Shown one piece after another: positions 1 through 64,000 of a DNA stretch of 64,000 bases. The stretch is from positions 1-64,000 of the forward strand of contig LGRX02027232.1 of the NCBI GenBank assembly GCA_001247695.2, in the 5' to 3' direction. How positions within the stretch are numbered: the stretch's first letter is position 1; each line of letters begins with the position of its first letter. The notes under the pieces are model-generated. The model worked only from the letters and a program-made list of their open reading frames with translations. It was not told the origin of the DNA and searched no databases. Source of the DNA: Cymbomonas tetramitiformis. Taxonomy: Eukaryota > Chlorophyta > Pyramimonadophyceae > Pyramimonadales > Pyramimonadaceae. A program made the translations under genes and the position numbers.

Positions 1-9
1 GATACAGAA

Positions 10-2587
10 ATGGCGAAGACCAAAGCTATGGACTGCATTCTAGAAAACCTGGTTGCGGTCTTTGGGGCGCTGTCGAGTGGGAATTCTAACTTGAACGAGG
101 AACACAAGCTTGCAGTGGCGGCCGCAGTGTTTGGCGAGAACATGCAAGAGGGGCACGTGTTAACCGCAGCGACAACAATGTTAGGCGTGCATAAGCGTGT
201 AGGATATGCGGGCATCACGGGGCATAAAAACATGCTGGCGGGTGCGAGGGTTGGCAATGCCGAGCGTGCACGAAGGAGCTTGCACGTGGGTGTGACGCGC
301 CCGAGGCGACGTGGGCGTCGTTCAGGGTGCATGGCGGAAGCCACTTGTGCACTCATCCGCGACTTTTGGTTGCACCCGGACAACACGCGCGTGAGTCCTT
401 GTAAGAAGGACGTGGTGTTGGCAAGAGATCCACACACGGGGAAGCTTAAGACGCCCCGTGAGTACGTTAGCAAGCATTGGCTTGAGGCTTCGCAACTAGT
501 GGTGTACCGGAGATTTGTGGCGAAATATCCAAGCGTGAAGGTGGGGCAAAGGTCGTTTGAGAAGGCGGGAGTTTGTAAACCGCACAATGTGGTACGGTTG
601 AGAAGAAGGGACAACATCTCTTGTTGTTGTAGGTATCACGAGGACATGCGCATGGTGCTTAAAGGGTTCGACGAAGCACGGGAGGCGGTGCACAAGAAGT
701 GCCCGTGCAAGGATAAGAAGTGTTGCCCCCGAGTGCCACGGACGGCGGAGGAAAAGAGGGAGAGCGCGGTGGGTGCGCCGACGGGGCAAGTATGTGGCAT
801 CGTGAAGGCGGGGAAGTCTAGCTACCTCCACGTTCGCGGAGAGTCTGTTGTGCCCGCGTGAAGGGGATAAGCACCGCATAGAGTGCCTGTTGCAAACCTG
901 CAAACAGTGCGGAGGTTTGAAGAACTTTAAAGTGTGCGAGAAGGAGGTGCAATATGCGGAGGAGGTGAGGTGGTCGTGCTATGAGACTCTTAGTACGGGC
1001 AAGTACGACGACGAAGGGAAAGAGGTTAGGAGGTTGCAGTTTTTGCAGAAGAAGACGAAATTGGGGGCGTTGATATCTAAGCTGCAAACGCTGTTGCTGG
1101 GGCACGAACCGGGGAAGTCGCCAAACTGTCGGTGCAATGGACGCTTTCTGTGTGAGGACGCGGCGTCGGAATCGTGGAAGTGGCGGAGGCTAAATGGTGT
1201 CGGGGACTGCCCGTTTTTGCGTCCCTATGCTTACCATACATTCATGGCCTTGCACCAGCACCGTCAATTTAAGACGTGTATCACGGATTTGCCGTTGGGG
1301 CATACGGCGTGGTGTTTCGACTTCTCCGAGAACCATTCGTTGAACATCCCGAGGGAAGTTCAGAGTTTGCACTGGGTGGTGAAGCAGGCTACTGTGTTGG
1401 TGTGTGTATTATGGCGGCACGCGTGCAAGGAAGTCGATGGGGTATAGTCCACGGCGGAGAACCCGGTTGTGATAAAGGACTATGTGTACTTTATCAGTGA
1501 TGACCGCAAGCATGATCACAGATTCATTCAGTACATGCGAGAGGTGATCATCGAGGAGTACTTTGAGAAAAGGGGGATTCCGAAGCCAATATTTATTCAC
1601 GAATGGGCGGATGGCTGTGCTGGGCAGAACAAGTGCGCGGCGGGATTCGCGGACGTGGGAAACAGCAAAATGGAATGGTCGCTGGGGATTCCTTGTCAGC
1701 GGAACTTCTTTGAGACGGCGCATGCTAAAGGGGAGCAGGACGGAGCGGGGGCACACGTGAAGCATGCAGCGGCGGTGGCGGTAATTTCGGAGGGTGACAA
1801 ATGGTATGGGAAGATCTTGTGTGCGGCCGATCTCTATGCTTTTTGTGTGGAGAGGTTGCGCACACGCGCGGACACCAGCTACACGAAGTCGAGGGCCGCA
1901 TTCAATCAACGATTTTTTTATCTAGTTCCTGAGGACGCGACGAAAGAGGTGGCGGGAGGTTTGTCGGCGGTTGATCACACGGCGCGCATCGCATACAAAT
2001 CTTTGGAGCGCACTTTGCAACTGCATTCGGTGCGATCGGGCGTGGAGGGGAAGTTGCTGGTGCGCGACAGGACATGCTATTGCGTGTCATGCTATGCAGA
2101 ATGTGTGTCGTCAATGCCGACGTCCGAGAACTGTTTGGAGAGCTCGCATGTGGATTTGTGGAGGGAGGTGGAATTGACGCCCGCAACGGGTGCGGACGCG
2201 GCAAGGGTGCGGGAGTTGGTGGAGGAGTATGCGAGTGATGTGAGTGTAGCGGTGCGGCGCGGATGCATCATCGCGGTCCACCGAGACCCGGCGGACCGCA
2301 CACACGCCTACTACTTGGTGAAGGCGTTATCCGCCGTGACGGAGGTTGGACCTAGGGGGCGCCGAGATGACTATGGGCAATATTTTGCCCTGGGAGAATT
2401 TGTGGTTTCGGGGAGGTACTTTGAATGGGAAGATGCCGATGTGAGAGATGACTACATACTAGACACAAGTAAAAAGTGCTTGATCTCTTGTGAAGCCGTG
2501 CGTGCAACCGATGTGCGCCTAGTTAAAAGAGGGGATGTGTACAAGATGCCTGCTGCCGAGCATGAGCGCGTGACATCACTGTTGTAA
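10..2587 (+). pseudogene. broken transposase-like gene, Cys/Lys-rich N-terminus
   Basis: Three consecutive open segments read as one protein: 10-861 (frame 1), then frame 2 from about 830 to 1447, then frame 2 again from 1448 to 2587 after a TAG at 1445-1447. The segments are broken by a 1-nt shift near 830-860 and by that stop. The N-terminal part is basic and Cys-rich. The third segment has FISDDRKHDHRF, then DGCAGQNKC (about 1609-1635), then HAKGEQDGAGAHVK (about 1717-1760). This spacing of Asp and His/Lys-Gly motifs matches uncharacterised DDE-type transposase-like proteins. The C-terminus has a small YYLVKAL...YGQYFALGEF module. Either it is a decayed transposon gene or the lesions are assembly errors. 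The family assignment is inference; the lesions are directly visible. It lies just outside the inverted satellite cassette at 2.7-9.2 kb and could be that element's transposase. Confidence 0.55.
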
Positions 2588-2699
2588 TTTTGGCATTCAA
2601 ATATATAGTATGGGATTTGGCATTCACAATGCAATAATGATAACATTTTTTGCATATTTATGCTCAAGCATTTGAACAAACTTGGGGTATCACAATTTT

Positions 2700-3278
2700 G
2701 ATGTGACGCGCATGCATGCCAAGTGCAAAACACGATTTCCTGCGGTTTGCAGTGCCCAAAATGGCCCCGCACGACTACTCCAAAACCCTAAATGTCAAAA
2801 AATAACATTTTTGAGTTTGTCTAAACCTTCTCCAAACTTCTCCAAAAATATCAAGCCGTATAACAACATTTACCGAAATTATGCACTTTATAGCGGACCC
2901 CGCATACGCGAAACCCCTGCTCTCACAGCCAATATTTCACCCGCCAGCAACCCTAAAACCCTAAAATCTTGGCTATGCAACTTTCTAGTGCCTTCAACTA
3001 ACTTGGTGCACCTTCCCAGACTCGGCGATGACCTTTATCAACACATTCATGTGACGCGCATGCATGCCAAGTGCAAAACACGATTTCCTGCGGTTTGCAG
3101 TGACCAAAATGGCCCCGCACGACTACTCCTAAACCCTAAATGTCAAAATTTTATATTTTTGAGTTTGTCCAAACCTTCTCCAAACTTCTCCAAAAATATC
3201 AAGCCGTATAATAACATTTTCCGAAATTATGCACTTAAGTATGTAACCCCCGTCCACCCACGCGTGCCACATGCCATG
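2700..3278 (+). repeat. ~350-bp satellite, left block (about 1.6 units)
   Basis: The unit starts at GACGCGCATGCATGCC and recurs 350 bp later (about 2704 and 3054). Each full unit contains the CCCTAAA heptamer several times and the phrase TTCTCCAAAAATATCAAGCC. The block ends with CCACCCACGCGTGCCACATG near 3277. The same boundary sequence ends the blocks at 15178 (same strand) and 8294 (opposite strand). No credible gene; short open frames here translate the satellite. Confidence 0.85.
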
Positions 3279-3500
3279 TGCGAGCTCGTATAGAGATTTC
3301 CTATCCGGTAATGTTACGAGCCACACCGGTTAACACACAGGTGCACGGAGGGTTTCCTATGGGGGGCATATTGTTCTCGGGAGGTTTGCCGTGCTCACCA
3401 TGTATATACTCCTGTCGTTTGCATGCAACTACATGTTGTGCGCTTCCCGGTGGCATATCGTTGCTGAGGAAGTCACACGGTGTTCGTGTTGCGTGCTGTC
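3279..3500 (+). repeat. upstream region, copy 1 of a 5' direct repeat
   Basis: This ~220-bp segment, beginning ATGTGCGAGCTCGT, recurs at 6751-6990 with about 85-90% identity by eye. Shared phrases include GGTGCACGGAGGGTTTCCTA and GTTGTGCGCTTCCCGGTGGC. Each copy sits directly upstream of an OTU-domain reading frame, so it may hold a promoter or 5' UTR. Similarity ends at the start of each coding region. Confidence 0.7.
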
Positions 3501-3506
3501 GCACAG

Positions 3507-6500
3507 ATGTTCCCCGACTGCCCGCCCGAGGTTGCCCACGGCGATGACGCTGCATCTAAACAAGTCGAGGAAGAACTACTAGAGGATCATGTCCATAGGA
3601 TCCCGCCTCCCGACACCGTGAAACCAGTCGGGCACAACGAAGCAGGCTTTCTGCCTATTATGCCCAAAAACCTGACACCCGATGTCCTGCGCGACTTGCC
3701 ATCGTGGGCGTATCCGTCTGATCGCCCTCCCCCGGCAGAGCGCACCGTGGAAGACGGGGAGGCATTCACCTTGGATTGGAAGTGGTCCGTGCAGATGCTG
3801 GATGCGGCCTGCTCGGAGGTCGTCCTGAAGGAAATCATTGACATTTGCGACCGGCACCTGGTTGCCAGTGCCAGTTGGAAAGATATGTATTACAGGTGGC
3901 GCAGTGGAGCATCTGAGGTATCCCTGCCTACCCTCCGGGAGCACTACGCGCTGTGGCGCAAGGGCGTGACAGCTGGCGTTACAACGGAGGACACCTTGGG
4001 CGACCCTCGTGACTGGGTGCAAGTCGTGGATGCCTCGATGATGCGCGCGACCCAGGAAAAAACGGAGTGCGAGGATGAGCTCGCGCAGCAACGTAGTGAG
4101 CACACGGACGGGTTTAATGCTATGCTCACCGTGTTCATGACGTATGTGGTGGACTACCACTTGCTGAAGGCTGAGGTCCTGTTCTCTCATAAGGAAATCG
4201 GCGCGGACTTCACATCCGGATCTCATCAACTGGGTGAAGGCGCGCGCTATACCATACAGGCCGACTGGCATGTTGGGCACTGGCTATTCCCATCCATCTT
4301 CACCACCGTGAAGCATGGCCTTGTGGACGACAGGCTGCGGTCTGGGATTTTTGATGCTACGGGAATGGAGGTGAAGCGGACCTACGACAAGCCGTCGCCT
4401 CTAGGGCGGGACCTCGAGAGCTTTATACAGTTCCATCACACCGATACCAAGTTTCCCAAGGAAGGCAAGGGATCCTGGGGCTGGCCGGATTACGACGTGT
4501 TCTCATGTGGCCTGTTGCTGAGGGCCCAATGCCTGACGGAGGTGCTACCCGAACCGCAGCGGGCCTGCCATTGGGACAGGTTTTGCTCGATGGATTACAG
4601 CCTCGTGGTTCAAAACTCCAGGCATGGCGATCCCACTTCGGCTCCCTTCCGTCGTGTTCACCTCGGGGGTCCCATGGGAACACTGTGGTTCTGGCCAGCC
4701 GACCGCATGGCGCACCGCGGTCTTTCTCCAAGTGGGCGCCTCCCGCTCGACCGTACTCGTCCTAAGCAGTTCTACTTCGTGATCTACTCCGCAGCCAGAG
4801 TGCGTACTAAGGCAACCATTGAGCTGAATAACGTGGTACTCGGCAGCCCGCACAGTGTCATCTCGCAATATGGCTTGGCGTGCCGCATGACGTGCGTCGC
4901 GTGTGGAGACGAAATACGATTTGCGAGAGGCTACGACACCTTGCCAGGTGTTTGGGCGTGTTCCCTGTGCAGATCAGGCGTTCTGGGTTGTGACGCTTTG
5001 CGTACTATCGGAGCCGTGATGTGTGGTCCGTGCCAGCGTGTGCGGCGCGAAGCTAAAGCCCGGGCGCCACTATCCGCGCATGAGAAGCACCCGGGGCAGG
5101 CGGCCACATTGGCCGATTACTGCCAGTTAAACGAGGCCGAGGCGAAGCTGCATGCACTCCTGAATGTGGAGGACCTAGGCCTTGCTTGGAACAAACTCCG
5201 CGGGGTGCTCGGCGCTGAGGCGTGGGGACGCGCGGACGACACGGTGAAGCACAGGATCGCCAACCTGACTTGGGGTGACGGTGAACATCCAACTGGTGAA
5301 CGTCCGCCGGCGCGGCCTTTGCAGGACTCTGGCGACGGCATTACTGCTCTCTGGGACCGACGGGCTACCCGTGACGATGCATTCTCATCTTTTGACGATC
5401 ACCAGTTGTACCGGGAACTGGGTGTCTGCTGCCCGGGCTTGCGTAGTGTCGTTTTCGGTATGCTTACCGCGTTGAACGCGCAGCGCCTGCGGACAGCCGG
5501 TATTCCTCTTGGCGCGGACAAGTCCTACAAGAAACAACACCTGTTCCATACGGACGCGGAGGGCGGGCTGCATGTGAACATACGTGTTGCTAAACTCTTG
5601 CAAAGTGCTGATCAGCTGGACCTGGATTTCGCAAAGAAAGTGGCTGCGAAGCTGTCGCACCGATGGGATCCCGGACATGCACGATCCCTCGTCGTGCGAT
5701 GCGATTGTGCATACGAGACTGGTGGAGATGCGTCGCGAGCGATGCCCGGCAAGTGCATCGTGCGGGCAAGTGCATCCCATAAAGACCATGGGGAGTACCG
5801 CGTGCGTGCTCTGGGTGCGTGCCGTAACCAACAGAGAAGCAAGGCAGCAGCCGAGCCTTCCACGGATCTCGCTTCTGAGGAGGCATTGCGAGCGGCAACC
5901 GCAAACGGTTTCCAGCCAAACACTGTTCCGCCAAACTTTGCACCAGGCATGCGTGTTTCGTTCGGTACCGATGACGTCATCCTAATGCCCACGGACCCCC
6001 GGGGGCGTATATTGGAGGCATCCTTCGACCATCCCGACGAGATTTTCCCTGATGTGCTGCCGTTAGCACGTCGCGTGCTCGCTCACGTGCATTGGCCGCT
6101 CGAGGGGAATGCAGACCGTTTTACTTCTCTCGCGGAGTTCGAGCAGGCCTTGGACAACCACGGCCTGCGACGAGTCCAGACAATAGGGGACGGCAACTGC
6201 TGGCTGCACGCCTTGGGTGTACACATTCCGGAAGTGCTTGCAAAGGGTTCCTCCGTGAAGGTCCAAACAATGAACTTCCGTATCGCCATCTGCGCGTCGT
6301 ACGATTGCAATCGGCAGCTTTACCCCCCCGGGATGCTGGACGTTATTCCTGATGAAGGAGCGCCGCCAATGCGCAAAATCCTACTTACTCCCCAAGCATA
6401 CAACGAACCGCAGTTCCTCCATATCATTGCGAACATGCTTCGGCGAGTTATTCAGGTGTACACTCTGTGGCCGATGGTCGACGTGCCAGGGGTGGGGTGC

Positions 6501-6731
6501 AATGTTCCCACCGATACCGATGCTTTGGCACAATACTTGCCGCCTTTCAGCATGAAATATATTTGCCCACATCCGTCACTGGGCTTGGCTAGCCGTGAAC
6601 CGGTACGAGTCGCCCATTACGTTCAATTTGATAAGTTTCCTGGACACTACGAGCGGATCGAGGCAATTCCAGATCCAGGTAGATACCCGTGTACACACCG
6701 TCGTGAGGTGCTGTTTTCGAATTGTCTCTAG
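3507..6731 (+). CDS. OTU-type cysteine protease domain protein, 1074 aa
   Basis: One uninterrupted frame. The ATG at 3507 is preferred because the frame upstream lies in the duplicated leader. OTU proteases are papain-like cysteine proteases, mostly deubiquitinases, and the C-terminal domain shows the hallmark GDGNCWLHALG with Asp895 and Cys898 and a downstream GHYERI with His1047 as candidate catalytic histidine. A Cys-rich zinc-ribbon-like region (CVACGD..., further CxxC pairs) lies near residues 463-515. The N-terminal ~450 residues match nothing I recognise. The gene is far longer than a bare OTU domain (about 130-200 aa). It lies inside the cassette flanked by inverted satellites and is followed by a second OTU-like gene with the same leader. 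OTU domains also occur in transposon-encoded proteins, so it may be cargo or part of an element. No lesion seen. Substrate unknown. Confidence 0.7.
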   Translation: MFPDCPPEVAHGDDAASKQVEEELLEDHVHRIPPPDTVKPVGHNEAGFLPIMPKNLTPDVLRDLPSWAYPSDRPPPAERTVEDGEAFTLDWKWSVQMLDAACSEVVLKEIIDICDRHLVASASWKDMYYRWRSGASEVSLPTLREHYALWRKGVTAGVTTEDTLGDPRDWVQVVDASMMRATQEKTECEDELAQQRSEHTDGFNAMLTVFMTYVVDYHLLKAEVLFSHKEIGADFTSGSHQLGEGARYTIQADWHVGHWLFPSIFTTVKHGLVDDRLRSGIFDATGMEVKRTYDKPSPLGRDLESFIQFHHTDTKFPKEGKGSWGWPDYDVFSCGLLLRAQCLTEVLPEPQRACHWDRFCSMDYSLVVQNSRHGDPTSAPFRRVHLGGPMGTLWFWPADRMAHRGLSPSGRLPLDRTRPKQFYFVIYSAARVRTKATIELNNVVLGSPHSVISQYGLACRMTCVACGDEIRFARGYDTLPGVWACSLCRSGVLGCDALRTIGAVMCGPCQRVRREAKARAPLSAHEKHPGQAATLADYCQLNEAEAKLHALLNVEDLGLAWNKLRGVLGAEAWGRADDTVKHRIANLTWGDGEHPTGERPPARPLQDSGDGITALWDRRATRDDAFSSFDDHQLYRELGVCCPGLRSVVFGMLTALNAQRLRTAGIPLGADKSYKKQHLFHTDAEGGLHVNIRVAKLLQSADQLDLDFAKKVAAKLSHRWDPGHARSLVVRCDCAYETGGDASRAMPGKCIVRASASHKDHGEYRVRALGACRNQQRSKAAAEPSTDLASEEALRAATANGFQPNTVPPNFAPGMRVSFGTDDVILMPTDPRGRILEASFDHPDEIFPDVLPLARRVLAHVHWPLEGNADRFTSLAEFEQALDNHGLRRVQTIGDGNCWLHALGVHIPEVLAKGSSVKVQTMNFRIAICASYDCNRQLYPPGMLDVIPDEGAPPMRKILLTPQAYNEPQFLHIIANMLRRVIQVYTLWPMVDVPGVGCNVPTDTDALAQYLPPFSMKYICPHPSLGLASREPVRVAHYVQFDKFPGHYERIEAIPDPGRYPCTHRREVLFSNCL

Positions 6732-6750
6732 GGGTATTGGGGTTGCTTTG

Positions 6751-6990
6751 GTATGTGCGAGCTCGTGTAGAGATTCTTTACCTGGTAATGTTACGAGTCA
6801 CGTTGGTTAACACACAGGTGCACGGAGGGTTTCCTATGGGAGACATATTGTTCCGTGCTCACCTTGTTGGAGGTTTACCGTCCGCACCTTGTTTAGACTC
6901 CTGTTGCTTGCATGCGACTACATGTTGTGCGCTTCCCGGTGGCATATCGTTCGCCAGGAAGTCACACCGTGTTCGTGTTGCCCGGCAGCA
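6751..6990 (+). repeat. upstream region, copy 2 of the 5' direct repeat
   Basis: Second copy of the 3279-3500 sequence, starting 20 bp after the stop of the long OTU gene. It contains a small insertion (CGTGCTCACCTTGTTGGAG) relative to copy 1. It immediately precedes the short OTU-like frame at 7018, which suggests that gene plus promoter were duplicated and the coding parts then diverged. Confidence 0.7.
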
Positions 6991-7017
6991 CAACATGTCG
7001 TTGTAGCCCGGCAGAGC

Positions 7018-7536
7018 ATGTACGGCCTGGGGTTGCTTACCTATGCCTGTGATGTGTGTATGTACCAGAGGGAGCCATGGACCACACGCAGTAGTGTGCA
7101 GTACCCGGTGTGTCGCTCGTTACGACAATGGTTGGTGGTGCCGGTGCCGAAGGACGGAAAATGTTTCATCTGGGCCTTGGCGATGGCTGTCTACGGCACT
7201 CGGGATGTGACTCGTGGAGCCGTGGCGGTGATAGCGGCTCGCATTGCCTGGGGTCATACGCAGACCGGCATCCGGCGCGAGCAACAACGCCAACTGTGCG
7301 AAGAATACAATTGTCACTGGGGACACTTGACGGGCAGCACACTGAGGATCTACTCGGAATGTAGATATGAGAATGTCCTCCCGCTGAGCCTCAGCACACC
7401 TTGTCACGTAGACCTAGTACAATTTAGAGGGAAGCGACCCTCCTTGTGTAGGATTTCCGAGCTACGTTCAATCGGGATCTCGGTACAGTACACCTGCTCA
7501 ACGGATGTTGAAGCTTCCATCGATCTAACCATCTAA
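7018..7536 (+). CDS. short OTU-like protein, 172 aa
   Basis: The ATG at 7018 follows the duplicated leader. VPVPKDGKCFIWALAMAVYG gives an OTU-like Asp-Gly-x-Cys motif with Cys49, comparable with GDGNCWLHALG in the upstream gene. The remaining ~120 residues contain no obvious catalytic His in an xHYxx context, so activity is doubtful. It may be a divergent or truncated paralogue of the OTU domain of the preceding gene. The next 280 bp contain short GGGGACC-rich direct repeats (CAATCCTTTTGGGGACC twice near 7608 and 7645). Confidence 0.5.
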   Translation: MYGLGLLTYACDVCMYQREPWTTRSSVQYPVCRSLRQWLVVPVPKDGKCFIWALAMAVYGTRDVTRGAVAVIAARIAWGHTQTGIRREQQRQLCEEYNCHWGHLTGSTLRIYSECRYENVLPLSLSTPCHVDLVQFRGKRPSLCRISELRSIGISVQYTCSTDVEASIDLTI

Positions 7537-7819
7537 TCATCGTAAGCTCCTTGTTATATGGAATGTTATATGCTGGCGTGAAGCGATTCCAGAAGCTACT
7601 TGTTGCCAATCCTTTTGGGGACCCTTGTGGGGATCCCAAGTTCCCAATCCTTTTGGGGACCACTCGAGGGCACCTTGCGTGTACCGATTACCCGCTCGCT
7701 GCCTTGTGCCCGCCGGTACACTTCGTGTTAGTGCATTCCAGCTCCCTATGTCATGGTGATGGTCCGTGCACGGGGCATATGTCGGGATGCAGGTCGAGTA
7801 GCACACATACCTCGGTAGA

Positions 7820-8347
7820 GTGGGCTTGCATCGTTGGCAACTCATAAAACTGTGGGGACAAGAGGGTCGAGCCCAGCAGGGCTTTTGGCCAGAGAGTGAT
7901 TCCGACAGCTTCGGGGAGCACGCCCTTGCACTGTTGAATGACGTCTACGGTGAGAGTCGGCTACAGCATGCTCGGTATGCCATGGTCGGCGAGTGTTCTC
8001 TGACACCGGGAGCAAGCTACTTCGAGTTTGCTGGGGTGCCCCGTCCGGGTTGGGCGGTCCCTGAGTTTGGCGAAGGCTTGCTGCGTATACGTGTGTACAC
8101 CACCCCCATGGACGGCGGTGACTGCCATGGATGGTGGGGTGAGGTAGTGCTCGTCCGTGGTCCGTGGGCACACCCATGCCTTCACTACACTAACGCCTTC
8201 CAGTCGTTTTTCGTTACCAGTTTGCACCGTGACCTCACGGATGCCCCCACCGTTGCCAGCCCCCCTGCGGTTGGGGCTGTCTCGAGGGTATTGACATCCA
8301 CCCAGCTTGGGGCATGTGGCACGCGTGGGTGGTACGTTTATGCATAA
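7820..8347 (+). CDS. hypothetical protein inside the right satellite boundary
   Basis: Open frame of about 175 codons without an early ATG; the first ATG is at 7982 (MVGECSLTPG). It contains ESDSDSFGEHALALLNDVYG and several Trp/Gly-rich stretches. No family recognised. It ends within the boundary sequence that starts the inverted satellite block (GGCATGTGGCACGCGTGG near 8308), so its C-terminus is encoded by the repeat border. It may be an exon of a larger gene or a decayed frame. Confidence 0.35.
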   Translation: MGLHRWQLIKLWGQEGRAQQGFWPESDSDSFGEHALALLNDVYGESRLQHARYAMVGECSLTPGASYFEFAGVPRPGWAVPEFGEGLLRIRVYTTPMDGGDCHGWWGEVVLVRGPWAHPCLHYTNAFQSFFVTSLHRDLTDAPTVASPPAVGAVSRVLTSTQLGACGTRGWYVYA

Positions 8348-9235
8348 TTTGACGATTTTTCGAAAAAATGACATTTAGAAGTGTTAGAAGGTTGGAGAAG
8401 TTTGGAGAAGGTTTGGACAAACTCAAAAATGTAAAATTTTGACATTTCGGGTTTTGGAGTAGCCGTGCGGGGCCATTTCATTTACTGCAAATACCAGGGA
8501 ATCAAGTTGTGCACATGGAATGCTCGCGCGACACATTAATAAGTTTATAAAAGGCCATTACAAGGTTTGGGAAGGTACAACATGCTAATAGAAGGCAGTA
8601 AAAGGTTGCATATCAAATATTTTAGGGTTTTAGGGTTGCTGGCGGGGTGGTGTGGGTGAAATATTAGCTTGTGAGAGGGGGTTCGGCGTATGCGGGGTTC
8701 GCTATAAAGTGCACAATTTCGGGAAATGGTGATATTACACGGTTTGATACTTTTAGAGAAGTTTGGAGAAGGTTTGGACAAACTCAAAAATGTAAAATTT
8801 TGACGTTTAGGGTTTTGGAGTAGTCGTGCGGGGCCATTTTGGTCACTGCAAACGGCAGAAAATCGTGTTTTGCACTTGGCATGCATGCGCGGCAAATGAA
8901 TGTGTCGCTACGAGGCCAATGGCAAGTTTGTGAAGGTGCACCATGCTAGTAGAAGGCATTAGAAAGTTGCATAGCCCATATTTCATTGTTATCGGGTTGC
9001 GGGGCCGTGTGGGAGAGATACTAGCTGTGAGAGCGGAGGTTTTATTATGTATGGGCTATGGGGCGGGGCGCTATAAAGTGCATGTTGATTCCGGGAAATG
9101 ATATTATATGACTTAATATTTTTGGAGAACATTGGAGAAGGTTCGTAGAAACAAAACCGATGCAATATTTTGATATTTTAGGTTTTTGAGTAGCCGCGCG
9201 GGGCCAATTTGTTCACTGCAAATATCAGGGTGCCA
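8294..9235 (-). repeat. ~350-bp satellite, right block, inverted and diverged
   Basis: Reverse-complement copies of the 2700-3278 satellite, about 2.5 units, clearly more diverged toward 9235. It starts with the reverse complement of the conserved boundary (CACCCACGCGTGCCACATGC on the minus strand). Together with the left block it makes long inverted flanks around 3.28-8.30 kb. No gene seen. Confidence 0.8.
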
Positions 9236-9275
9236 TGTTATGCACACGGGAGATGTTTTTGAAAAGAGCAATTCA

Positions 9276-9545
9276 CTATGCAAGTGCATTTCCATGTTCA
9301 TATTTCCACGTTCATATACAACCTAATGTATGGATACTTGCAAGTGGCATTATGGTATACGGCTATTATTATCGTATGCAAAATTACGTACTATGCAAGA
9401 TGCTGCAACGGAAATATAGTGTATGCTTATGCGTATGCGCGAGATGCTGTAGTGAGCACAATGTGTGCGCTTGCACACATTGTGCAAGCGCAATGTGTGC
9501 AAGCGCTTGCACACATTGCAAGTGCTTGCAATGTGTGCTTGCACA
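9276..9545. repeat. CATGT/TGTGCAAGCG-rich palindromic tract
   Basis: Low-complexity tract of alternating CACACATT and GTGCAAGC blocks in both orientations. It includes a perfect 30-bp palindrome at 9490-9519 centred on AAGC/GCTT. No plausible gene. Confidence 0.7.
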
Positions 9546-9572
9546 ATTGAATTGCCGAGAGTGCGCCCACCT

Positions 9573-9632
9573 CGAGGCGGTCAGGGATTCAACCTGAGCT
9601 GACCGGTGGCGAACCGGTCAGGCTGCCGCCCC
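9573..9632 (-). tRNA. tRNA-like structure lacking a D arm
   Basis: On the minus strand a 7-bp acceptor helix (GGGGCGG with CCGCCTC, one G-T pair), an 8-bp stem with the 7-nt loop TTCGCCA, and a 5-bp T-arm (TCAGG/CCTGA) with loop TTGAATC fold in the right order. The loop would give a CGC (Ala-type) anticodon with T33. Only three nucleotides separate acceptor and anticodon stem, so a D arm is absent. D-armless tRNAs are known from mitochondria; in nuclear-type DNA this is more likely a SINE head, pseudogene or organelle-derived insert. Confidence 0.4.
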
Positions 9633-9774
9633 TATCACCTGAGACGTGCTGTGCTGTGCGAGATGCGAGATGCGGCGGTGAGCACAAATTGTGTGCGAAT
9701 GTATGTGCTTATGCATATCTGTATATCTATGCGGTGCGATGCTTTATACATATTCAACTATAAGGAGCGCTCAC

Positions 9775-10435
9775 CTTTAGTTGTGGGTCAAGAGTAGCTT
9801 TGGGTGCTGAGATCTCAGAAGCCTGAGATACAGGGGTCGCCGACGGCGCCAGTTGCAGTGAACTCTGCATCACAAAGGGCATACACGCAGTTGTGAGTGT
9901 TGCGAGGCATAGAACTAGAAATGCGTTGATACATTATATTTGGAATCTAGTAATTATGAGTTGCTGACCTTTTTAGGGACTACAGAAGCTGGCTCTTGGG
10001 TCGACTGTGGCGTAGTTCCACAGGTTGCGGCATATGAACCCTGCAACACACGATGCTGAAATTCTTTTGGCTAAGCCACATGTGAACGCAAGTAGTGTTA
10101 AGGTTAAGGTTCACTCACTTTTGTGGCGTCTGCAGCTTCGAAAATGAGTCTTTCGGGCGGGTTAACAAATGATTCTCGGAGGTCGGTCAGGTCGGTCAAT
10201 ACGGTTTATCGCCAAAAGAAATTAAAATAAAAATTCTGCCGAAATGTAACGCTTTGTGCCCCCCGCCCTGAGAACCACCTCCATGGCACGTCTTACATTT
10301 GATCGCCGGTGCAATAGTTTTGGGGACCGCACAATCGGGGACCACACATTTCTCTACAACCTTTTCTTGCTTCCTCGAAATAGCTTTCTTGACAGCCTTT
10401 GTTCCACGGTTGATCCCCATGTTTCTTGGGCAAGG
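9775..10435 (-). CDS. fragment of a spliced gene (at least two internal exons)
   Basis: Two minus-strand exons have good borders and stay open in phase 0. The first is 9969-10040 (acceptor TTGCAG, donor GTCAGC, 24 codons, GSYAATCGTTPQSTQ...). The second is 9775-9864 (acceptor GATGCAG, donor GTGAGC, 30 codons, Pro/Ser/Ala-rich). A third, upstream exon ends at 10119 before GTGAGTG in the matching phase. Further upstream, 10196-10420 encodes a Lys-rich peptide with CVVPDC and KCKTCHGG, probably a zinc-binding exon. The exact 5' structure and the downstream exons are unresolved. No family recognised; the Ser/Pro-rich part looks like a linker. Confidence 0.4.
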
Positions 10436-10479
10436 CGTGCTACTTACTCTTAGGTTTCAGGAGCATAAAGTCCATTAAG

Positions 10480-12425
10480 TAAAGTCCGTCCAGAACTCCA
10501 AAGCGCCACATGTTCGTGCACATAGAAATATCCCACGAAAACATATTTGGGCGTGGAACGCTAACAGATTTGGAGTCCGTCGATAAAACTTGATCGAACT
10601 CCAAAGCGCCACATCACGATGCACATAACATTATGTCCCGGATATGAATTTTGATGTGGAACGCTGACAGATTTGGAGTCCGTCGATAAAACTCGATCGA
10701 ACTCCAAAGCGCCACATCACGATGCCCATAACATTATGTCGCGGATATAAAATTCTGATGTGGAGCGCTGACAGATTTGGAGTCCGTCGATAAAACTCGA
10801 TCGAACTCCAAAGCGCCACATCACGATGCACATAACATTATGTCCCGGATATAAAATTTTGATGTGGAGCGCTGACAGATTTGGAGTCCGTCGATAAAAC
10901 TCGATCGAACTCCAAAGCGCCACATCACGATGCACATAACATTATGTCCCGGATATAAAATTTGATGTGGAGCGCTGACAGATTTGGAGTCCGTCGATAA
11001 AACTCGATCGAACTCCAAAGCGCCACATCACGATGCACATAACATTATGTCGCGGATATAAAATTCTGATGTGGAGCGCTGACAGATTTGGAGTCCGTCG
11101 ATAAAACTCGATCGAACTCCAAAGCGCCACATCACGATGCACATAACATTATGTCCCGGATATAAAATTTTGATGTGGAGCGCTGACAGATTTGGAGTCC
11201 GTCGATAAAACTCGATCGAACTCCAAAGCGCCACATCACGATGCACATAACATTATGTCCCGGATATAAATTTTGATGTGGAGCGCTGACAGATTTGGAG
11301 TCCGTCGATAAAACTCGATCGAACTCCAAAGCGCCACATCACGATGCACATAACATTATGTCGCGGATATAAAATTCTGATGTGGAGCGCTGACAGATTT
11401 GGAGTCCGTCGATAAAACTCGATCGAACTCCAAAGCGCCACATCACGATGCACATAACATTATGTCGCGGATATAAACTTTTGATGTGGAGCGCTGACAG
11501 ATTTGGAGTCCGTCGATAAAACTCGATCGAACTCCAAAGCGCCACATCACGATGCACATAACATTATGTCGCGGATATAAAATTCTGATGTGGAGCGCTG
11601 ACAGATTTGGAGTCCGTCGATAAAACTCGATCGAACTCCAAAGCGCCACATCACGATGCACATAACATTATGTCGCGGATATAAAATTCTGATGTGGAGC
11701 GCTGACAGATTTGGAGTCCGTCGATAAAACTCGATCGAACTCCAAAGCGCCACATCACGATGCACATAACATTATGTCCCGGATATAAAATTTTGATGTG
11801 GAGCGCTGACAGATTTGGAGTCCGTCGATAAAACTCGATCGAACTCCAAAGCGCCACATCACGATGCACATAACATTATGTCCCGAATATTAAATTATGA
11901 TGTGGAGCGCTGACAGATTTGGAGTCCGTCGATAAAACTCGATCGAACTCCAAAGCGCCACATCACGATGCACATAACATTATGTCGCGGATATAAAATT
12001 CTGATGTGGAGCGCTGACAGATTTGGAGTCCGTCGATAAAACTCGATCGAACTCCAAAGCGCCACATCACGATGCACATAACATTATGTCGCGGATATAA
12101 AATTCTGATGTGGAGCGCTGACAGATTTGGAGTCCGTCGATAAAACTCGATCGAACTCCAAAGCGCCACATCACGATGCACATAACATTATGTCCCGGAT
12201 ATAAAATTTTGATGTGGAGCGCTGACAGATTTGGAGTCCGTCGATAAAACTCGATCGAACTCCAAAGCGCCACATCACGATGCACATAACATTATGTCCC
12301 GGATATAAAATTTTGATGTGGAGCGCTGACAGATTTGGAGTCCGTCGATAAAACTCGATCGAACTCCAAAGCGCCACATCACGATGCACATAACATTATG
12401 TCCCGGATATAAAATTGATGTGGAA
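10480..12425. repeat. 104-bp tandem satellite, about 18 copies
   Basis: The monomer is about 104 bp and contains GAACTCCAAAGCGCCACATC, ATAACATTATGTCSCGGATA and GATTTGGAGTCCGTCGATAA. The first copy (10490-10590) and the last (ending near 12425) are divergent. Monomers carry either CCCGG or CGCGG and 1-bp length variants, in a pattern that repeats about every three monomers (311 bp) in the first half. Each monomer contains an inverted repeat: GATGTGG..GCGC..TTTGGAGT pairs with ACTCCAAA-GCGCCACATC. The 60-72-codon open frames here are by-products of the repeat. Confidence 0.95.
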
Positions 12426-12712
12426 ACGTTCACTGCTGAACGGGAAGAGAAGGTGTCCACTGTAGGCATTTTTGCAGAATACTGTAATGTAAAAGTTCAA
12501 ACTCACCGCTGTAGTCGTCACGCTTCACATTTCACCGTCCAGCAGTGTGCAGCAGCGTGCGGTGGCCTCGCTAGCGGGTTGCATGTTATGATATTTCTCA
12601 TTCTTGCTCGCTGCAATATGTCACAGGTTTGTAGTGCATGTTTTTATATGTATATGTATTATTTTGTGTGTGCTTAGCGCGCTCATCCTTGGCATGCGCG
12701 GAACTTTGACTT

Positions 12713-12781
12713 GGAGTGAACGGGAAGATTCCCGCGAGTCCTTTGCAATCGAAATAGTTGGTTCAAATCCAACTCACTCCA
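12713..12781 (+). tRNA. tRNA-like sequence, degenerate D arm
   Basis: Perfect 7-bp acceptor (GGAGTGA/TCACTCC) and perfect 5-bp T stem (GTTGG/CCAAC) with loop TTCAAAT, giving the B-box-like GGTTCAAATCC. The middle has a 3-bp GGG/CCC stem where the D arm should be and an anticodon-like stem CGAGT/AATCG with one mismatch and loop CCTTTGC (TTT). C33 instead of T33 and the missing GG in the D loop argue against a normal nuclear tRNA. It may be a tRNA pseudogene, an organelle-derived tRNA or a SINE head. Flanking 12440-13250 shows pyrimidine-AG tracts (for example GTTTTTCAG near 12873 and ACTTTTCAG near 13039) but no convincing gene. Confidence 0.35.
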
Positions 12782-13439
12782 CCTCTCCTTTTCATTTTCC
12801 TTCGTTAATTTCGTTTGTCACTTATATTCTCTTCATCTTTACTGAACGTTACTTGGTTGGTTTTGTTTTTCAGATCGCTGAAAATATTCGAGTGGTGAAA
12901 TCAATTTTTCCACCATCATCTCGCGTTCACATTCGCGCTTCTTTGAGGTTCCTAGGTTGCTAGTTATGTTTTGCACAAGGGAATCTTTAATGCGTTTTCC
13001 GCTTTTTACTAAGTGTTGGTTCTTTGCTTTACTTTTCAGATCGGCTGTTTTGGAGAAACCCTAAATGGAGAAAATCGACCGCCTCGAGTACTTCATGAGC
13101 TTCAAGCTTCCCTTCGAGCGTGCTAGGTTGATAGATTGTTTACAATCGTAGTGTTGGAACTAGAAATCGTACGAATAGAACGTTATTTTGCGTATTGGTA
13201 GGATAGAGATGAGTAGTCCCAATTGTATCCCATCGTGCCAAGCTAGCTACACTATCGTATTAATATGATTGTATTAAACATGCTCGAGTGTTCCATGCGT
13301 ATGCGTGATGTGCTAGCCTTCGCATAGCATACGCATTGTGAACACACTTTATGTAAGTAGCACACATTTTCGCAATCCTCTTGTGATATTGTGCATATAG
13401 ATAGGCCTCGTACACGCGCACCAGAGCTGTACCCACCAT

Positions 13440-14260
13440 TGCGTGCATGTGTACCCTTTTCGAGTACACATGCACCTATAGCGTACTTATGCATACGTAC
13501 GTACATATTGGGTACATATGTATGGGAGGCTCGTACACGCTTGGTACATGTGTACTAATAATGCACCGATATACACGTGCATATGGGGTACGTATGCACC
13601 AGTCATGTTAGTATCAATAAGTACATATGTACCTGGTCTGCGTACATGCGTACCCGGCATGTACCTCACTCAAATGTACATGCGGGGTGCATATGCACCA
13701 GTCATGTTAATATCAATAAGTACATATGCACCTGGCTTACGCACATATGTACCTGGCCTGCGTACATGCGCACCCGGCATGTACTTGATGCGTAGGTACA
13801 TGTATGGTACGTGCGCACCAGTCATGTTATTATCAATAAGTACATATGTACCCGGCTAAGTACATATGTACCTACAGTGTACCCCGGGTGTCCCAACGGT
13901 AACAAGTAACGGTAACATCCAACGGTAACCTGAGTACATATGCGGTACACATGTACCCGTCCATGGGTACATATCGGGTACATGCGCAGGCGGCATAAGG
14001 TACATAAACATACGCATGTACCCGTCGTGTACCCGTTCGTGGGTACATGCCGGGTACGCATGCCGCGCCGCGAGCAAGTACACGTCGGGTACAAGGCAAA
14101 GTACACGTGTACCCGACATGTACCAAACCCCGTTTTTTACTGTTTTGGTACACGTCGGGTACTCGTTGGGTACACGTCGGGTACACGTTGGGTACACGTT
14201 GGGTACACGTCGGGTACACGTCCCGGGTACATGTCGCGTACATATGCACTGGGGTTTCCA
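13440..14260. repeat. GTAC-centred degenerate array
   Basis: Dozens of GTACATATGTACC / GGGTACACGTCGGGTAC-type motifs, each with a palindromic GTAC core. A ~40-bp phrase CACCAGTCATGTTA..ATCAATAAGTACATA appears three times (near 13597, 13695, 13818). The last 150 bp become a near-regular ACGTCGGGTAC 10-12-bp repeat and then abut the 350-bp satellite at about 14260. Frames on both strands translate the repeat only. Confidence 0.8.
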
Positions 14261-14261
14261 A

Positions 14262-15178
14262 AATTTGTAGGGAAACACGATTTCCTGCTGTTTACAGTGA
14301 CCAAAATGGCCCCGCACGACTACTCCAAAACCCTAAATGTCAAAATTATATATATATGAGTTTGTCCAAACCTTCGCCAAACTTCTCCAAAAATATCAAG
14401 CCGTATAATAACGCATTTCCCGAAATTATGCACTTTATAGCGGACCCCGCATACGCAAAAACCCCTGCTCGCTCTCACAGCCAATATTGCACCCGCCAGC
14501 AACCCTAAAACCCTAAAATCTTGGCTCTGCAACTTTCTAGTGCCTTCAACTAACTTGGTGCACCTTCCCAAACTCGGCGATGACCTTTTATCAACACATT
14601 CATGTGACGCGCATGCATGCCAAGTGCAAAACACGATTTCCTGCGGTTTGCAGTGACCAAAATGGCCCCGCACGACTACTCCTAAACCCTAAATGTCAAA
14701 ATTTTATATTTTTGAGTTTGTCCAAACCTTCTCCAAACTTCTCCAAAAATATCAAGCCGTATAATAACATTTACCGAAATTATGCACTTTATAGCGGACC
14801 CCGCATATGCGAAACCCCTGCTCTCACAGCCAATATTGCACCCGCCAGCAACCATAAAACCCTAAAATCTTGGCTATGCAACTTTCTAGTGCCTTCAACT
14901 AACTTGGTGCACCTTCCCAAACTCGGCGATGACCTTTTATCAACACATTCATGTGACGCGCATGCATGCCAAGTGCAAAACACGATTTCCTGCGGTTTGC
15001 AGTGACCAAAATGGCCCCGCACGACTACTCCTAAACCCTAAATGTCAAAATTTTATATTTTTGAGTTTGTCCAAACCTTCTCCAAACTTCTCCAAAAATA
15101 TCAAGCCGTATAATAACATTTACCGAAATTATGCACTTAAGTATGTAACCCCCGTCCACCCACGCGTGCCACATGCCT
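14262..15178 (+). repeat. ~350-bp satellite, third block (about 2.6 units)
   Basis: Same repeat and same strand as 2700-3278. The internal units at 14601 and 14950 are 349 bp apart and almost identical. It ends with the same boundary, CCACCCACGCGTGCCACATG, followed by CCTTGGGGAACGTG. CCCTAAA heptamers are present in each unit. Confidence 0.9.
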
Positions 15179-15242
15179 TGGGGAACGTGTGGACGACGTG
15201 AATACTATGTACTCCGCCTTCATAGCATGGCGTGGCTACGTC

Positions 15243-15390
15243 CGTCTTGTATGCTGTGCCATGTGCGGCCTGCTGGCTGCTAATCGAAAGTGATGCCCGT
15301 GCCGACGTGTAGCGTACTGCGGCCCTAGCTGCCAGCGTGCTCACTGGAGAAGCCACAAGCCAGAGTGTGCGTGGAAGACGACGGCCGACA
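15243..15390 (+). pseudogene. MYND zinc-finger fragment with an in-frame stop
   Basis: Translates as CCAMCG..ANRK-stop-CPCRRVAYCGPSCQRAHW, colinear with the second MYND finger of the gene at 16436-16984. Where the intact copy has Leu (TTG), this copy has TGA. It is a partial, inactive duplicate lying just after the satellite boundary. Confidence 0.7.
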
Positions 15391-15454
15391 ATAGCCAGGG
15401 AACTCGACCGGGCCTTTAGAGCAGCAGACTGTGATCTTACCACTTAGGAGGACC

Positions 15455-15605
15455 GCCCCCCTATCTAGCTGTAACAAAACACATTTATATGAAGATAGTA
15501 ATCTCCATTTGCCTGGTGGCCGTGTGCTGCCTACTCCATGATGTTCCGGTAGCGATGGATTGATGTCTTGCGTGATTCGTAATATCCCTGTGCACACGGA
15601 TGTCC
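15455..15605 (+). repeat. 3' flank duplicate, copy 1
   Basis: The sequence from CCTATCTAGCTGTAAC through CCATTTGCCTGGTGGCCGTG to CCCTGTGCACACG recurs at 17058-17205 downstream of the intact MYND gene. With the MYND fragment at 15243 it shows that a whole 3' gene end was duplicated. The two copies flank 15.6-17.0 kb as direct repeats. Confidence 0.75.
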
Positions 15606-15705
15606 TGGTTTTGCGGTGATAAAACTTCGTTATGATAAAACTTCGGACCCGCTGTATTGCATTGAATTTACCCGCTCGCGCTGGGGTGTGATGTAGGATA
15701 CGTGC

Positions 15706-16560
15706 ATGATCTCCGCGATTGCATTCAATTCGGACGACACACGCCTTTGGGTTGATATGACAACATACTTGCAGCGAGTCGGCCGAACGTTCGTCAGAAT
15801 CCGCCGAATGCGCCTTGCACATGGCGCGGTGGGGAACCACATGACACTCCTGTTTCACGGACACACGTGGTCGGACAACGGACACACGTGGTTGGACACA
15901 CGTGGGATGCCAATTAACAGATGGGGGCTTCTGCGCACACAAAACGCAGCCCTAGAAACTGCGGAGAGGTACCTGTTGAACGTCCCGCCTAGGTTGGGAC
16001 CTGATAACGCCGCGCGCCTTATGTTGGGACAGCGTGTGGGCACGGTGTGTTCTCGCGAGGGGCTCCTCCCATGTCGGCAAGGGTTGTTCCTGGCCCTTGT
16101 GCTGACCACGGTGCGAACGATATTCCGGTTTGTACACGATTGGCGCATGCAGGGTGAGAGATATGGAAACATCATTGTGTGCGGTGTGTTGTACCCTCGG
16201 TGGTCGCGCGAAAGTTGGAAAACCGGTCATTTCCCTTCGGTTACTGTCATGGAGTTCGTGGGGTGTCTTCCAGGGGGGGGTGGTTTGGAAGGTGCGGGGG
16301 AGATCCTCGTGTTGTCGGATACCTCGGGGAACCCGTTCGAACCGGTAATGGTAAGCACGGGATGCAATGTTTCGCAGTTTGCACCGTTGGTGACATTTCG
16401 ACTGTCGAGCGTGCGCTCGGAAAACGCACGGAGGAATGTATCCGTGGTGCCACCGGTATGCGATGTTTCGTGCGGATCATGGGCTTGGATCGAGGGCGGA
16501 CGCGCAATCGCACGCGCACAAGTGTTGGCGCACGATACTGCACATGGAGGAAAAGTGTTC
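15706..16560 (+). CDS. hypothetical protein upstream of, possibly fused to, MYND fingers
   Basis: ATG at 15706 opens a frame of about 280 codons before the plausible switch to the +1 frame that encodes the MYND fingers. It contains short tandem repeats (HTWSDNGHTWLD) and a region MEFVGCLPGGGGLEGAGEIL. No known domain recognised. The frame formally runs to 16743, but from about 16540 the zinc-finger frame is clearly the coding one. Therefore a 1-nt indel, or a short intron, probably joins this N-terminal part to the MYND module. Confidence 0.4.
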
Positions 16561-16984
16561 ACAGCCTGCTGTGGCATCGCGCAACGGAAAGAAACGGGAT
16601 CCATGTGCGCAATGTGGGGCGGACCGGCGGGCTGTTGTCGGCGGACGGAAGTTGTACAGGTGCAGCAAGTGTCTCTCCGCGGTGTATTGCGGCGAGGAGT
16701 GTCAGAGAGCACACTGGGAATCTACCCACCACCGGGAGTGTAAGGCGCTGGCGGAAGCTCAGTGGGTTAGTTATTCCTGGCTCTGGGCACGCGGGGAATG
16801 GTCGTCTCGTCCTTCATGCTGTGCCACGTGCGGCCAGCGGCCTGCTAATCGGAAGTTGTGCCCGTGCCGACGTGTAGCGTACTGTGGCACCAACTGCCAG
16901 CGTGCTCATTGGAGAAGCCACAGGCCAGAGTGTGCGTGGAAGGCCCTCCGCCCTGCGCTGGACGTCGGAGTATGGATCTCATAG
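16436..16984 (+). CDS. double MYND zinc-finger protein, 182 aa
   Basis: Two MYND-type fingers follow one another. Finger 1 reads CAQCG..YRCSKCLSAVYCG followed by EECQRAHW and HHREC. Finger 2 reads CATCG..LCPCRRVAYCG followed by TNCQRAHW and HRPEC. All zinc-ligand Cys and His positions of the MYND consensus are present in both. MYND fingers bind proline-containing peptides and act in chromatin or signalling complexes. No SET or other catalytic domain is visible. The start at 16436 lies in a region also open in the frame of the upstream protein, so the true N-terminus is uncertain. A broken copy lies at 15243. Confidence 0.65.
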   Translation: MYPWCHRYAMFRADHGLGSRADAQSHAHKCWRTILHMEEKCSQPAVASRNGKKRDPCAQCGADRRAVVGGRKLYRCSKCLSAVYCGEECQRAHWESTHHRECKALAEAQWVSYSWLWARGEWSSRPSCCATCGQRPANRKLCPCRRVAYCGTNCQRAHWRSHRPECAWKALRPALDVGVWIS

Positions 16985-17057
16985 AAGCATAGTAGTTACA
17001 GTCTACCATTGTGGCGTGCCGGATAGCGGACAACTCCTCTGCCAACCCCTCATCAGT

Positions 17058-17205
17058 GGTTACCTATCTAGCTCTAACCAAACACTTTTATATGAATAAT
17101 ATTCATCTCCATTTGCCTGGAGGCCGTGTGCTGCCTACTCGATGATGTTCCGGGAGCGATTGATGTCTTGCGCGCATCGTAATATCACTCTGCACACGCG
17201 CGGAA
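17058..17205 (+). repeat. 3' flank duplicate, copy 2
   Basis: Counterpart of 15455-15605, beginning CCTATCTAGCTCTAACC, 75 bp after the MYND stop. It presumably holds the 3' UTR or terminator. From 17205 to 17400 I see only a G-rich stretch and no gene. Confidence 0.75.
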
Positions 17206-17401
17206 CGCTAGCACGTCCGCGTGCTTTGAATGCTACCGCCGTTTACAATCGGCGCTCACTCCTTTCCCTGAAATCACCTAGAGCTCGACGATGGGGCACG
17301 CTCAAGCGAAGTATCGGCGGTAGAGGGGGCGGGGGCCGGGTTTTGTATACAGAAACGCAAACGGAAAAGTCATGAGTTTTGGCATTCAACCGTTTCCTTA
17401 G

Positions 17402-19778
17402 GCGCAACAAATCTCCCCGTCGGTCTTCTGGAGAATTATAGGCAGGCCATCAAGAAAGTACCGACTGGGCTCGTTTTGGCCACCGGCGCGTTTGCCCATA
17501 ACGGCAAATGCCCCGAGTGGCAGGCGACGAACTACACTGTCTTACGCGATACCATATACGCGAACGCATCTGGGTTCCACGTTTTGAGGACCATGCCAGA
17601 AAGCCACGGGAAGAACGAGGCGAAGGAGCAGGTGATCGCGCAGCTAGAGATATGGCTGAAACAAAACCTGAAAAATCATAACGTCCTAACGTGGGTTAGG
17701 CACTGCTCATCCCAGGGCAAGTGCATCGCGGATTCCCCAGACCCGGCGTCCCCATGTGAAAAGTGCGAACCCAAGATTTTACAGCACCTGACAACCGTCT
17801 ACCGCTTCGTGCAAACCAAGAACAGTCAGTTGGGGCATACCACCCGCGCGTTCCCTACCGAGAAGGAGATCGCTGCTATCAAGGCCCGGTTCCCCGAATT
17901 GTGGAAGAAGGCATGTCAGGGGACCGCCCCGAACCTGCCCGTCAATAGCGAACCGCCCCCTCCTCCAACAGCGCCAGCCCCGGCGTCACGGAGTACAGCC
18001 CTAGTTCATGTCACGAACGACGCGCCCCCACCTACTGCTGTGCGAGCCCTAGCGCCACCGAGCACTGCCCCGTCTGAAGCCGTGCAGGCCGCGGCCCCAC
18101 GTCCAACAGGGCCAGCAAGGCCGGCGGTGTTTATCGGAAATGTCACACAGGAACTTCGTGCACACTGTCCATGGTTCATGGTGGACACGGTTTCCCGGAC
18201 GGTACATGTGTCACCAGCCCCCCGGTACCAGGCCAATGTCAATCCCGAGTACCCGTGGATGCAGCACGTCGCAGACCTGTTGACGCTGCTGTGGCCAGCG
18301 GAAACCGGGACGTTGGCCCAGGCGCGGGCGAGTACGCTATTGCCGCCCCCTCCAGCCAGGGCGCCCCCACAGATTGCCACCGTTGATCTGGCATTCCCAC
18401 CCCAAGAACCTCCCTCGATTCCCAGCTTGGTGCAGGCCGCGTCCACCGTGCAATCCTGGCAACCGACCGCCAAGGAAGGGGTCCAGCAACAGCCGCAGCG
18501 CGCCGTTGAAGCAGAAAAGCAGGGTGTCCTTGCACGGGACTGCCTGCAATCTGCCCCTCCTGCGGAACCCGCGGTGTCCCCGCTGAGCCACGGTCCGGCG
18601 GTTTTCCAAGAGAAGCCTTCCGCGAGTGGCCCACAGGCCCCCGCTAACAACCCATCACCTGTACAGACCCCAGAGTTTGAGCGCAGCAGGAGAGTCACGA
18701 TGCAGAGGAACCAAGACAGGATGAAACCTATGCTCGAAGCGGCAAGACAGTTGCAATTGGTCGCCCTGAGCGCGGCCGACTCCACGCCGTCAGCAGGGCT
18801 GAAATTGCTGAGCGAAGTATCCGACGAGCGTCTTCTGGAGCACATGCAACGTCTGGCCGCGGATGGCAAGTTCCAAGCAATTACTTACAAGAACGTGCTG
18901 GAAACATTGCCGCAGCCTTACACATTCGGCGCTTACAAGCACTTGCCACCGGTGCTGGAGAAACCGATGAACTCAGCGCTCACGGCTGCCTTGAAGAAAC
19001 GGGTGGCGGACAACCCTGCCATGTCCCTCCTTCAGCAGGCAATCAGTACCAAGCGCAACGCCCCCCCTACAGTCCCTCCGCGACAGAGCAAGGCGCGGAC
19101 GGCGTCTTCTGCGGGGGCCACACGCACAGCCAGCGCCCCTCCAGCCGACAGTCGCCAGGTGCAGGTGTCCGGGCAAGGCATGCCCGAGCTGATTGAGAAC
19201 ATACGGCTGAAGGCCCTCGAACGCGCTAAGAAGAACCGTGTTAAGGACCTCCCCAAAGATGCTGATATAACGAAGTGGACCAAGGAGATGAAGAAGTCCT
19301 TGGACGGGAAGTGTAAAGGGATCGCGTGGGCGGACAACGTGTACGGAGCAATGTTCGAAATGGAGCACGCGGGCGGTGTCCTCTCCGGCTCAATTGGCCG
19401 ATCAGTGCATGCCCTCACCAACGACGAATGGTCAAGCGACCATGATTACTACTTCATGGTGGCGGGGCACGATGATGGCAGCCACCTCCCCGTAAAAGTA
19501 GCCGCGGTGTACATGGAGTTCGCTCCCTTCCATGCCGAGTTTGACTCTCGCCCTGAGAACAAGAATCGGCTTGCCAAGATGCACGTGCGCACCGTGCCGA
19601 ATGTGCACGTTTCCGAGGAGGGGCTCGTGTACATCACCTCTATCGGAGAAGCGTTGCCTATGGACAAGCTGCCGGAGCTGCTAAAGAAGCGTTCCACGGT
19701 CCCGGATGCCTTGCGCCTCGACCTGGCGGCCGAGGCCGCTTCGAGCGGCCAACGACGAAAGCCGCGGACTGCAACCAG
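17402..19778 (+). CDS. large exon of an unknown Pro/Ala-rich protein (about 790 codons)
   Basis: The frame is open from the acceptor-like TTTCCTTAG at 17401 to a donor GTGCGTGA at 19779. The first visible residues, ATNLPVGLLENYRQAIKK, are coherent although no ATG precedes them, so an upstream exon is expected. Layout: an N-terminal ~180-residue globular region with CxxC pairs (HCSSQGKC, CEKCEP), a long Pro/Ala/Thr-rich linker (about residues 180-430), and a C-terminal region with ERAKKNRVKDLPKD and DEWSSDHDYYFMV. A 127-nt intron to the acceptor TTCGCAG at 19905 would add RAADDVRI and a stop; the alternative is splicing to 20453. No family recognised. GC-rich codon use resembles the neighbouring frames. 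Confidence 0.5.
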
Positions 19779-20452
19779 GTGCGTGACTCACTCTCTTTAT
19801 TAGTGTGTTGGCAATTCCTCGAATCAAGTCGGCCTACAGGTGTTTTAGGGTGAGAGTGGGGGGGGGGGGGGCTGATACAAGATGTGCCCCACGCTTTCCT
19901 TCGCAGGCGTGCAGCCGACGATGTGCGAATATGAACCTTCACCCGAAACGAAGACATGTGCCGCGGAAGTCCGAAGAGATGCGGCGCGGCAGATCTGCGC
20001 ACCTCTTAAAGCAAGCTGAGACGGCATGTTGTATACAGTGTGTAGGCAGTAGTACTGTAGTTAGTACCTAGTGGAATGCGCGCCGATGGTACAGCCAACA
20101 AACTTATACCTGTTTATTTGTGCATGTGATGAACAATGCCGAAAGCTGCTTCGGGTCAATCACCGTAACACCGGGTATATTGTAATTACGATATGGTGTG
20201 GGACTCCGTCTTAAGCCGTGAACACCGGTGCTGAGAGCGGTGCAGGCACCTCGTGCACCTGCGTCACGGCACCTGTTGCATGTTGCATGTCTATAATACC
20301 ACCATACGGCGCGCACGCACCCTGCCAGCATGTGTGCAATGCATGAATCAACTGAGTGGCCCGCGCACGCACGGCACATGGACTTGTGGTGCATGTTGAT
20401 GCCTTGATTTTCGTATCCAACACCCTCCTTCCTCCATTGCTCTATTTTTCAG

Positions 20453-21517
20453 GGACTCTCCTTCCCCGACGACGCTGTGCTTCAGGATCGCTTGAAGGCC
20501 ATGGGTGCAAGCGAACGTCCGAGAGTTTCAACGTTTGGTGTGGATAATGGCTGGATCCCGCGATCTGCCCGTGGTAAGGACCAAGCTATGGCGAAGCGCG
20601 ACCTGGTCAATCAGCTCGCTGGTCGTCTGCCGGACCTCGGGTACACAATTGACGACAGAGGGCGCATCAAGCCCCGGCGAGAGGCAATGCCACCCGAGGA
20701 TGGCGGACGCCCTGGTACAGCTGAAGCCCCCCGACAAGGAGCCACCCAACCTGCTGCTGGTGAAGCGAGCGCCCCTTCCACCCCTTGGGACAGCAGTCAC
20801 GTGTCCGATCAACGCCTACTAGACTTGGCGCGCCAAGCATACAGCACGTCGGACATCGTGAAAGAGCGGCAGAGCATTTGTGCCTTGTTCACCGCAGAAG
20901 ACTTGCTGATGCCAAGGACGACGGGAAGATGGCACAAAGTGTCCAAACGGATTGCAGACGTGCTTACGGAACGCCTGCGACGCCTTGGAGTGGCGCTCGA
21001 TGCCAGAAACAGGGTGTGCGGTGTGCCGGCACCGTACGTGGAGCCTGAATCGTCTGACGTCCTCCTCAGTTCGGATGAAGGGCAGGACGTGGTGATGGAG
21101 GAACCGGACACCAGAAGCCGTACTGATCGGTGGCGTAGCGGCAACTTGGTAGGTGGCGCTGGGACAAACGGTAACCAGGTTAACCACGACATGAGGGACC
21201 TGTTGGCGGCGGATCTCAGTTGCCCACTGCAGCAGCTGCCGGAGTGCACGCTGATGTCCGGCCTGATGGCATTTGGGGAAATGTTCTGCGGATCGGTGCC
21301 CTCCCCGGCTGAGAAGGAATACTGGGAGGAGGCGAAGGAGAACCAGGATATCGTTGTGGAAGATGTCGTAGAAGCTCTGGAAAAGACCCACCTTGTGGCG
21401 GAGGAAGAAATGAATACGCCTACAGAGGATATGCTTGATCTGCCAGACTTCTTGTTTGAGGTATGCAACCCGCCCTGCCCATACTGGCACCAAGATGTTT
21501 CCACTGTAACCCACTAA
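20453..21517 (+). CDS. exon of an unknown acidic protein
   Basis: Begins at a strong acceptor (CTCTATTTTTCAG at 20452) and reads GLSFPDDAVLQDRLKAMGAS in one open frame of 355 codons to TAA at 21515-21517. The N-terminal third is basic, the middle has RQAYSTSDIVKERQ and a region LSSDEGQDVVMEEPD, and the C-terminus is acidic (EEAKENQDIVVEDVVE). No ATG lies at the head of the frame, consistent with an internal or last exon. It could be the last exon of the 17402 gene or the N-terminal part of the tnp2 element that follows 70 bp later. No known domain seen. Confidence 0.45.
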   Translation, partial: GLSFPDDAVLQDRLKAMGASERPRVSTFGVDNGWIPRSARGKDQAMAKRDLVNQLAGRLPDLGYTIDDRGRIKPRREAMPPEDGGRPGTAEAPRQGATQPAAGEASAPSTPWDSSHVSDQRLLDLARQAYSTSDIVKERQSICALFTAEDLLMPRTTGRWHKVSKRIADVLTERLRRLGVALDARNRVCGVPAPYVEPESSDVLLSSDEGQDVVMEEPDTRSRTDRWRSGNLVGGAGTNGNQVNHDMRDLLAADLSCPLQQLPECTLMSGLMAFGEMFCGSVPSPAEKEYWEEAKENQDIVVEDVVEALEKTHLVAEEEMNTPTEDMLDLPDFLFEVCNPPCPYWHQDVSTVTH

Positions 21518-21590
21518 CGATGCGTGAGCGTGCGTGGAGTAGTAATATGACGGGGAGCGCTGGTGGTGTGACTCCCATTGTAAGCAGGGG

Positions 21591-24516
21591 TTGGCAGTGC
21601 TGGTGGATATGAATACCGAAGTCAGTATCGCGACGGAGTCCGTGCAGGACATTGTGCTGGCCCTGCAGGCTGAGCCCGCCCCCGCGATTACGTTGTGTGT
21701 CACGGACGTGCCAAACCTAGCAGCAGGAAAGCAGTCGCAACCGCTGGTCACGCACGGGAAGGCGAGTCCGAACGGAGTGACCGTGCAGGAGGCCGTATGG
21801 TACTTCATGGATATGAAAAGGCGACAGAGGTGGACTGATGACCATTTCGACACCTTCCTGAAAGTCCTGAAGATGCTCCTGGGCGGCAATACATGCAACC
21901 TGCCGGGATCGCTATGGCACATGAGACGGGCGCTCGGTGCGGAGAGCGTATGGGACTATGCGATACACGTGTGTCCCAAGTTCCACCGCAATTTCGCATG
22001 GCAAAACGGGGAGGGAAAGCCCGGGAAGAGGGTGCAAGAGGTATGCGGCGTGCCCACGAAGCGTGGGGCGGATGGCGAGCCCACAGAGTGGTGCACGGAG
22101 GCGAGGTACGACGTTGTTAAAACGGCGCGCGGGGAGGAGTATCGTCCCAACCAAGGAGTACTACTTCTATTTCACCGTGAAGCGGCTGGTGCGGCGCTGG
22201 ATGATGGACTACGACTTTGCTAAGCAGCGTGCGAGTCCCACGGCCAGAGCTCCCGAAAACGCTTGTGTCATGAGCAGCCCGCACGGGCTACGAGTCAACG
22301 AGCACCCTAGCGTCGGTGGCAGACTACTGCGTGAGACGCCGAGTGGGAACCAGGGGAAACCAGGGGTATTACGAACTGGGATGGGCATCGAATATGGAGA
22401 GGACGACGGGCAAGCAAAGAAGCATGACAAACAGTGCGACCCGTGCCGATGTTCTTACTCCTTGTAACGGACGAGTGCCGCGGCTGATTGTATACGAACG
22501 TTGCCGATAGGCGATGCGTGATGGGTGAAAGGACCGCAACTGACTAGCGCGTTGCCATCGCAGGAATTGGTCCACGCGGTTCGGCGCGATGCGAAGTGCG
22601 GACCTCCCTCCCAAGGTAGGTAGTGCGTCACGACGTGTGACAAAGCCCAACCCGCAGTCAACATCTACATGAGTGTGTGCGCACGGAGGTGCGTGTGACG
22701 CTCCAGCGCGGCTTGAAGAGATCATAGGCTATTGCGCTTGACTGCGTGTGCAATGGAGGGTATCCGCAGGAACGTGTGAAGATGAAGCACTGCGGTGTGA
22801 TCTCGATTGCCCCTGGCCCACGTCAACACTGGAAGGACGTCGACGTGTTGCTAGAACCCATGATGGAAGAGCTGAAACAACTGAGTAAGGGCCATGCCGA
22901 TGCTGACCAAACCCCTTTCAGGGTGTATGACGGGTACTTCCAGGTGTGGCATGAACAGCTCAGCGTGTTCCTGATGTTATGCTACTGCAATACGATTGCG
23001 CGTAACGACTTGGGGAAGTTCGCTCCCGTGGCGGCAAGGCGCAACGACTTCAAAAGCATCTGGGAGGCCACTAAGGGCCCTAACGGTAATGGTATGTACT
23101 GCTTGGGCTATGCGAACCCCATCTCGTAGACATACTTGGACGAAGGGGAGGTGTTGTATGCCAATGATCCGAGTGTGTGGTTAACCAAGGAGGACCACAA
23201 GGAACTGGTGAGGCTGACCGCGGAGGATGGTGTGGATCCGATGCGAACCGGCCGATATGCAGCCGGGCCGTTAGAGCAGCTGGACTACTTTGACCCCATC
23301 TACGGGTACGTGCTGCCGTTCATGCACATGATGTGTTACGGCGTCATCAAGAAGTTCCTGAAAATGCTGCGAAACAAGGTGAACAATTGCCCAAACACGT
23401 GCTATTTCTCACCCATGCAACTGAAGCAGTTGCAGGCCAACGGAAAGGGACTGACCGCGCCGCATGACATGCACCGGGAGTACCAGGACTTCGTGCAATA
23501 CGCGGGTGAGCACCCGGATCTTACCACGGATACCGACACCCATCACCTTGCATGTGCCTTGTTTAGTAGGAACGGGCGTGGCAGATGCGCCAACCTTATT
23601 CGCCCGGTCCGCGTGCAACCATGTTTGTGTGCACCGGCAGGGAATGGCCACACCTACTAACCGTAGGGATGAATGCTACTACAACCAGGTATATATGTAT
23701 GCACTGCTGTTAGTTTGTTGGTGTCTGACAGCGAAGGGTCTGAAAAAGGTTCCGTGTATCTTCAAGAGGAAGATGGGAAGATAGTGAAAGAGAGTCTAGT
23801 GTGTGGCATCTCGGACTTTCACCGAGAACCTCCAAACCGATTGGTTTGGCGCTCTAGAAGTTGAGCTAATGCCACTAGAAACTAGGAACTACACCATGGA
23901 TTCTGGGACCACCCGGGCTGACGATTCCTCCAAGGTGTGCCATCTCCTTGACACCGGCCACTATCTCGTCCGCGACGGTGTACCAACCGCTGCGTTGGCA
24001 AACGAGGAGGGGGGTCGTCTGCACCGGGAACTGGTGGGGTGCGTCCGATCCCTTTTTAGCGATCATGCAAGCCCTTCCCTGGATGCAGCCATGGACGTCC
24101 TTCGATTCTCGCGCATGCGAAGAGGCGATGAGGACTTCACATCCCGGGTTTACACCCGGGCAAAAACGCGTATCTCCTTCAACGTGGCTTTGAGTACATG
24201 CGCGGCCGACGCTTTTGAGTACGGCACCGTGGAGGCTTACTACTTGATCTTCCTGAAGCGTTCCGCCGAGAACTCCGCCGCCAACGACACCGTGTGCCGC
24301 CTGGCTATGGTGACCGCCTACCCCACTGTTGAGGACCTTACCATGAACAGCCGGGGCGTGTATGTGTGTAACGAGGCAGAAAAACGTACACTTCTCCTAC
24401 CGGTAAGCCGTCTCGAAACCAAGGTCATTATCCATCGCCCACCTGGAAACCGCGTACCTCTACACGCCACTTACCTATGGCCGGGGATGAAAGCGGTACG
24501 TTGCAAGAAGCAATAG
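21591..24516 (+). pseudogene. decayed tnp2 (CACTA-type) transposase
   Basis: Successive frames give parts of a tnp2-like transposase in order. VQEAVWYFMDMKRRQRW and HVCPKFHRNFAW (21.6-22.1 kb) are the N-terminal domain with its CP..C cluster. KEYYFYFTVKRLVRRW follows in another frame (22.15 kb). IAPGPRQHWKDVDVLLEPMM (22.8 kb) is the characteristic IPGP..xxDxFLxPLxxEL motif. FDPIYGYVLPFMHMMCYGVI (23.3 kb) matches the MH..xLGV block, and 23803-24516 is the C-terminal domain. Lesions: a frameshift near 22145, a gap to 22746, a TAG at 23127-23129 and a frame change before 23803. CACTA transposases cut and paste DNA. This copy cannot make an intact protein. Confidence 0.65.
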
Positions 24517-24710
24517 CGCAAGCTACCTCATGAGCTCCGCGCAGCAATCGAAGGAGGACACCGAACGCCAGCGCAGCTTCATCAGCTCCGTCCAATTGCT
24601 CTGTGTCGATAGCGAATGCCTGCTTGCCACATGGAACGTATCTGTTCCAGTGGTACTTTTAGTAGCATCGGCAGTCCCTCTTAGCATGCCACGTGGAACA
24701 ATCTGGAATT

Positions 24711-26051
24711 TCTGTTAATAGCTAGTGGTGCTAGTGTTAATAGACATGCCACGTGGAACAATCTGGAATTTCTGTTAATATCTAGTGGTGCTAGTGTTAA
24801 TAGTCATGACACGTGGACGATCCGGTCAAATCTGTTAATTTATGACCGTTTACAGTCTGCCAAGTGTTAGTATCCGGTAAAACTGCTAATCCGAGTGCCA
24901 CGTGTATGATTCCTATTAAAAGTGTTAATTTTCTGTTAATATTCCTTACATGTGTAACGATCTCGCGAGGGGGGCCTATTTTAACTCCCTCCGGCACCCC
25001 TCCGATTAAGTGTTAACATTCTGTTAACCCCTTAGCTGCGACACGTTGAGAATTCTCAACAAGGCCTCGAAAATGAGAGCGTGGCTTACCATGAAACTGC
25101 ATATGCGCGGTTGGCGCATCGAATATTGTAAGGTTTGTGGGTGCGCTCATGATATATGGCTACAGGTTAACCAATAGTATAGCACATATACTAGTGCGAT
25201 ATATCTCTCACGTGTTAGTATTTCCAAACCCAAATTTGTCTATTTGTGTCATTTTGCGCTTAAATTTGGCTTTGAAAAGTAGCTAACCAACCCATAAACA
25301 TCCCGTATTGGTAAGCATATACGTGGCCATGTGGAAATATACGATAGAAATGGATCCCAACGCCAGTCTCGCATGCAACATGGGATATTATATCACCACA
25401 TAGTCTCATTTTATGAGCAAAAACACCTGAGTTTTAGCTTAAGTATGGAAAACATTTCTTAAGTGAGGAAAACATTTGAATCCAAGTGTTTTTTCGGTGT
25501 TTTTTTGGCCATTTTTGGTATTTTTTGACACATTGGGCGGTATTAATGCGTACTATGGATTAGGGATAGTCTAATATGTTAATTTCCGCGATATTTTACC
25601 ATGATACAGGTCAATAAGACTGCAGTCACGCATCGTACACAAGACGTATGCGTAATTTCTATGCTCAAAATACTCAAAATTTTGGTTGGATAATCCATAT
25701 ATCTCGAGATATACGATAGATATAGCTATACCATGATTCGTTGTGGCTTATTTGATGGTCTCCTACAACATACATGATGTCGTATGCGTGCATGCGGCCA
25801 TGATCACGCAATACTTTGAATTGTCCCCAAACCACATATTTTTGCAAAAGATTCCAACCGCAACTAAGGGGTTAAAATTGTGTTAATTTAACATTCTGTT
25901 AACATTCTGTTAACATGAATTATATAATTCCTTAACTTTCGCCCAAGCCAATCAATAAGTACCACCGGGATTTATAACACCACTATTAACAGTTCCTACC
26001 CGTTAACACTTTTTAACACATAATTAACACTTTTTAACACTTTATTAACAG
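24711..26051. mobile_element. inverted-repeat (foldback/MITE-like) element rich in TGTTAA
   Basis: The two ends are imperfect inverted repeats built from CTGTTAATA/TGTTAACA motifs. The inner arms match well: TTAACCCCTTAGCTGCG near 25025 against the reverse complement of CGCAACTAAGGGGTTAA near 25859. A 60-bp direct duplication containing CATGCCACGTGGAACAATCT sits at the left end (24686 and 24746). The middle is AT-rich and has no gene. The element lies between the tnp2 remnant and the truncated gypsy pol, whose frame opens one base after the TTAACAG at its right end. Exact termini are uncertain. Confidence 0.45.
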
Positions 26052-28526
26052 AAATCCTCAGTGGTGTGTGACTTCCCGCAGGCTGACTGGCGGCCCTTGC
26101 TACGAGAGTACGGAATGGAGATTGCGGAGACCATACCCCGAGTGAACGAGCAAGGGGAGCCCAATCGGATGTTCATCTCTCCTGGCGAAGAAAGGGGACA
26201 CCGTACAGCTTTACAGGAGTTGCCCATTCCATGGCCCGTCTTGGTAGTGTTGGCCAAGCCACAGCGAAAGCACTTCGACGAGATCACAGCTCCAAGGGTA
26301 AGACCCTCAGCATCACCAGCAGTGACTCTCAAGGGTGCGGCAGCTAAGATCAGGGACCAAGCAGGTGTGGTGGAACCGGGCATGTTTCTGCGTGCCTTAC
26401 GGGCAGAGCACAGGCGCAGTGAGTACCTTTCAGCCCTGAAGCAAGAACTACTGGCCACTCAGCATCACCGCACCGAGCATTTTCGGCTGGTGAGCAACAT
26501 CATCTGGAGAGTAGCGGAAGGACGCTATCAGGTGGTTTTAGCTCCCGACTCCCCTCTGAGAGAGCTGGTCTTGAGGGAGGCTCATGAAGCACCTGCAGCA
26601 GGTCACACAGGGAGGGACAAGACCTTGGACAGAGTCAGACGACGATTCTGGTGGCCGCGAATGGACCTGGACGTAGCTGAATGGGTGAAGACGTGTGTAA
26701 CCTGTCAGCAAACCCAGCCGCGCCAAGGATACCCAGCAGGCCTGTTACAGCCTCACTCTGTGCCTAGTCGATTGTGGGAAGTGGTGAGTATAGACTTTGT
26801 TACTGGGCTTCCCACGACAGAGAGAGGTGTGAATGCCTTCGCCACCTTTACTTGTAAACTGAGTAAGATGGTGCACGGGGTCCCAATGGCGTATAACGAT
26901 AGCTCAGCAGAGGTGGTGACCAGAATGTTCATGGATGCAGTGTGGCGACTGCACGGGGCCCCGATGAAGATTGTGTGTGACCGGGACCCGCGCTTTCGAG
27001 ACGCTCTGACTCAGGAGTTCATGCGACTGATGGGCGTGAAGGTAGCCAGCACCACCCCTTATCACCCGCAGAGTGATGGCCAGGCTGAGCGCAGTAACCA
27101 CACCGTGGAGCGCATGCTGCGTTGTTACGTGGCAGAGAACCAGGAGGATTGGGACCTGTGGGTGGCTCCAGTGGAGTACGCCATCAACGACTCCAAGTCG
27201 GCAGTGACAGGGTTCTCACCGTTCGAACTGGTGTACGGACATGCGCCAGCGACCCAGTTGGACCTCTTCATGGACGCAGCTCTGGAGGGAGGCGCAAAGA
27301 GGAGGAAGGGAGGTCGCACAGCAGCGGACAAGCAGGGTACCGCTCACCAGTTGGCCAAGCAGTTCGCGCAGCAGCTGCAGGCGGCACGAGAAGGTTTGCA
27401 ACTGGCTCAGCAGCGTATGATAGAGCAGTTCGATGCACGGCACCGTCTCCAGCAGTATAAGGTGAATGATCAGGTGTGGGTGGATGGACAGCACTTGGCG
27501 TTGCCCGGTGACAGGGGCTTGAAACCCAAGCTGCGCAAATTGCGGCACGGACCTCTGCGAGTAGTAGAGTGTTTGTACAGCGATCGACAGCAAGAACTGC
27601 CAGTACAGGACCGAGGAGCCCCGTCAGCATACAGACTGGAGTTGCCCGTGCACTGGAAGGTGCATGACACTTTCACTGCAGACAGGCTTAGCCCAGTACA
27701 GTCAGGCGCAGATCACTTTGTCAGCAGACGGGAAGAGATGGCACCGCCGCCAGTAATGGTAGAAGGGCAAAAGGAGCGCGAGGTGGAGCGCATCATCCGC
27801 ACACGCTTCAGAAAGCTAGGCGGGAAAACTGGCGGGTCAGTACAGGAGTGGTTGACCAAGTGGAAGGGATTACCACACAGTCACAGCCAGTGGCGGACCC
27901 AAGAAGACCTGGAGGGCAAGGGAGGCAGGCTGGAACCCCTGAGGGCCTTTGAGGCCGATGAGAAGAAGCAGAGGAGGGCTCCAGAAAAGAGGCGTAGGGA
28001 GACGCACGGTCAGCAGCAGAAGCAGAGGGCTCAGCTCATGGCAATGAGAGCCCCCACTCCGAAGGTTTACAGTAAGGGTGCCAGTCAGGTCTACCAGCCG
28101 CATCTTACGACGGTGCAACATCCTGTGAGGATCCTCGTCCTCTTCTGTGGGACTGGGTCTGTAGAACAACAGTTCCAACGACAGTTCGACGACTGCGAAG
28201 TGGTGACAGTGGATATTCTTCCCAAGTGGCAAGCAACATGCACCGAGGACATTCTCCACTGGAACTACAGGCTGTACCCCCGACACTATTTCGACGTGAT
28301 CTGGGCGAGCCCACCATGTAAGGAGTACAGCAAGGCCAAGACTGTGGGAGTACCAGACCTGGAGCTGGCTGATCGGCGAGTGAAGCGTACCCGGCAGATC
28401 ATCGAGTACTACGATCCAGTATACTACTTCATTGAGAACCCAGCTGGAGATGCTCTGCGAGGGCTGCACACGCGATCTGTGATGAAGGGTTTGCCCGCTC
28501 CTCACCCCGTCTCCTACTGTAGGTGA
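26052..28526 (+). CDS. Ty3/gypsy integrase-chromodomain-C5 DNA methyltransferase fusion (5'-truncated pol)
   Basis: An 821-residue frame, counting from a GTG at 26061 with no ATG upstream. Integrase: HHCC zinc finger with His174, His182, Cys212 and Cys215; catalytic Asp245, Asp307 and Glu343, exact DD35E spacing. A chromodomain follows (about 573-620, VERIIRTRF..EWLTKWKGLP). After a basic Gln-rich linker comes a cytosine-5 methyltransferase: motif I LVLFCGTGS (692-700), acidic VVTVDI (Asp718), motif IV SPPCKEYSK with the Pro-Cys pair (Cys753), and motif VI FIENPAGD (790-797). The frame stops at SYCR, where the family normally continues toward the target-recognition region. AG|GTGACC at the end could be a splice donor, otherwise the enzyme is truncated. 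Reverse transcriptase, RNase H and gag are missing upstream, replaced by the inverted-repeat element. Retroelement-borne C5 methyltransferases have been described in dinoflagellates and Klebsormidium. Confidence 0.85.
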   Translation, partial: KSSVVCDFPQADWRPLLREYGMEIAETIPRVNEQGEPNRMFISPGEERGHRTALQELPIPWPVLVVLAKPQRKHFDEITAPRVRPSASPAVTLKGAAAKIRDQAGVVEPGMFLRALRAEHRRSEYLSALKQELLATQHHRTEHFRLVSNIIWRVAEGRYQVVLAPDSPLRELVLREAHEAPAAGHTGRDKTLDRVRRRFWWPRMDLDVAEWVKTCVTCQQTQPRQGYPAGLLQPHSVPSRLWEVVSIDFVTGLPTTERGVNAFATFTCKLSKMVHGVPMAYNDSSAEVVTRMFMDAVWRLHGAPMKIVCDRDPRFRDALTQEFMRLMGVKVASTTPYHPQSDGQAERSNHTVERMLRCYVAENQEDWDLWVAPVEYAINDSKSAVTGFSPFELVYGHAPATQLDLFMDAALEGGAKRRKGGRTAADKQGTAHQLAKQFAQQLQAAREGLQLAQQRMIEQFDARHRLQQYKVNDQVWVDGQHLALPGDRGLKPKLRKLRHGPLRVVECLYSDRQQELPVQDRGAPSAYRLELPVHWKVHDTFTADRLSPVQSGADHFVSRREEMAPPPVMVEGQKEREVERIIRTRFRKLGGKTGGSVQEWLTKWKGLPHSHSQWRTQEDLEGKGGRLEPLRAFEADEKKQRRAPEKRRRETHGQQQKQRAQLMAMRAPTPKVYSKGASQVYQPHLTTVQHPVRILVLFCGTGSVEQQFQRQFDDCEVVTVDILPKWQATCTEDILHWNYRLYPRHYFDVIWASPPCKEYSKAKTVGVPDLELADRRVKRTRQIIEYYDPVYYFIENPAGDALRGLHTRSVMKGLPAPHPVSYCR

Positions 28527-28573
28527 CCACTTCCGCGACTCAGATGGGATGGATTGACTGTTTTTTGTACTCA

Positions 28574-29372
28574 CCCATATGGTGCACGATTCCTATAGTT
28601 TAGCATTTTTGAGAACCAATTTTCATGTTGAGAATCTGATATTTGATGTCCACATATGTCAGTTGCATGTTACCACAACCCTAATTTGGGTTTAAAGGTC
28701 CCAAAATGGACTCAAATTGCAGTTTTAGCCACATTTTAGCAACTTTCACCTTGATTGCGCCCATATGGGGCGCGATCCCTACGGTCTGGCATTTTTGAGA
28801 ACCAATTTTCATGTTGAGAATCCGATATTCGATGTCCGCATATGTCAGTTGCATGTTACCACAACCCTAATTTGGGTTTAAAGGTCCCAAAATGGACTCA
28901 AATTGCAGTTTTAGCCACATTTTAGCAACTTTCACCTTGATTGCGCCCATATGGGGCGCGATTCCTACGGTCTAGCATTTTTGAGAACTACCTCTAATGC
29001 TGAGAATTCGATATTTGATGTCCGCACATGTCAGTTGCATGGTACAATAACCCGAATTTGGGGTTTAAGGTCCCAAAATGGACTCAAATTGCAGTTTTAG
29101 CCACATTTTAGCAACTTTCACCTTGATAGCGCTCATATGGGGCGCGATTCCTACGGTCTAGCATTTTGAATAACCAATTTTGATGTTGAGAATCCGATAT
29201 TTGATGTCCGCATATGTCTGTTGCATGGTACATTAACCCGAATTTGGGGTTTAAGGTCCCAAAATGGACTCAAATTGCAGTTTTAGCCACATTTTAGCAA
29301 CTTTCACCTTGATAGCGCTCATATGGGGCGCGATTCCTACGGTCTAGCATTTTTGAGAACTACCTTTCATGT
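28574..29372. repeat. 186-bp tandem satellite, 4.3 copies
   Basis: Monomer starts at CCCATATGG..GCGATTCCTA at 28574, 28760, 28946, 29132 and 29318, exactly 186 bp apart. Each contains TTGAGAACCAATTTTCATG and CAAAATGGACTCAAATTGC. It begins 48 bp after the methyltransferase stop. The stretch 29373-30158 shows no gene I can support. Confidence 0.95.
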
Positions 29373-30159
29373 TGGTGGTGACAACTCCGAGATGGAGGAT
29401 GGTGGAGATGAGACGACATGGGTTGTGTGTGCTCTATACGCATGTCGCCCTCGCGGCGGCCTCTTGTTGGCATCGGATGCGGATCGGTGTCATTCCACCG
29501 GAAATTTTGTTCACTGCATGCATTGCCTGTTAATTTTGCATCGGCTGCGTCGACATGAGCATAACCGCGTTGCTCTCCCCGCAGCGGAGGTCCGAGGTGC
29601 TACAAGCGGGCATCACGCAGCTTTCGCCGTTGCAATAAGTGAACGTGCAATGGGCCCTTTATTATGAGTGTGATGAAAACCTCAGAGGATAGGGAATTGA
29701 TGTTCTTTGTGGTTATGACTTATGCATGTTAAGATCTTCCCATATTCACACGATCGCGTAGACGCGTACGTAATCGGAGCAGACAGGATGAAGCGGATGG
29801 CCACTCGTTTATTATTTGTGCAGCGGTGATTATAAAAATATTCATCTCATCAAGCGATCAGAGGAATTCGTCACAATCTATCCATCAATGAAGATATCAA
29901 ACTATGTTGAAATGCTTACTACTCATCATAGCATTATGTATGGCAGGATGCCATGACGTGAGTTATTGGATCGCCCATATCACATCCATGGGTTTATAAC
30001 ATAAAACACATTTTATGTTCTCGCTCCTCGCTAGCATAACAACATAATCGACCTCTGTGTGTTCACATTGAGTGTGTCTATGTCACATACTTGTTGCCAC
30101 TTTTGCTCTACTCTCGATGATATGGTCTACAAGTGCATTATATATACTCGTGCCGCGGA

Positions 30160-33100
30160 TCAAACTTTCCTCTTGTTGCCTCGGCCACGAGCAGCAACTT
30201 GCGGTGTGGCCGCAGATGATGTAGTTTCTCCTGGCCCTTTGCCTCGTCCACGAGCAACAGGTGGCTGTGCATCCGCGGATGATGCAACTCCCCCTCGCCC
30301 CTTGCCTCGGCCACGAGCAGCAACTTGCGGCACCGCCGTTGATGACGATGCAGCTTCGCCTCGGCCCTTGCCTCGTCCACGAGCAACAGGTGGCTGTGCA
30401 GCCGCAGATGATGCAACTCCCCCTCGCCCCTTGCCTCGGCCACGAGCAGCAACTTGCGGCACCGCCGTTGATGACGATGCAGCTTCTCCTCGGCCCTTGC
30501 CTCGTCCACGAGCCACAGGTTGTGGTGCAGCCCCAGATGATGTAGCTCCTCCTCGCCCCATGCCTAGGCCACACACAACAAATGGCAGTGCAGCCACTGA
30601 GTCGATGTCAGCATCCTCTCCACCCTCTTGATTCTGATATCTTGTGGCATCAACACCCACTTGTCCGGTGCGACGCACCCTAGAGTAGATCCGAGACAGA
30701 AATATTTGGACTTTGGAATCTAAGAGTTGCAACTCTTCGCGCCCTACAAAATGGACATCCATTCTCTCCCGGAGGGATGCGGCTGTGATCTTGTTATTGA
30801 GTTCCCACTGAGCAAGCATGAGGACTTCTTGTTCCTCTGAGAATTGGATGCGCGCGGCTCGTGTTAGCATACGCGCCCAGCCTCGCTTTAGCATGGGCGG
30901 CTGAGGGAGAGTGAACGTGAAAGCACATGGAAATGATTGTATAGATGTATGCCGCATTATGTTGAAGATGCCGTGTGTAAGAGATCACAATGCGCAATAT
31001 ATAGTAGGCACCCGCTAAAACAGCAGGCTCTGGAAGACTAATGAAACTCCATAATGAAAATTGTTTTTTCCCAAAAGTGTGCCGTGAGCGTGTGTGTGTG
31101 TGTGTGACCACGCTCATGCATTTGTATCGTGGATGGATAAATATTGTTATGTGTGTATGTGTGGTGCGGCCTGTGTGGTGCGGCCTGTGTGGTTTTAGCA
31201 TGTTTCATATATTACGCATGCTCGGATTTGCTATGCATGCATGTATAGGCTGTGGCATAATTGTCACTGTGAACATCACTGCATCATTATTAGGCAACTT
31301 GCCCCCGGAGAATTTTCTATCCATATTTGTTGGCAATGTGATTCTAGACTTCATCAAAACCCAGCAAAATAATTAAGTAATCAACCTTGTTTTGTTTTTG
31401 TGCAGTGTTGTGTGTGTGTGCGCGCGTGCGCACGCGCGTGTGAACATGCTTGTGCGGCATGTGTATGAATGGATGCATATTGCTGTGTGTGGGTGTGTGG
31501 GTGTGTGTGTGTGCAGGCTTTGTGTGCAGGCTGTGTGGCTTTAGTAACTTGTCTAAATTAGGCATGCTCGGATTTGCTATGTACATTTGTATAGTAGTAG
31601 GTTGCATAAACTAAATTGTGTATGCTTGGATTTGCTATGTATACTATCTTGTATATAAGCTGTATATACAAGTAGTATACATAGCAAATCCAACCACACT
31701 TCTATTGTAGAAAAGTTGCTAAAGCCACACAACATAATACAACCTATACAAGATAGTATACATAGAAAATCCAAGCATGCTTAATTTAGAAAAAAAATGC
31801 TATATCACCCATGCAGCCTATACAAGTATACATAGTAAATCCAGCCCTACATAATTTAGAAAATTTGCTACTAAAGACACAACATATTACAGCATATGCA
31901 AGATAGTATACCTAGTAAATCCAAGTATAAGTATACACATTGTGATATATCACAGCCTATACAAGTATACATACTCAATCCAAGCATACATAATTTAGAA
32001 AAGTTTCTACATCACAGTCTACACAAGTATACAACATAGCAAGTACACGCATACTTAATTTAGAAATTATGCTAAAGCCACACAGCCCGCAACACATAAC
32101 AATATTCATTCATCCATACACACACCGACACGCACACACGCACACACACACAAACACACATATTTAAGTATTTTGCAATCTTCAACTACACGCATACACT
32201 TACACACAATGCGTGGTGGTAAGCCAAGAGTGAATACTAATGTGTACACTTACACACATGAGCACACATGAGCACACATGAGCACACATGAGCACACACA
32301 TGATCACGAGCTTACCTTGAGGTTTGCTTCCGCTGGAATCTCCACCTTGACGACAGTACCAAGTCCGATGCCCCCAAAAATCCAACATCGGAGCATATTT
32401 GATTCTGGCCCACCCTCTCGCTCCTTGACATTGTATTTCGATTGAAGATGATGAATGCTATCAAGCTGTGTATTTTCGGGCAATTTGTGTATGGGAACAT
32501 AGACAGCCTTATTATCAAGGCCTTTCATGGGTAGGAGGTCCAAAGAGTTCGTGACCTCCTTTGCGGTTTGCTGATTGGAGCCTTCGCCCCCGCGTCCACG
32601 CATGCGCTTCAAGTGTTGGCTGAACTGGCCACCTTTCATGGCGTTTCTACTCTTCCCCTCTCCTGGAATGCTGTGAGTGTGCCTCCAGAATGACATGCCG
32701 GTGCTGTCCATTGTATCCTCGACCAATGTACCAAACAATAATGCGGCACCGACATAATCCCCTGCTTTGTCACTAGCTATACTAGCTTTAACTCTCTCGG
32801 GATGCATCTGATGATGCGTTGCTGCCGAGAATTTCACTACTCCTAATGCCGTGACAGCACTTTGATTGCTTTCATCGCTCAGCACATTGTACGTGGAGAT
32901 GTCAAGCATATGCCTTCGTTGCTCTGGAGATAAATCAGGGGCATCAGCCTCCCGGACTTTCTGATATACGCATGCTATATGATGTGAAATTCTGGTCGCA
33001 TCCCCATAGCCCTCCGCCTGTGTCACCTCTGTGGTAAGTCAGCATCAAAGCTAAAAACACATATGTGTGCGTGCATGTAATGAGCGTGGACCTACCTCGG

Positions 33101-33982
33101 ATACGATGTTTGTCGGCGTGCGACACGGAGTGCATTTCGTTGATCGCCTCGCATTGTTTATGAGATATATACTCCCCAACTTCTTTGTAACTAGATAGTG
33201 TTGTCGAAGTGCCATGTGGTGATGTCACCTCCACATTTACATCTGATGCAACTACCATCAACAGTGGTCGTTTGCGCGGTGTGGTAGTCGTCACTTCGAA
33301 AGTAGCACGATCTGAACTTCAAAGCTCCCTTTCATGCAACACCTCTGCAGCCGTGTCGATGGCAGTCGTGGCGATGTTATTGGCGGTATGCGCTTGGGCT
33401 GCAGCATATCCGATCACCAGCACCGCGTCATGTCGCCGCACACAACTGACACAATGCGCACTCTCTGCATGGCGCGCATATGTTTGTGCATAGCTACACG
33501 GACGACGCGCGTATTATTACCATTATTATAGAGCGCATACGTTGCCATTATGTCCACAATTAACATCTGCCGTACTAATATGATAATTCACAATAAGCGT
33601 GTGCATGCGTACCATCATCGGCTGTGCAACTTTCCGATCTTGAACGGCCTCTCCTTGTTAACCACTTCGCGGGGAGTTGATTAGTTGCAGCGTCATCGCC
33701 GTCCGTCTCAACTATCAATTGTCGCTCTACATTGATGATAGAATTACTGTCCGAAGCCGAGAAAGCAGATACGCCATTCTTTCTACGATCCCGCAACGTC
33801 GGCGCATCAGTTTGTATTATTGAAGTCGGAGCTCCGCGTGGATGTCGCCAGTCGTTATCAGAAGGAGGTTGCTGGGGCAACAAGTGCGCGTTGCTGCAAC
33901 CTGCCTGCTTAGAGACGCAGCGCGAACACTTATCGTTGGCCGCAAAGTTTAGGATAGAACACGCCTTTCTATTGCTCGCCAT
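30160..33982 (-). CDS. four-exon gene with a C-terminal Arg-Gly/Lys repeat tail, 679 aa
   Basis: The minus-strand model joins 33982-33613, 33311-33096, 33028-32316 and 30900-30160. All junctions are GT..AG and the phases agree (1, 1 and 0). Donors are GTACGC, GTAGGT and GTAAGC; acceptors are GTTCAG, CCACAG and CCTCAG. Exon 1 starts at an ATG with a Cys cluster (ACSILNFAANDKCSRC). Exon 3 (238 codons) has no known domain. Exon 4 begins with a predicted helical segment, FSEEQEVLMLAQWEL..SKVQIFLSRIYSRVR (about residues 450-510), reminiscent of a DNA-binding module seen at the C-terminus of uncharacterised eukaryotic proteins. It then runs into repeated ARGRGKGRG units. The third intron (1.4 kb) holds microsatellites. 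Joining exon 4 to the rest is the weakest step; it could be a separate gene starting at an ATG at 30957 or 30888. It may be a host gene rather than transposon-derived. Confidence 0.55.
30242..30510 (-). repeat. 129-bp in-frame coding repeat
   Basis: Two tandem copies of a 129-bp unit (43 codons), each encoding ARGRGKGRG twice with alternating linkers EAASSSTAVPQVA and GVASSAAAQPPV. Partial units continue on both sides. Nearly identical copies imply recent expansion. RG/RGK repeats typically bind nucleic acid. Confidence 0.85.
31385..32160. repeat. intronic microsatellite and ~70-bp minisatellite with an inverted head
   Basis: TG/CG dinucleotide tracts at 31412-31520 include the palindrome GCGCGTGCGCACGCGC. 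From 31670 to 32040 the phrase AGTATACATAGCAAATCCA recurs about every 60-80 bp in degenerate form (near 31672, 31753, 31824, 31903, 31966). Two copies in opposite orientation (GGATTTGCTATGTA) lie at 31569 and 31629, so the head can form a hairpin. All of it lies in the proposed third intron of the 679-aa gene. Confidence 0.6.
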
Positions 33983-35729
33983 ATCAGTTGCGAATAGGTT
34001 CGGCTACACGACAGCAACTATGCGGCATAATCGCACATACCGCCATTTGCGTATGCGCCATTGACGCTCGGCTTTGAAACGCTCATGCGCGAAAATTCTC
34101 GAGACACTGTGTCTAAAAACATTGCAGAAGCTTACGAAGTAATGCCGTGCATGGCGCTCGCGAATTCAACCAACCGGCTTAACAGTGGCTTCACAGTGGC
34201 TATCGGCTTCAATGTAAGCTTCTGTAAGCCAAGCACTCAGGAATTTATAAATTCGCGCCAATTCGGCGTTTCAGGCACCGTGTAATTATTGGTTCGAACG
34301 AACCCCCCCCCTTCGCGCCCGACCATCGTCCCAATTCGACGTGTGGGGACCAGTACAACATCCATCCCATCTGAGTCGCGGAAGTGGTCAGGTATGGGAC
34401 ACCCTACATGAAACCTACACATATCTGGACGAACGCCGTGCTACCCGTACCCCTGCTGCAGTGTACCCAAGCAACACCATGTCCCGCGAGAGCTGTGCTG
34501 GGAAAGCACGAGAGTTCATCGCAGGCAGGAGTTTCAGCGTCCAGAACACGAGGCATGGGGTCAGCGCAAGCAGTGTGCGCGATCCCCCGCACCTTGTTGC
34601 ACCATCTGTTCGTGTGGACTGAAGTTGGGGAAGCGCATGAGCGAGGAGAGCGCAGCAGCAGTCATGGACATCATCGCCACTCTGACAGCGCAGACGGACG
34701 AGATCCCGATGCAGGAACAAGATACTGAGGTCTAAAACCCTCAGGGCGCAAAGCAGCGCAAGACCCGCAGAGCGAGAGGAGTACCAGGGCGACAGAACCG
34801 TTTAAGCGTTGGCAGCGTAATTCGGGGACGGAGCCTCGGGAAACCTCCAGCGCGGAAGGGGACTCAGACCCAAGGACTGAGGGGCACGGGACCCAAGAAC
34901 CCGAGGCTTAGAAGCCAGGGGGACTCAGACCCGAGGACTGAGGGGCACGGGACCCGAGAACCCGAGGCTTAGCAGCCAGCATCACTGTGCATGTTTGTTG
35001 ATCCCCAGACAATGTAAATGCAGGCGAACACTAGACGCTAGCGAGGACGTAAGCGCGCGCCTAGGAGGGAAGAGTTGTGCTAGGGTAAGTCACGAGACAG
35101 AATGACGACGTGTCAGAATGGCGAGTGACGGGTACTGTGACAGTCACCAATGACAGGCATTTATATGACCAGATGACGAGAGTGTCTGACAGAAATGACT
35201 GACAGAAATGCCTGACCCGAAAGTGAGTTTTGAAGGTTGAGAGAATTGGTGGGAAACCATTCCAGAAATGGTGGGAACCATTTCATATTCAAACAGCCAC
35301 ACAGAACTGGAGGGAAACCAGGAGAGCCCCAGTTCTTGCCACATCATCAGATCTATGACTATTCAGTAATTCAGAGCAGAGATCATTGTATGACTGGCAG
35401 CTGCAGCCCAAGGGCCAAATGACAAGACCTATCATAGGATATGTGAACATGAAGTGACTGAGCACTGTGACTGTCGAATTCGGATGAGATCTGAGGGAAT
35501 TCGAGTCGACATGTTACTACTTAAAGAGCTGAACAAGCTCTCATGGGAGTTTTTGAATTAGTTACACACTGGCACTGACCTCTGGTGTCTTGTAACTTCA
35601 AACAGTGAAAGTTCACCTAAGTATTAAGAAATATCCGACAATATACAAAGTATTCCGATATCAACCTATGGTCCCAGTACCATATTCCCTGTAAGTGTTA
35701 CTTGCACCCTTGTGAGACTGGTTCAGTCC
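33983..35729. other. region without a supportable gene; LTR-like sequence and a 61-bp duplication
   Basis: Short open frames exist at 34061-34285 and 34384-34728 but lack recognisable content. A 61-bp unit (GACTCAGACCCRAGGACTGA) is duplicated at 34861 and 34922. From 35040 to 35729 the sequence resembles an LTR or leader, ending in GTTACTTGCACCCTTGTGAG beside the truncated gag at 35730. No terminal repeats were found to prove it. Confidence 0.4.
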
Positions 35730-36857
35730 TCACAACCGAACACAATCCTTTGTGACGTGATTGATACGACCACAACGTTGGAAAGGCTTAGGAGGATTTG
35801 ATACTGATCCTTTCCTTTTCCCTTTGCCTTTGCCTTTTCCTCCTTTCCCTTTATTCCTTTGGGAATTCTGATTGGCATTTTGATTTTGATTGCCATTCTG
35901 ATTCTGATTCCAATTCCGATTGGATCTGTCATATGGCTTCTTGCCACGGCCTTTGTCCTTGTCTTTTCTGACTGGGCCTCCTGACTGTTCCTTTTGCCCT
36001 CTATAGTGCAGGGTCTCTGACTGCTTCGAATGAACAACATAATTCAAATCGAGCAGGATCTGTGTGGTTTGTGCCCACGACAGATTATTCCTTTCGTCTT
36101 CTGTAAGGAATCTCAGATGGAACTGTTTGCGAAGATCTGATTCCATATTGCGGATGAATCTGTCCTTTATCAAAGCATCATCCAGATCAACTGATGCCAA
36201 GGCAGCCAGTGATGTGATCGTGCGGAGATAATCTGAAAAGGTCTGGTTTCCTTGATTCAGCGCCATAAGATGCTTTTTGGCTACTGATCTTTTGTGTGGA
36301 TTGCCAAACTGACTGAGGAATGTCCTTCTGATATTCTCATACGTGGCATCTGGCTGTTTGGCCACGACCTGAAAATAATGTCGGTCATTGTTCTGTATGA
36401 GTGTCAGGAAGACTGTAATAATGTCCTTGTCTGGTACTCCTGGATAGGTGAACTGAAAGTATCTATCCACTGTATCCAACCAAATCTCAGCATCCTGTCC
36501 TGCCTTATATTCCTTAGGTGGAGTCATTTCCACCTTTGGAACTAATGCGGATGGAGCTGGTGCTGGCACTGGACCACCATCAGGGTCTGTGAAAACTGTT
36601 GGAGCACGATCCTCTGTATACTCTTCGTCTGGTTCATGTGGTTCTGACTCAGGATCTCTATATCTGCTCATGTCGGGTCTCATACGACTGATGTTGTCGA
36701 AGTACCCTATCTCATCGAATCTGGTCTGGGTATTATCATAACCAGTAAGCCATTTGGGTATCTTAAACCGACTGTAGGCATCGTAAGAGCCTAAGATATC
36801 AAAGAACCAGGTAGATGGATCTGGATTGATAGCTGGAACATCTGGTTCTTCTGCCAT
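35730..36857 (-). CDS. Ty3/gypsy gag, 3'-truncated copy, 375 aa
   Basis: ATG on the minus strand at 36857. Closely related to the gag at 50627-52006: shared blocks TWFFDILGSYDAYSRFKIPK, EIWLDTVDRYFQFTYPGVPD and FLSQFGNPHKRSVAKKHLMA. A capsid-like retrotransposon gag region spans residues 115-270, followed by an Asn/Gln-rich and Lys/Gly-rich nucleocapsid tail. The zinc knuckle (CGRINHVTKDC) has its first Cys replaced by Arg (FQRCGR keeps only part) and the homology stops straight after it at 35735, where unrelated sequence provides the stop. No pol follows. Its upstream leader (36858-38915) is homologous to that of the second copy. Confidence 0.8.
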   Translation of the reverse strand: MAEEPDVPAINPDPSTWFFDILGSYDAYSRFKIPKWLTGYDNTQTRFDEIGYFDNISRMRPDMSRYRDPESEPHEPDEEYTEDRAPTVFTDPDGGPVPAPAPSALVPKVEMTPPKEYKAGQDAEIWLDTVDRYFQFTYPGVPDKDIITVFLTLIQNNDRHYFQVVAKQPDATYENIRRTFLSQFGNPHKRSVAKKHLMALNQGNQTFSDYLRTITSLAALASVDLDDALIKDRFIRNMESDLRKQFHLRFLTEDERNNLSWAQTTQILLDLNYVVHSKQSETLHYRGQKEQSGGPVRKDKDKGRGKKPYDRSNRNWNQNQNGNQNQNANQNSQRNKGKGGKGKGKGKRKGSVSNPPKPFQRCGRINHVTKDCVRL

Positions 36858-38915
36858 CTATAAGACAAAACACAACACCAAAATACCTTCAACTGGCTGA
36901 GTGTGTGTGTGTGATATATATAATATGATATATATCTATATATTGTACATGTATTATTTCTGTACATAATAATGAGGTGATGTATGTATATACCCACCTT
37001 CTTCCCCCCTCAAGGAAGTGTGAACACATAGGCAGTTGTCAAGTGCCTTAATACCTCATAATATAGCATGCAGTCCTTATAGGAAGCAGCTTATACAGTT
37101 TTAGGGTTGCAGCCCTACAGTCCTTGGGTTGTCGCCCTACAGTTTTTGGGTTGTTGCCCGACAGTTCTTGGGTTGTTGCCCGATATATTGTCATGATTGT
37201 ACTGATTTCAGCATGACATACGACTAATGCCAAACACAGAGTGTTTTGCTAGTATATAGCGGCATTTCAGGGTATATAGTGTTACAGTGACCCTTATCTC
37301 TTACAGTGACATTAGGGTGTTACTTGGTATCAGTAACCCTAAATTATGTCAACTTAAAGCAGTATGAACATTTTTCAAGGAAATTGAAGCAAAACTGCAT
37401 TTAATATATCACTGTGTATCACGTGGTATTTATAGGGGCTTCCCAGGATTTCGCGAAATTTTTTGCGAAATATAGGTACCCCGGCGAAATCGAAAAATTT
37501 CGCGAAATTTGGGGCCCTTTTGGCGAAATTTCACCCCTCCCCGGTAAATATGCCGAAATTCTCGAATTTACCGTCGCGGGCGCCCGTAGCGTGCGTGAGA
37601 AGCTGATAACGCCGCGCAGATTTTGAATTTCAATTTTCTGTTTTACCTTAACCTTTAGAAGATAGTGTTAGTTCAACGTTAAGGGATTCAAGGTTCCACG
37701 GCGGCTCTTTCTCTCAGCAGACATCCGCGGTCAGGTCTCGTTAAAGTTTGGGGTGGCACAATCATCGCCATCACTATCAGTCGGCATTCTCAACAAGTCC
37801 CCACGCTGCGTTGACGCAGCCGGTTCGATTGCATGTCGATATGCCTCATCGTCTGAGTTTTCGCTCGTTGAGCACAGTTATGGTTTGGCTTCAGACGAAG
37901 ACGACGACGAGCCCTCAGAGGCCGAAGAGCGATGACGACGAAAACGAGCGATCGGAGGCCAAGCTGTGGTATGTTGGATTGTTGCACCTAGTTACCATCA
38001 TGCTCTTAGGTTATCATCCTGCTGATAAGTTTACATCATGCCGATAACTTATCAGTTATCACCATAGGGTGTTGTTTCTCCGCTTCATCTCATCGTCACC
38101 ACGACATCCCATTTGTCATATAAGATATCACCGCGACTTCTCATATCACCGTTACATACCATAGGACCGCGACTTGCCGACTTCTCCTATCGTCTCCAAC
38201 ATAGAATACTATATCACCTTCTAGAATTCGGACATTAAGGCTCACGGAGCTTGCGAAATTTTAGGCTTATAAGGGTATATCGGAAGATTTCGTGCGAATT
38301 TCTCGAGAAATTTATGCGAAATATAGGGGCGACGTTGCGAAATCCGAGAAAAAAATATAGGCGATTTGAAAAGAAATCCTGGGAATTGTGTAGGTATTTA
38401 GGAGGTATGTTACACCCCTGTAACTGTACACGTGATTATATATAGTTATAGGGTGTTACAAGTGCTGTACTATTTTGAGCATATTTTTCAATAGCTAATA
38501 AAATGGAGTAACGAAAAAAAATGAAACCCAAATTTTCATTTTGAAATCATACGTATTAGTTTTTCACGTATTTTGTTACAGCAACTTTGTATACCCCTAG
38601 GTGTTACACACCTGATATTTAGGGTGTTACACGAGATATGACTGTGCACATTATGTTTTTCAGATACCTTAATAGGTATAAAATGATAATTCGTGAAAAA
38701 ATGTAGTCCGAATTTCAGTTTTGAAATCTCCCGCCAAGGGTTTTTACCCATTTTTCACCTTTTCTGGCCACTTATATATGTACTATAGTACATATATATC
38801 AGTGGTTGTGTAATGTGCAACTTACAGAACTCACGTGACTTATCTCACTTTTGCACATGACAATTTTCATTGCTTTTTAGTAAAGATATCTGATGGTCAA
38901 TATGTGTGGTTGTAC
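36858..38915 (-). repeat. 5' LTR/leader of the gag copy, split by a 960-bp insertion
   Basis: 36858-37432 plus 38393-38915 are homologous over their length to 52007-53115, upstream of the other gag. Shared phrases include CTCAAGGAAGTGTGAAC, GGGTTGTTGCCCGACAGTTC, GGGTGTTACAAGTGCTGTA and TACCTTAATAGGTATAAAAT. The homology ends at about 38915, where LINE-like coding sequence begins. No matching LTR was found 3' of either gag, so calling this an LTR is inference. Confidence 0.7.
37433..38392. mobile_element. 960-bp non-autonomous DNA transposon with 8-bp target duplication
   Basis: Terminal inverted repeats: 5' TAGGGGCTTCCCAGGATTTC against TACACAATTCCCAGGATTTC from the 3' end, with 13 contiguous identical bases. 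Flanked by the direct repeat GGTATTTA (37425-37432 and 38393-38400). The homologous leader near 52593 lacks the insert (CGTGGTTTTTTAGAGGTACG), so an empty site is visible. Subterminal regions are filled with GCGAAATTT motifs. The first 32 bases match the 5' end of the 4.66-kb element at 55106 at 25 positions without a gap. The interior encodes SLVEHSYGLASDEDDDEPSE, similar to SLVEAYSSVTDDSDDGSEE of that element's first exon, so it looks like an internally deleted derivative. Confidence 0.85.
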
Positions 38916-40629
38916 ACGTTTATTTAAACTGGGGACAATCGGGACTGAAAACTGCCCCTACTGCCAACAAAATACAAAATGCACCTTCGAACACATCCAA
39001 CTTGAATGCTCAGGACATAATAATAGTTTGTATAGTCTTAGAACAACCCAAGATAGCGAACTAAGGAAAATCATCGCTGAAGAAATCTCAGAAAAGCCCA
39101 AACTACTAAACCCTGGAAAAGGTACCACATACATCAAAACACAGCCATCGAAACTTTTTCCACTTGCTGACCTAAGACAGGAAATGAATGAGGAATTATA
39201 CTTACACGCTCTCCCGGAAGCTAGCATGTACCGTCCATCAAGTTCAAAAAAGAATACCATTGCTGTGACCGCTAAGCCCGAAGTGGACCATGTTACGGGA
39301 ACAATTAAATATCCCGAACTCCAATATGTCCAAAAGAAAGAGTTTTGGAAACTTTTGGCTTGGCACCGCCTTTCCAACAAAGCAGTCCCATGCTCACTTG
39401 CGGAGTACTCGAAAAGGGCACACGATATTCATGAAGCACTCAATGCATGTAAGTTTGAATCGGGAGATCCTAAAAACTGCTACGCAATCAGAAGAAGCCT
39501 CTTAGATATTTTGGTGGATGACAGAAACCTTGACAAAAACGGCTGTGAACTTTTCTCCAATTCACTAAATGCCCACCCTAGAATTCACTCGAGAAGATGC
39601 ATACCCACCACAATAATGAAAAAAACCCTCAGGCCCTTCTGCCATCGTGGGAAAATCGGCTTTGATGGTCTCGCTTGGGATGCCTACGTGGACCCGATAA
39701 CAGGCATTGGGAGAATCGTTTACGGAAATCCCCCCTTTGATGGGAAGGATAAGGGCAAATCTTCGGCGGTTATGACTACCTTGGAAATGGGACATAAAGC
39801 GGCCAACACCGTCCCTGGATTTTCAGGAACATGGGTTCTTCCGCTGTCTCCCAAAAACCAAAAAAGATGGTTTGATAAAGGCTTTAAACTTGTTTTCAGA
39901 TTCCCGCATAACACTATTCCATTTATCCCACATGGTTATTGGACGGGTGATGACCCCTACGTTCTTCCAGGTGGCGGATGCTATAAGGATGACTTTTCGG
40001 ATGTCGTTATCATAGCTATAGAAAGTGCACCCAGTGATACTCAACCAGCCTTTGACTGGAGGCCTACACAGAAAAAGTTTGCCAGATGGTTCCTCAACGT
40101 CCTTCCTAAGTCCAGAGTCACGGAGAAGAGGCTAGAATACACAGGAGTCAGCCCTGATATTTGGAATGAAGTTCTGAACGAAAGCGACAAAGTACTTCCT
40201 TCTTCGCTTTGCCCATGGCCCACTCAAGACCCTCCTTATCATCAGAGTGATGTTGAGCCTTATTATGGTGGTCACCACGACACGACAATCACCAACGCAA
40301 ATTCCAAGCCCTTCATAAGCACCGTGAAATGGCCCAAAGTTCTTACACTCATGGGATACCTCCCTCCTCACTTTGGTACTGTCCTCAACACCATAGGTGT
40401 TCCCCGTGGCAAGATTAAACCTCTCCTTAAAAAACTTTCAAGAATTTGTCGGCAACACACCAAAAATAGGCGAGACGTGTTTCTATTAAACACCACCACC
40501 ACCTTAAACACTGACCCGCATACAGTTGACATCTCGAGCAGTGAAACCATGACAGAAACAAAAGCTGTGCAACAGTCAAACGACTTTCTTCAAACCCTCC
40601 TGCAATACTTTTCAAAAGTCTTGCAATAG
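38893..40629 (+). CDS. LINE-like C-terminal zinc motif plus NPPF methyltransferase-like domain (5'-truncated)
   Basis: A 578-codon frame. The first ~8 codons come from the gypsy leader, so the real start is lost. Residues 21-39 give CPYCQ..C..HIQLEC (Cys21, Cys24, His34, Cys39), the CCHC motif found after the reverse transcriptase of many non-LTR retrotransposons. The centre has GFDGLAWDAYVDPITG, then YGNPPFDGK with NPPF at 279-282, then GTWVLPLSP..QKRWF and DDFSDVVIIAIES. An Asn-Pro-Pro-Phe/Tyr/Trp tetrad followed by a hydrophobic strand with a Pro is typical of N6-adenine methyltransferases (Dam-like and PCIF1-like groups). A classic FxGxG SAM motif is not obvious. The C-terminus is Lys-rich and then Thr/Ser-rich. 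The frame is intact to the stop. The methyltransferase call is inference from motif order. Confidence 0.5.
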   Translation: MVNMCGCTRLFKLGTIGTENCPYCQQNTKCTFEHIQLECSGHNNSLYSLRTTQDSELRKIIAEEISEKPKLLNPGKGTTYIKTQPSKLFPLADLRQEMNEELYLHALPEASMYRPSSSKKNTIAVTAKPEVDHVTGTIKYPELQYVQKKEFWKLLAWHRLSNKAVPCSLAEYSKRAHDIHEALNACKFESGDPKNCYAIRRSLLDILVDDRNLDKNGCELFSNSLNAHPRIHSRRCIPTTIMKKTLRPFCHRGKIGFDGLAWDAYVDPITGIGRIVYGNPPFDGKDKGKSSAVMTTLEMGHKAANTVPGFSGTWVLPLSPKNQKRWFDKGFKLVFRFPHNTIPFIPHGYWTGDDPYVLPGGGCYKDDFSDVVIIAIESAPSDTQPAFDWRPTQKKFARWFLNVLPKSRVTEKRLEYTGVSPDIWNEVLNESDKVLPSSLCPWPTQDPPYHQSDVEPYYGGHHDTTITNANSKPFISTVKWPKVLTLMGYLPPHFGTVLNTIGVPRGKIKPLLKKLSRICRQHTKNRRDVFLLNTTTTLNTDPHTVDISSSETMTETKAVQQSNDFLQTLLQYFSKVLQ

Positions 40630-41030
40630 AAGATGGTTCCGTGCCCCCAAGGGGAGGGGCCGTCCCCCCCCCTCCCCTCCACCCCCTCTCCCCCGCCCAC
40701 CGACCCCCTTCCTCAACGTCTCCAAATACCCCCTTAATTCTTCGACTTCCCTCCCCACCGCTCAGATTCAGCCACCCCTCCACTCACCCGGCCATGGCTG
40801 CTTCTCCATCCTCTAGAGTTTTTTTGCCTAGCACTTAGCGTTTTCTCTAGATATCCCCTTGCTGAAAAGTGGGCTGAGCCCCTTTGTGAGCGCGCTATAG
40901 CAGAGGGAGTAGCCCCTGGTGTTTTCACTAGCCTGCTTTGCAGGGATACCGCACTCTCAGGACTTTGTCCCCTTTGCTAGCGTAAATGTTTTATTATTAT
41001 ATTATTAGTATTATTGAAAAATAGCGCGGA
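40630..41030 (+). other. 3' untranslated end of the LINE-like element
   Basis: After the stop there is an extreme C/T-rich stretch (40650-40780), then GAGTAGCCCCTGGTG and finally TTTTATTATTATATTATTAG near 40990-41010. A TTA-type microsatellite tail is a common 3' end of non-LTR retrotransposons. Target-site duplications could not be found. Confidence 0.4.
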
Positions 41031-41544
41031 AATAAAATAAAATTCTACACTAAAATTCAGCTCACGCAAACGTGAGAGGGACCATAACCTGCTAGAAACA
41101 GCTGAACAGGCAGTGGGGACCCGCTGCCGACGGTGAAACAACGGATCACGAAGCTTGGGTAAAACACAAGATATACCCGAACTGAGTGTCACAGCTCACA
41201 GGCTGACCACCGAAGATGACACACTGGGAATGACACTAGACTGTACTGCTGGAACAGTCACACCGCTTGCTTTGTGACTCTTCCTATAGTAGTGTGTATG
41301 ACTGTCACCCGAACCCGAACCCTAACTGTTTATTATGCCCGTTATATCGGGTTAACTTATCAACTTTATTACATTCTGAGAAAACCTATCACTGAGTGAA
41401 TATATCCCGAGTCCTAGGGGTATATCCAACAGGTTTGGCCCCACTCACTCTTTATTTAGACACTGCGAAGTTTGCCCATGTCTGGCTAAACAACGACGAT
41501 TGAGATGGAGTGAGGGGCTCCTCTAGAGGCGCGGCGGAGCGGTA

Positions 41545-42591
41545 TGGCTACTATCCTTAATCCAGATCCTCCCACAAGAATCTAGCGCAAATGGGCATGG
41601 CGACCTTGTATGTCGTATATAGTGGCCCGGCATATGCTTTGGGGCAATATTTATGAACCTTTTGAATTATCTATAACATTTCTTTGCTTGAAATGTCGAT
41701 GGTTTGACCTTTAATCTTAGCGTGGTTTGGGTGGGTGCTTTCACAGAATTTTAATCAAAATGCTAGATCCTACCACAAGGATCTAGGGTACCGACAACTC
41801 TAGGCCTTGCTACACGAGCTCGGGTTGGTGCGTATGTTGTTAACCCTCGAGAATATGACCAAAATTAATTTTGTAAGCCCTTTAATATCATACTAGCCGG
41901 ATTAATCGCCGCATATGCGCATGCTATGGTGTAGTACCGTCGAAATTCGATATTTCCATCATTATCAGGGTCTGAAAATTGTATTCTAGAACCTCTAGCG
42001 GTAGTTCTAACCGTTCAAAAAATCCCCCAAAAAATCCCAAGGAGACTTTGAAGTCATATTAAAGTACTGAAGTGCTCACCAAGGCAAAGATCTAGCCTTA
42101 AAGCTAAAAATGGACCAAGACTCGCGCCCAAAATGCGAAATCATCCCCATACTTAAGGAGTGTGTATATCTTACCCATGTGACCGCGTTCGTGTGATGTG
42201 TCCAATATACATTATCCAAGTCGTATTTTGACCCAAACATAATTAATATACATGCTACCTTGAGATATATCATGTCTATGGTGGCAAAGGATCCATATAC
42301 GATTGGCAAAAGATTATGGAAGATACACCCCGCTTTTGAAGCTTTAAAAGGCGTAGCAGTTCAAAATTTGGTTGGGGCATGCTATAAATGCATTAGCTAG
42401 GAGTATATATGACGGATTCTCGTCAAACCACGCACCATACTACTTAGTATAGGTCCCATGTGGAAAGTATTCCTTGGTGTTGACTTGTAGAAAGCTCGTG
42501 GGGCGCCTAAATAAATTATTGAAAAAGTGATCCTTGTGGGAGGATCTAGAGCGTTCTAGGTCCTCCCACAAGGATCTCGGGATAGTAGCCA
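41545..42591. mobile_element. ~1.05-kb foldback-type element
   Basis: Left end TGGCTACTATCC..AGATCC and right end the reverse complement (TGGCTACTATCCCGAGATCC on the minus strand). Both are flanked by GGTA (41541-41544 and 42592-42595); the direct match extends to GGTATGGC. Inside, the motif TCCTCCCACAAGGATC occurs four times. At 42529-42576 it forms a perfect 16-bp inverted repeat with a 16-nt loop. No gene inside. 41031-41540 also holds no gene that I can support. Confidence 0.5.
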
Positions 42592-42873
42592 GGTATGGCC
42601 TAGTTACATGATGACTGGTTGATTGGATTTGTGGAGGGCTCGTGCACGTGGCCGCTTATTTTTCCTTGCTGCGCGCTGGTAGACGTTGGAATTTTGGTCG
42701 GATCCGACACCGCGTTCCTTGGCCGCGTTATTTAATCCACATGCACGTTTGGTGATCTTTGCGCGCCGCAGCTTTCCACTGATTCCTCGGCGACCTCATT
42801 TCGACTCTTGGCCGCCCCTCCTTTCGCACCTCGCAACTCTTACCCTCGCTTCATCTCTACAGTCTTCTACACC

Positions 42874-44172
42874 ATGGTTGCGACTAGATTGACATCGAGT
42901 ATGGCGTCTCGCCGCCGCTCACTAGCTACTATTTTCGACTCCGCTGCTGCCCGTAATTCCGTCACGCCGGCTACGCCGGCACCTGCTGGTGTTCCGGCTG
43001 CGAACTCCGCCCAAGCTGTTTTCTTGGCGGGTGTTCGCTCGCTCACCCGTGAACGGTTCGACGAGAGCGTGGCGAAGCACGTGATCCGGAAATGTTTCCG
43101 TGAGAAGCATGACCGATTCACGGGAACGGAGTCCAACGCGCAGGTGCTTCTCTCCAAGCTGGTGCCTGCTCTCCAGGAGGCGTTCGAAGCGCAGGATGCT
43201 TTGTTTGCGCCGATGTTCGACTTGGAGGACTCCACGTTGGCCGTACGTCCCGAGGCCAACAAACTTCTTTTTTCAACGCTCGAGCTCATCGTGTGTCCCG
43301 CCTCTCCAGCGGGTGACTGGCTCGAGGCCTCTGCGACGTTGCACCCGCTGGACGGCAAGCGAGCCCTTCTGGAGCTCGCACGACGACTGCTGGACTCCGG
43401 TGCACCCTTTCAGGGGACATCGGACCTCCTTGGCGTCCGCTTTAAGGCCCACACCGACCCGTCCGAGTCCGTCACGGATTTCAACGCGGCCTTACGGTCC
43501 GCCAAGAGGCGCAACACTCTCGACGATGACGAGGTGAAGGAGCTGTTCCTCGCGGCGCTGGACCCTGGATTCTACGCGCCGGTGGTGTCGAGGCTCTTCA
43601 CGCACCAGCAGCGGGCGGCCGTGGACCTCCTCACCATTCAACAATTGGTCCTCGAGTGCTACGCCCGACACGTTGCGGCCGGTACGCACACTACCTCGTT
43701 CACCCTGTCCGCGGCAGCCGTGGCCACTGACGGCGACGCCTCGCAGCTGTCCGACCTCACGGCCATCATCCTCGACGTGAAGCGGCAGCTGAAGGTCCTC
43801 ACGGACAAGGTCAACGGGCGGGGTTTTACCCCGCGAGCGGACAAGAACAAAATCGGCAACGGGGGAGGCGGCTCCGGTGTTCGTTTTGCGGCAGGTGACC
43901 TCCCGACGGGGGGAAACTGGCTGCAGTCGCAGGCGAGGAAGCGCGTTGCTTTTCACAAGGGCAGCGGTGACTTCATCCCGTTCTGCCAGAATTCGACGTG
44001 CAAGAAGGACGAGATGCGTCACTGGCACCGCGACTGCCCGAACGGCGGCAAGCACGGCGCTGGGGGGAGCTTCCACAGCTTCTCCCTCGGTGACATCGAG
44101 AACGACTTACTGGCGGAGCAGTTTCAGACGGCCATGGACGAGCACGACGGCGAGCGGTTCGATGCGCTCTGA
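42874..44172 (+). CDS. gag-like protein of an LTR element, 432 aa
   Basis: ATG at 42874 in context CTACACCATGG. The central region (LDGKRALLELARRLL, SVTDFNAALRSAKRR, LTIQQLVLECYARH) resembles capsid-like gag of copia/gypsy-type elements. A Cys/His motif CQNSTCKKDEMRHWHRDCP starts at residue 371, a variant zinc knuckle. A related copy with clear colinearity lies at 61685-64000. The frame ends with TGA at 44170-44172 but is open again at once in the same frame into the next ORF. No protease, integrase or reverse transcriptase is present between here and the LTR at 45052, so the element is gag-only and would depend on proteins from elsewhere. Confidence 0.65.
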   Translation: MVATRLTSSMASRRRSLATIFDSAAARNSVTPATPAPAGVPAANSAQAVFLAGVRSLTRERFDESVAKHVIRKCFREKHDRFTGTESNAQVLLSKLVPALQEAFEAQDALFAPMFDLEDSTLAVRPEANKLLFSTLELIVCPASPAGDWLEASATLHPLDGKRALLELARRLLDSGAPFQGTSDLLGVRFKAHTDPSESVTDFNAALRSAKRRNTLDDDEVKELFLAALDPGFYAPVVSRLFTHQQRAAVDLLTIQQLVLECYARHVAAGTHTTSFTLSAAAVATDGDASQLSDLTAIILDVKRQLKVLTDKVNGRGFTPRADKNKIGNGGGGSGVRFAAGDLPTGGNWLQSQARKRVAFHKGSGDFIPFCQNSTCKKDEMRHWHRDCPNGGKHGAGGSFHSFSLGDIENDLLAEQFQTAMDEHDGERFDAL

Positions 44173-44196
44173 CTTCTAGCGGGAAGTAAGCCGGAG

Positions 44197-45054
44197 ATGC
44201 TCGTGGACGGCGTTTCGGCGTGTACCTTCGGGCTCGAGCCGGAGCGGGAGCACGGTGCGTTGCAGGACTTCCTACCCTACTGCCAGCCTGCCACCCACAT
44301 GGGGGGCTTCACAGTGGGTGGTGTGGCAGAAGGCATCTCGGCTGCCGCTTGCACGCACTTCCGCGAGGACGCACCGCCGGCGCCACCGCCGGCGGCAATC
44401 GAGCATGTTTACCCGGACGAGTCGGAGGCGTCCGACGCCGGTGACATGATGCCGGTGGACCCCATGCACGCGCACGAGCCCGACCTCTGCTTTGCGGACC
44501 GGATCGCGAGGATGGGGGGACTCTCGATCACGGCTGAGGGCAAGGACTTGGCGATGCGGTGCATGCACGCCGAGTCGGAGACCGACTCTTGCGACGGCGA
44601 CGTGGACGACTCTGCAGCTGGGTGTGACCCTATTGACGGTGAGGATGCGGTCCCGCAGCCTCCAGCATCTCGTCGGGGATGCGGTGCACCGCCTTGGGGG
44701 TTTGCCCGCTCTTCGGCAATTACGGTGATGCTTTGTGCATTCTTCTGTGTGTGCGCCACCGCGACGCCACTCACAGCTGCCGCTCCTGGCGGGGCGTGTG
44801 CACCGGACCACACCGGCCTGGAGGTCGGTGGTGCTGCTGAGGCGACCACTGGCGAGCCTTCATTACTCTCTGCGACGCCGGCTGCTATTCCGCCGCGCCG
44901 GCACGGCCGGCACCGTGCTCGGCAAGGCCTCCACAATGCACCGATCGGGCTTTACATCCCGGTACACCCGCCCCCTCCTCCGCTGTATTGGGATGCCCCA
45001 CCGTCACCGGACTACTCACCGGGCCCGACTACGGACCAGGAGGAGGGGGAGTGA
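44197..45054 (+). CDS. second ORF of the gag-only LTR element with a membrane segment
   Basis: ATG at 44197, in the same frame as gag and separated from it by a single TGA. 285 aa, acidic and Pro-rich, with one hydrophobic stretch ITVMLCAFFCVCA (about residue 180) that could span a membrane or act as an internal signal. The C-terminus is Pro-rich (PVHPPPPPLYW). The stop TGA at 45052-45054 is the first three bases of the downstream LTR (TGATAAGG). The related copy near 63.7 kb has a comparable hydrophobic stretch in the same place, fused to gag without a stop. Function unknown; an envelope-like role is only speculation. Confidence 0.5.
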   Translation: MLVDGVSACTFGLEPEREHGALQDFLPYCQPATHMGGFTVGGVAEGISAAACTHFREDAPPAPPPAAIEHVYPDESEASDAGDMMPVDPMHAHEPDLCFADRIARMGGLSITAEGKDLAMRCMHAESETDSCDGDVDDSAAGCDPIDGEDAVPQPPASRRGCGAPPWGFARSSAITVMLCAFFCVCATATPLTAAAPGGACAPDHTGLEVGGAAEATTGEPSLLSATPAAIPPRRHGRHRARQGLHNAPIGLYIPVHPPPPPLYWDAPPSPDYSPGPTTDQEEGE

Positions 45055-45510
45055 TAAGGACGCAGACGCGAGCCTTAAGATATATTATGATATAATAAGA
45101 TATATAGCGCAGGTGTTATTGAACAGTAACACGCGCACAGCTTATGAGCGGGTGATGAGTGCAGACTTCGTCCGAAGATACTGCTGTAGCACAACGCTAT
45201 CTCATCTATACCGAATGCCTCCCATCTCACAGATGGTACCGCTATTGGGTTGTGAACCCGAGGCATTGGTTGAACGACTAGTATCGGCAGAACGAATGAT
45301 GCGTTCGCCATATGATACTCGCATGCTTGTTCCGCACATGCTAGAAGCGAAGATGATTTCTTCTCCGAACCGTTCGGTACTTCAAGATAGCATCTTGCTT
45401 CGTCATTCTCGAGTCCGACATACGGCCTCTCGATGACAGGTGTCATTCAAGTCTTTCCTTGAATAAATGACAGATGATGTGATTTATCATCTCGATGACA
45501 TGTACAGTCA
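45052..45510 (+). repeat. LTR, copy 1 (3' end of the gag-only element)
   Basis: 459-463 bp starting TGATAAGGACGCAGACGCGA and ending near GACATGTACAGTCATAG. It is almost identical to 60661-61119, differing by a TATA indel near 45106 and a few substitutions. Open frames of 107-147 codons on both strands simply translate the LTR. The boundary TG supports an LTR; the CA end was not pinned down. Confidence 0.75.
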
Positions 45511-46747
45511 TAGTCGACCGTACTGACGACTGTCTGTCATTATAATATATGACATGACTCGACATGACATGACATGGTATGACACGTCTGACAGGTATGA
45601 CACGTATGACATGTATGAAACATGTGTCATCGGTCATAACCCTGACAGATCTCCCCTCTTAAAAGAGTTGTGACCTCACAACGGGCATACCTTTGTATAT
45701 GTCTTTGATGTCTTTGTTGTTGTTGCTTCTGCTGGTACCAGTCTTCTTACACCGATTTGAGGCGTCCCTCATGGTGTTTTTAGGATATTGGGGGGAACTG
45801 AGTCCACTTTAGTCCCTCACCTTAGGCAGTAGCCTTACAGTTCTTAGGATGTAGCCCCCATGAATTGCGTATCGTATTGCAGAGTGACGATTCAAGGTTC
45901 AATGAATTGCGATTCGTGATACAGATTGACGCTGGATTGCTGATTGATCTCATGCGTATCGTGTTTCAGAGTGACGATTCAAGGTATCCGAGGTATACGT
46001 TACGGATTATTTGCGCTAGCCGTCGACGCCTTTGCGAACGATGATCCCACGATTTAACAATTTATAATCGCACGATTCTCGGCCTTATATATATATAACT
46101 GATCGTTTGCTGTTCGTTTCCACAGTTATTATATATTAGTGCACCCAACCCTTCCTCCCCTCCTGAAGCTACTTTGGAGGTTCACAGGCGGTCATGGGGA
46201 GCCCTTTGGATGTTTCCGGAGTTATTTCACCGGGGGCTTGTTTTAATGCAAACGGAGTGGCCCTGCTTAACGGGATTGGACTTGTAATCCTTTACCCGGT
46301 CTGCTCAACTACTCAATTATTGGTCCAGTACGCACGCTTTGACGAACATCTGTCGCGATGAGTGAGAGTGGATTCGCCACGTACTAATGTGAAATTTATT
46401 TTAGTTATGTTTGTCGGGCATAACTTAGGATCACAACTCCGTCTACCTCAGTCGATGTCTCCGGTAGCTTCGGATGACTGGCCACAGAATCCGATGACTA
46501 ACCACGGTCTTGGCAAAGGTAGCATTTAGCAGTTTTTATTTATCCACAGATATGATATCTCGCATGCGTGCGTATCTGTGCAAGGGTGTGATTTTGTACA
46601 AGGCTCACTACACCTTTAGCAAGGAAGGATCGAATTCCCGCTTCTATGCAACATAATGATAAAACATTAAGAGCAAGGTATATATATTATCGACATGTAT
46701 TAGTATATATATTACAAGAAGTAAGGGCATCAGGCTTAATATAATGT
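45511..46747. other. gene-free stretch beside the chromovirus
   Basis: Begins with a TGACATGACA-rich microsatellite (45511-45620), then CTCTTAAAAGAGTTGTGACC and GACGATTCAAGGT duplicated near 45886 and 45974, then AT-rich DNA. It may include the 3' LTR of the minus-strand chromovirus, but it does not match 52007-53115. No gene seen. Confidence 0.4.
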
Positions 46748-47476
46748 TTAGCCTTCATGGGCAGCTAGCATGTCTGCTGCATTGGTCAGCTCTGTGGCTT
46801 TGACCCAGGTGTCATGCTCAGGGCCGTAGCCTGCATATCGCACTAAGTAGTACTTGACACCTCTAGTGATCTTATCTGAGAGTATATGTGATATCTCAAA
46901 CAGTGGTTGCCCTTCTTCGGTGATCATCTGTGGCAGAGGCAAAGGTGCTTGGATCGAGTCGTTATACAGCTCTATTCTGGATATAGGCTGTACCGGATGG
47001 ATACGAATATCGAGATCCCCGAAATCTAACTCGTATGCACGCCCATGGCTTAGCACTTTGGATATAGTAAACGGCCCAATATATGGCTGCTTGAAGTGTC
47101 TGCCTGCCTCTGTCAAACCAGTCCATTGGATAAACTCGGTCCGTAAAAGACTTTCTGCCCTACTGCATATTGCCGGGGCATGTGAGTCTTATTGAATCTG
47201 GCTTGGCTAATTTCTGCTGCTCGGGAAATGTTGTCTACCGCATTGGCATGTACAGCCGAGTACTGGTCAAAATGATCTCGAATAGCATTCTGTATTGGAA
47301 CAGGAGCTTCTGGCGGAATAGTGATTGCCAGGTCATGAGGCGAAAGTGGCTGCGCCATCGAGTCGAGATAGAATGGTGAATAACCAGTAGATGCAGAAAC
47401 TGTGTTGTTAATTGCAAACTCCACCAGAGGCAACTTGTCCTCCCACGAATTGGCTGAAGTATCATTGCAACAACAC

Positions 47477-47554
47477 CTGTGGATGAAAAAATACCATCTA
47501 ATCAGTTTATAAACCAGAGGATGGTGAATATCGAATCAACAAATTGAAAAGTAC
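47477..47554 (-). other. 78-bp spliceosomal intron within integrase
   Basis: Minus strand: CTCAG|GTACTTTTC ... TTTTTTCATCCACAG|GTGTTG. Removing it restores DILR-CCCNDTSANSWEDKLP-LVEFAINN, the expected join between the integrase core and the W..L..VEFAIN block. The retained sequence has an in-frame stop shortly after the donor. Confidence 0.7.
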
Positions 47555-50500
47555 CTGAGGATATCCTCAATGAAGGCATGGCTCCTCTGATTGGCTGCAT
47601 TCGACTGTGGATGGTGTGAAGACGTCATAGACAATCTCGTACCAGTAGATTTCCACAGTGTTTGCCAGAATGTAGAGGTGAATCTGGGGTCTCGATCTGA
47701 GATGATGTTCCTCGGAAGACCATGGAGCTTGAAGATATGCTGCATATATATAGAAGCAGTATGCTGAGCAGTCCAGGTCATGCTGAAGGGAATGAGATGA
47801 CAGCGATGAGAGAATTGGCACATTACCACAAATATACTGTCGTGCCCATTAGTGGTGATAGGCAGGTCAGTAATCCAGTCAAGCGATACATCAAGCCATT
47901 TTGTCTTAGGCACACAATATCGTATATGTGACTGACCATAAGGTTTGTGTCTCCTCGTTTTCTGGCGTTGACAAACGGGGCACTCCCGAATGTACTGAAT
48001 GGCTGCCGTCGTCATTCCTGGCCAATAATTTTATCGGCTACGCAGTAGATGAAGCATGCGATTTTTGCCTACATGACCAGAAATAGTGGCTGAGTGGCAC
48101 TCATGAAGGAGAATGTGGCGAAGCTGTGTAATCTCACCGTCATCTGTAGGGACCTTGGCTGTAGGTGGAATGTACAGCTGTCTGCCATATATGGTCTTGC
48201 GAGAGATCAACCCCTGAATGAGCTCGAAGCTGCAGCTGCTGACTGACTGTGATGAAGTCGATGATGTCAGCTTAGCCAATATAGTTTGTGCAAATGTGTC
48301 ACGATCATACTAGGATATAATGATGTCGTGAAGCTGATGAGCTGATGAAGAAGATATAAGAGCAATGAATGTAGGATCTGCAGATGGCATGACTGGAACC
48401 TCGCTGATGTCTATATGTTGCAGACAATCAGTGAGTTCAAAGAGTGTAGAGATACGAGTGAGTGCGTCTGCAACCTTATTCTTTTCGCCAGAAATGTGCT
48501 CTATTCGAAAGTTGTACTCGGAGAGCTCATCCAACCACCTCGCCTGTTTTGGGCTTAGTGTGGATTTAGACTGGAAATAAACCAGTGGCTGATGATCTGA
48601 GCGTACAATAGTCTCAGGAGCTCCCAACAAGATGTGGCGAAAGAATCGGAAGCCCTCCACAATGGCAAATAGCTCGATCTCAGGAATAGGCCAACGTCTC
48701 CGTGTATCGGAGAGAGTGACGCTGTGATAGCCACATGGCTTCATACCTTTTCCTTGATCCTGTAGTATCACTTGACCAACGTGTGTGCCTGATCCATCGA
48801 CCTCCATAATAGATGGCAGTTTCTGATCTGGAAGTTGTAGTACTGGCGCATTGCAGATGGCACTTTTGAGGTCATATCAAATGCCTGCTGCTGCTCAGAT
48901 TCACAGACAAACTCTGCATTATCTTTAAGGAGACGATTGAGCGGCTCGGCAATCTTGGAGAACTTTGGTATGAATCTCCTAAATTGACCGACCATGCCCA
49001 AGAATGACCGAAGGGATGACTTGCCATCTTTAGCCATACGGCGTAGAGGCTGCTTTCCAACGGTAGGACCATAAGACACTGGAGGCTGTATTGCCATGAC
49101 TGCTCGGATTCTGTCTTCGATGATGGATAAGCCTGCTTCAGAGATGTGATGTCCGATAAAGTCTATGGATCTGACGAATAACTCCAGGATTGGAAGGCCT
49201 GGTGAAGAACTGGTGATCTCTGCAACGCTGGAGAAACTGTCGGACATGACTCACGTGGCTGTCAAAGTCCGGACTGTATACCATATATAGTATCATCCAT
49301 GAAAATGACAAGGAACCGATCGATGAAGTCGAAGAATGCCCGATTTCCTACACGTAGAGCTGTTGCAGGAGCATTGTTCAATCCGAAAGGCATAACTGTC
49401 CACTCATAGGAACCATATCTGGTGCGAATAGCTGTTTTGTGAATGTCATCTGGATGTATAGGGATCTGATGGGAAAACTGGTTGAAGTCAAATCTGCTAA
49501 ACCATCGTGCACCTTTTAGCTGTTCAAGAAGGGTGTCGTGAGGTGGCAATGGATACGTGTCCTTAATTGTGATGTTATTAAGGGCTCGATAATCACAGCA
49601 CATCCTCCACTTCCCACCTGGCTTAGGAGCGAAAATGATTGGACATCCATATGGAGATGATGACGGACGAAGGATACCCAATTCGACATATTTGATGATC
49701 TGTCGTTTAAGCTCTTCCATCATGGGCACTGGTATTGTGCTACCTACGAACTGGCTGCGATGGCGGCTTGTGCCCAGGTTCAATGTTGATTCGATGATAA
49801 CCACCTTCAAGCCGTTCTGGCCTATGACCAGCTGGAAGATCCTCCTGGAATATGTCTGAAAAGTCTTCCCTCATTTGATCACGTGCTGCCTTGAACTCTG
49901 GGACTTCCATAGTGGTGTCTGAGTCTGCTGCTGCGAAGACCAGTTCACCGTCGACCTCTGAGAGAAAGACGAGATAAGCTACGGCTTCTTCAGCCGAACC
50001 ACTGGATCGAATACGACGTAGGTGCTTTCTCATGGTGGTGCCACTGACCAATTCCATTTCAGGAAGGCCATCTGAGCCTGGAGTCTGTTCAACTCTGGAT
50101 AAAACTGTGCGAACACTGGAGCCTGATGAGTGCTTCCTAGTGATCGTCAGATTTTTGGACTGGAAGTCAATGTGTGGATTTCTCCTTTCCAACCAATCTT
50201 GACCCAGGATGACAGTGAAGGGTTTCATGTCAATGATGTAGAAATCCTCTGTGTCCTTATACTTACCCAGCGTGAATGTAGCATTGGGAAGATAGGATGT
50301 GCAAGGTAGTTGGCTTCCTCCAGCCAATCCCACTGAGAATGATGAAGAATCTGTGGGTGTTATACCAAGCTGAGCAGCGAACTGTCTGTCGATGAAAGAC
50401 GATGTAGCTCCTGGATCTACCAATATGTGAGTACTCTGTCCATATACTTTCCCTTTGTACAACAACAGCTTCTTCTGTGATTTCAGCTGTGCTGTCTGAG

Positions 50501-50626
50501 ACTGCATCTGTGCGATGTGCTCTGAGGGAGTGTCCATCTGCTGAAACTGTAATGTCAGACTGGAAAGGACTTCTTCTGAGATACTCTCAACCCGGCCACT
50601 TGCTTCAGTGGCATCTTCAGGCTGAT

Positions 50627-52006
50627 TTACCTCGAGGGTGCTCTCAACACTGGTACCTGTGCAGTACCCTGAGAGTTTCCCTGAGGAGCTGGAGCTGAAG
50701 CTGGAGCTGGAGTTGCAACTGCTGCATTGATGCTGTGCTGACTCTTTAACTCCTTAACCAGGGTGTTGATTGTATTGATGAGTTTGCCGGACTCATTTTT
50801 AGCACCCTGATTCTGTTGCTGCTGTCTCCTGAAAGGATTCTGAGCTGGTGGCTTGCCTTGTATGGTTTTTCCATCTGGGGTCTTGGTGGAATAACAATCC
50901 TTTGTGGCGTGTTTGGTACGACCACAACGTTGGCAAGGCTGTGAAGGATTTTGTGCTTTCCCTTTCCCTTTACCTTTGCCTTTTCCACCTTTCCCTTTGC
51001 TCCGATTCTGATTGGCATTTGAGTTCTGATTGCCATTCTGGCTCTGATTCCAGTTCCTGTTGGATTTATCATATGGCTTTCTGCCACGCCCCTTGTCCTT
51101 GTCCTTTTTGACTGGGCCTCCTGATGACTGCTCCTTCTGCCCCCGATAGTGAAGGGTCTCTGACTGCTTCGAATGAACAACACAATTCAAGTCGAGCAGT
51201 ATCTGTGTGGTTTGTGGCCACGACAGATTATTCCTTTCATTCTCTGTTAGGAATCTTAGGTGGAACTGTCTGCGGAGATCAGGGTCCATGTTGCTGACAA
51301 ATCTGTCCTTTATTAACACATCGTCCAGATCAACTGCTGCTAAAGCAGCCAGCGACGTGAACGTGCGCAAATAGTCTGAGAAAGTCTGGCTCCCTTGAGT
51401 CAGTGCCATTAGGTGTTTCTTGGCCACTGATCTTTTATGGGGGTTGCCAAAATGACTGAGGAAAATCCTTCTGACCCTCTCATATGTGGCATCTGGTTGC
51501 TGTGCCACGACCTGGAAATAGTGTCGGTCATTGTTTTGGATAAGCGTTAGGAATACTGTGATCAGGTCCTTGTCTGGAACTCCTGGATAAGTGAACTGGA
51601 AATATCTGTCCACTGTGTCCAACCATACCTCTGCATCCTGTCCTGCTTTAAATTCCTTAGGTGGTGTCATTTTTACCTTTGGAACCAAAGTGGGTGGAGC
51701 TGGTGCTGGAACAGAATCATCATCAGGATCTGTAAAAACTATTGGAGCATTATCTTCTGTTTTCTCATCTTCTAGTTCCTTTGGTTCATTCTGAGGATCC
51801 TTATATCTGCTCATGTCGGGCCTCATGCGACTGATATTGTCGAAGTACCCTATCTGGTCGAATCTGGTCTGAGTATTGTCATAACTAGCGATCCACTTGG
51901 GAATCTTGAACCGACTGTATGCATCATAGGAGCCTAAGATGTCAAAGAACCATGTTGTTGGATCTGCATTGATGGCTGGGATTTCTGGTTCTTCCTCTTC
52001 TGCCAT
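50627..52006 (-). CDS. Ty3/gypsy chromovirus gag, 459 aa
   Basis: Intact frame from ATG at 52006. Capsid-like gag region about residues 115-275 (VWLDTVDRYFQFTYPGVPDK, RSVAKKHLMALTQGSQTFSD), then an Asn/Gln tract and a Lys/Gly tract typical of nucleocapsid, then the zinc knuckle CQRCGRTKHATKDC. Past the knuckle a Gln/Ala/Pro-rich tail leads to the stop. The pol frame overlaps in -1. This is the longer, better preserved homologue of the gag at 35730-36857. Gag forms the particle in which reverse transcription takes place. Unlike pol, this frame has no lesion. Confidence 0.85.
   Translation of the reverse strand: MAEEEEPEIPAINADPTTWFFDILGSYDAYSRFKIPKWIASYDNTQTRFDQIGYFDNISRMRPDMSRYKDPQNEPKELEDEKTEDNAPIVFTDPDDDSVPAPAPPTLVPKVKMTPPKEFKAGQDAEVWLDTVDRYFQFTYPGVPDKDLITVFLTLIQNNDRHYFQVVAQQPDATYERVRRIFLSHFGNPHKRSVAKKHLMALTQGSQTFSDYLRTFTSLAALAAVDLDDVLIKDRFVSNMDPDLRRQFHLRFLTENERNNLSWPQTTQILLDLNCVVHSKQSETLHYRGQKEQSSGGPVKKDKDKGRGRKPYDKSNRNWNQSQNGNQNSNANQNRSKGKGGKGKGKGKGKAQNPSQPCQRCGRTKHATKDCYSTKTPDGKTIQGKPPAQNPFRRQQQQNQGAKNESGKLINTINTLVKELKSQHSINAAVATPAPASAPAPQGNSQGTAQVPVLRAPSR
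50640..50681 (-). promoter_or_regulatory. candidate -1 ribosomal frameshift signal at the gag/pol junction
   Basis: The heptamer G GGA AAC (50681-50675 on the minus strand) lies exactly in gag codon phase (GGA is codon 443) and fits X XXY YYZ. A -1 slip there enters a frame that is open without a stop into protease. Gag terminates 48 nt downstream (TAA at 50629-50627). Six bases after the heptamer a hairpin GGTAC-TGCACAG-GTACC can form, enclosed by TCTCA/TGAGA. Confidence 0.55.
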
Positions 52007-53115
52007 CTAAGAAACAAAACACAACACCAAAGATGCCTTCAGCTAACTGAGTGTGTGTGTTGGTATATATATAGTATATATATCTATGTTATATACATAT
52101 AGTATATCTGTATGTTTATATACATGTAGTATATCTGTACATTATAATGAGGTAATTATGTATATATATCCACCTTCTTCCCCCCTCAAGGAAGTGTGAA
52201 CATAAGGCAGTTGTCAGTTGCCTTTATACCTCATGATATAGCATGCAGTCCTTATAGGAAGCAGCTGTTACAGTTTTAGGGTTGCAGTCCTACAGTCTTT
52301 GGGTTGTAGCCCTGCAGTTTTTGGGTTGTTGCCCGACAGTTCTTGGGTTGTTGCCCGAAATATTGTCATGTCCGTGCTGATTTCAGCATGACAAATATGC
52401 CAAACACGAAGTGTTTCCTATTATATAGGTGGCATTTAGGGTATGTTACGCTACAGTGACCCTTATCCCCCACAGTGATGTTAGGGTGTTACTTGCCATC
52501 AGTAACCCTAAAATATGTTAAATTAAAGCAGTATAAACATTTTGCAAAGATATTTAAGCAAAACCGCATTTAATTTTTCACTGTGTGTCACGTGGTTTTT
52601 TAGAGGTACGTTACACCCCTGACACACACACACACGTGATTTTAAGGGTGTTACAGGGTGTTACAAGTGCTGTAATATTTTGGGCATATTTATCAATAGC
52701 TGAATAATCAGATCAGCGAAAAAAATCAACCCAATTTTTTCATTTTGAAATCATGCGTGTGGAGTTTTTACGCATTTCGTTACAGCCAATATGTACATCC
52801 CTATATATTACACACCTAATATCTAGGGTGTTACACGAGATATGACCATGGTCATTATGTTTTTCTGATACCTTAATAGGTATAAAATCATAATTTGAAA
52901 TAAAATGGGGTCGAAATTTCAATTTTGAAATTTATCGCCAACGATTTTCACCCATTTTGCACCTTTTTGGCCATTTAATTATATCACCACAGTAATATAT
53001 CTCAATGTGTGTGGAAGCTGCAAGTTACAGAACTATTGCAACTTACTTCACTTTTGCACATGATAATTTTCATGGCATAATAGTGAATATCTCTGATGGT
53101 CAACATCTGTGGTTG
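52007..53115 (-). repeat. 5' leader/LTR-like region of the chromovirus, uninterrupted copy
   Basis: Homologous to 36858-37432 plus 38393-38915. TA microsatellites lie near the gag start; CTCAAGGAAGTGTGAAC and repeated GGGTTGTTGCCCGACAG-type phrases lie near 52.2-52.35 kb. Near 52593 it keeps the empty site for the 960-bp transposon. No gene. Confidence 0.7.
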
Positions 53116-55097
53116 ATCATAAATATGGGTTTTACTGATTTGAAACCCATGGAAGTTAATTCACTTCCTGGTGATTTAATAGGTGTATCAACTGTAAGCG
53201 GATTAACCACTTAAGTGATAACTTGTCAGAACCTATGATATATTTGGGCATATGGCTGTGCACTAAGAGCATATCAAAGTGATATCTCTAGATTCCAAAT
53301 ATATCAGGACACAGCTTGATAATAATCTAAGCAGTTCAACACAACACAATGTGTGTGTGTGTGTGTGTCCACAACTCGAATGATTTGGATGATGGGATGT
53401 GGCTGTCCCTGTGGTACCCTTCTGATGGGTACTGCCTCTTTGAGTGCGTCGGGGATTCGTCTACGGCTCGCTTTTTGGGAGCGTCTTGGATTCGTCTGAC
53501 GCTAGCTCCCTCTCCGTGTACAGTGCTCATGGTTATTACACATGCCGGGGGACTTGCGTTCTTTGACCTTGATATGAAGTACTGGCGGATCGCTGTGAAC
53601 GGGGACGGCCGCCGGGTGGAAGTGGGTTTTGGGAGGCGGTTATCCCTGTGGTGCCATTCTGGCGGGCACTGCCTCTTGGAGAGCTCGGTAGATTCGTCTG
53701 TCGTGCTGCGAGGAGAGGCAGAAGGTGGTGATGTACAACTTCTGTGTTCTCCCTTGAATTTTGTGGGGAGCACTTAGGTGCCCGCATGTTTCCTTTTTTT
53801 GACATGGGGTGTCCATGCTGTGTGGTGTGACTGCATTCATGACATAACCATGGACCAACAGGTCCCATCCATCGACCGGGAGCCACTGGGGGGCATGCCA
53901 GCAGGGTCCGCTTACTCCGTTACCCAGAGACCAACAATTGTTGGGCGATGATCGGTCACATCGTATCATTCTTCCATGCTGCCTTGCATCTGGGTTGGGA
54001 ATATGTATGAGTTTGTGGTATCTTGTCACGGCCCCGCCCTGCTCTTGATTTGCTTTTCACATCCACTGGGATGATGATGGGCTGGCTTTTGTTGGCCGAT
54101 CTCATGCCGTTCAGTGTGTGTCCACAACAACCTATGTCAGTCAGTTCAATATGTAAGTACTGATCTGAGTAGGTACATGCTTTTTGTGCTGATCATTACT
54201 GAATCAATTGTCACAATGCATTGAGGTTGTTGTTCTTGCTCCAGCGATAATGAAAAGGTATGGACAGTGTTCAGCAGTTACCAGCTGCATTGTGAACACC
54301 GTATACTGCCTTCGGGTCTGGAGATATTCTCCATCAAGCCCTTCAGCATGTAGTTTTATCCTGTTACCTTAACTATCGCCATCACTGACATCCAACACGC
54401 ACATGTGTTTGTTGGATGGTATCTATATTATCATACACATAGTTGATATTATAGTTGATCATTTCACTTACTGAGTCAGTGGTGTGTGCATTATGCAGGT
54501 ACTTGCTGATTTAGTACATGTAGGTGTGTGTGTGTGTGTGGAACTTTACTACACACTTGTATGCAGGTGATAATGGTATTACAATATACCAAGATAATTC
54601 ATCATGCAGGATGATCTGTATACCAAGTACTGAATAAATCCAACATGATATATATATATCAGATTAGTGGTTATTGTAATCTTGCATACTCTCATTTACA
54701 ATAACGAGTTGCTTGATTTATTTTACATGTAGCTCCGGTGAGCATTCCATTCAGTGATCCACCATACAATGATCATGCTCATCCCAAATCCTTCGTCAGA
54801 GCATGTCGAGCTAATTATGGTATTAAGATCACCTTCAGGCACCTTACACTTACATGATTCCAATATAGCTAACATGCACTGCAATATGCCTTGTGCAATG
54901 TATAATGTATTGTGATGTGATGCTAATGTTCCAGTTGTTATCATGATCAAACTGGTAATATATATTACAGTTGTTACCGTGGTCAAGCTGTATCAATAAT
55001 GCATGCACAATTCACAGTGTTGCAGTCACTCAGTATATAATGTATATGTAGTGTAATGCATATGTGCTGCATGCACTCATTATATACTTCATGATGG
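53116..55097. other. region without a supportable gene
   Basis: At 53349-53777 both strands are open. The + frame repeats LSLWYPSDGYCLFE / LSLWCHSGGHCLLE 80 residues apart, so there is an internal ~80-bp duplication (about 53398 and 53635), but no family is recognised. 53780-55097 is AT-rich with a TG microsatellite near 54520 and no gene seen. Confidence 0.4.
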
Positions 55098-55391
55098 TGT
55101 ATACTTTGGGCCTTGCGTAAATTTCGCGAAATTTTTTAAGAAATTTGGGTGGAAATTTTGGTCGAGAATTTCGAAGAAATATTTGAGAAATTTGGGTGAA
55201 TTTGGCGAAATATCGAGAAATTCACGAAAAGTCGAAAAGAAATATGCGCGGAATATGACTCCGTCGATCATGTGGGCCGCCATCCCGCCAAATGCTATTC
55301 GAAATTTAACTTTCTTATTGTTCAGTTCGGCGCTCTAGACTCTTTCGTTACAACAGGCAATCCTCCATTCCATCTAACAATCTACACTGTC

Positions 55392-58300
55392 GCGATGATG
55401 GGCTCACTTGTCGAGGCTTACTCCTCAGTTACCGATGATAGTGATGATGGCAGTGAAGAACTAGTCACTTTGCGCCCAGTTCACCTGTCGAGGTGGGCTG
55501 TCACAGGATATCCTACTCGACTTATTGGAGTGGAATCTGGATGGCAATATGACTCAAGAATCCTTTGGGCAACTGCTGCACATTTTGAAAACTAATCACC
55601 CGGACGTGTTTTCTAAGTTGCCCGACTCCTTCAAACAAAGCATTGCTCGGTTTAAGGTCATTGATATCCCACTCCTAGTGGTGGACCTTTGCCCGCATGG
55701 GTGCGTGATGTTCGAAAAACAATTCGCGGACTTTGACTTCTGTCCAAGGTGCGGGGCATGCCGTTGGGAGGGAGGTAAGGATCGGTGCGGTGCGGGGAAT
55801 GCCGAGGGTGCGGACGACACCCGGAATGCCGAAGCCACCCCGAGTGCAAAGCGGGGGAAGGCGAAGTGCCAATTCTATCATTGGCATTTAAAGGATTTAC
55901 TTCAAGCAATTTACAGCCATCCCGACGTTGCTGGGCTCATGCGTTCGCACGCCACGCGGGAAAAGTCTGAGGAAGGCATTCTGGAAGACATTCCCGGTGA
56001 GTAACACATTGATAAAGCATATCCCGAATTGCCCCGAAGAGGTACAGAAGATGCGCAGAATGTCTTCCGTGCACCTTCCGTATAACTTCCCGATTCCTGC
56101 TACTTGAATGAATTTAAGTTGTATTTATGTAACTTGCAGATGGATCTGAGTGGAAGGCGAAGCAAGCTGCATATCCTGACTTCTTCAAGGACCCTCGCAA
56201 CGTCATCCTCATGCTTTGCGCCGATGGGGCCACCGTTTGGAAGGACAAGTCGGGGGTTTTCCCTATCTACTTTCAAGTGTTGAACTTGCCACCGGAAATC
56301 CGCAAGAAGTTCGTGGACCTTGAGTTGTGGGGAATGATGGCGGGGAAGCCGAAGAACACCACCATCCTCTCCTCGACGAGCTTTTGGAACTTTGGGGAGT
56401 TAGGTTTCCATGTTGGGACTCCTTCACGGACGACGTGTTCCAATGCCGGGCGATGCTTCTTGCCGCCGTGTTTGACTATGTAGGGCTCGTCGATGCTATG
56501 AACATTATGGGCGTGGGCAGCTTCTGTGCGTGTGCAAAATGTTTGATCCGGGGGAAGGGGAAATGCCCGCATCTAAATAAGATGTTGTACAAGTTTTGCG
56601 AGCAAGATCCGCCAGGTCCGTTTTCCCCAAAGACATGCCGAATGTATTCACAACATCTTCCGGGTGTCATCTGAGCGTCTTCCTGTTATTGTACGCAGGG
56701 CCCGCCGTACCAAAGACCGACGAGTTCATTCGACGCGCGGGCCAACGACACGTCTTGCTTAGCACGTGTAAGAATGCGGCCAATCTTCAGGAAGTGTTGG
56801 AGGAGGAAATCGGCGAAACCGGTGTGAAGTTCCCATCGGCACTATCTCGTTTGCCGTATTTCGATCTTTCCAAGAATGTCATCCTTGACGGCATGCATCA
56901 ACTCCGAAACCTTGGGCTATATGTCCATGAGGCACTCATGGGGTTCGACTTTACGCCGGATGTAAGAGAGCACGCTCGCGCGAACGATATGCATCCCACG
57001 TGGTGGAAGCCGACAAGGGACGACAAAGGTGATGCAGTCAAAACCCGACCACGAGCTAGGAAGGTGCCCGGAAGGTGCCCCAAGTATCCTCTACGTGTCT
57101 TCCAGATGTCTTCCTGTTACCACTAACTTTCGCGCCCGGGAAAATGACAGGTGTGGAACGATATTCAATGGCAATTGGTCCGTTTCAAATCCCGATGCGG
57201 GCAAAAGGGTCGAAATCTTTGAGGTCGCTAGAGACCGCCTTGAAGTTCATGACGGAGCTCTCGTTGGGAAGGTCATGGGGGCAAGGCCATAAGAAGATGT
57301 TGCGTCCGGACGGCACGAACACCGGACCGAAGACGCTCAAGTGTCACGAGGCGTTGAAAATGCTACAAGCGGGCATCATGAGCGTGCTAGCGTCTTGGGA
57401 TAGAGACGAGGGCTACTCGAAAAACATGCTTGAAGACTTGATCGGGCAGTTGACGGTCATAACGAGAGAGCTCACTTCGGAGCTTGTAGACTGTAAGGTA
57501 CGGAAGACATCTGGAAGACATCCCGAATACGTTCTGAGTACATTCCACACGTCTTCCTTAATTGCATTTTATTTGGTGATTTTGCAGGATGTTCCTAAGC
57601 TTCAAAATCTGGTGGATGAGTTCTTCAAGTCACTCGAGCGCGATGGCTCACCTGACTGGCTGGTCATCAACACGCATTTGCTTTCCCACTTCCCCGACCA
57701 ACTCCTCACTCATGTATGGTCCAATACGGGGGACATGGATATGTACGTGTTCGAATCATTCAACGGGAAGATTCGAAGGTGGGTGAAGAACAATGCATGT
57801 CCGGTTCAGAGTGTTATGCAAGGCTTCGGGCGGTACCGGATGGTACATGTGGTGCGAGGGTTAATCTTGGTACTTCGTCGCCGGCGGGAGGCAACCACCA
57901 ATCCCACCCGGCCACCCGTGCTCCCGTTCTTGGCCACCGCACCGTTGAGGGCGCCGAACACCGTGGTTTTGGGAACACAAGGCAAGCGCCATGTACTCTC
58001 CCGCGCTGAAACGAAAGCGCTGGAGCTGTGGATGCATGGCAACGTGCCCCAATACCGCAAGTTGAAGGCAAAATTCGACGCCTACGTCACCTACTGCAAG
58101 AGGTAAGTAAGAAATGAAACCCATAAGGTGCCTGGAAGACGTTTTATATATCTTCTAGGCATCTTCCACACGTCTTCGGTAAATACATGTCCTGACACTG
58201 TGCACGTATACATTCGCAGGGAAAACCATATGGTTCGGAGAAGTATTGGCGCACGAGCCGGAGCGTCTCGCCTGATGGATGTGGCGCTGCATATGCACGG

Positions 58301-58909
58301 TAGCGACCCCAAGGTCTGGCTGGGGAGACCATTCACGGAGAATGAAGCGGCACTCGTCGAAGGGCCTCCTCACGTGTGCCAATCTTTCGGCTCGGTCGTG
58401 GTTCGAGGAGTTTGCTATCGCACGGCAGCTCAGGACAAGACGAAGAAAACTTGTCAACGTTACTTCCGAGCCTTTTTCTCTGGAGAAAACATCAAAGGCG
58501 AGGAAATCGAGACTGACCGGTGCGTCCGTGCATTACGTTTTGGTGAATGTGCGCAGAATATGTACCGAATGTCTTCTGCGTGTCTTCCCCACGTCTTCGG
58601 GGATTCTTACTATAGAGTATAATTGTGGCTTCAACTCGCAGGTACGCCATGGTAGATAGCATCTACAAGGTCGACTTGGCGCCGGCCGCGAAAGAGTACA
58701 TTCTTGTGAAGGGAAAGTGGTTCCCTGAATTCAACCAAGCGACGACAAAACGGTTTGCCAAGCTAAACTCGAAGTACGGGCCGGACAATACCGCAAAGGT
58801 GGTGTACACATACGACCCGGATGATCCCGAGACACCTTGTGACACTACTGATCCATTCATCCTGGCGGCTCAAATTGAGCACCAAGTTGTAATAAAAAAC
58901 ATCCTGTGA
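55392..58909 (+). pseudogene. tnp2-like transposase gene, at least seven exons, one frameshift
   Basis: Exons with consistent GT..AG borders and phases: 55507-55996, 56140-56615, 56699-57028, 57151-57497, 57588-58102, 58220-58519 and 58642-58909. A first exon near 55395 (MMGSLVEAYSSVTDDSDDG) joins in an unresolved way. Exon 2 has CPHGC..FDFCPRCGACRW, the tnp2 N-terminal zinc cluster. Exon 3 has MLCADGATVW, GMMAGKPKNTTIL and LLAAVFDYVG..CAKCL. Exon 4 has ILDGMHQLRNLGLYVHEALM. Exon 6 has INTHLLSHFPDQL and ESFNGKIRRWVKN (DUF4218-like). The last exon ends DPFILAAQIEHQ. A 1-nt shift near 56365 (TTIL|LDELLELWG) breaks exon 3, so this copy is probably dead unless it is an assembly error. The enzyme would excise and insert the element. 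Confidence 0.75.
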
Positions 58910-59139
58910 TGAAGACGGCGGTGGTATTTGATTTAAAGGCTGACTTTTTCGAGTGCATCGACGATGATGGTTCACGACCGAAAGGTGCAAGACGCAAGAG
59001 GCGATCATGATAATACGCCGGGCATCGTACTTAGTGGTCTGTATGTTGAATAGATGCAATCGTACATGTATGTGTAGATAGACCTATCAATTAACTTAGC
59101 CGTATATTATGTATCATAGCAACAGAGCATGATGACAAC

Positions 59140-59570
59140 CCTGAAGTTGTTAGGAAGATACCCGGAATGTCTTCCGCATGTCTTCCGTGCGCCTTCTGAA
59201 TGTCTTCTGTGATTACGCGACTAGTGTACGTGTGGTATGAAGTAGCTATGTGGCCAAATTGCATAATCATCACATATGTGTCGATAACACATGTCAGAAT
59301 GTATTCTGGCCCAGAAGACATTCGGAACATCTTCCGGGTATCTTCCGGGAAGACTGCCCTTTGCATGTCTTCCGGGAAGATGTCTTCCGAAATCCGGAAG
59401 ACATTCCGCACATCTTCGGCACGTCTTCCCCGAAGAGTGTCTTCTGGTTTCCAGAAGACGTTCCACTCAGAAGACGTCTTCTGGAAACCAGAAGACATCA
59501 TTTCTACGAAGACGTCTATAAGACGTTCAGAAGACGTCTTCTAGACGTCTTCTGATTTTCCCAGAATGTA
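59140..59570. repeat. subterminal GAAGAC/GTCTTC motif cluster
   Basis: About two dozen GGAAGAC, GAAGACGTCTTC and GTCTTCCGG motifs in both orientations within 420 bp, including CAGAAGACGTCTTCTGG palindromes. Subterminal inverted motif clusters of this sort are transposase-binding sites in En/Spm-like elements. The same motif family fills the introns of the upstream transposase. Confidence 0.8.
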
Positions 59571-59773
59571 GGGTTATAGGTGGGTAAGCAGCCCTCATTC
59601 TCACACGTTAGATAGCAATTTTAAAGTCGAGAAATATTTGAGAAATATGGGTGAATTTCAGGGCCCGAGAATTTCCCGAGAAATATATGAGAAATTTGGG
59701 TGGAAAATCGAGAAATAAGAGAAAGAAATTTGGGTGATTTTAAAAGAAATGTACGCATGGGCCAATGTATACT

Positions 59774-60660
59774 GCAAGTCAAGTATATGTGTGTATGCGT
59801 GTGTGCTGCAATCATTGCAATCTCCGCACACTCTAATTTTGCACATATTATTATGTTGCTGCAGAATATTCAGTGATCTGTCATGTTGAGCGTGTACGTG
59901 TGTGTAAGCTATTCACACAGTATTTATGCAGTTCACACTCTTGATTGCAAGTAAGTATACAAATTTGACAGTGAATAAATTGCAATATCTCAGCAGTCAT
60001 CAAAGTATTGTGTGGCATGCTGCAATATTTGTCATCATGCGTCCATTCATGATTATCCCTGTAAGTATACACATATTTTGCAGAGGATATCGTGACGCGC
60101 GCATATGATGCGCAGATGATTATTGCAACTATCGATGATGATGGTATATTGATGACATTTTGTATATTGACATCGTCATCATAAAACTGCAAAATGATTG
60201 TCGTGCGCTGCAAGTGATTTATTTGCGATCACGAAAATCGCAATGTGCGCGCTGCTGATAAAAAGCATATCTTGTCGCCGTATGCATAGCATATGATACG
60301 AATGCTAATTTTCGCACGGATCATGATTCCGCTGATGATTATCGTGTCCGCATCTCATACTGCGAATTTCTTATAGCTGCGAATCATTTCTGCGCGTGCA
60401 TATGTGATCGACGTGCATTTGTATGCCGCATGCACACCTTTTCGCGCAGTCTATACGACGCTCAGCTGCTGTGTACGATTCTGCGAATGCGACGATTATC
60501 CTCGCGCACTCTATTCGCTTTTGCAGCGATTAGTAGATGCAGTATATCAATATTTATGCGATTGCGTCGCCAGATATGATTTGCGCTCCGCAACCTGCAT
60601 ACACAAAATTATTGATATCTATGCTGCATCTCGTTTCTCGCCTTGACGATCGAATACCAA
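59774..60660. other. AT-rich stretch, no gene seen
   Basis: Rich in TGATGAT and GCATATG words; no long frame with plausible content and no repeat shared with the rest of the window. It is bounded by the transposon target site on the left and the LTR on the right. Confidence 0.5.
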
Positions 60661-61119
60661 CTGATAAGGACGCAGACGCGAGCCTTAAGATATATTATGA
60701 TATAATAAGATAGCGCAGGTGTTATTGAACAGTAACACGCGCACAGCTTATGAGCGGGTGATGAGTGCAGACTTCGTCCGAAGATACTGCTGTAGCACAA
60801 CGCTATCTCATCTATACCGAATGCCTCCCATCTCACAGATGGTACCGCTATTGGGTTGTGAACCCGAGGCATTGGTTGAACGACTAGTATCGGCAGAACG
60901 AATGATGCGTTCGCCATATGATACTCGCATGCTTGTTCCGCACATGCTAGAAGCGAAGATGATTTCTTCTCCGAACCGTTCGGTACTTCAAGATAGCATC
61001 TTGCTTCGCCATTCTCGAGTCCGACATACGGCCTCTCGATGACAGGTGTCATTCAAGTCTTTCCTTGAATAAATGACAGATGATGTGATTTATCATCTCG
61101 ATGACATGTACAGTCATAG
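60661..61119 (+). repeat. LTR, copy 2 (upstream of a gag)
   Basis: Nearly identical to 45052-45510. Here it lies 5' of a gag homologue (61685), so it is likely a 5' LTR; the shared part ends at GTACAGTCATAG, after which the two loci diverge. 61120-61684 shows no gene; it should hold the rest of the LTR and the primer-binding site. Confidence 0.75.
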
Positions 61120-61684
61120 TTGCTGGATTCAGTGACCCGTAGGTCATAACTTACTCTGACTCCCGATAGCTGTACCAGTACTCGTACAGTACTAGGTGAC
61201 AGATACCTAGGTCACAGACCGCCTTATATTCGTTTATCTTTATAATCAGTTTACACTTGTATGAGAAACCATTCAGTGACCACCCGATATAATACGGTAT
61301 ATTATATCTCACAGGTTATGGGGTATTACCCCGCTTTTATCACTGCTGACTTTACCATGATTGGCTAAGCTTTTCCGCTTGGCGGGGCGTTGGGGCCTCG
61401 CGAGGTGTTGAATTGGCCACTTTAGGGCGTGCGGTTTACACCATGTTGCGGTGAGATTTCGAGTTGGGACTTTCGGCAACTTTTTCGAGTGTCCGCGTTG
61501 GATTTTGTTTTAGACTGGGCTTGATCACCCCTGTCAACATCTCCTTGGCCGTCGCGTATTCGACTTCGTTGGTTTCGTTCGACCCCATCTTCTCCTTACT
61601 CCGCAACTGCATTACGGTCGCCCGCCACCTTACAATTTGCACCTCGCCTTTTCCCCAACCCCCCTCCTATAGGAATTTATTCTG

Positions 61685-64000
61685 ATGACTTCATCCTCCG
61701 TTGGTACACCGGCCGTGGGCGCTAGGATGCGCCTAGACTCTATTTTTGCTAGAAATGTGGGTGCTCGCTATAAGAGCACCCCGCAGTCAGCGAAAGTTGT
61801 ACTCGCTGCTGCTGACAGGACACGCGGCAATGCCGTTTTGCAATCGTCCTGGGACACTGAGTAGACGTCGTTCAGCGTGTTGCAAAGGACACCTTAGGTA
61901 CTAAGGCGTCCTCATTTTCCGGAAGTGAACCTCATCGACAACTTCTTTGGGATTCCTTGGTTACTGCCTTGGAGGCGTCCTTTGTCAACAAGGACAACGC
62001 CAACGAGGACATCTTTGACCTCGTGGACGTCACCAAGGAGGTTCACCCGATCTTCAACGACATTTTGCTTCGTGCTTTGGTGTCTTTGACGACTCCCCAT
62101 TCTCCAGCTCGAAGGTGGGTTGACGCTTCGGCCCGAATTTCTCCGCGTGACGGCAAGCGTGCTCTGCTTGAGGTCACCAAGCGGCTCCTGCCGCCTGGAC
62201 ATCGACCGCTCCGCCACCACGAAGAACTCCTGAGCATTTCTTTTGGTTCGTCTAGTGACCCTGAGCCCTTGGTCGCGCAATTTGACGAGTGTCTCAAAGC
62301 TATCGCGGCTAGCGGAGCGGGCCCCCTGGACGACGAGGCCGCCAAGAGGCAGCTGCTGGCGGCACTGGACGTCGAGTTCTACAAAGAGGTGATTACCCCA
62401 CTTCGTCTGGACACTGAACTGGCGAAGGTGGGCATCGAAGAGATTTATACCCACGTTCTGGAGGTTTGGTGGTGTGCGAACCCTAATGGCCCTCCCGCCC
62501 GCCCCAAGGCAGCCGCACCTGTCCCGACGCACACGCCTCTCGGGTTGGCCTACACGGGTAGCGAGCAGAATGACATTACGGACTTCCTCGAGGAGTTCGC
62601 TCGTGTGATTGGTGAGGCCACTAACCTTCTTGCCTCCCTACGACATGACAAGCGGGATGTTTCACGAGACGCACCGCCGCCACGGAGAGACTCTCACCGT
62701 CCGCATGGGGGCGGTGGTGTGAGATTTCCACCGTCCAAGTGGCGTGATGAACGTAACCGTCGTACGGACGGTAAGTTTCACGGGCGTAATCGTCACGTGG
62801 GATGGAAGCACCGCTTCGGAGCGTCCCCGCTCCCGAAGGGCGGGAATTGGCCTCAAGGTATTAGGGCGCAGGGTGCTAGGAGCATCTCCTTTCACTCCGC
62901 ATCCTCGGCCTTCGTGCAGGAGTGCCCGCTCTGCCCTGGGCACTTTCACGACACTGCACGTTGCCCTGAGGTGTGTGGTTCGTGCGACGTTGACTTGCGT
63001 GATGCCGCCATGGACTTGGACGAGGTGGTTTCGGCCTTGCAGACCGCCTTTGACAACGAGAACGACGAGGAATTCGCTGACCTGTGCCACGAGCACGACC
63101 AGCCACTGGTGCGTACCGATCCTGAGCCCTTCACCTATCCGGTGCGGCACGACGTGGGATTGCGTGCCCACTATGCGGGCTTGGCTCATGGTGCTTCGGG
63201 CGACGGCATGGAGGGTGTGCTCTCGGATGCACGGGGCGTCCTTGCGTCCCTGCGGTCTGCGGCTACGGCTGCACAGGTCGGCGGTGCTACCGCCGCTGGT
63301 AAGCGACCACCGCTACACATCGGCACTTTGTCTGTGCCGCAGGTGGTGTGCGATGCGCCACCACCTGCCGATCACGAGATCGACGCTGGGCTCCGCCCGG
63401 TTTCGGCATCGGACCCTGCTTCTTTCGGGTCCCCTTTCGAGGAGCCCTTTCGAGTCCCCTTTCGAGTGTCCTTTATGGACCGGGTAATGCCAACATGCCC
63501 TGACACCTCCCTTAAATTATGCTCGATTGACTCGATTCACGAGCCGGTTCACACGGGAGAGCTTTCCGTGATCGACGATGACAACGACTCCGACGGTTAT
63601 TCCTTTTCCGGAGACGAGATTCCCTCGGCCCCACCGGCTGCACAATCACGTGTCGGTGTGGCAACATTGCCGAGAGTATTCTCTTTTGCATCTCTAGCCC
63701 TGCCCGCGCTCATGTGTCTTGCATGTGTGTCAGCGGTTCAGGGTTCGGTGGTGCTCGATCGAGCCCCTGCATTCACCGCAGCGGTACATCCCATTGGGGT
63801 GGCTGCCAACAGTCTGTCTGACTTTCCGTGCTATTTTGCTTTCGGCATTCCTTTTCCTTCTGTGGTTTCGGCAGGTTTGAATTCTGGTTTCCAATTTTCG
63901 GAATTCCTAATTTTACTCTACGAATCTTTTCCTGCCTCTGGTTTCTGGTCTTGGCTTCTGGATTATGGTTCTGGCTTCTGGTTCTGGACTCTGGGCTCTG
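61685..64000 (+). pseudogene. gag-ORF2 polyprotein of a related LTR element, runs off the window
   Basis: ATG at 61685 reads MTSSSVGTPAVGARMRLDSI in frame 2 and stops at TAG (61862-61864). The neighbouring frame then continues from about 61866 (DVVQRVAKDTLGTKASSFSG) without a stop to base 64000, over 710 codons. It aligns with the 42874 gag: DGKRALLEVTKRLL, LDDEAAKRQLLAALDVEFY and a Cys motif CPLCPGHFHDTARCP. Beyond gag it continues through an acidic region into a hydrophobic stretch FASLALPALMCLACVSA, the counterpart of the membrane segment of the 44197 ORF, with no stop between. One frameshift at about 61860 breaks it. The 3' end lies outside the window. Confidence 0.65.

Follow-up and report, generated by a model that had tools for sequence, protein, structure and literature searches.

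The phagotrophic green alga Cymbomonas tetramitiformis carries a multicopy Ty3/gypsy LTR retrotransposon whose polyprotein contains two methyltransferases, one Dam-like and directed at adenine, the other of the C5 cytosine type. The stretch of 64,000 nucleotides analysed here (the window) holds a 5'-truncated, transposon-interrupted, dead copy of this element. The anatomy of the family as a two-methyltransferase gypsy polyprotein is, in our assessment, close to certain. The best overall explanation, to which we assign a probability of roughly 0.55, is that two phage/giant-virus-type methyltransferases in Pol would modify the element's own cDNA. The features of the window copy are as follows.

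26061..28526, + strand: open frame flagged by the initial annotation, 821 aa (ORF list and element homology)
26070..26258, + strand: what is left of the Dam-like adenine methyltransferase domain, its C-terminal part (tblastn of polyprotein P0017 begins at its residue 1633; the end coordinate 26258 is derived from residue numbers)
26547..26723, + strand: integrase zinc-binding domain H2C2 (PF17921, 4.4e-23, above cut-off)
26778..27089, + strand: integrase catalytic core (PF00665, rve, 34.1 bits vs cut-off 32.6, E 3.4e-8)
27780..27920, + strand: chromodomain (PF00385, 3.4e-8, above cut-off)
28107..28523, + strand: C5 methyltransferase domain, first part (motifs, phage family matches and the model of relative P0019)
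28524..34390, no strand assigned: DNA transposon within the methyltransferase gene, about 5.9 kb, with perfect 31-bp terminal inverted repeats
34391..34735, + strand: C5 methyltransferase gene, second part (YGTPYMKPTHIWTN onward), frameshifted around 34613-34632
34858..34979, + strand: two 61-bp tandem repeats between the gene end and the LTR, present in many other copies too
35076..35742, + strand: 3' LTR (TGTGCTAGGG...CCGAACA), the element 3' end common to many copies

Homology to the element begins at 26069, within the single open frame, and the truncation has removed the catalytic half of the Dam-like domain, which carries WCNPPF elsewhere. No 5' LTR, second LTR or 5' part of the element was found in the 64-kb window by blastn, and nine of ten window ORFs (two of the ten from the inserted transposon) had no Pfam match at 0.01. 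The fusion of integrase, chromodomain and the first half of the C5 methyltransferase in one frame, as proposed by the initial annotation, was confirmed as real. The integrase triad that it placed at residues 245, 307 and 343 consists of the same residues as D248, D310 and E346 in the numbering of the window protein P0001 (codons at 26793, 26979 and 27087), with a 35-residue D310-E346 gap that gives DD35E. The chromodomain lies behind the integrase, and the C5 motifs FCGTGS (motif I, 28143), SPPC (motif IV, 28308) and FIENP (motif VI, ENP at 28434) follow in the same frame.

The same arrangement recurs in many other copies as one polyprotein. Twenty copies selected for long frames were fetched, and all motif counts refer to these. 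The Pol order determined by Pfam and tblastn is PR-RT-RNaseH-Dam-like adenine methyltransferase (WCNPPF)-INT-chromodomain-C5 methyltransferase, and in nine of the 20, on nine contigs, everything from PR through C5 lies in one frame of 2,296-2,577 aa. The DDE triad was present in 19 copies, with YDE in L035, while WCNPPF and a C5 domain were found in all 20. All five checked C5 motifs were present in 18; the other two have lost the C5 C-terminus, which is out of frame in L039 and deleted in L048. The motif-IV region of C5 has 363 genomic sites at ≤3 mismatches compared with none for the reversed pattern, so the match is not due to chance, and the Dam motif has 323 sites genome-wide. The LTR pair and target duplication are known from L044, the sole copy covered to both ends: its LTRs are about 605 bp long, begin and end with TG...CA and differ at one of 606 aligned sites, and the element is flanked on both sides by AAACG, a 5-bp target duplication. 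From its near-identical LTRs, the L044 insertion is recent. The Pol order, DD35E integrase, chromodomain downstream of the integrase and LTRs (the last from L044 alone) are those of a Ty3/gypsy chromovirus-like element; the window copy has a DDE integrase, and the Pfam matches of polyprotein L035 include no tyrosine recombinase. A Gag frame upstream of Pol is probable.

Profile searches with PF00145, the check suggested by the initial annotation, gave a divided result for the C5 domain. The window copy falls below the cut-off (12 vs 22 bits, E 0.14), so that taken by itself it would fail the initial annotation's own criterion, and L035 is below as well (17.7 bits), but P0023, a 66%-identical relative, clears it at 24.9 bits, as do P0026, P0035, P0044, P0050 and P0059 (six of ten relatives scanned) and, in a second scan, P0080, P0081 and P0082 (three of seven). 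The window copy also matches the phage DNA methyltransferase family phrog_363 (4.6e-11), while the NCBIfam dcm value for the domain (0.063) is below cut-off. In a 29-row alignment W78, S80, P81, C83, E122 and N123 are invariant, which covers the catalytic S-P-x-C and E-N. The predicted structure of the C5 domain of P0019 (pLDDT 85) matches C5 methyltransferases in the PDB at E about 1e-7, Dnmt3 structures among them at 12–17% identity, and its best viral-structure match is the putative cytosine methyltransferase A0A2P0VN45 of Tetraselmis virus 1 (37% identity, E 8.7e-22, TM 0.84 by target length), a stand-alone viral protein of 218 aa where the Cymbomonas enzyme is a polyprotein domain. Single-sequence searches of the C5 and Dam-like domains against the PDB returned no match. 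We consider it probable that the C5 domain is catalytically active.

For the Dam-like domain, the PF05869 cut-off was cleared in all seven related polyproteins scanned, and three of the seven (P0080, P0081 and P0082) are single proteins that clear the PF00145 cut-off as well. In L035 the PF05869 match reaches 24.7 bits vs a cut-off of 28.1 and spans only positions 22–77 of 169, and NCBIfam TIGR01712 is far below its cut-off (18.9 vs 97, E 8.4e-4). The domain matches phrog_111 at 5.2e-10. P0013 gave no Dam match, and the relative P0009 has CSPP at the adenine motif rather than NPP(Y/F). Catalytic activity of this domain appears somewhat more likely than its absence. The initial annotation did not include a Dam-like enzyme; the window copy retains its C-terminal part alone.

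Both domains show low dN/dS in 15 of the 20 fetched copies (L039, L041, L043, L047 and L048 were left out): 0.084 (A vs B) and 0.057 (A vs M) for C5 and 0.016 (A vs M) for Dam, with 0.026–0.027 for RT. For PR, RNase H, Dam and INT the A-vs-B comparison gave saturated dS values.

Among the matches found, the C5 domain is closest to small phage and metagenome enzymes and to the Tetraselmis giant-virus methyltransferase (37%). The idea of a captured C5 methyltransferase stands with regard to the capture, but the source appears to differ from the suggested parallel: these relatives are of viral and phage type and not recognisably Dnmt3, the class found in the Klebsormidium gypsy element. In a tree that included 24 rows labelled as retroelement, the retroelement C5 domains formed one clade (96/88). 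For eight of these rows the source record contains neither an integrase nor a chromodomain; a second tree with only the other 16, which include P0039, assigned by eye from a chromodomain-like stretch, again gave one clade (96/81). The trees take in eight of 17 viral-contig loci; P0052 and P0057 are absent, P0063 and P0059 were dropped from the 16-row tree, and both trees were built without Dnmt3, Tetraselmis virus 1 or host PF00145 sequences. Some PF00145 genes of the C. tetramitiformis genome reach the scores of ordinary DNMTs, C23365 at 228 bits being one. An origin of the C5 domain from host Dnmt3 is unsupported by the nearest relatives, with host genes such as C23365 lying outside the tree. 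Matches to C5 were also found in 11 phage records (best 4e-9) and 16 plasmid records (best 3e-11, Aureispira, 31%), and a prokaryotic donor is therefore possible. We infer that both methyltransferases descend from phage/giant-virus-type genes, and the C5 enzyme may have been acquired once, early in the element lineage.

We put action on the element's own cDNA at even odds, as the most likely role of the methyltransferases. It is favoured because both enzymes sit in Pol, the cDNA-handling polyprotein, an argument that the available excerpts of PMC5890265 also apply to SymbioDIRS-Dnmt3. The C5 and Dam-like enzymes would be packaged together with RT and integrase and would methylate adenines and cytosines of the double-stranded cDNA, either ahead of integration or as it takes place. 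The methylated cDNA might then be disguised or shielded from nucleases and foreign-DNA recognition; alternatively, its methylation might fix in advance which chromatin state the new copy adopts. More tentative is the full proposal, in which one LTR-retrotransposon polyprotein with two methyltransferases of virus/phage type writes both 6mA and 5mC and modifies its own cDNA as phages and giant viruses do with their genomes.

The methyltransferases may instead act on host chromatin. Brought there by the integrase and chromodomain, they would methylate the target site or rival elements once integration is complete, which would tune local silencing. The C5 domain comes immediately after integrase and chromodomain in the polyprotein, and effects on the host methylome and insertion-site chromatin are discussed in the available excerpts of PMC5890265. 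The LTR-element DNA of the window is also CpG-depleted, compatible with methylated elements: CpG o/e is 0.64–0.74 in element coding stretches vs a window mean of 0.94. However, a control gypsy in the same window, without a methyltransferase match, is as depleted (0.60; gag 0.35), so the depletion is not element-specific, and it was dropped as proof of self-methylation. Private transitions in a 38-copy alignment, from which four duplicate loci had been removed, likewise showed no CpG enrichment (13 of 200 CpG sites vs 48 of 857 other C/G sites). Moreover, the chromodomain lacks most of the methyl-lysine cage, keeping what we take to be one of the three HP1 aromatic-cage residues, and the suggestion that it targets methylated chromatin is doubtful. 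Overall, a role on host chromatin is unlikely.

It is likewise improbable that DNA methylation has been lost from one domain or from both, leaving a module that binds nucleic acids or methylates RNA. The best sequence matches of the C5 profile among solved structures are DNMT2-type tRNA methyltransferases (1.5e-5 and 2.8e-5), including tRNA (cytosine38-C5) methyltransferase, so an RNA substrate is possible. One assayed SymbioLINE DNMT gave no DNA methylation in yeast, according to the available excerpts of PMC5890265. The partial, sub-threshold PF05869 match of L035 and the CSPP of P0009 point the same way. Against this stand the retention of WCNPPF in all 20 long copies and of the five C5 motifs in 18, the low dN/dS of both domains and the invariant catalytic residues of the C5 alignment.

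The initial annotation had also proposed that the frame, which ends at SYCR just past a GT-containing stretch as an exon reading expects, is truncated or proceeds from a splice donor near 28526 into a further exon. This is now very improbable, and the splice reading is ruled out: the junction is a transposon end, with perfect 31-bp inverted repeats at 28524-28554 and 34360-34390 whose sequence has 468 sites genome-wide. The target duplication is ambiguous (AGGT at 28521-28524/34390-34393, or GG), but the gene resumes at 34391, and 19 of the 20 long copies have an uninterrupted C5 site without the transposon. Although some gene models in this genome are patchwork-like (P0006, P0016), the chance that an assembly or annotation artefact has united an integrase with a neighbouring methyltransferase gene is negligible given the 363 and 323 motif sites, the single frames spanning all domains on nine contigs, and similar fusions in records from other sources (P0080, jgi; P0009 and P0085, ena).

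Published retroelement DNMTs have been portrayed mainly as Dnmt3 genes taken from the host; the comparisons in this paragraph rest on the available excerpts of PMC5890265. KnitGypsy-Dnmt3, from another alga of the green lineage (Klebsormidium nitens), likewise has a gypsy-type Pol whose C5 methyltransferase evolves under purifying selection. Its enzyme is of the Dnmt3 class, however, and its repeats are arranged DIRS-like, whereas the Cymbomonas enzyme is phage/giant-virus-like and L044 is bounded by LTRs of the ordinary kind and a 5-bp duplication; the Cymbomonas element also has the second, Dam-like methyltransferase. SymbioDIRS-Dnmt3 and SymbioLINE-Dnmt of Symbiodinium are also high-copy retroelements with a C5 methyltransferase (in Pol in the DIRS one; SymbioLINE is likened by description only), but they are tyrosine-recombinase or LINE elements with enzymes of the Dnmt3 or orphan class, and these excerpts make no mention of a Dam domain in either. 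DIRS-class elements resemble the Cymbomonas element in having a Dam-like adenine methyltransferase inside a retroelement, yet they use a tyrosine recombinase where it has a DDE integrase, a chromodomain, LTRs and an extra C5 enzyme.

High-coverage Cymbomonas repeats with homology to chromodomain, RNase H and cytosine DNA methyltransferase, on scaffolds above 10,000x, were reported previously (Burns et al. 2015, PMC5741210) and are probably the same element family as the window copy; the excerpts of that paper give the repeats one sentence, and the element, the fusion and the adenine methyltransferase are not described there. Searches of openly licensed PMC papers listed none on a retroelement with both methyltransferases. 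The Cymbomonas element combines the two kinds of enzyme within one gypsy polyprotein, and its cytosine methyltransferase has a viral look. A mobile element of this sort may place two different chemical marks on DNA. If so, a strategy of self-modification used by virus genomes would have moved into retroelements and been amplified to hundreds of copies.

A single frame at 26061-28526 encodes an integrase zinc-binding domain, the DD35E core, a chromodomain and the start of a C5-cytosine methyltransferase, and thus bears out the integrase-chromodomain-methyltransferase fusion proposed in the initial annotation. Among database proteins, the nearest matches are gene models of Cymbomonas tetramitiformis (CYMTET_50247, 97% over the searched region), and the species assignment rests on them; the window is part of an 82-kb contig in an assembly of 852 Mb. 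The PF00145 profile check gave a divided result: the window fragment (12 bits) and even the full C5 domain of L035, another genomic copy (17.7 bits), fell below the cut-off, whereas 6 of 10 scanned proteins exceeded it, including P0023 (a relative with 66% identity) and the stand-alone metagenome relatives P0044, P0050 and P0059, as did 3 of 7 related polyproteins. The L035 C5 domain was directly matched by the phage methyltransferase families phrog_757 (5.8e-15) and phrog_363 (3.1e-12).

Features of the window discussed below
28524-34390: DNA transposon, multicopy, with perfect 31-bp terminal repeats
34391-34735: gene tail of the C5 methyltransferase, containing a frameshift
ending at 35742, after the gene tail: 3' LTR of the window copy
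47191-52006, minus strand: another Ty3/gypsy element, carrying gag (PF03732), RT and integrase; served as CpG control

The suggestion that the enzyme continues in another exon past 28526 did not hold, as the frame stops at the edge of a DNA transposon. The segments 28524-28554 and 34360-34390 form an inverted repeat without mismatch over 31 bp; homology to the window ends at 28524 and restarts at 34390 in all 29 other aligned loci; the site is uninterrupted in 19 of the 20 longer copies (L048 is deleted at that point); and the terminal repeat is present 468 times in the genome, with many of the listed sites facing each other across a few kb. These observations together indicate that the transposon inserted into the methyltransferase gene. 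Its target duplication reads AGGT; counting one more base into the repeat makes it GG. Within it, a repeat occurs four times at 186-bp spacing (28574-29431), and its minus-strand ORFs at 30160-30957 and 32304-33026 matched no Pfam family at 0.01. The 5' side of the window copy is broken off at 26069, within a Dam-like adenine methyltransferase domain, and the missing part was not found elsewhere in the window. This copy of the element is dead.

Other copies are better preserved. No stop was found within the 139-aa methyltransferase stretch in any of the 150 loci scored (the best 150 of 7,103 candidates). Among 20 regions fetched for their long open frames, nine (L031-L038 and L040) run from protease to C5 domain in a single frame of 2,296-2,577 aa. 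All 20 contain WCNPPF and the C5 domain, the C-terminus of the latter being out of frame in L039 and deleted in L048. L035 has Pfam matches to aspartic protease, RT, RNase H, Dam (PF05869, 24.7 bits against a cut-off of 28.1), H2C2 and chromodomain; its rve match is under the cut-off and the first catalytic Asp is gone (YDE), while the integrase DDE is kept in the other 19 copies. In L035, an overlapping upstream frame of ~600 aa with a CxxCx4Hx4C knuckle is probably Gag. L044 retains both LTRs, with 1 difference in 606 aligned bases, and AAACG on both flanks, and is a recent insertion. L044, with its near-identical LTRs, and L049 have a different 5' part without a protease match, and are perhaps a separate or non-autonomous subfamily.

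The second predicted enzyme is the Dam-like domain upstream of the integrase. In L035 it matched phrog_111 (5.2e-10) and, weakly, TIGR01712 (8.4e-4). The same domain of P0074, a more typical relative, found matches in 71 phage records, the best (5e-7) being a Gordonia phage gene named 'methyltransferase', with phage genes named DNA adenine methyltransferase at 5e-4 to 6e-4. A protein search with the domain returned 22 proteins, Cymbomonas among their sources; all seven scanned passed PF05869 and three also passed PF00145. A Dam-type motif IV and SPPC occurred in the same chain in 12 of 38 compared proteins (11 with NPPY/F; two of the 12 are our own translations of L035 and L032). Genome-wide, the C5 motif region was found at 363 sites and the Dam motif at 323, with none for either backwards pattern. 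By eye, the Dam-to-C5 distance is 2.34-2.36 kb in contigs C30, C85, C211, C913 and C1809 and 3.4 kb in C2742. P0085 (2027 aa, ENA record), a polyprotein relative, matches both the Dam-like and the C5 domain. Its precomputed annotation includes a PHD finger (PF00628), which might read histones, and no chromodomain match was seen.

Comparing subfamily A (9 copies) with B (4) gave dN/dS of 0.084 for C5, 0.026 for RT and 0.011 for the chromodomain, and comparing A with L044/L049 gave 0.016 for Dam and 0.057 for C5, values biased toward function by the choice of copies with long frames. For Dam, A and B differ by a mean of 90 synonymous and 46 non-synonymous changes, with dS saturated. Because the A-B integrase is also saturated while chromodomain and C5 dS reach only 0.26-0.28, the 3' part must have been exchanged. 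L031-L050 and the window copy (26069-35742) comprise mosaic subfamilies of two main types. In the window copy, an A-like integrase is paired with an LTR nearest to B, and L007 and L014 are similar to it on both counts.

An AlphaFold model of P0019, a protein 94% identical to the L035 C5 domain, had a pLDDT of 85. C5 enzymes were among its top 50 solved matches (E ~1e-7, 12-20% identity), and the best viral structure match, at E 8.7e-22 and 37% identity, was a putative cytosine methyltransferase from Tetraselmis virus 1 (TetV-1). A sequence-profile search of solved structures placed DNMT2/tRNA C38 enzymes first (1.5e-5) and DNMT1 next. In a 48-row tree, 24 retroelement-type C5 domains formed one clade (96/88; 96/81 when limited to 16 context-checked rows) adjoining phage, viral-contig and metagenome enzymes; the rows exclude TetV-1 and bacterial and host DNMTs. 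Two groups, P0009/P0076/P0077/P0079/P0080 and P0017/P0018 (the element's query polyproteins), recur in both the integrase and the C5 tree, whose remaining parts are unresolved or on long branches. Given the single clade and the shared groups, our own reading is that the C5 domain may go back to a virus-type gene captured once.

The assembly also holds a stand-alone multicopy C5 methyltransferase (contigs C25294, C20845, C8, C6, C2041, C154 and C16883), whose seven full-length PF00145 matches are near-equal (102.7-111.3 bits; frames of 383-401 aa) and which is possibly mobile. About 95 further places match PF00145 in part (43-48 bits), often within frames of 500-2,398 aa, and are presumably additional subfamilies of C5-bearing elements. 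Elsewhere in the window, a 1,083-aa ORF (3480-6731) had no Pfam match; its C-terminal part contains GDGNCWLHALG, which we take to resemble an OTU protease signature.

CpG observed/expected was 0.64-0.74 in element coding stretches and 0.94 over the whole window, but the control gypsy at 47.2-52.0 kb gave 0.60 and 0.35. The RT and integrase of that control are 29-41% identical to the main element in places; at E 1e-5, nothing in it matched the methyltransferase regions of P0017/P0018. Private mutations of element copies were not enriched at CpG. Composition is a weak test of methylation here, because high 5mCG goes together with CpG enrichment in prasinophytes, according to a survey (PMC12695648).

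de Mendoza et al. 2018 (PMC5890265) describe DNMTs carried by LINE and DIRS elements of Symbiodinium and by gypsy elements of Klebsormidium; they also cite DIRS elements with Dam-like enzymes and raise a virus as a possible source of the Symbiodinium DNMTs. Burns et al. 2015 (PMC5741210) mention >10,000x scaffolds with cytosine DNA methyltransferase, chromodomain and RNase H. Our literature searches brought up no paper on a retroelement with two methyltransferases. The fuller finding is a gypsy polyprotein with two predicted DNA methyltransferases in viral style, whose function we infer.
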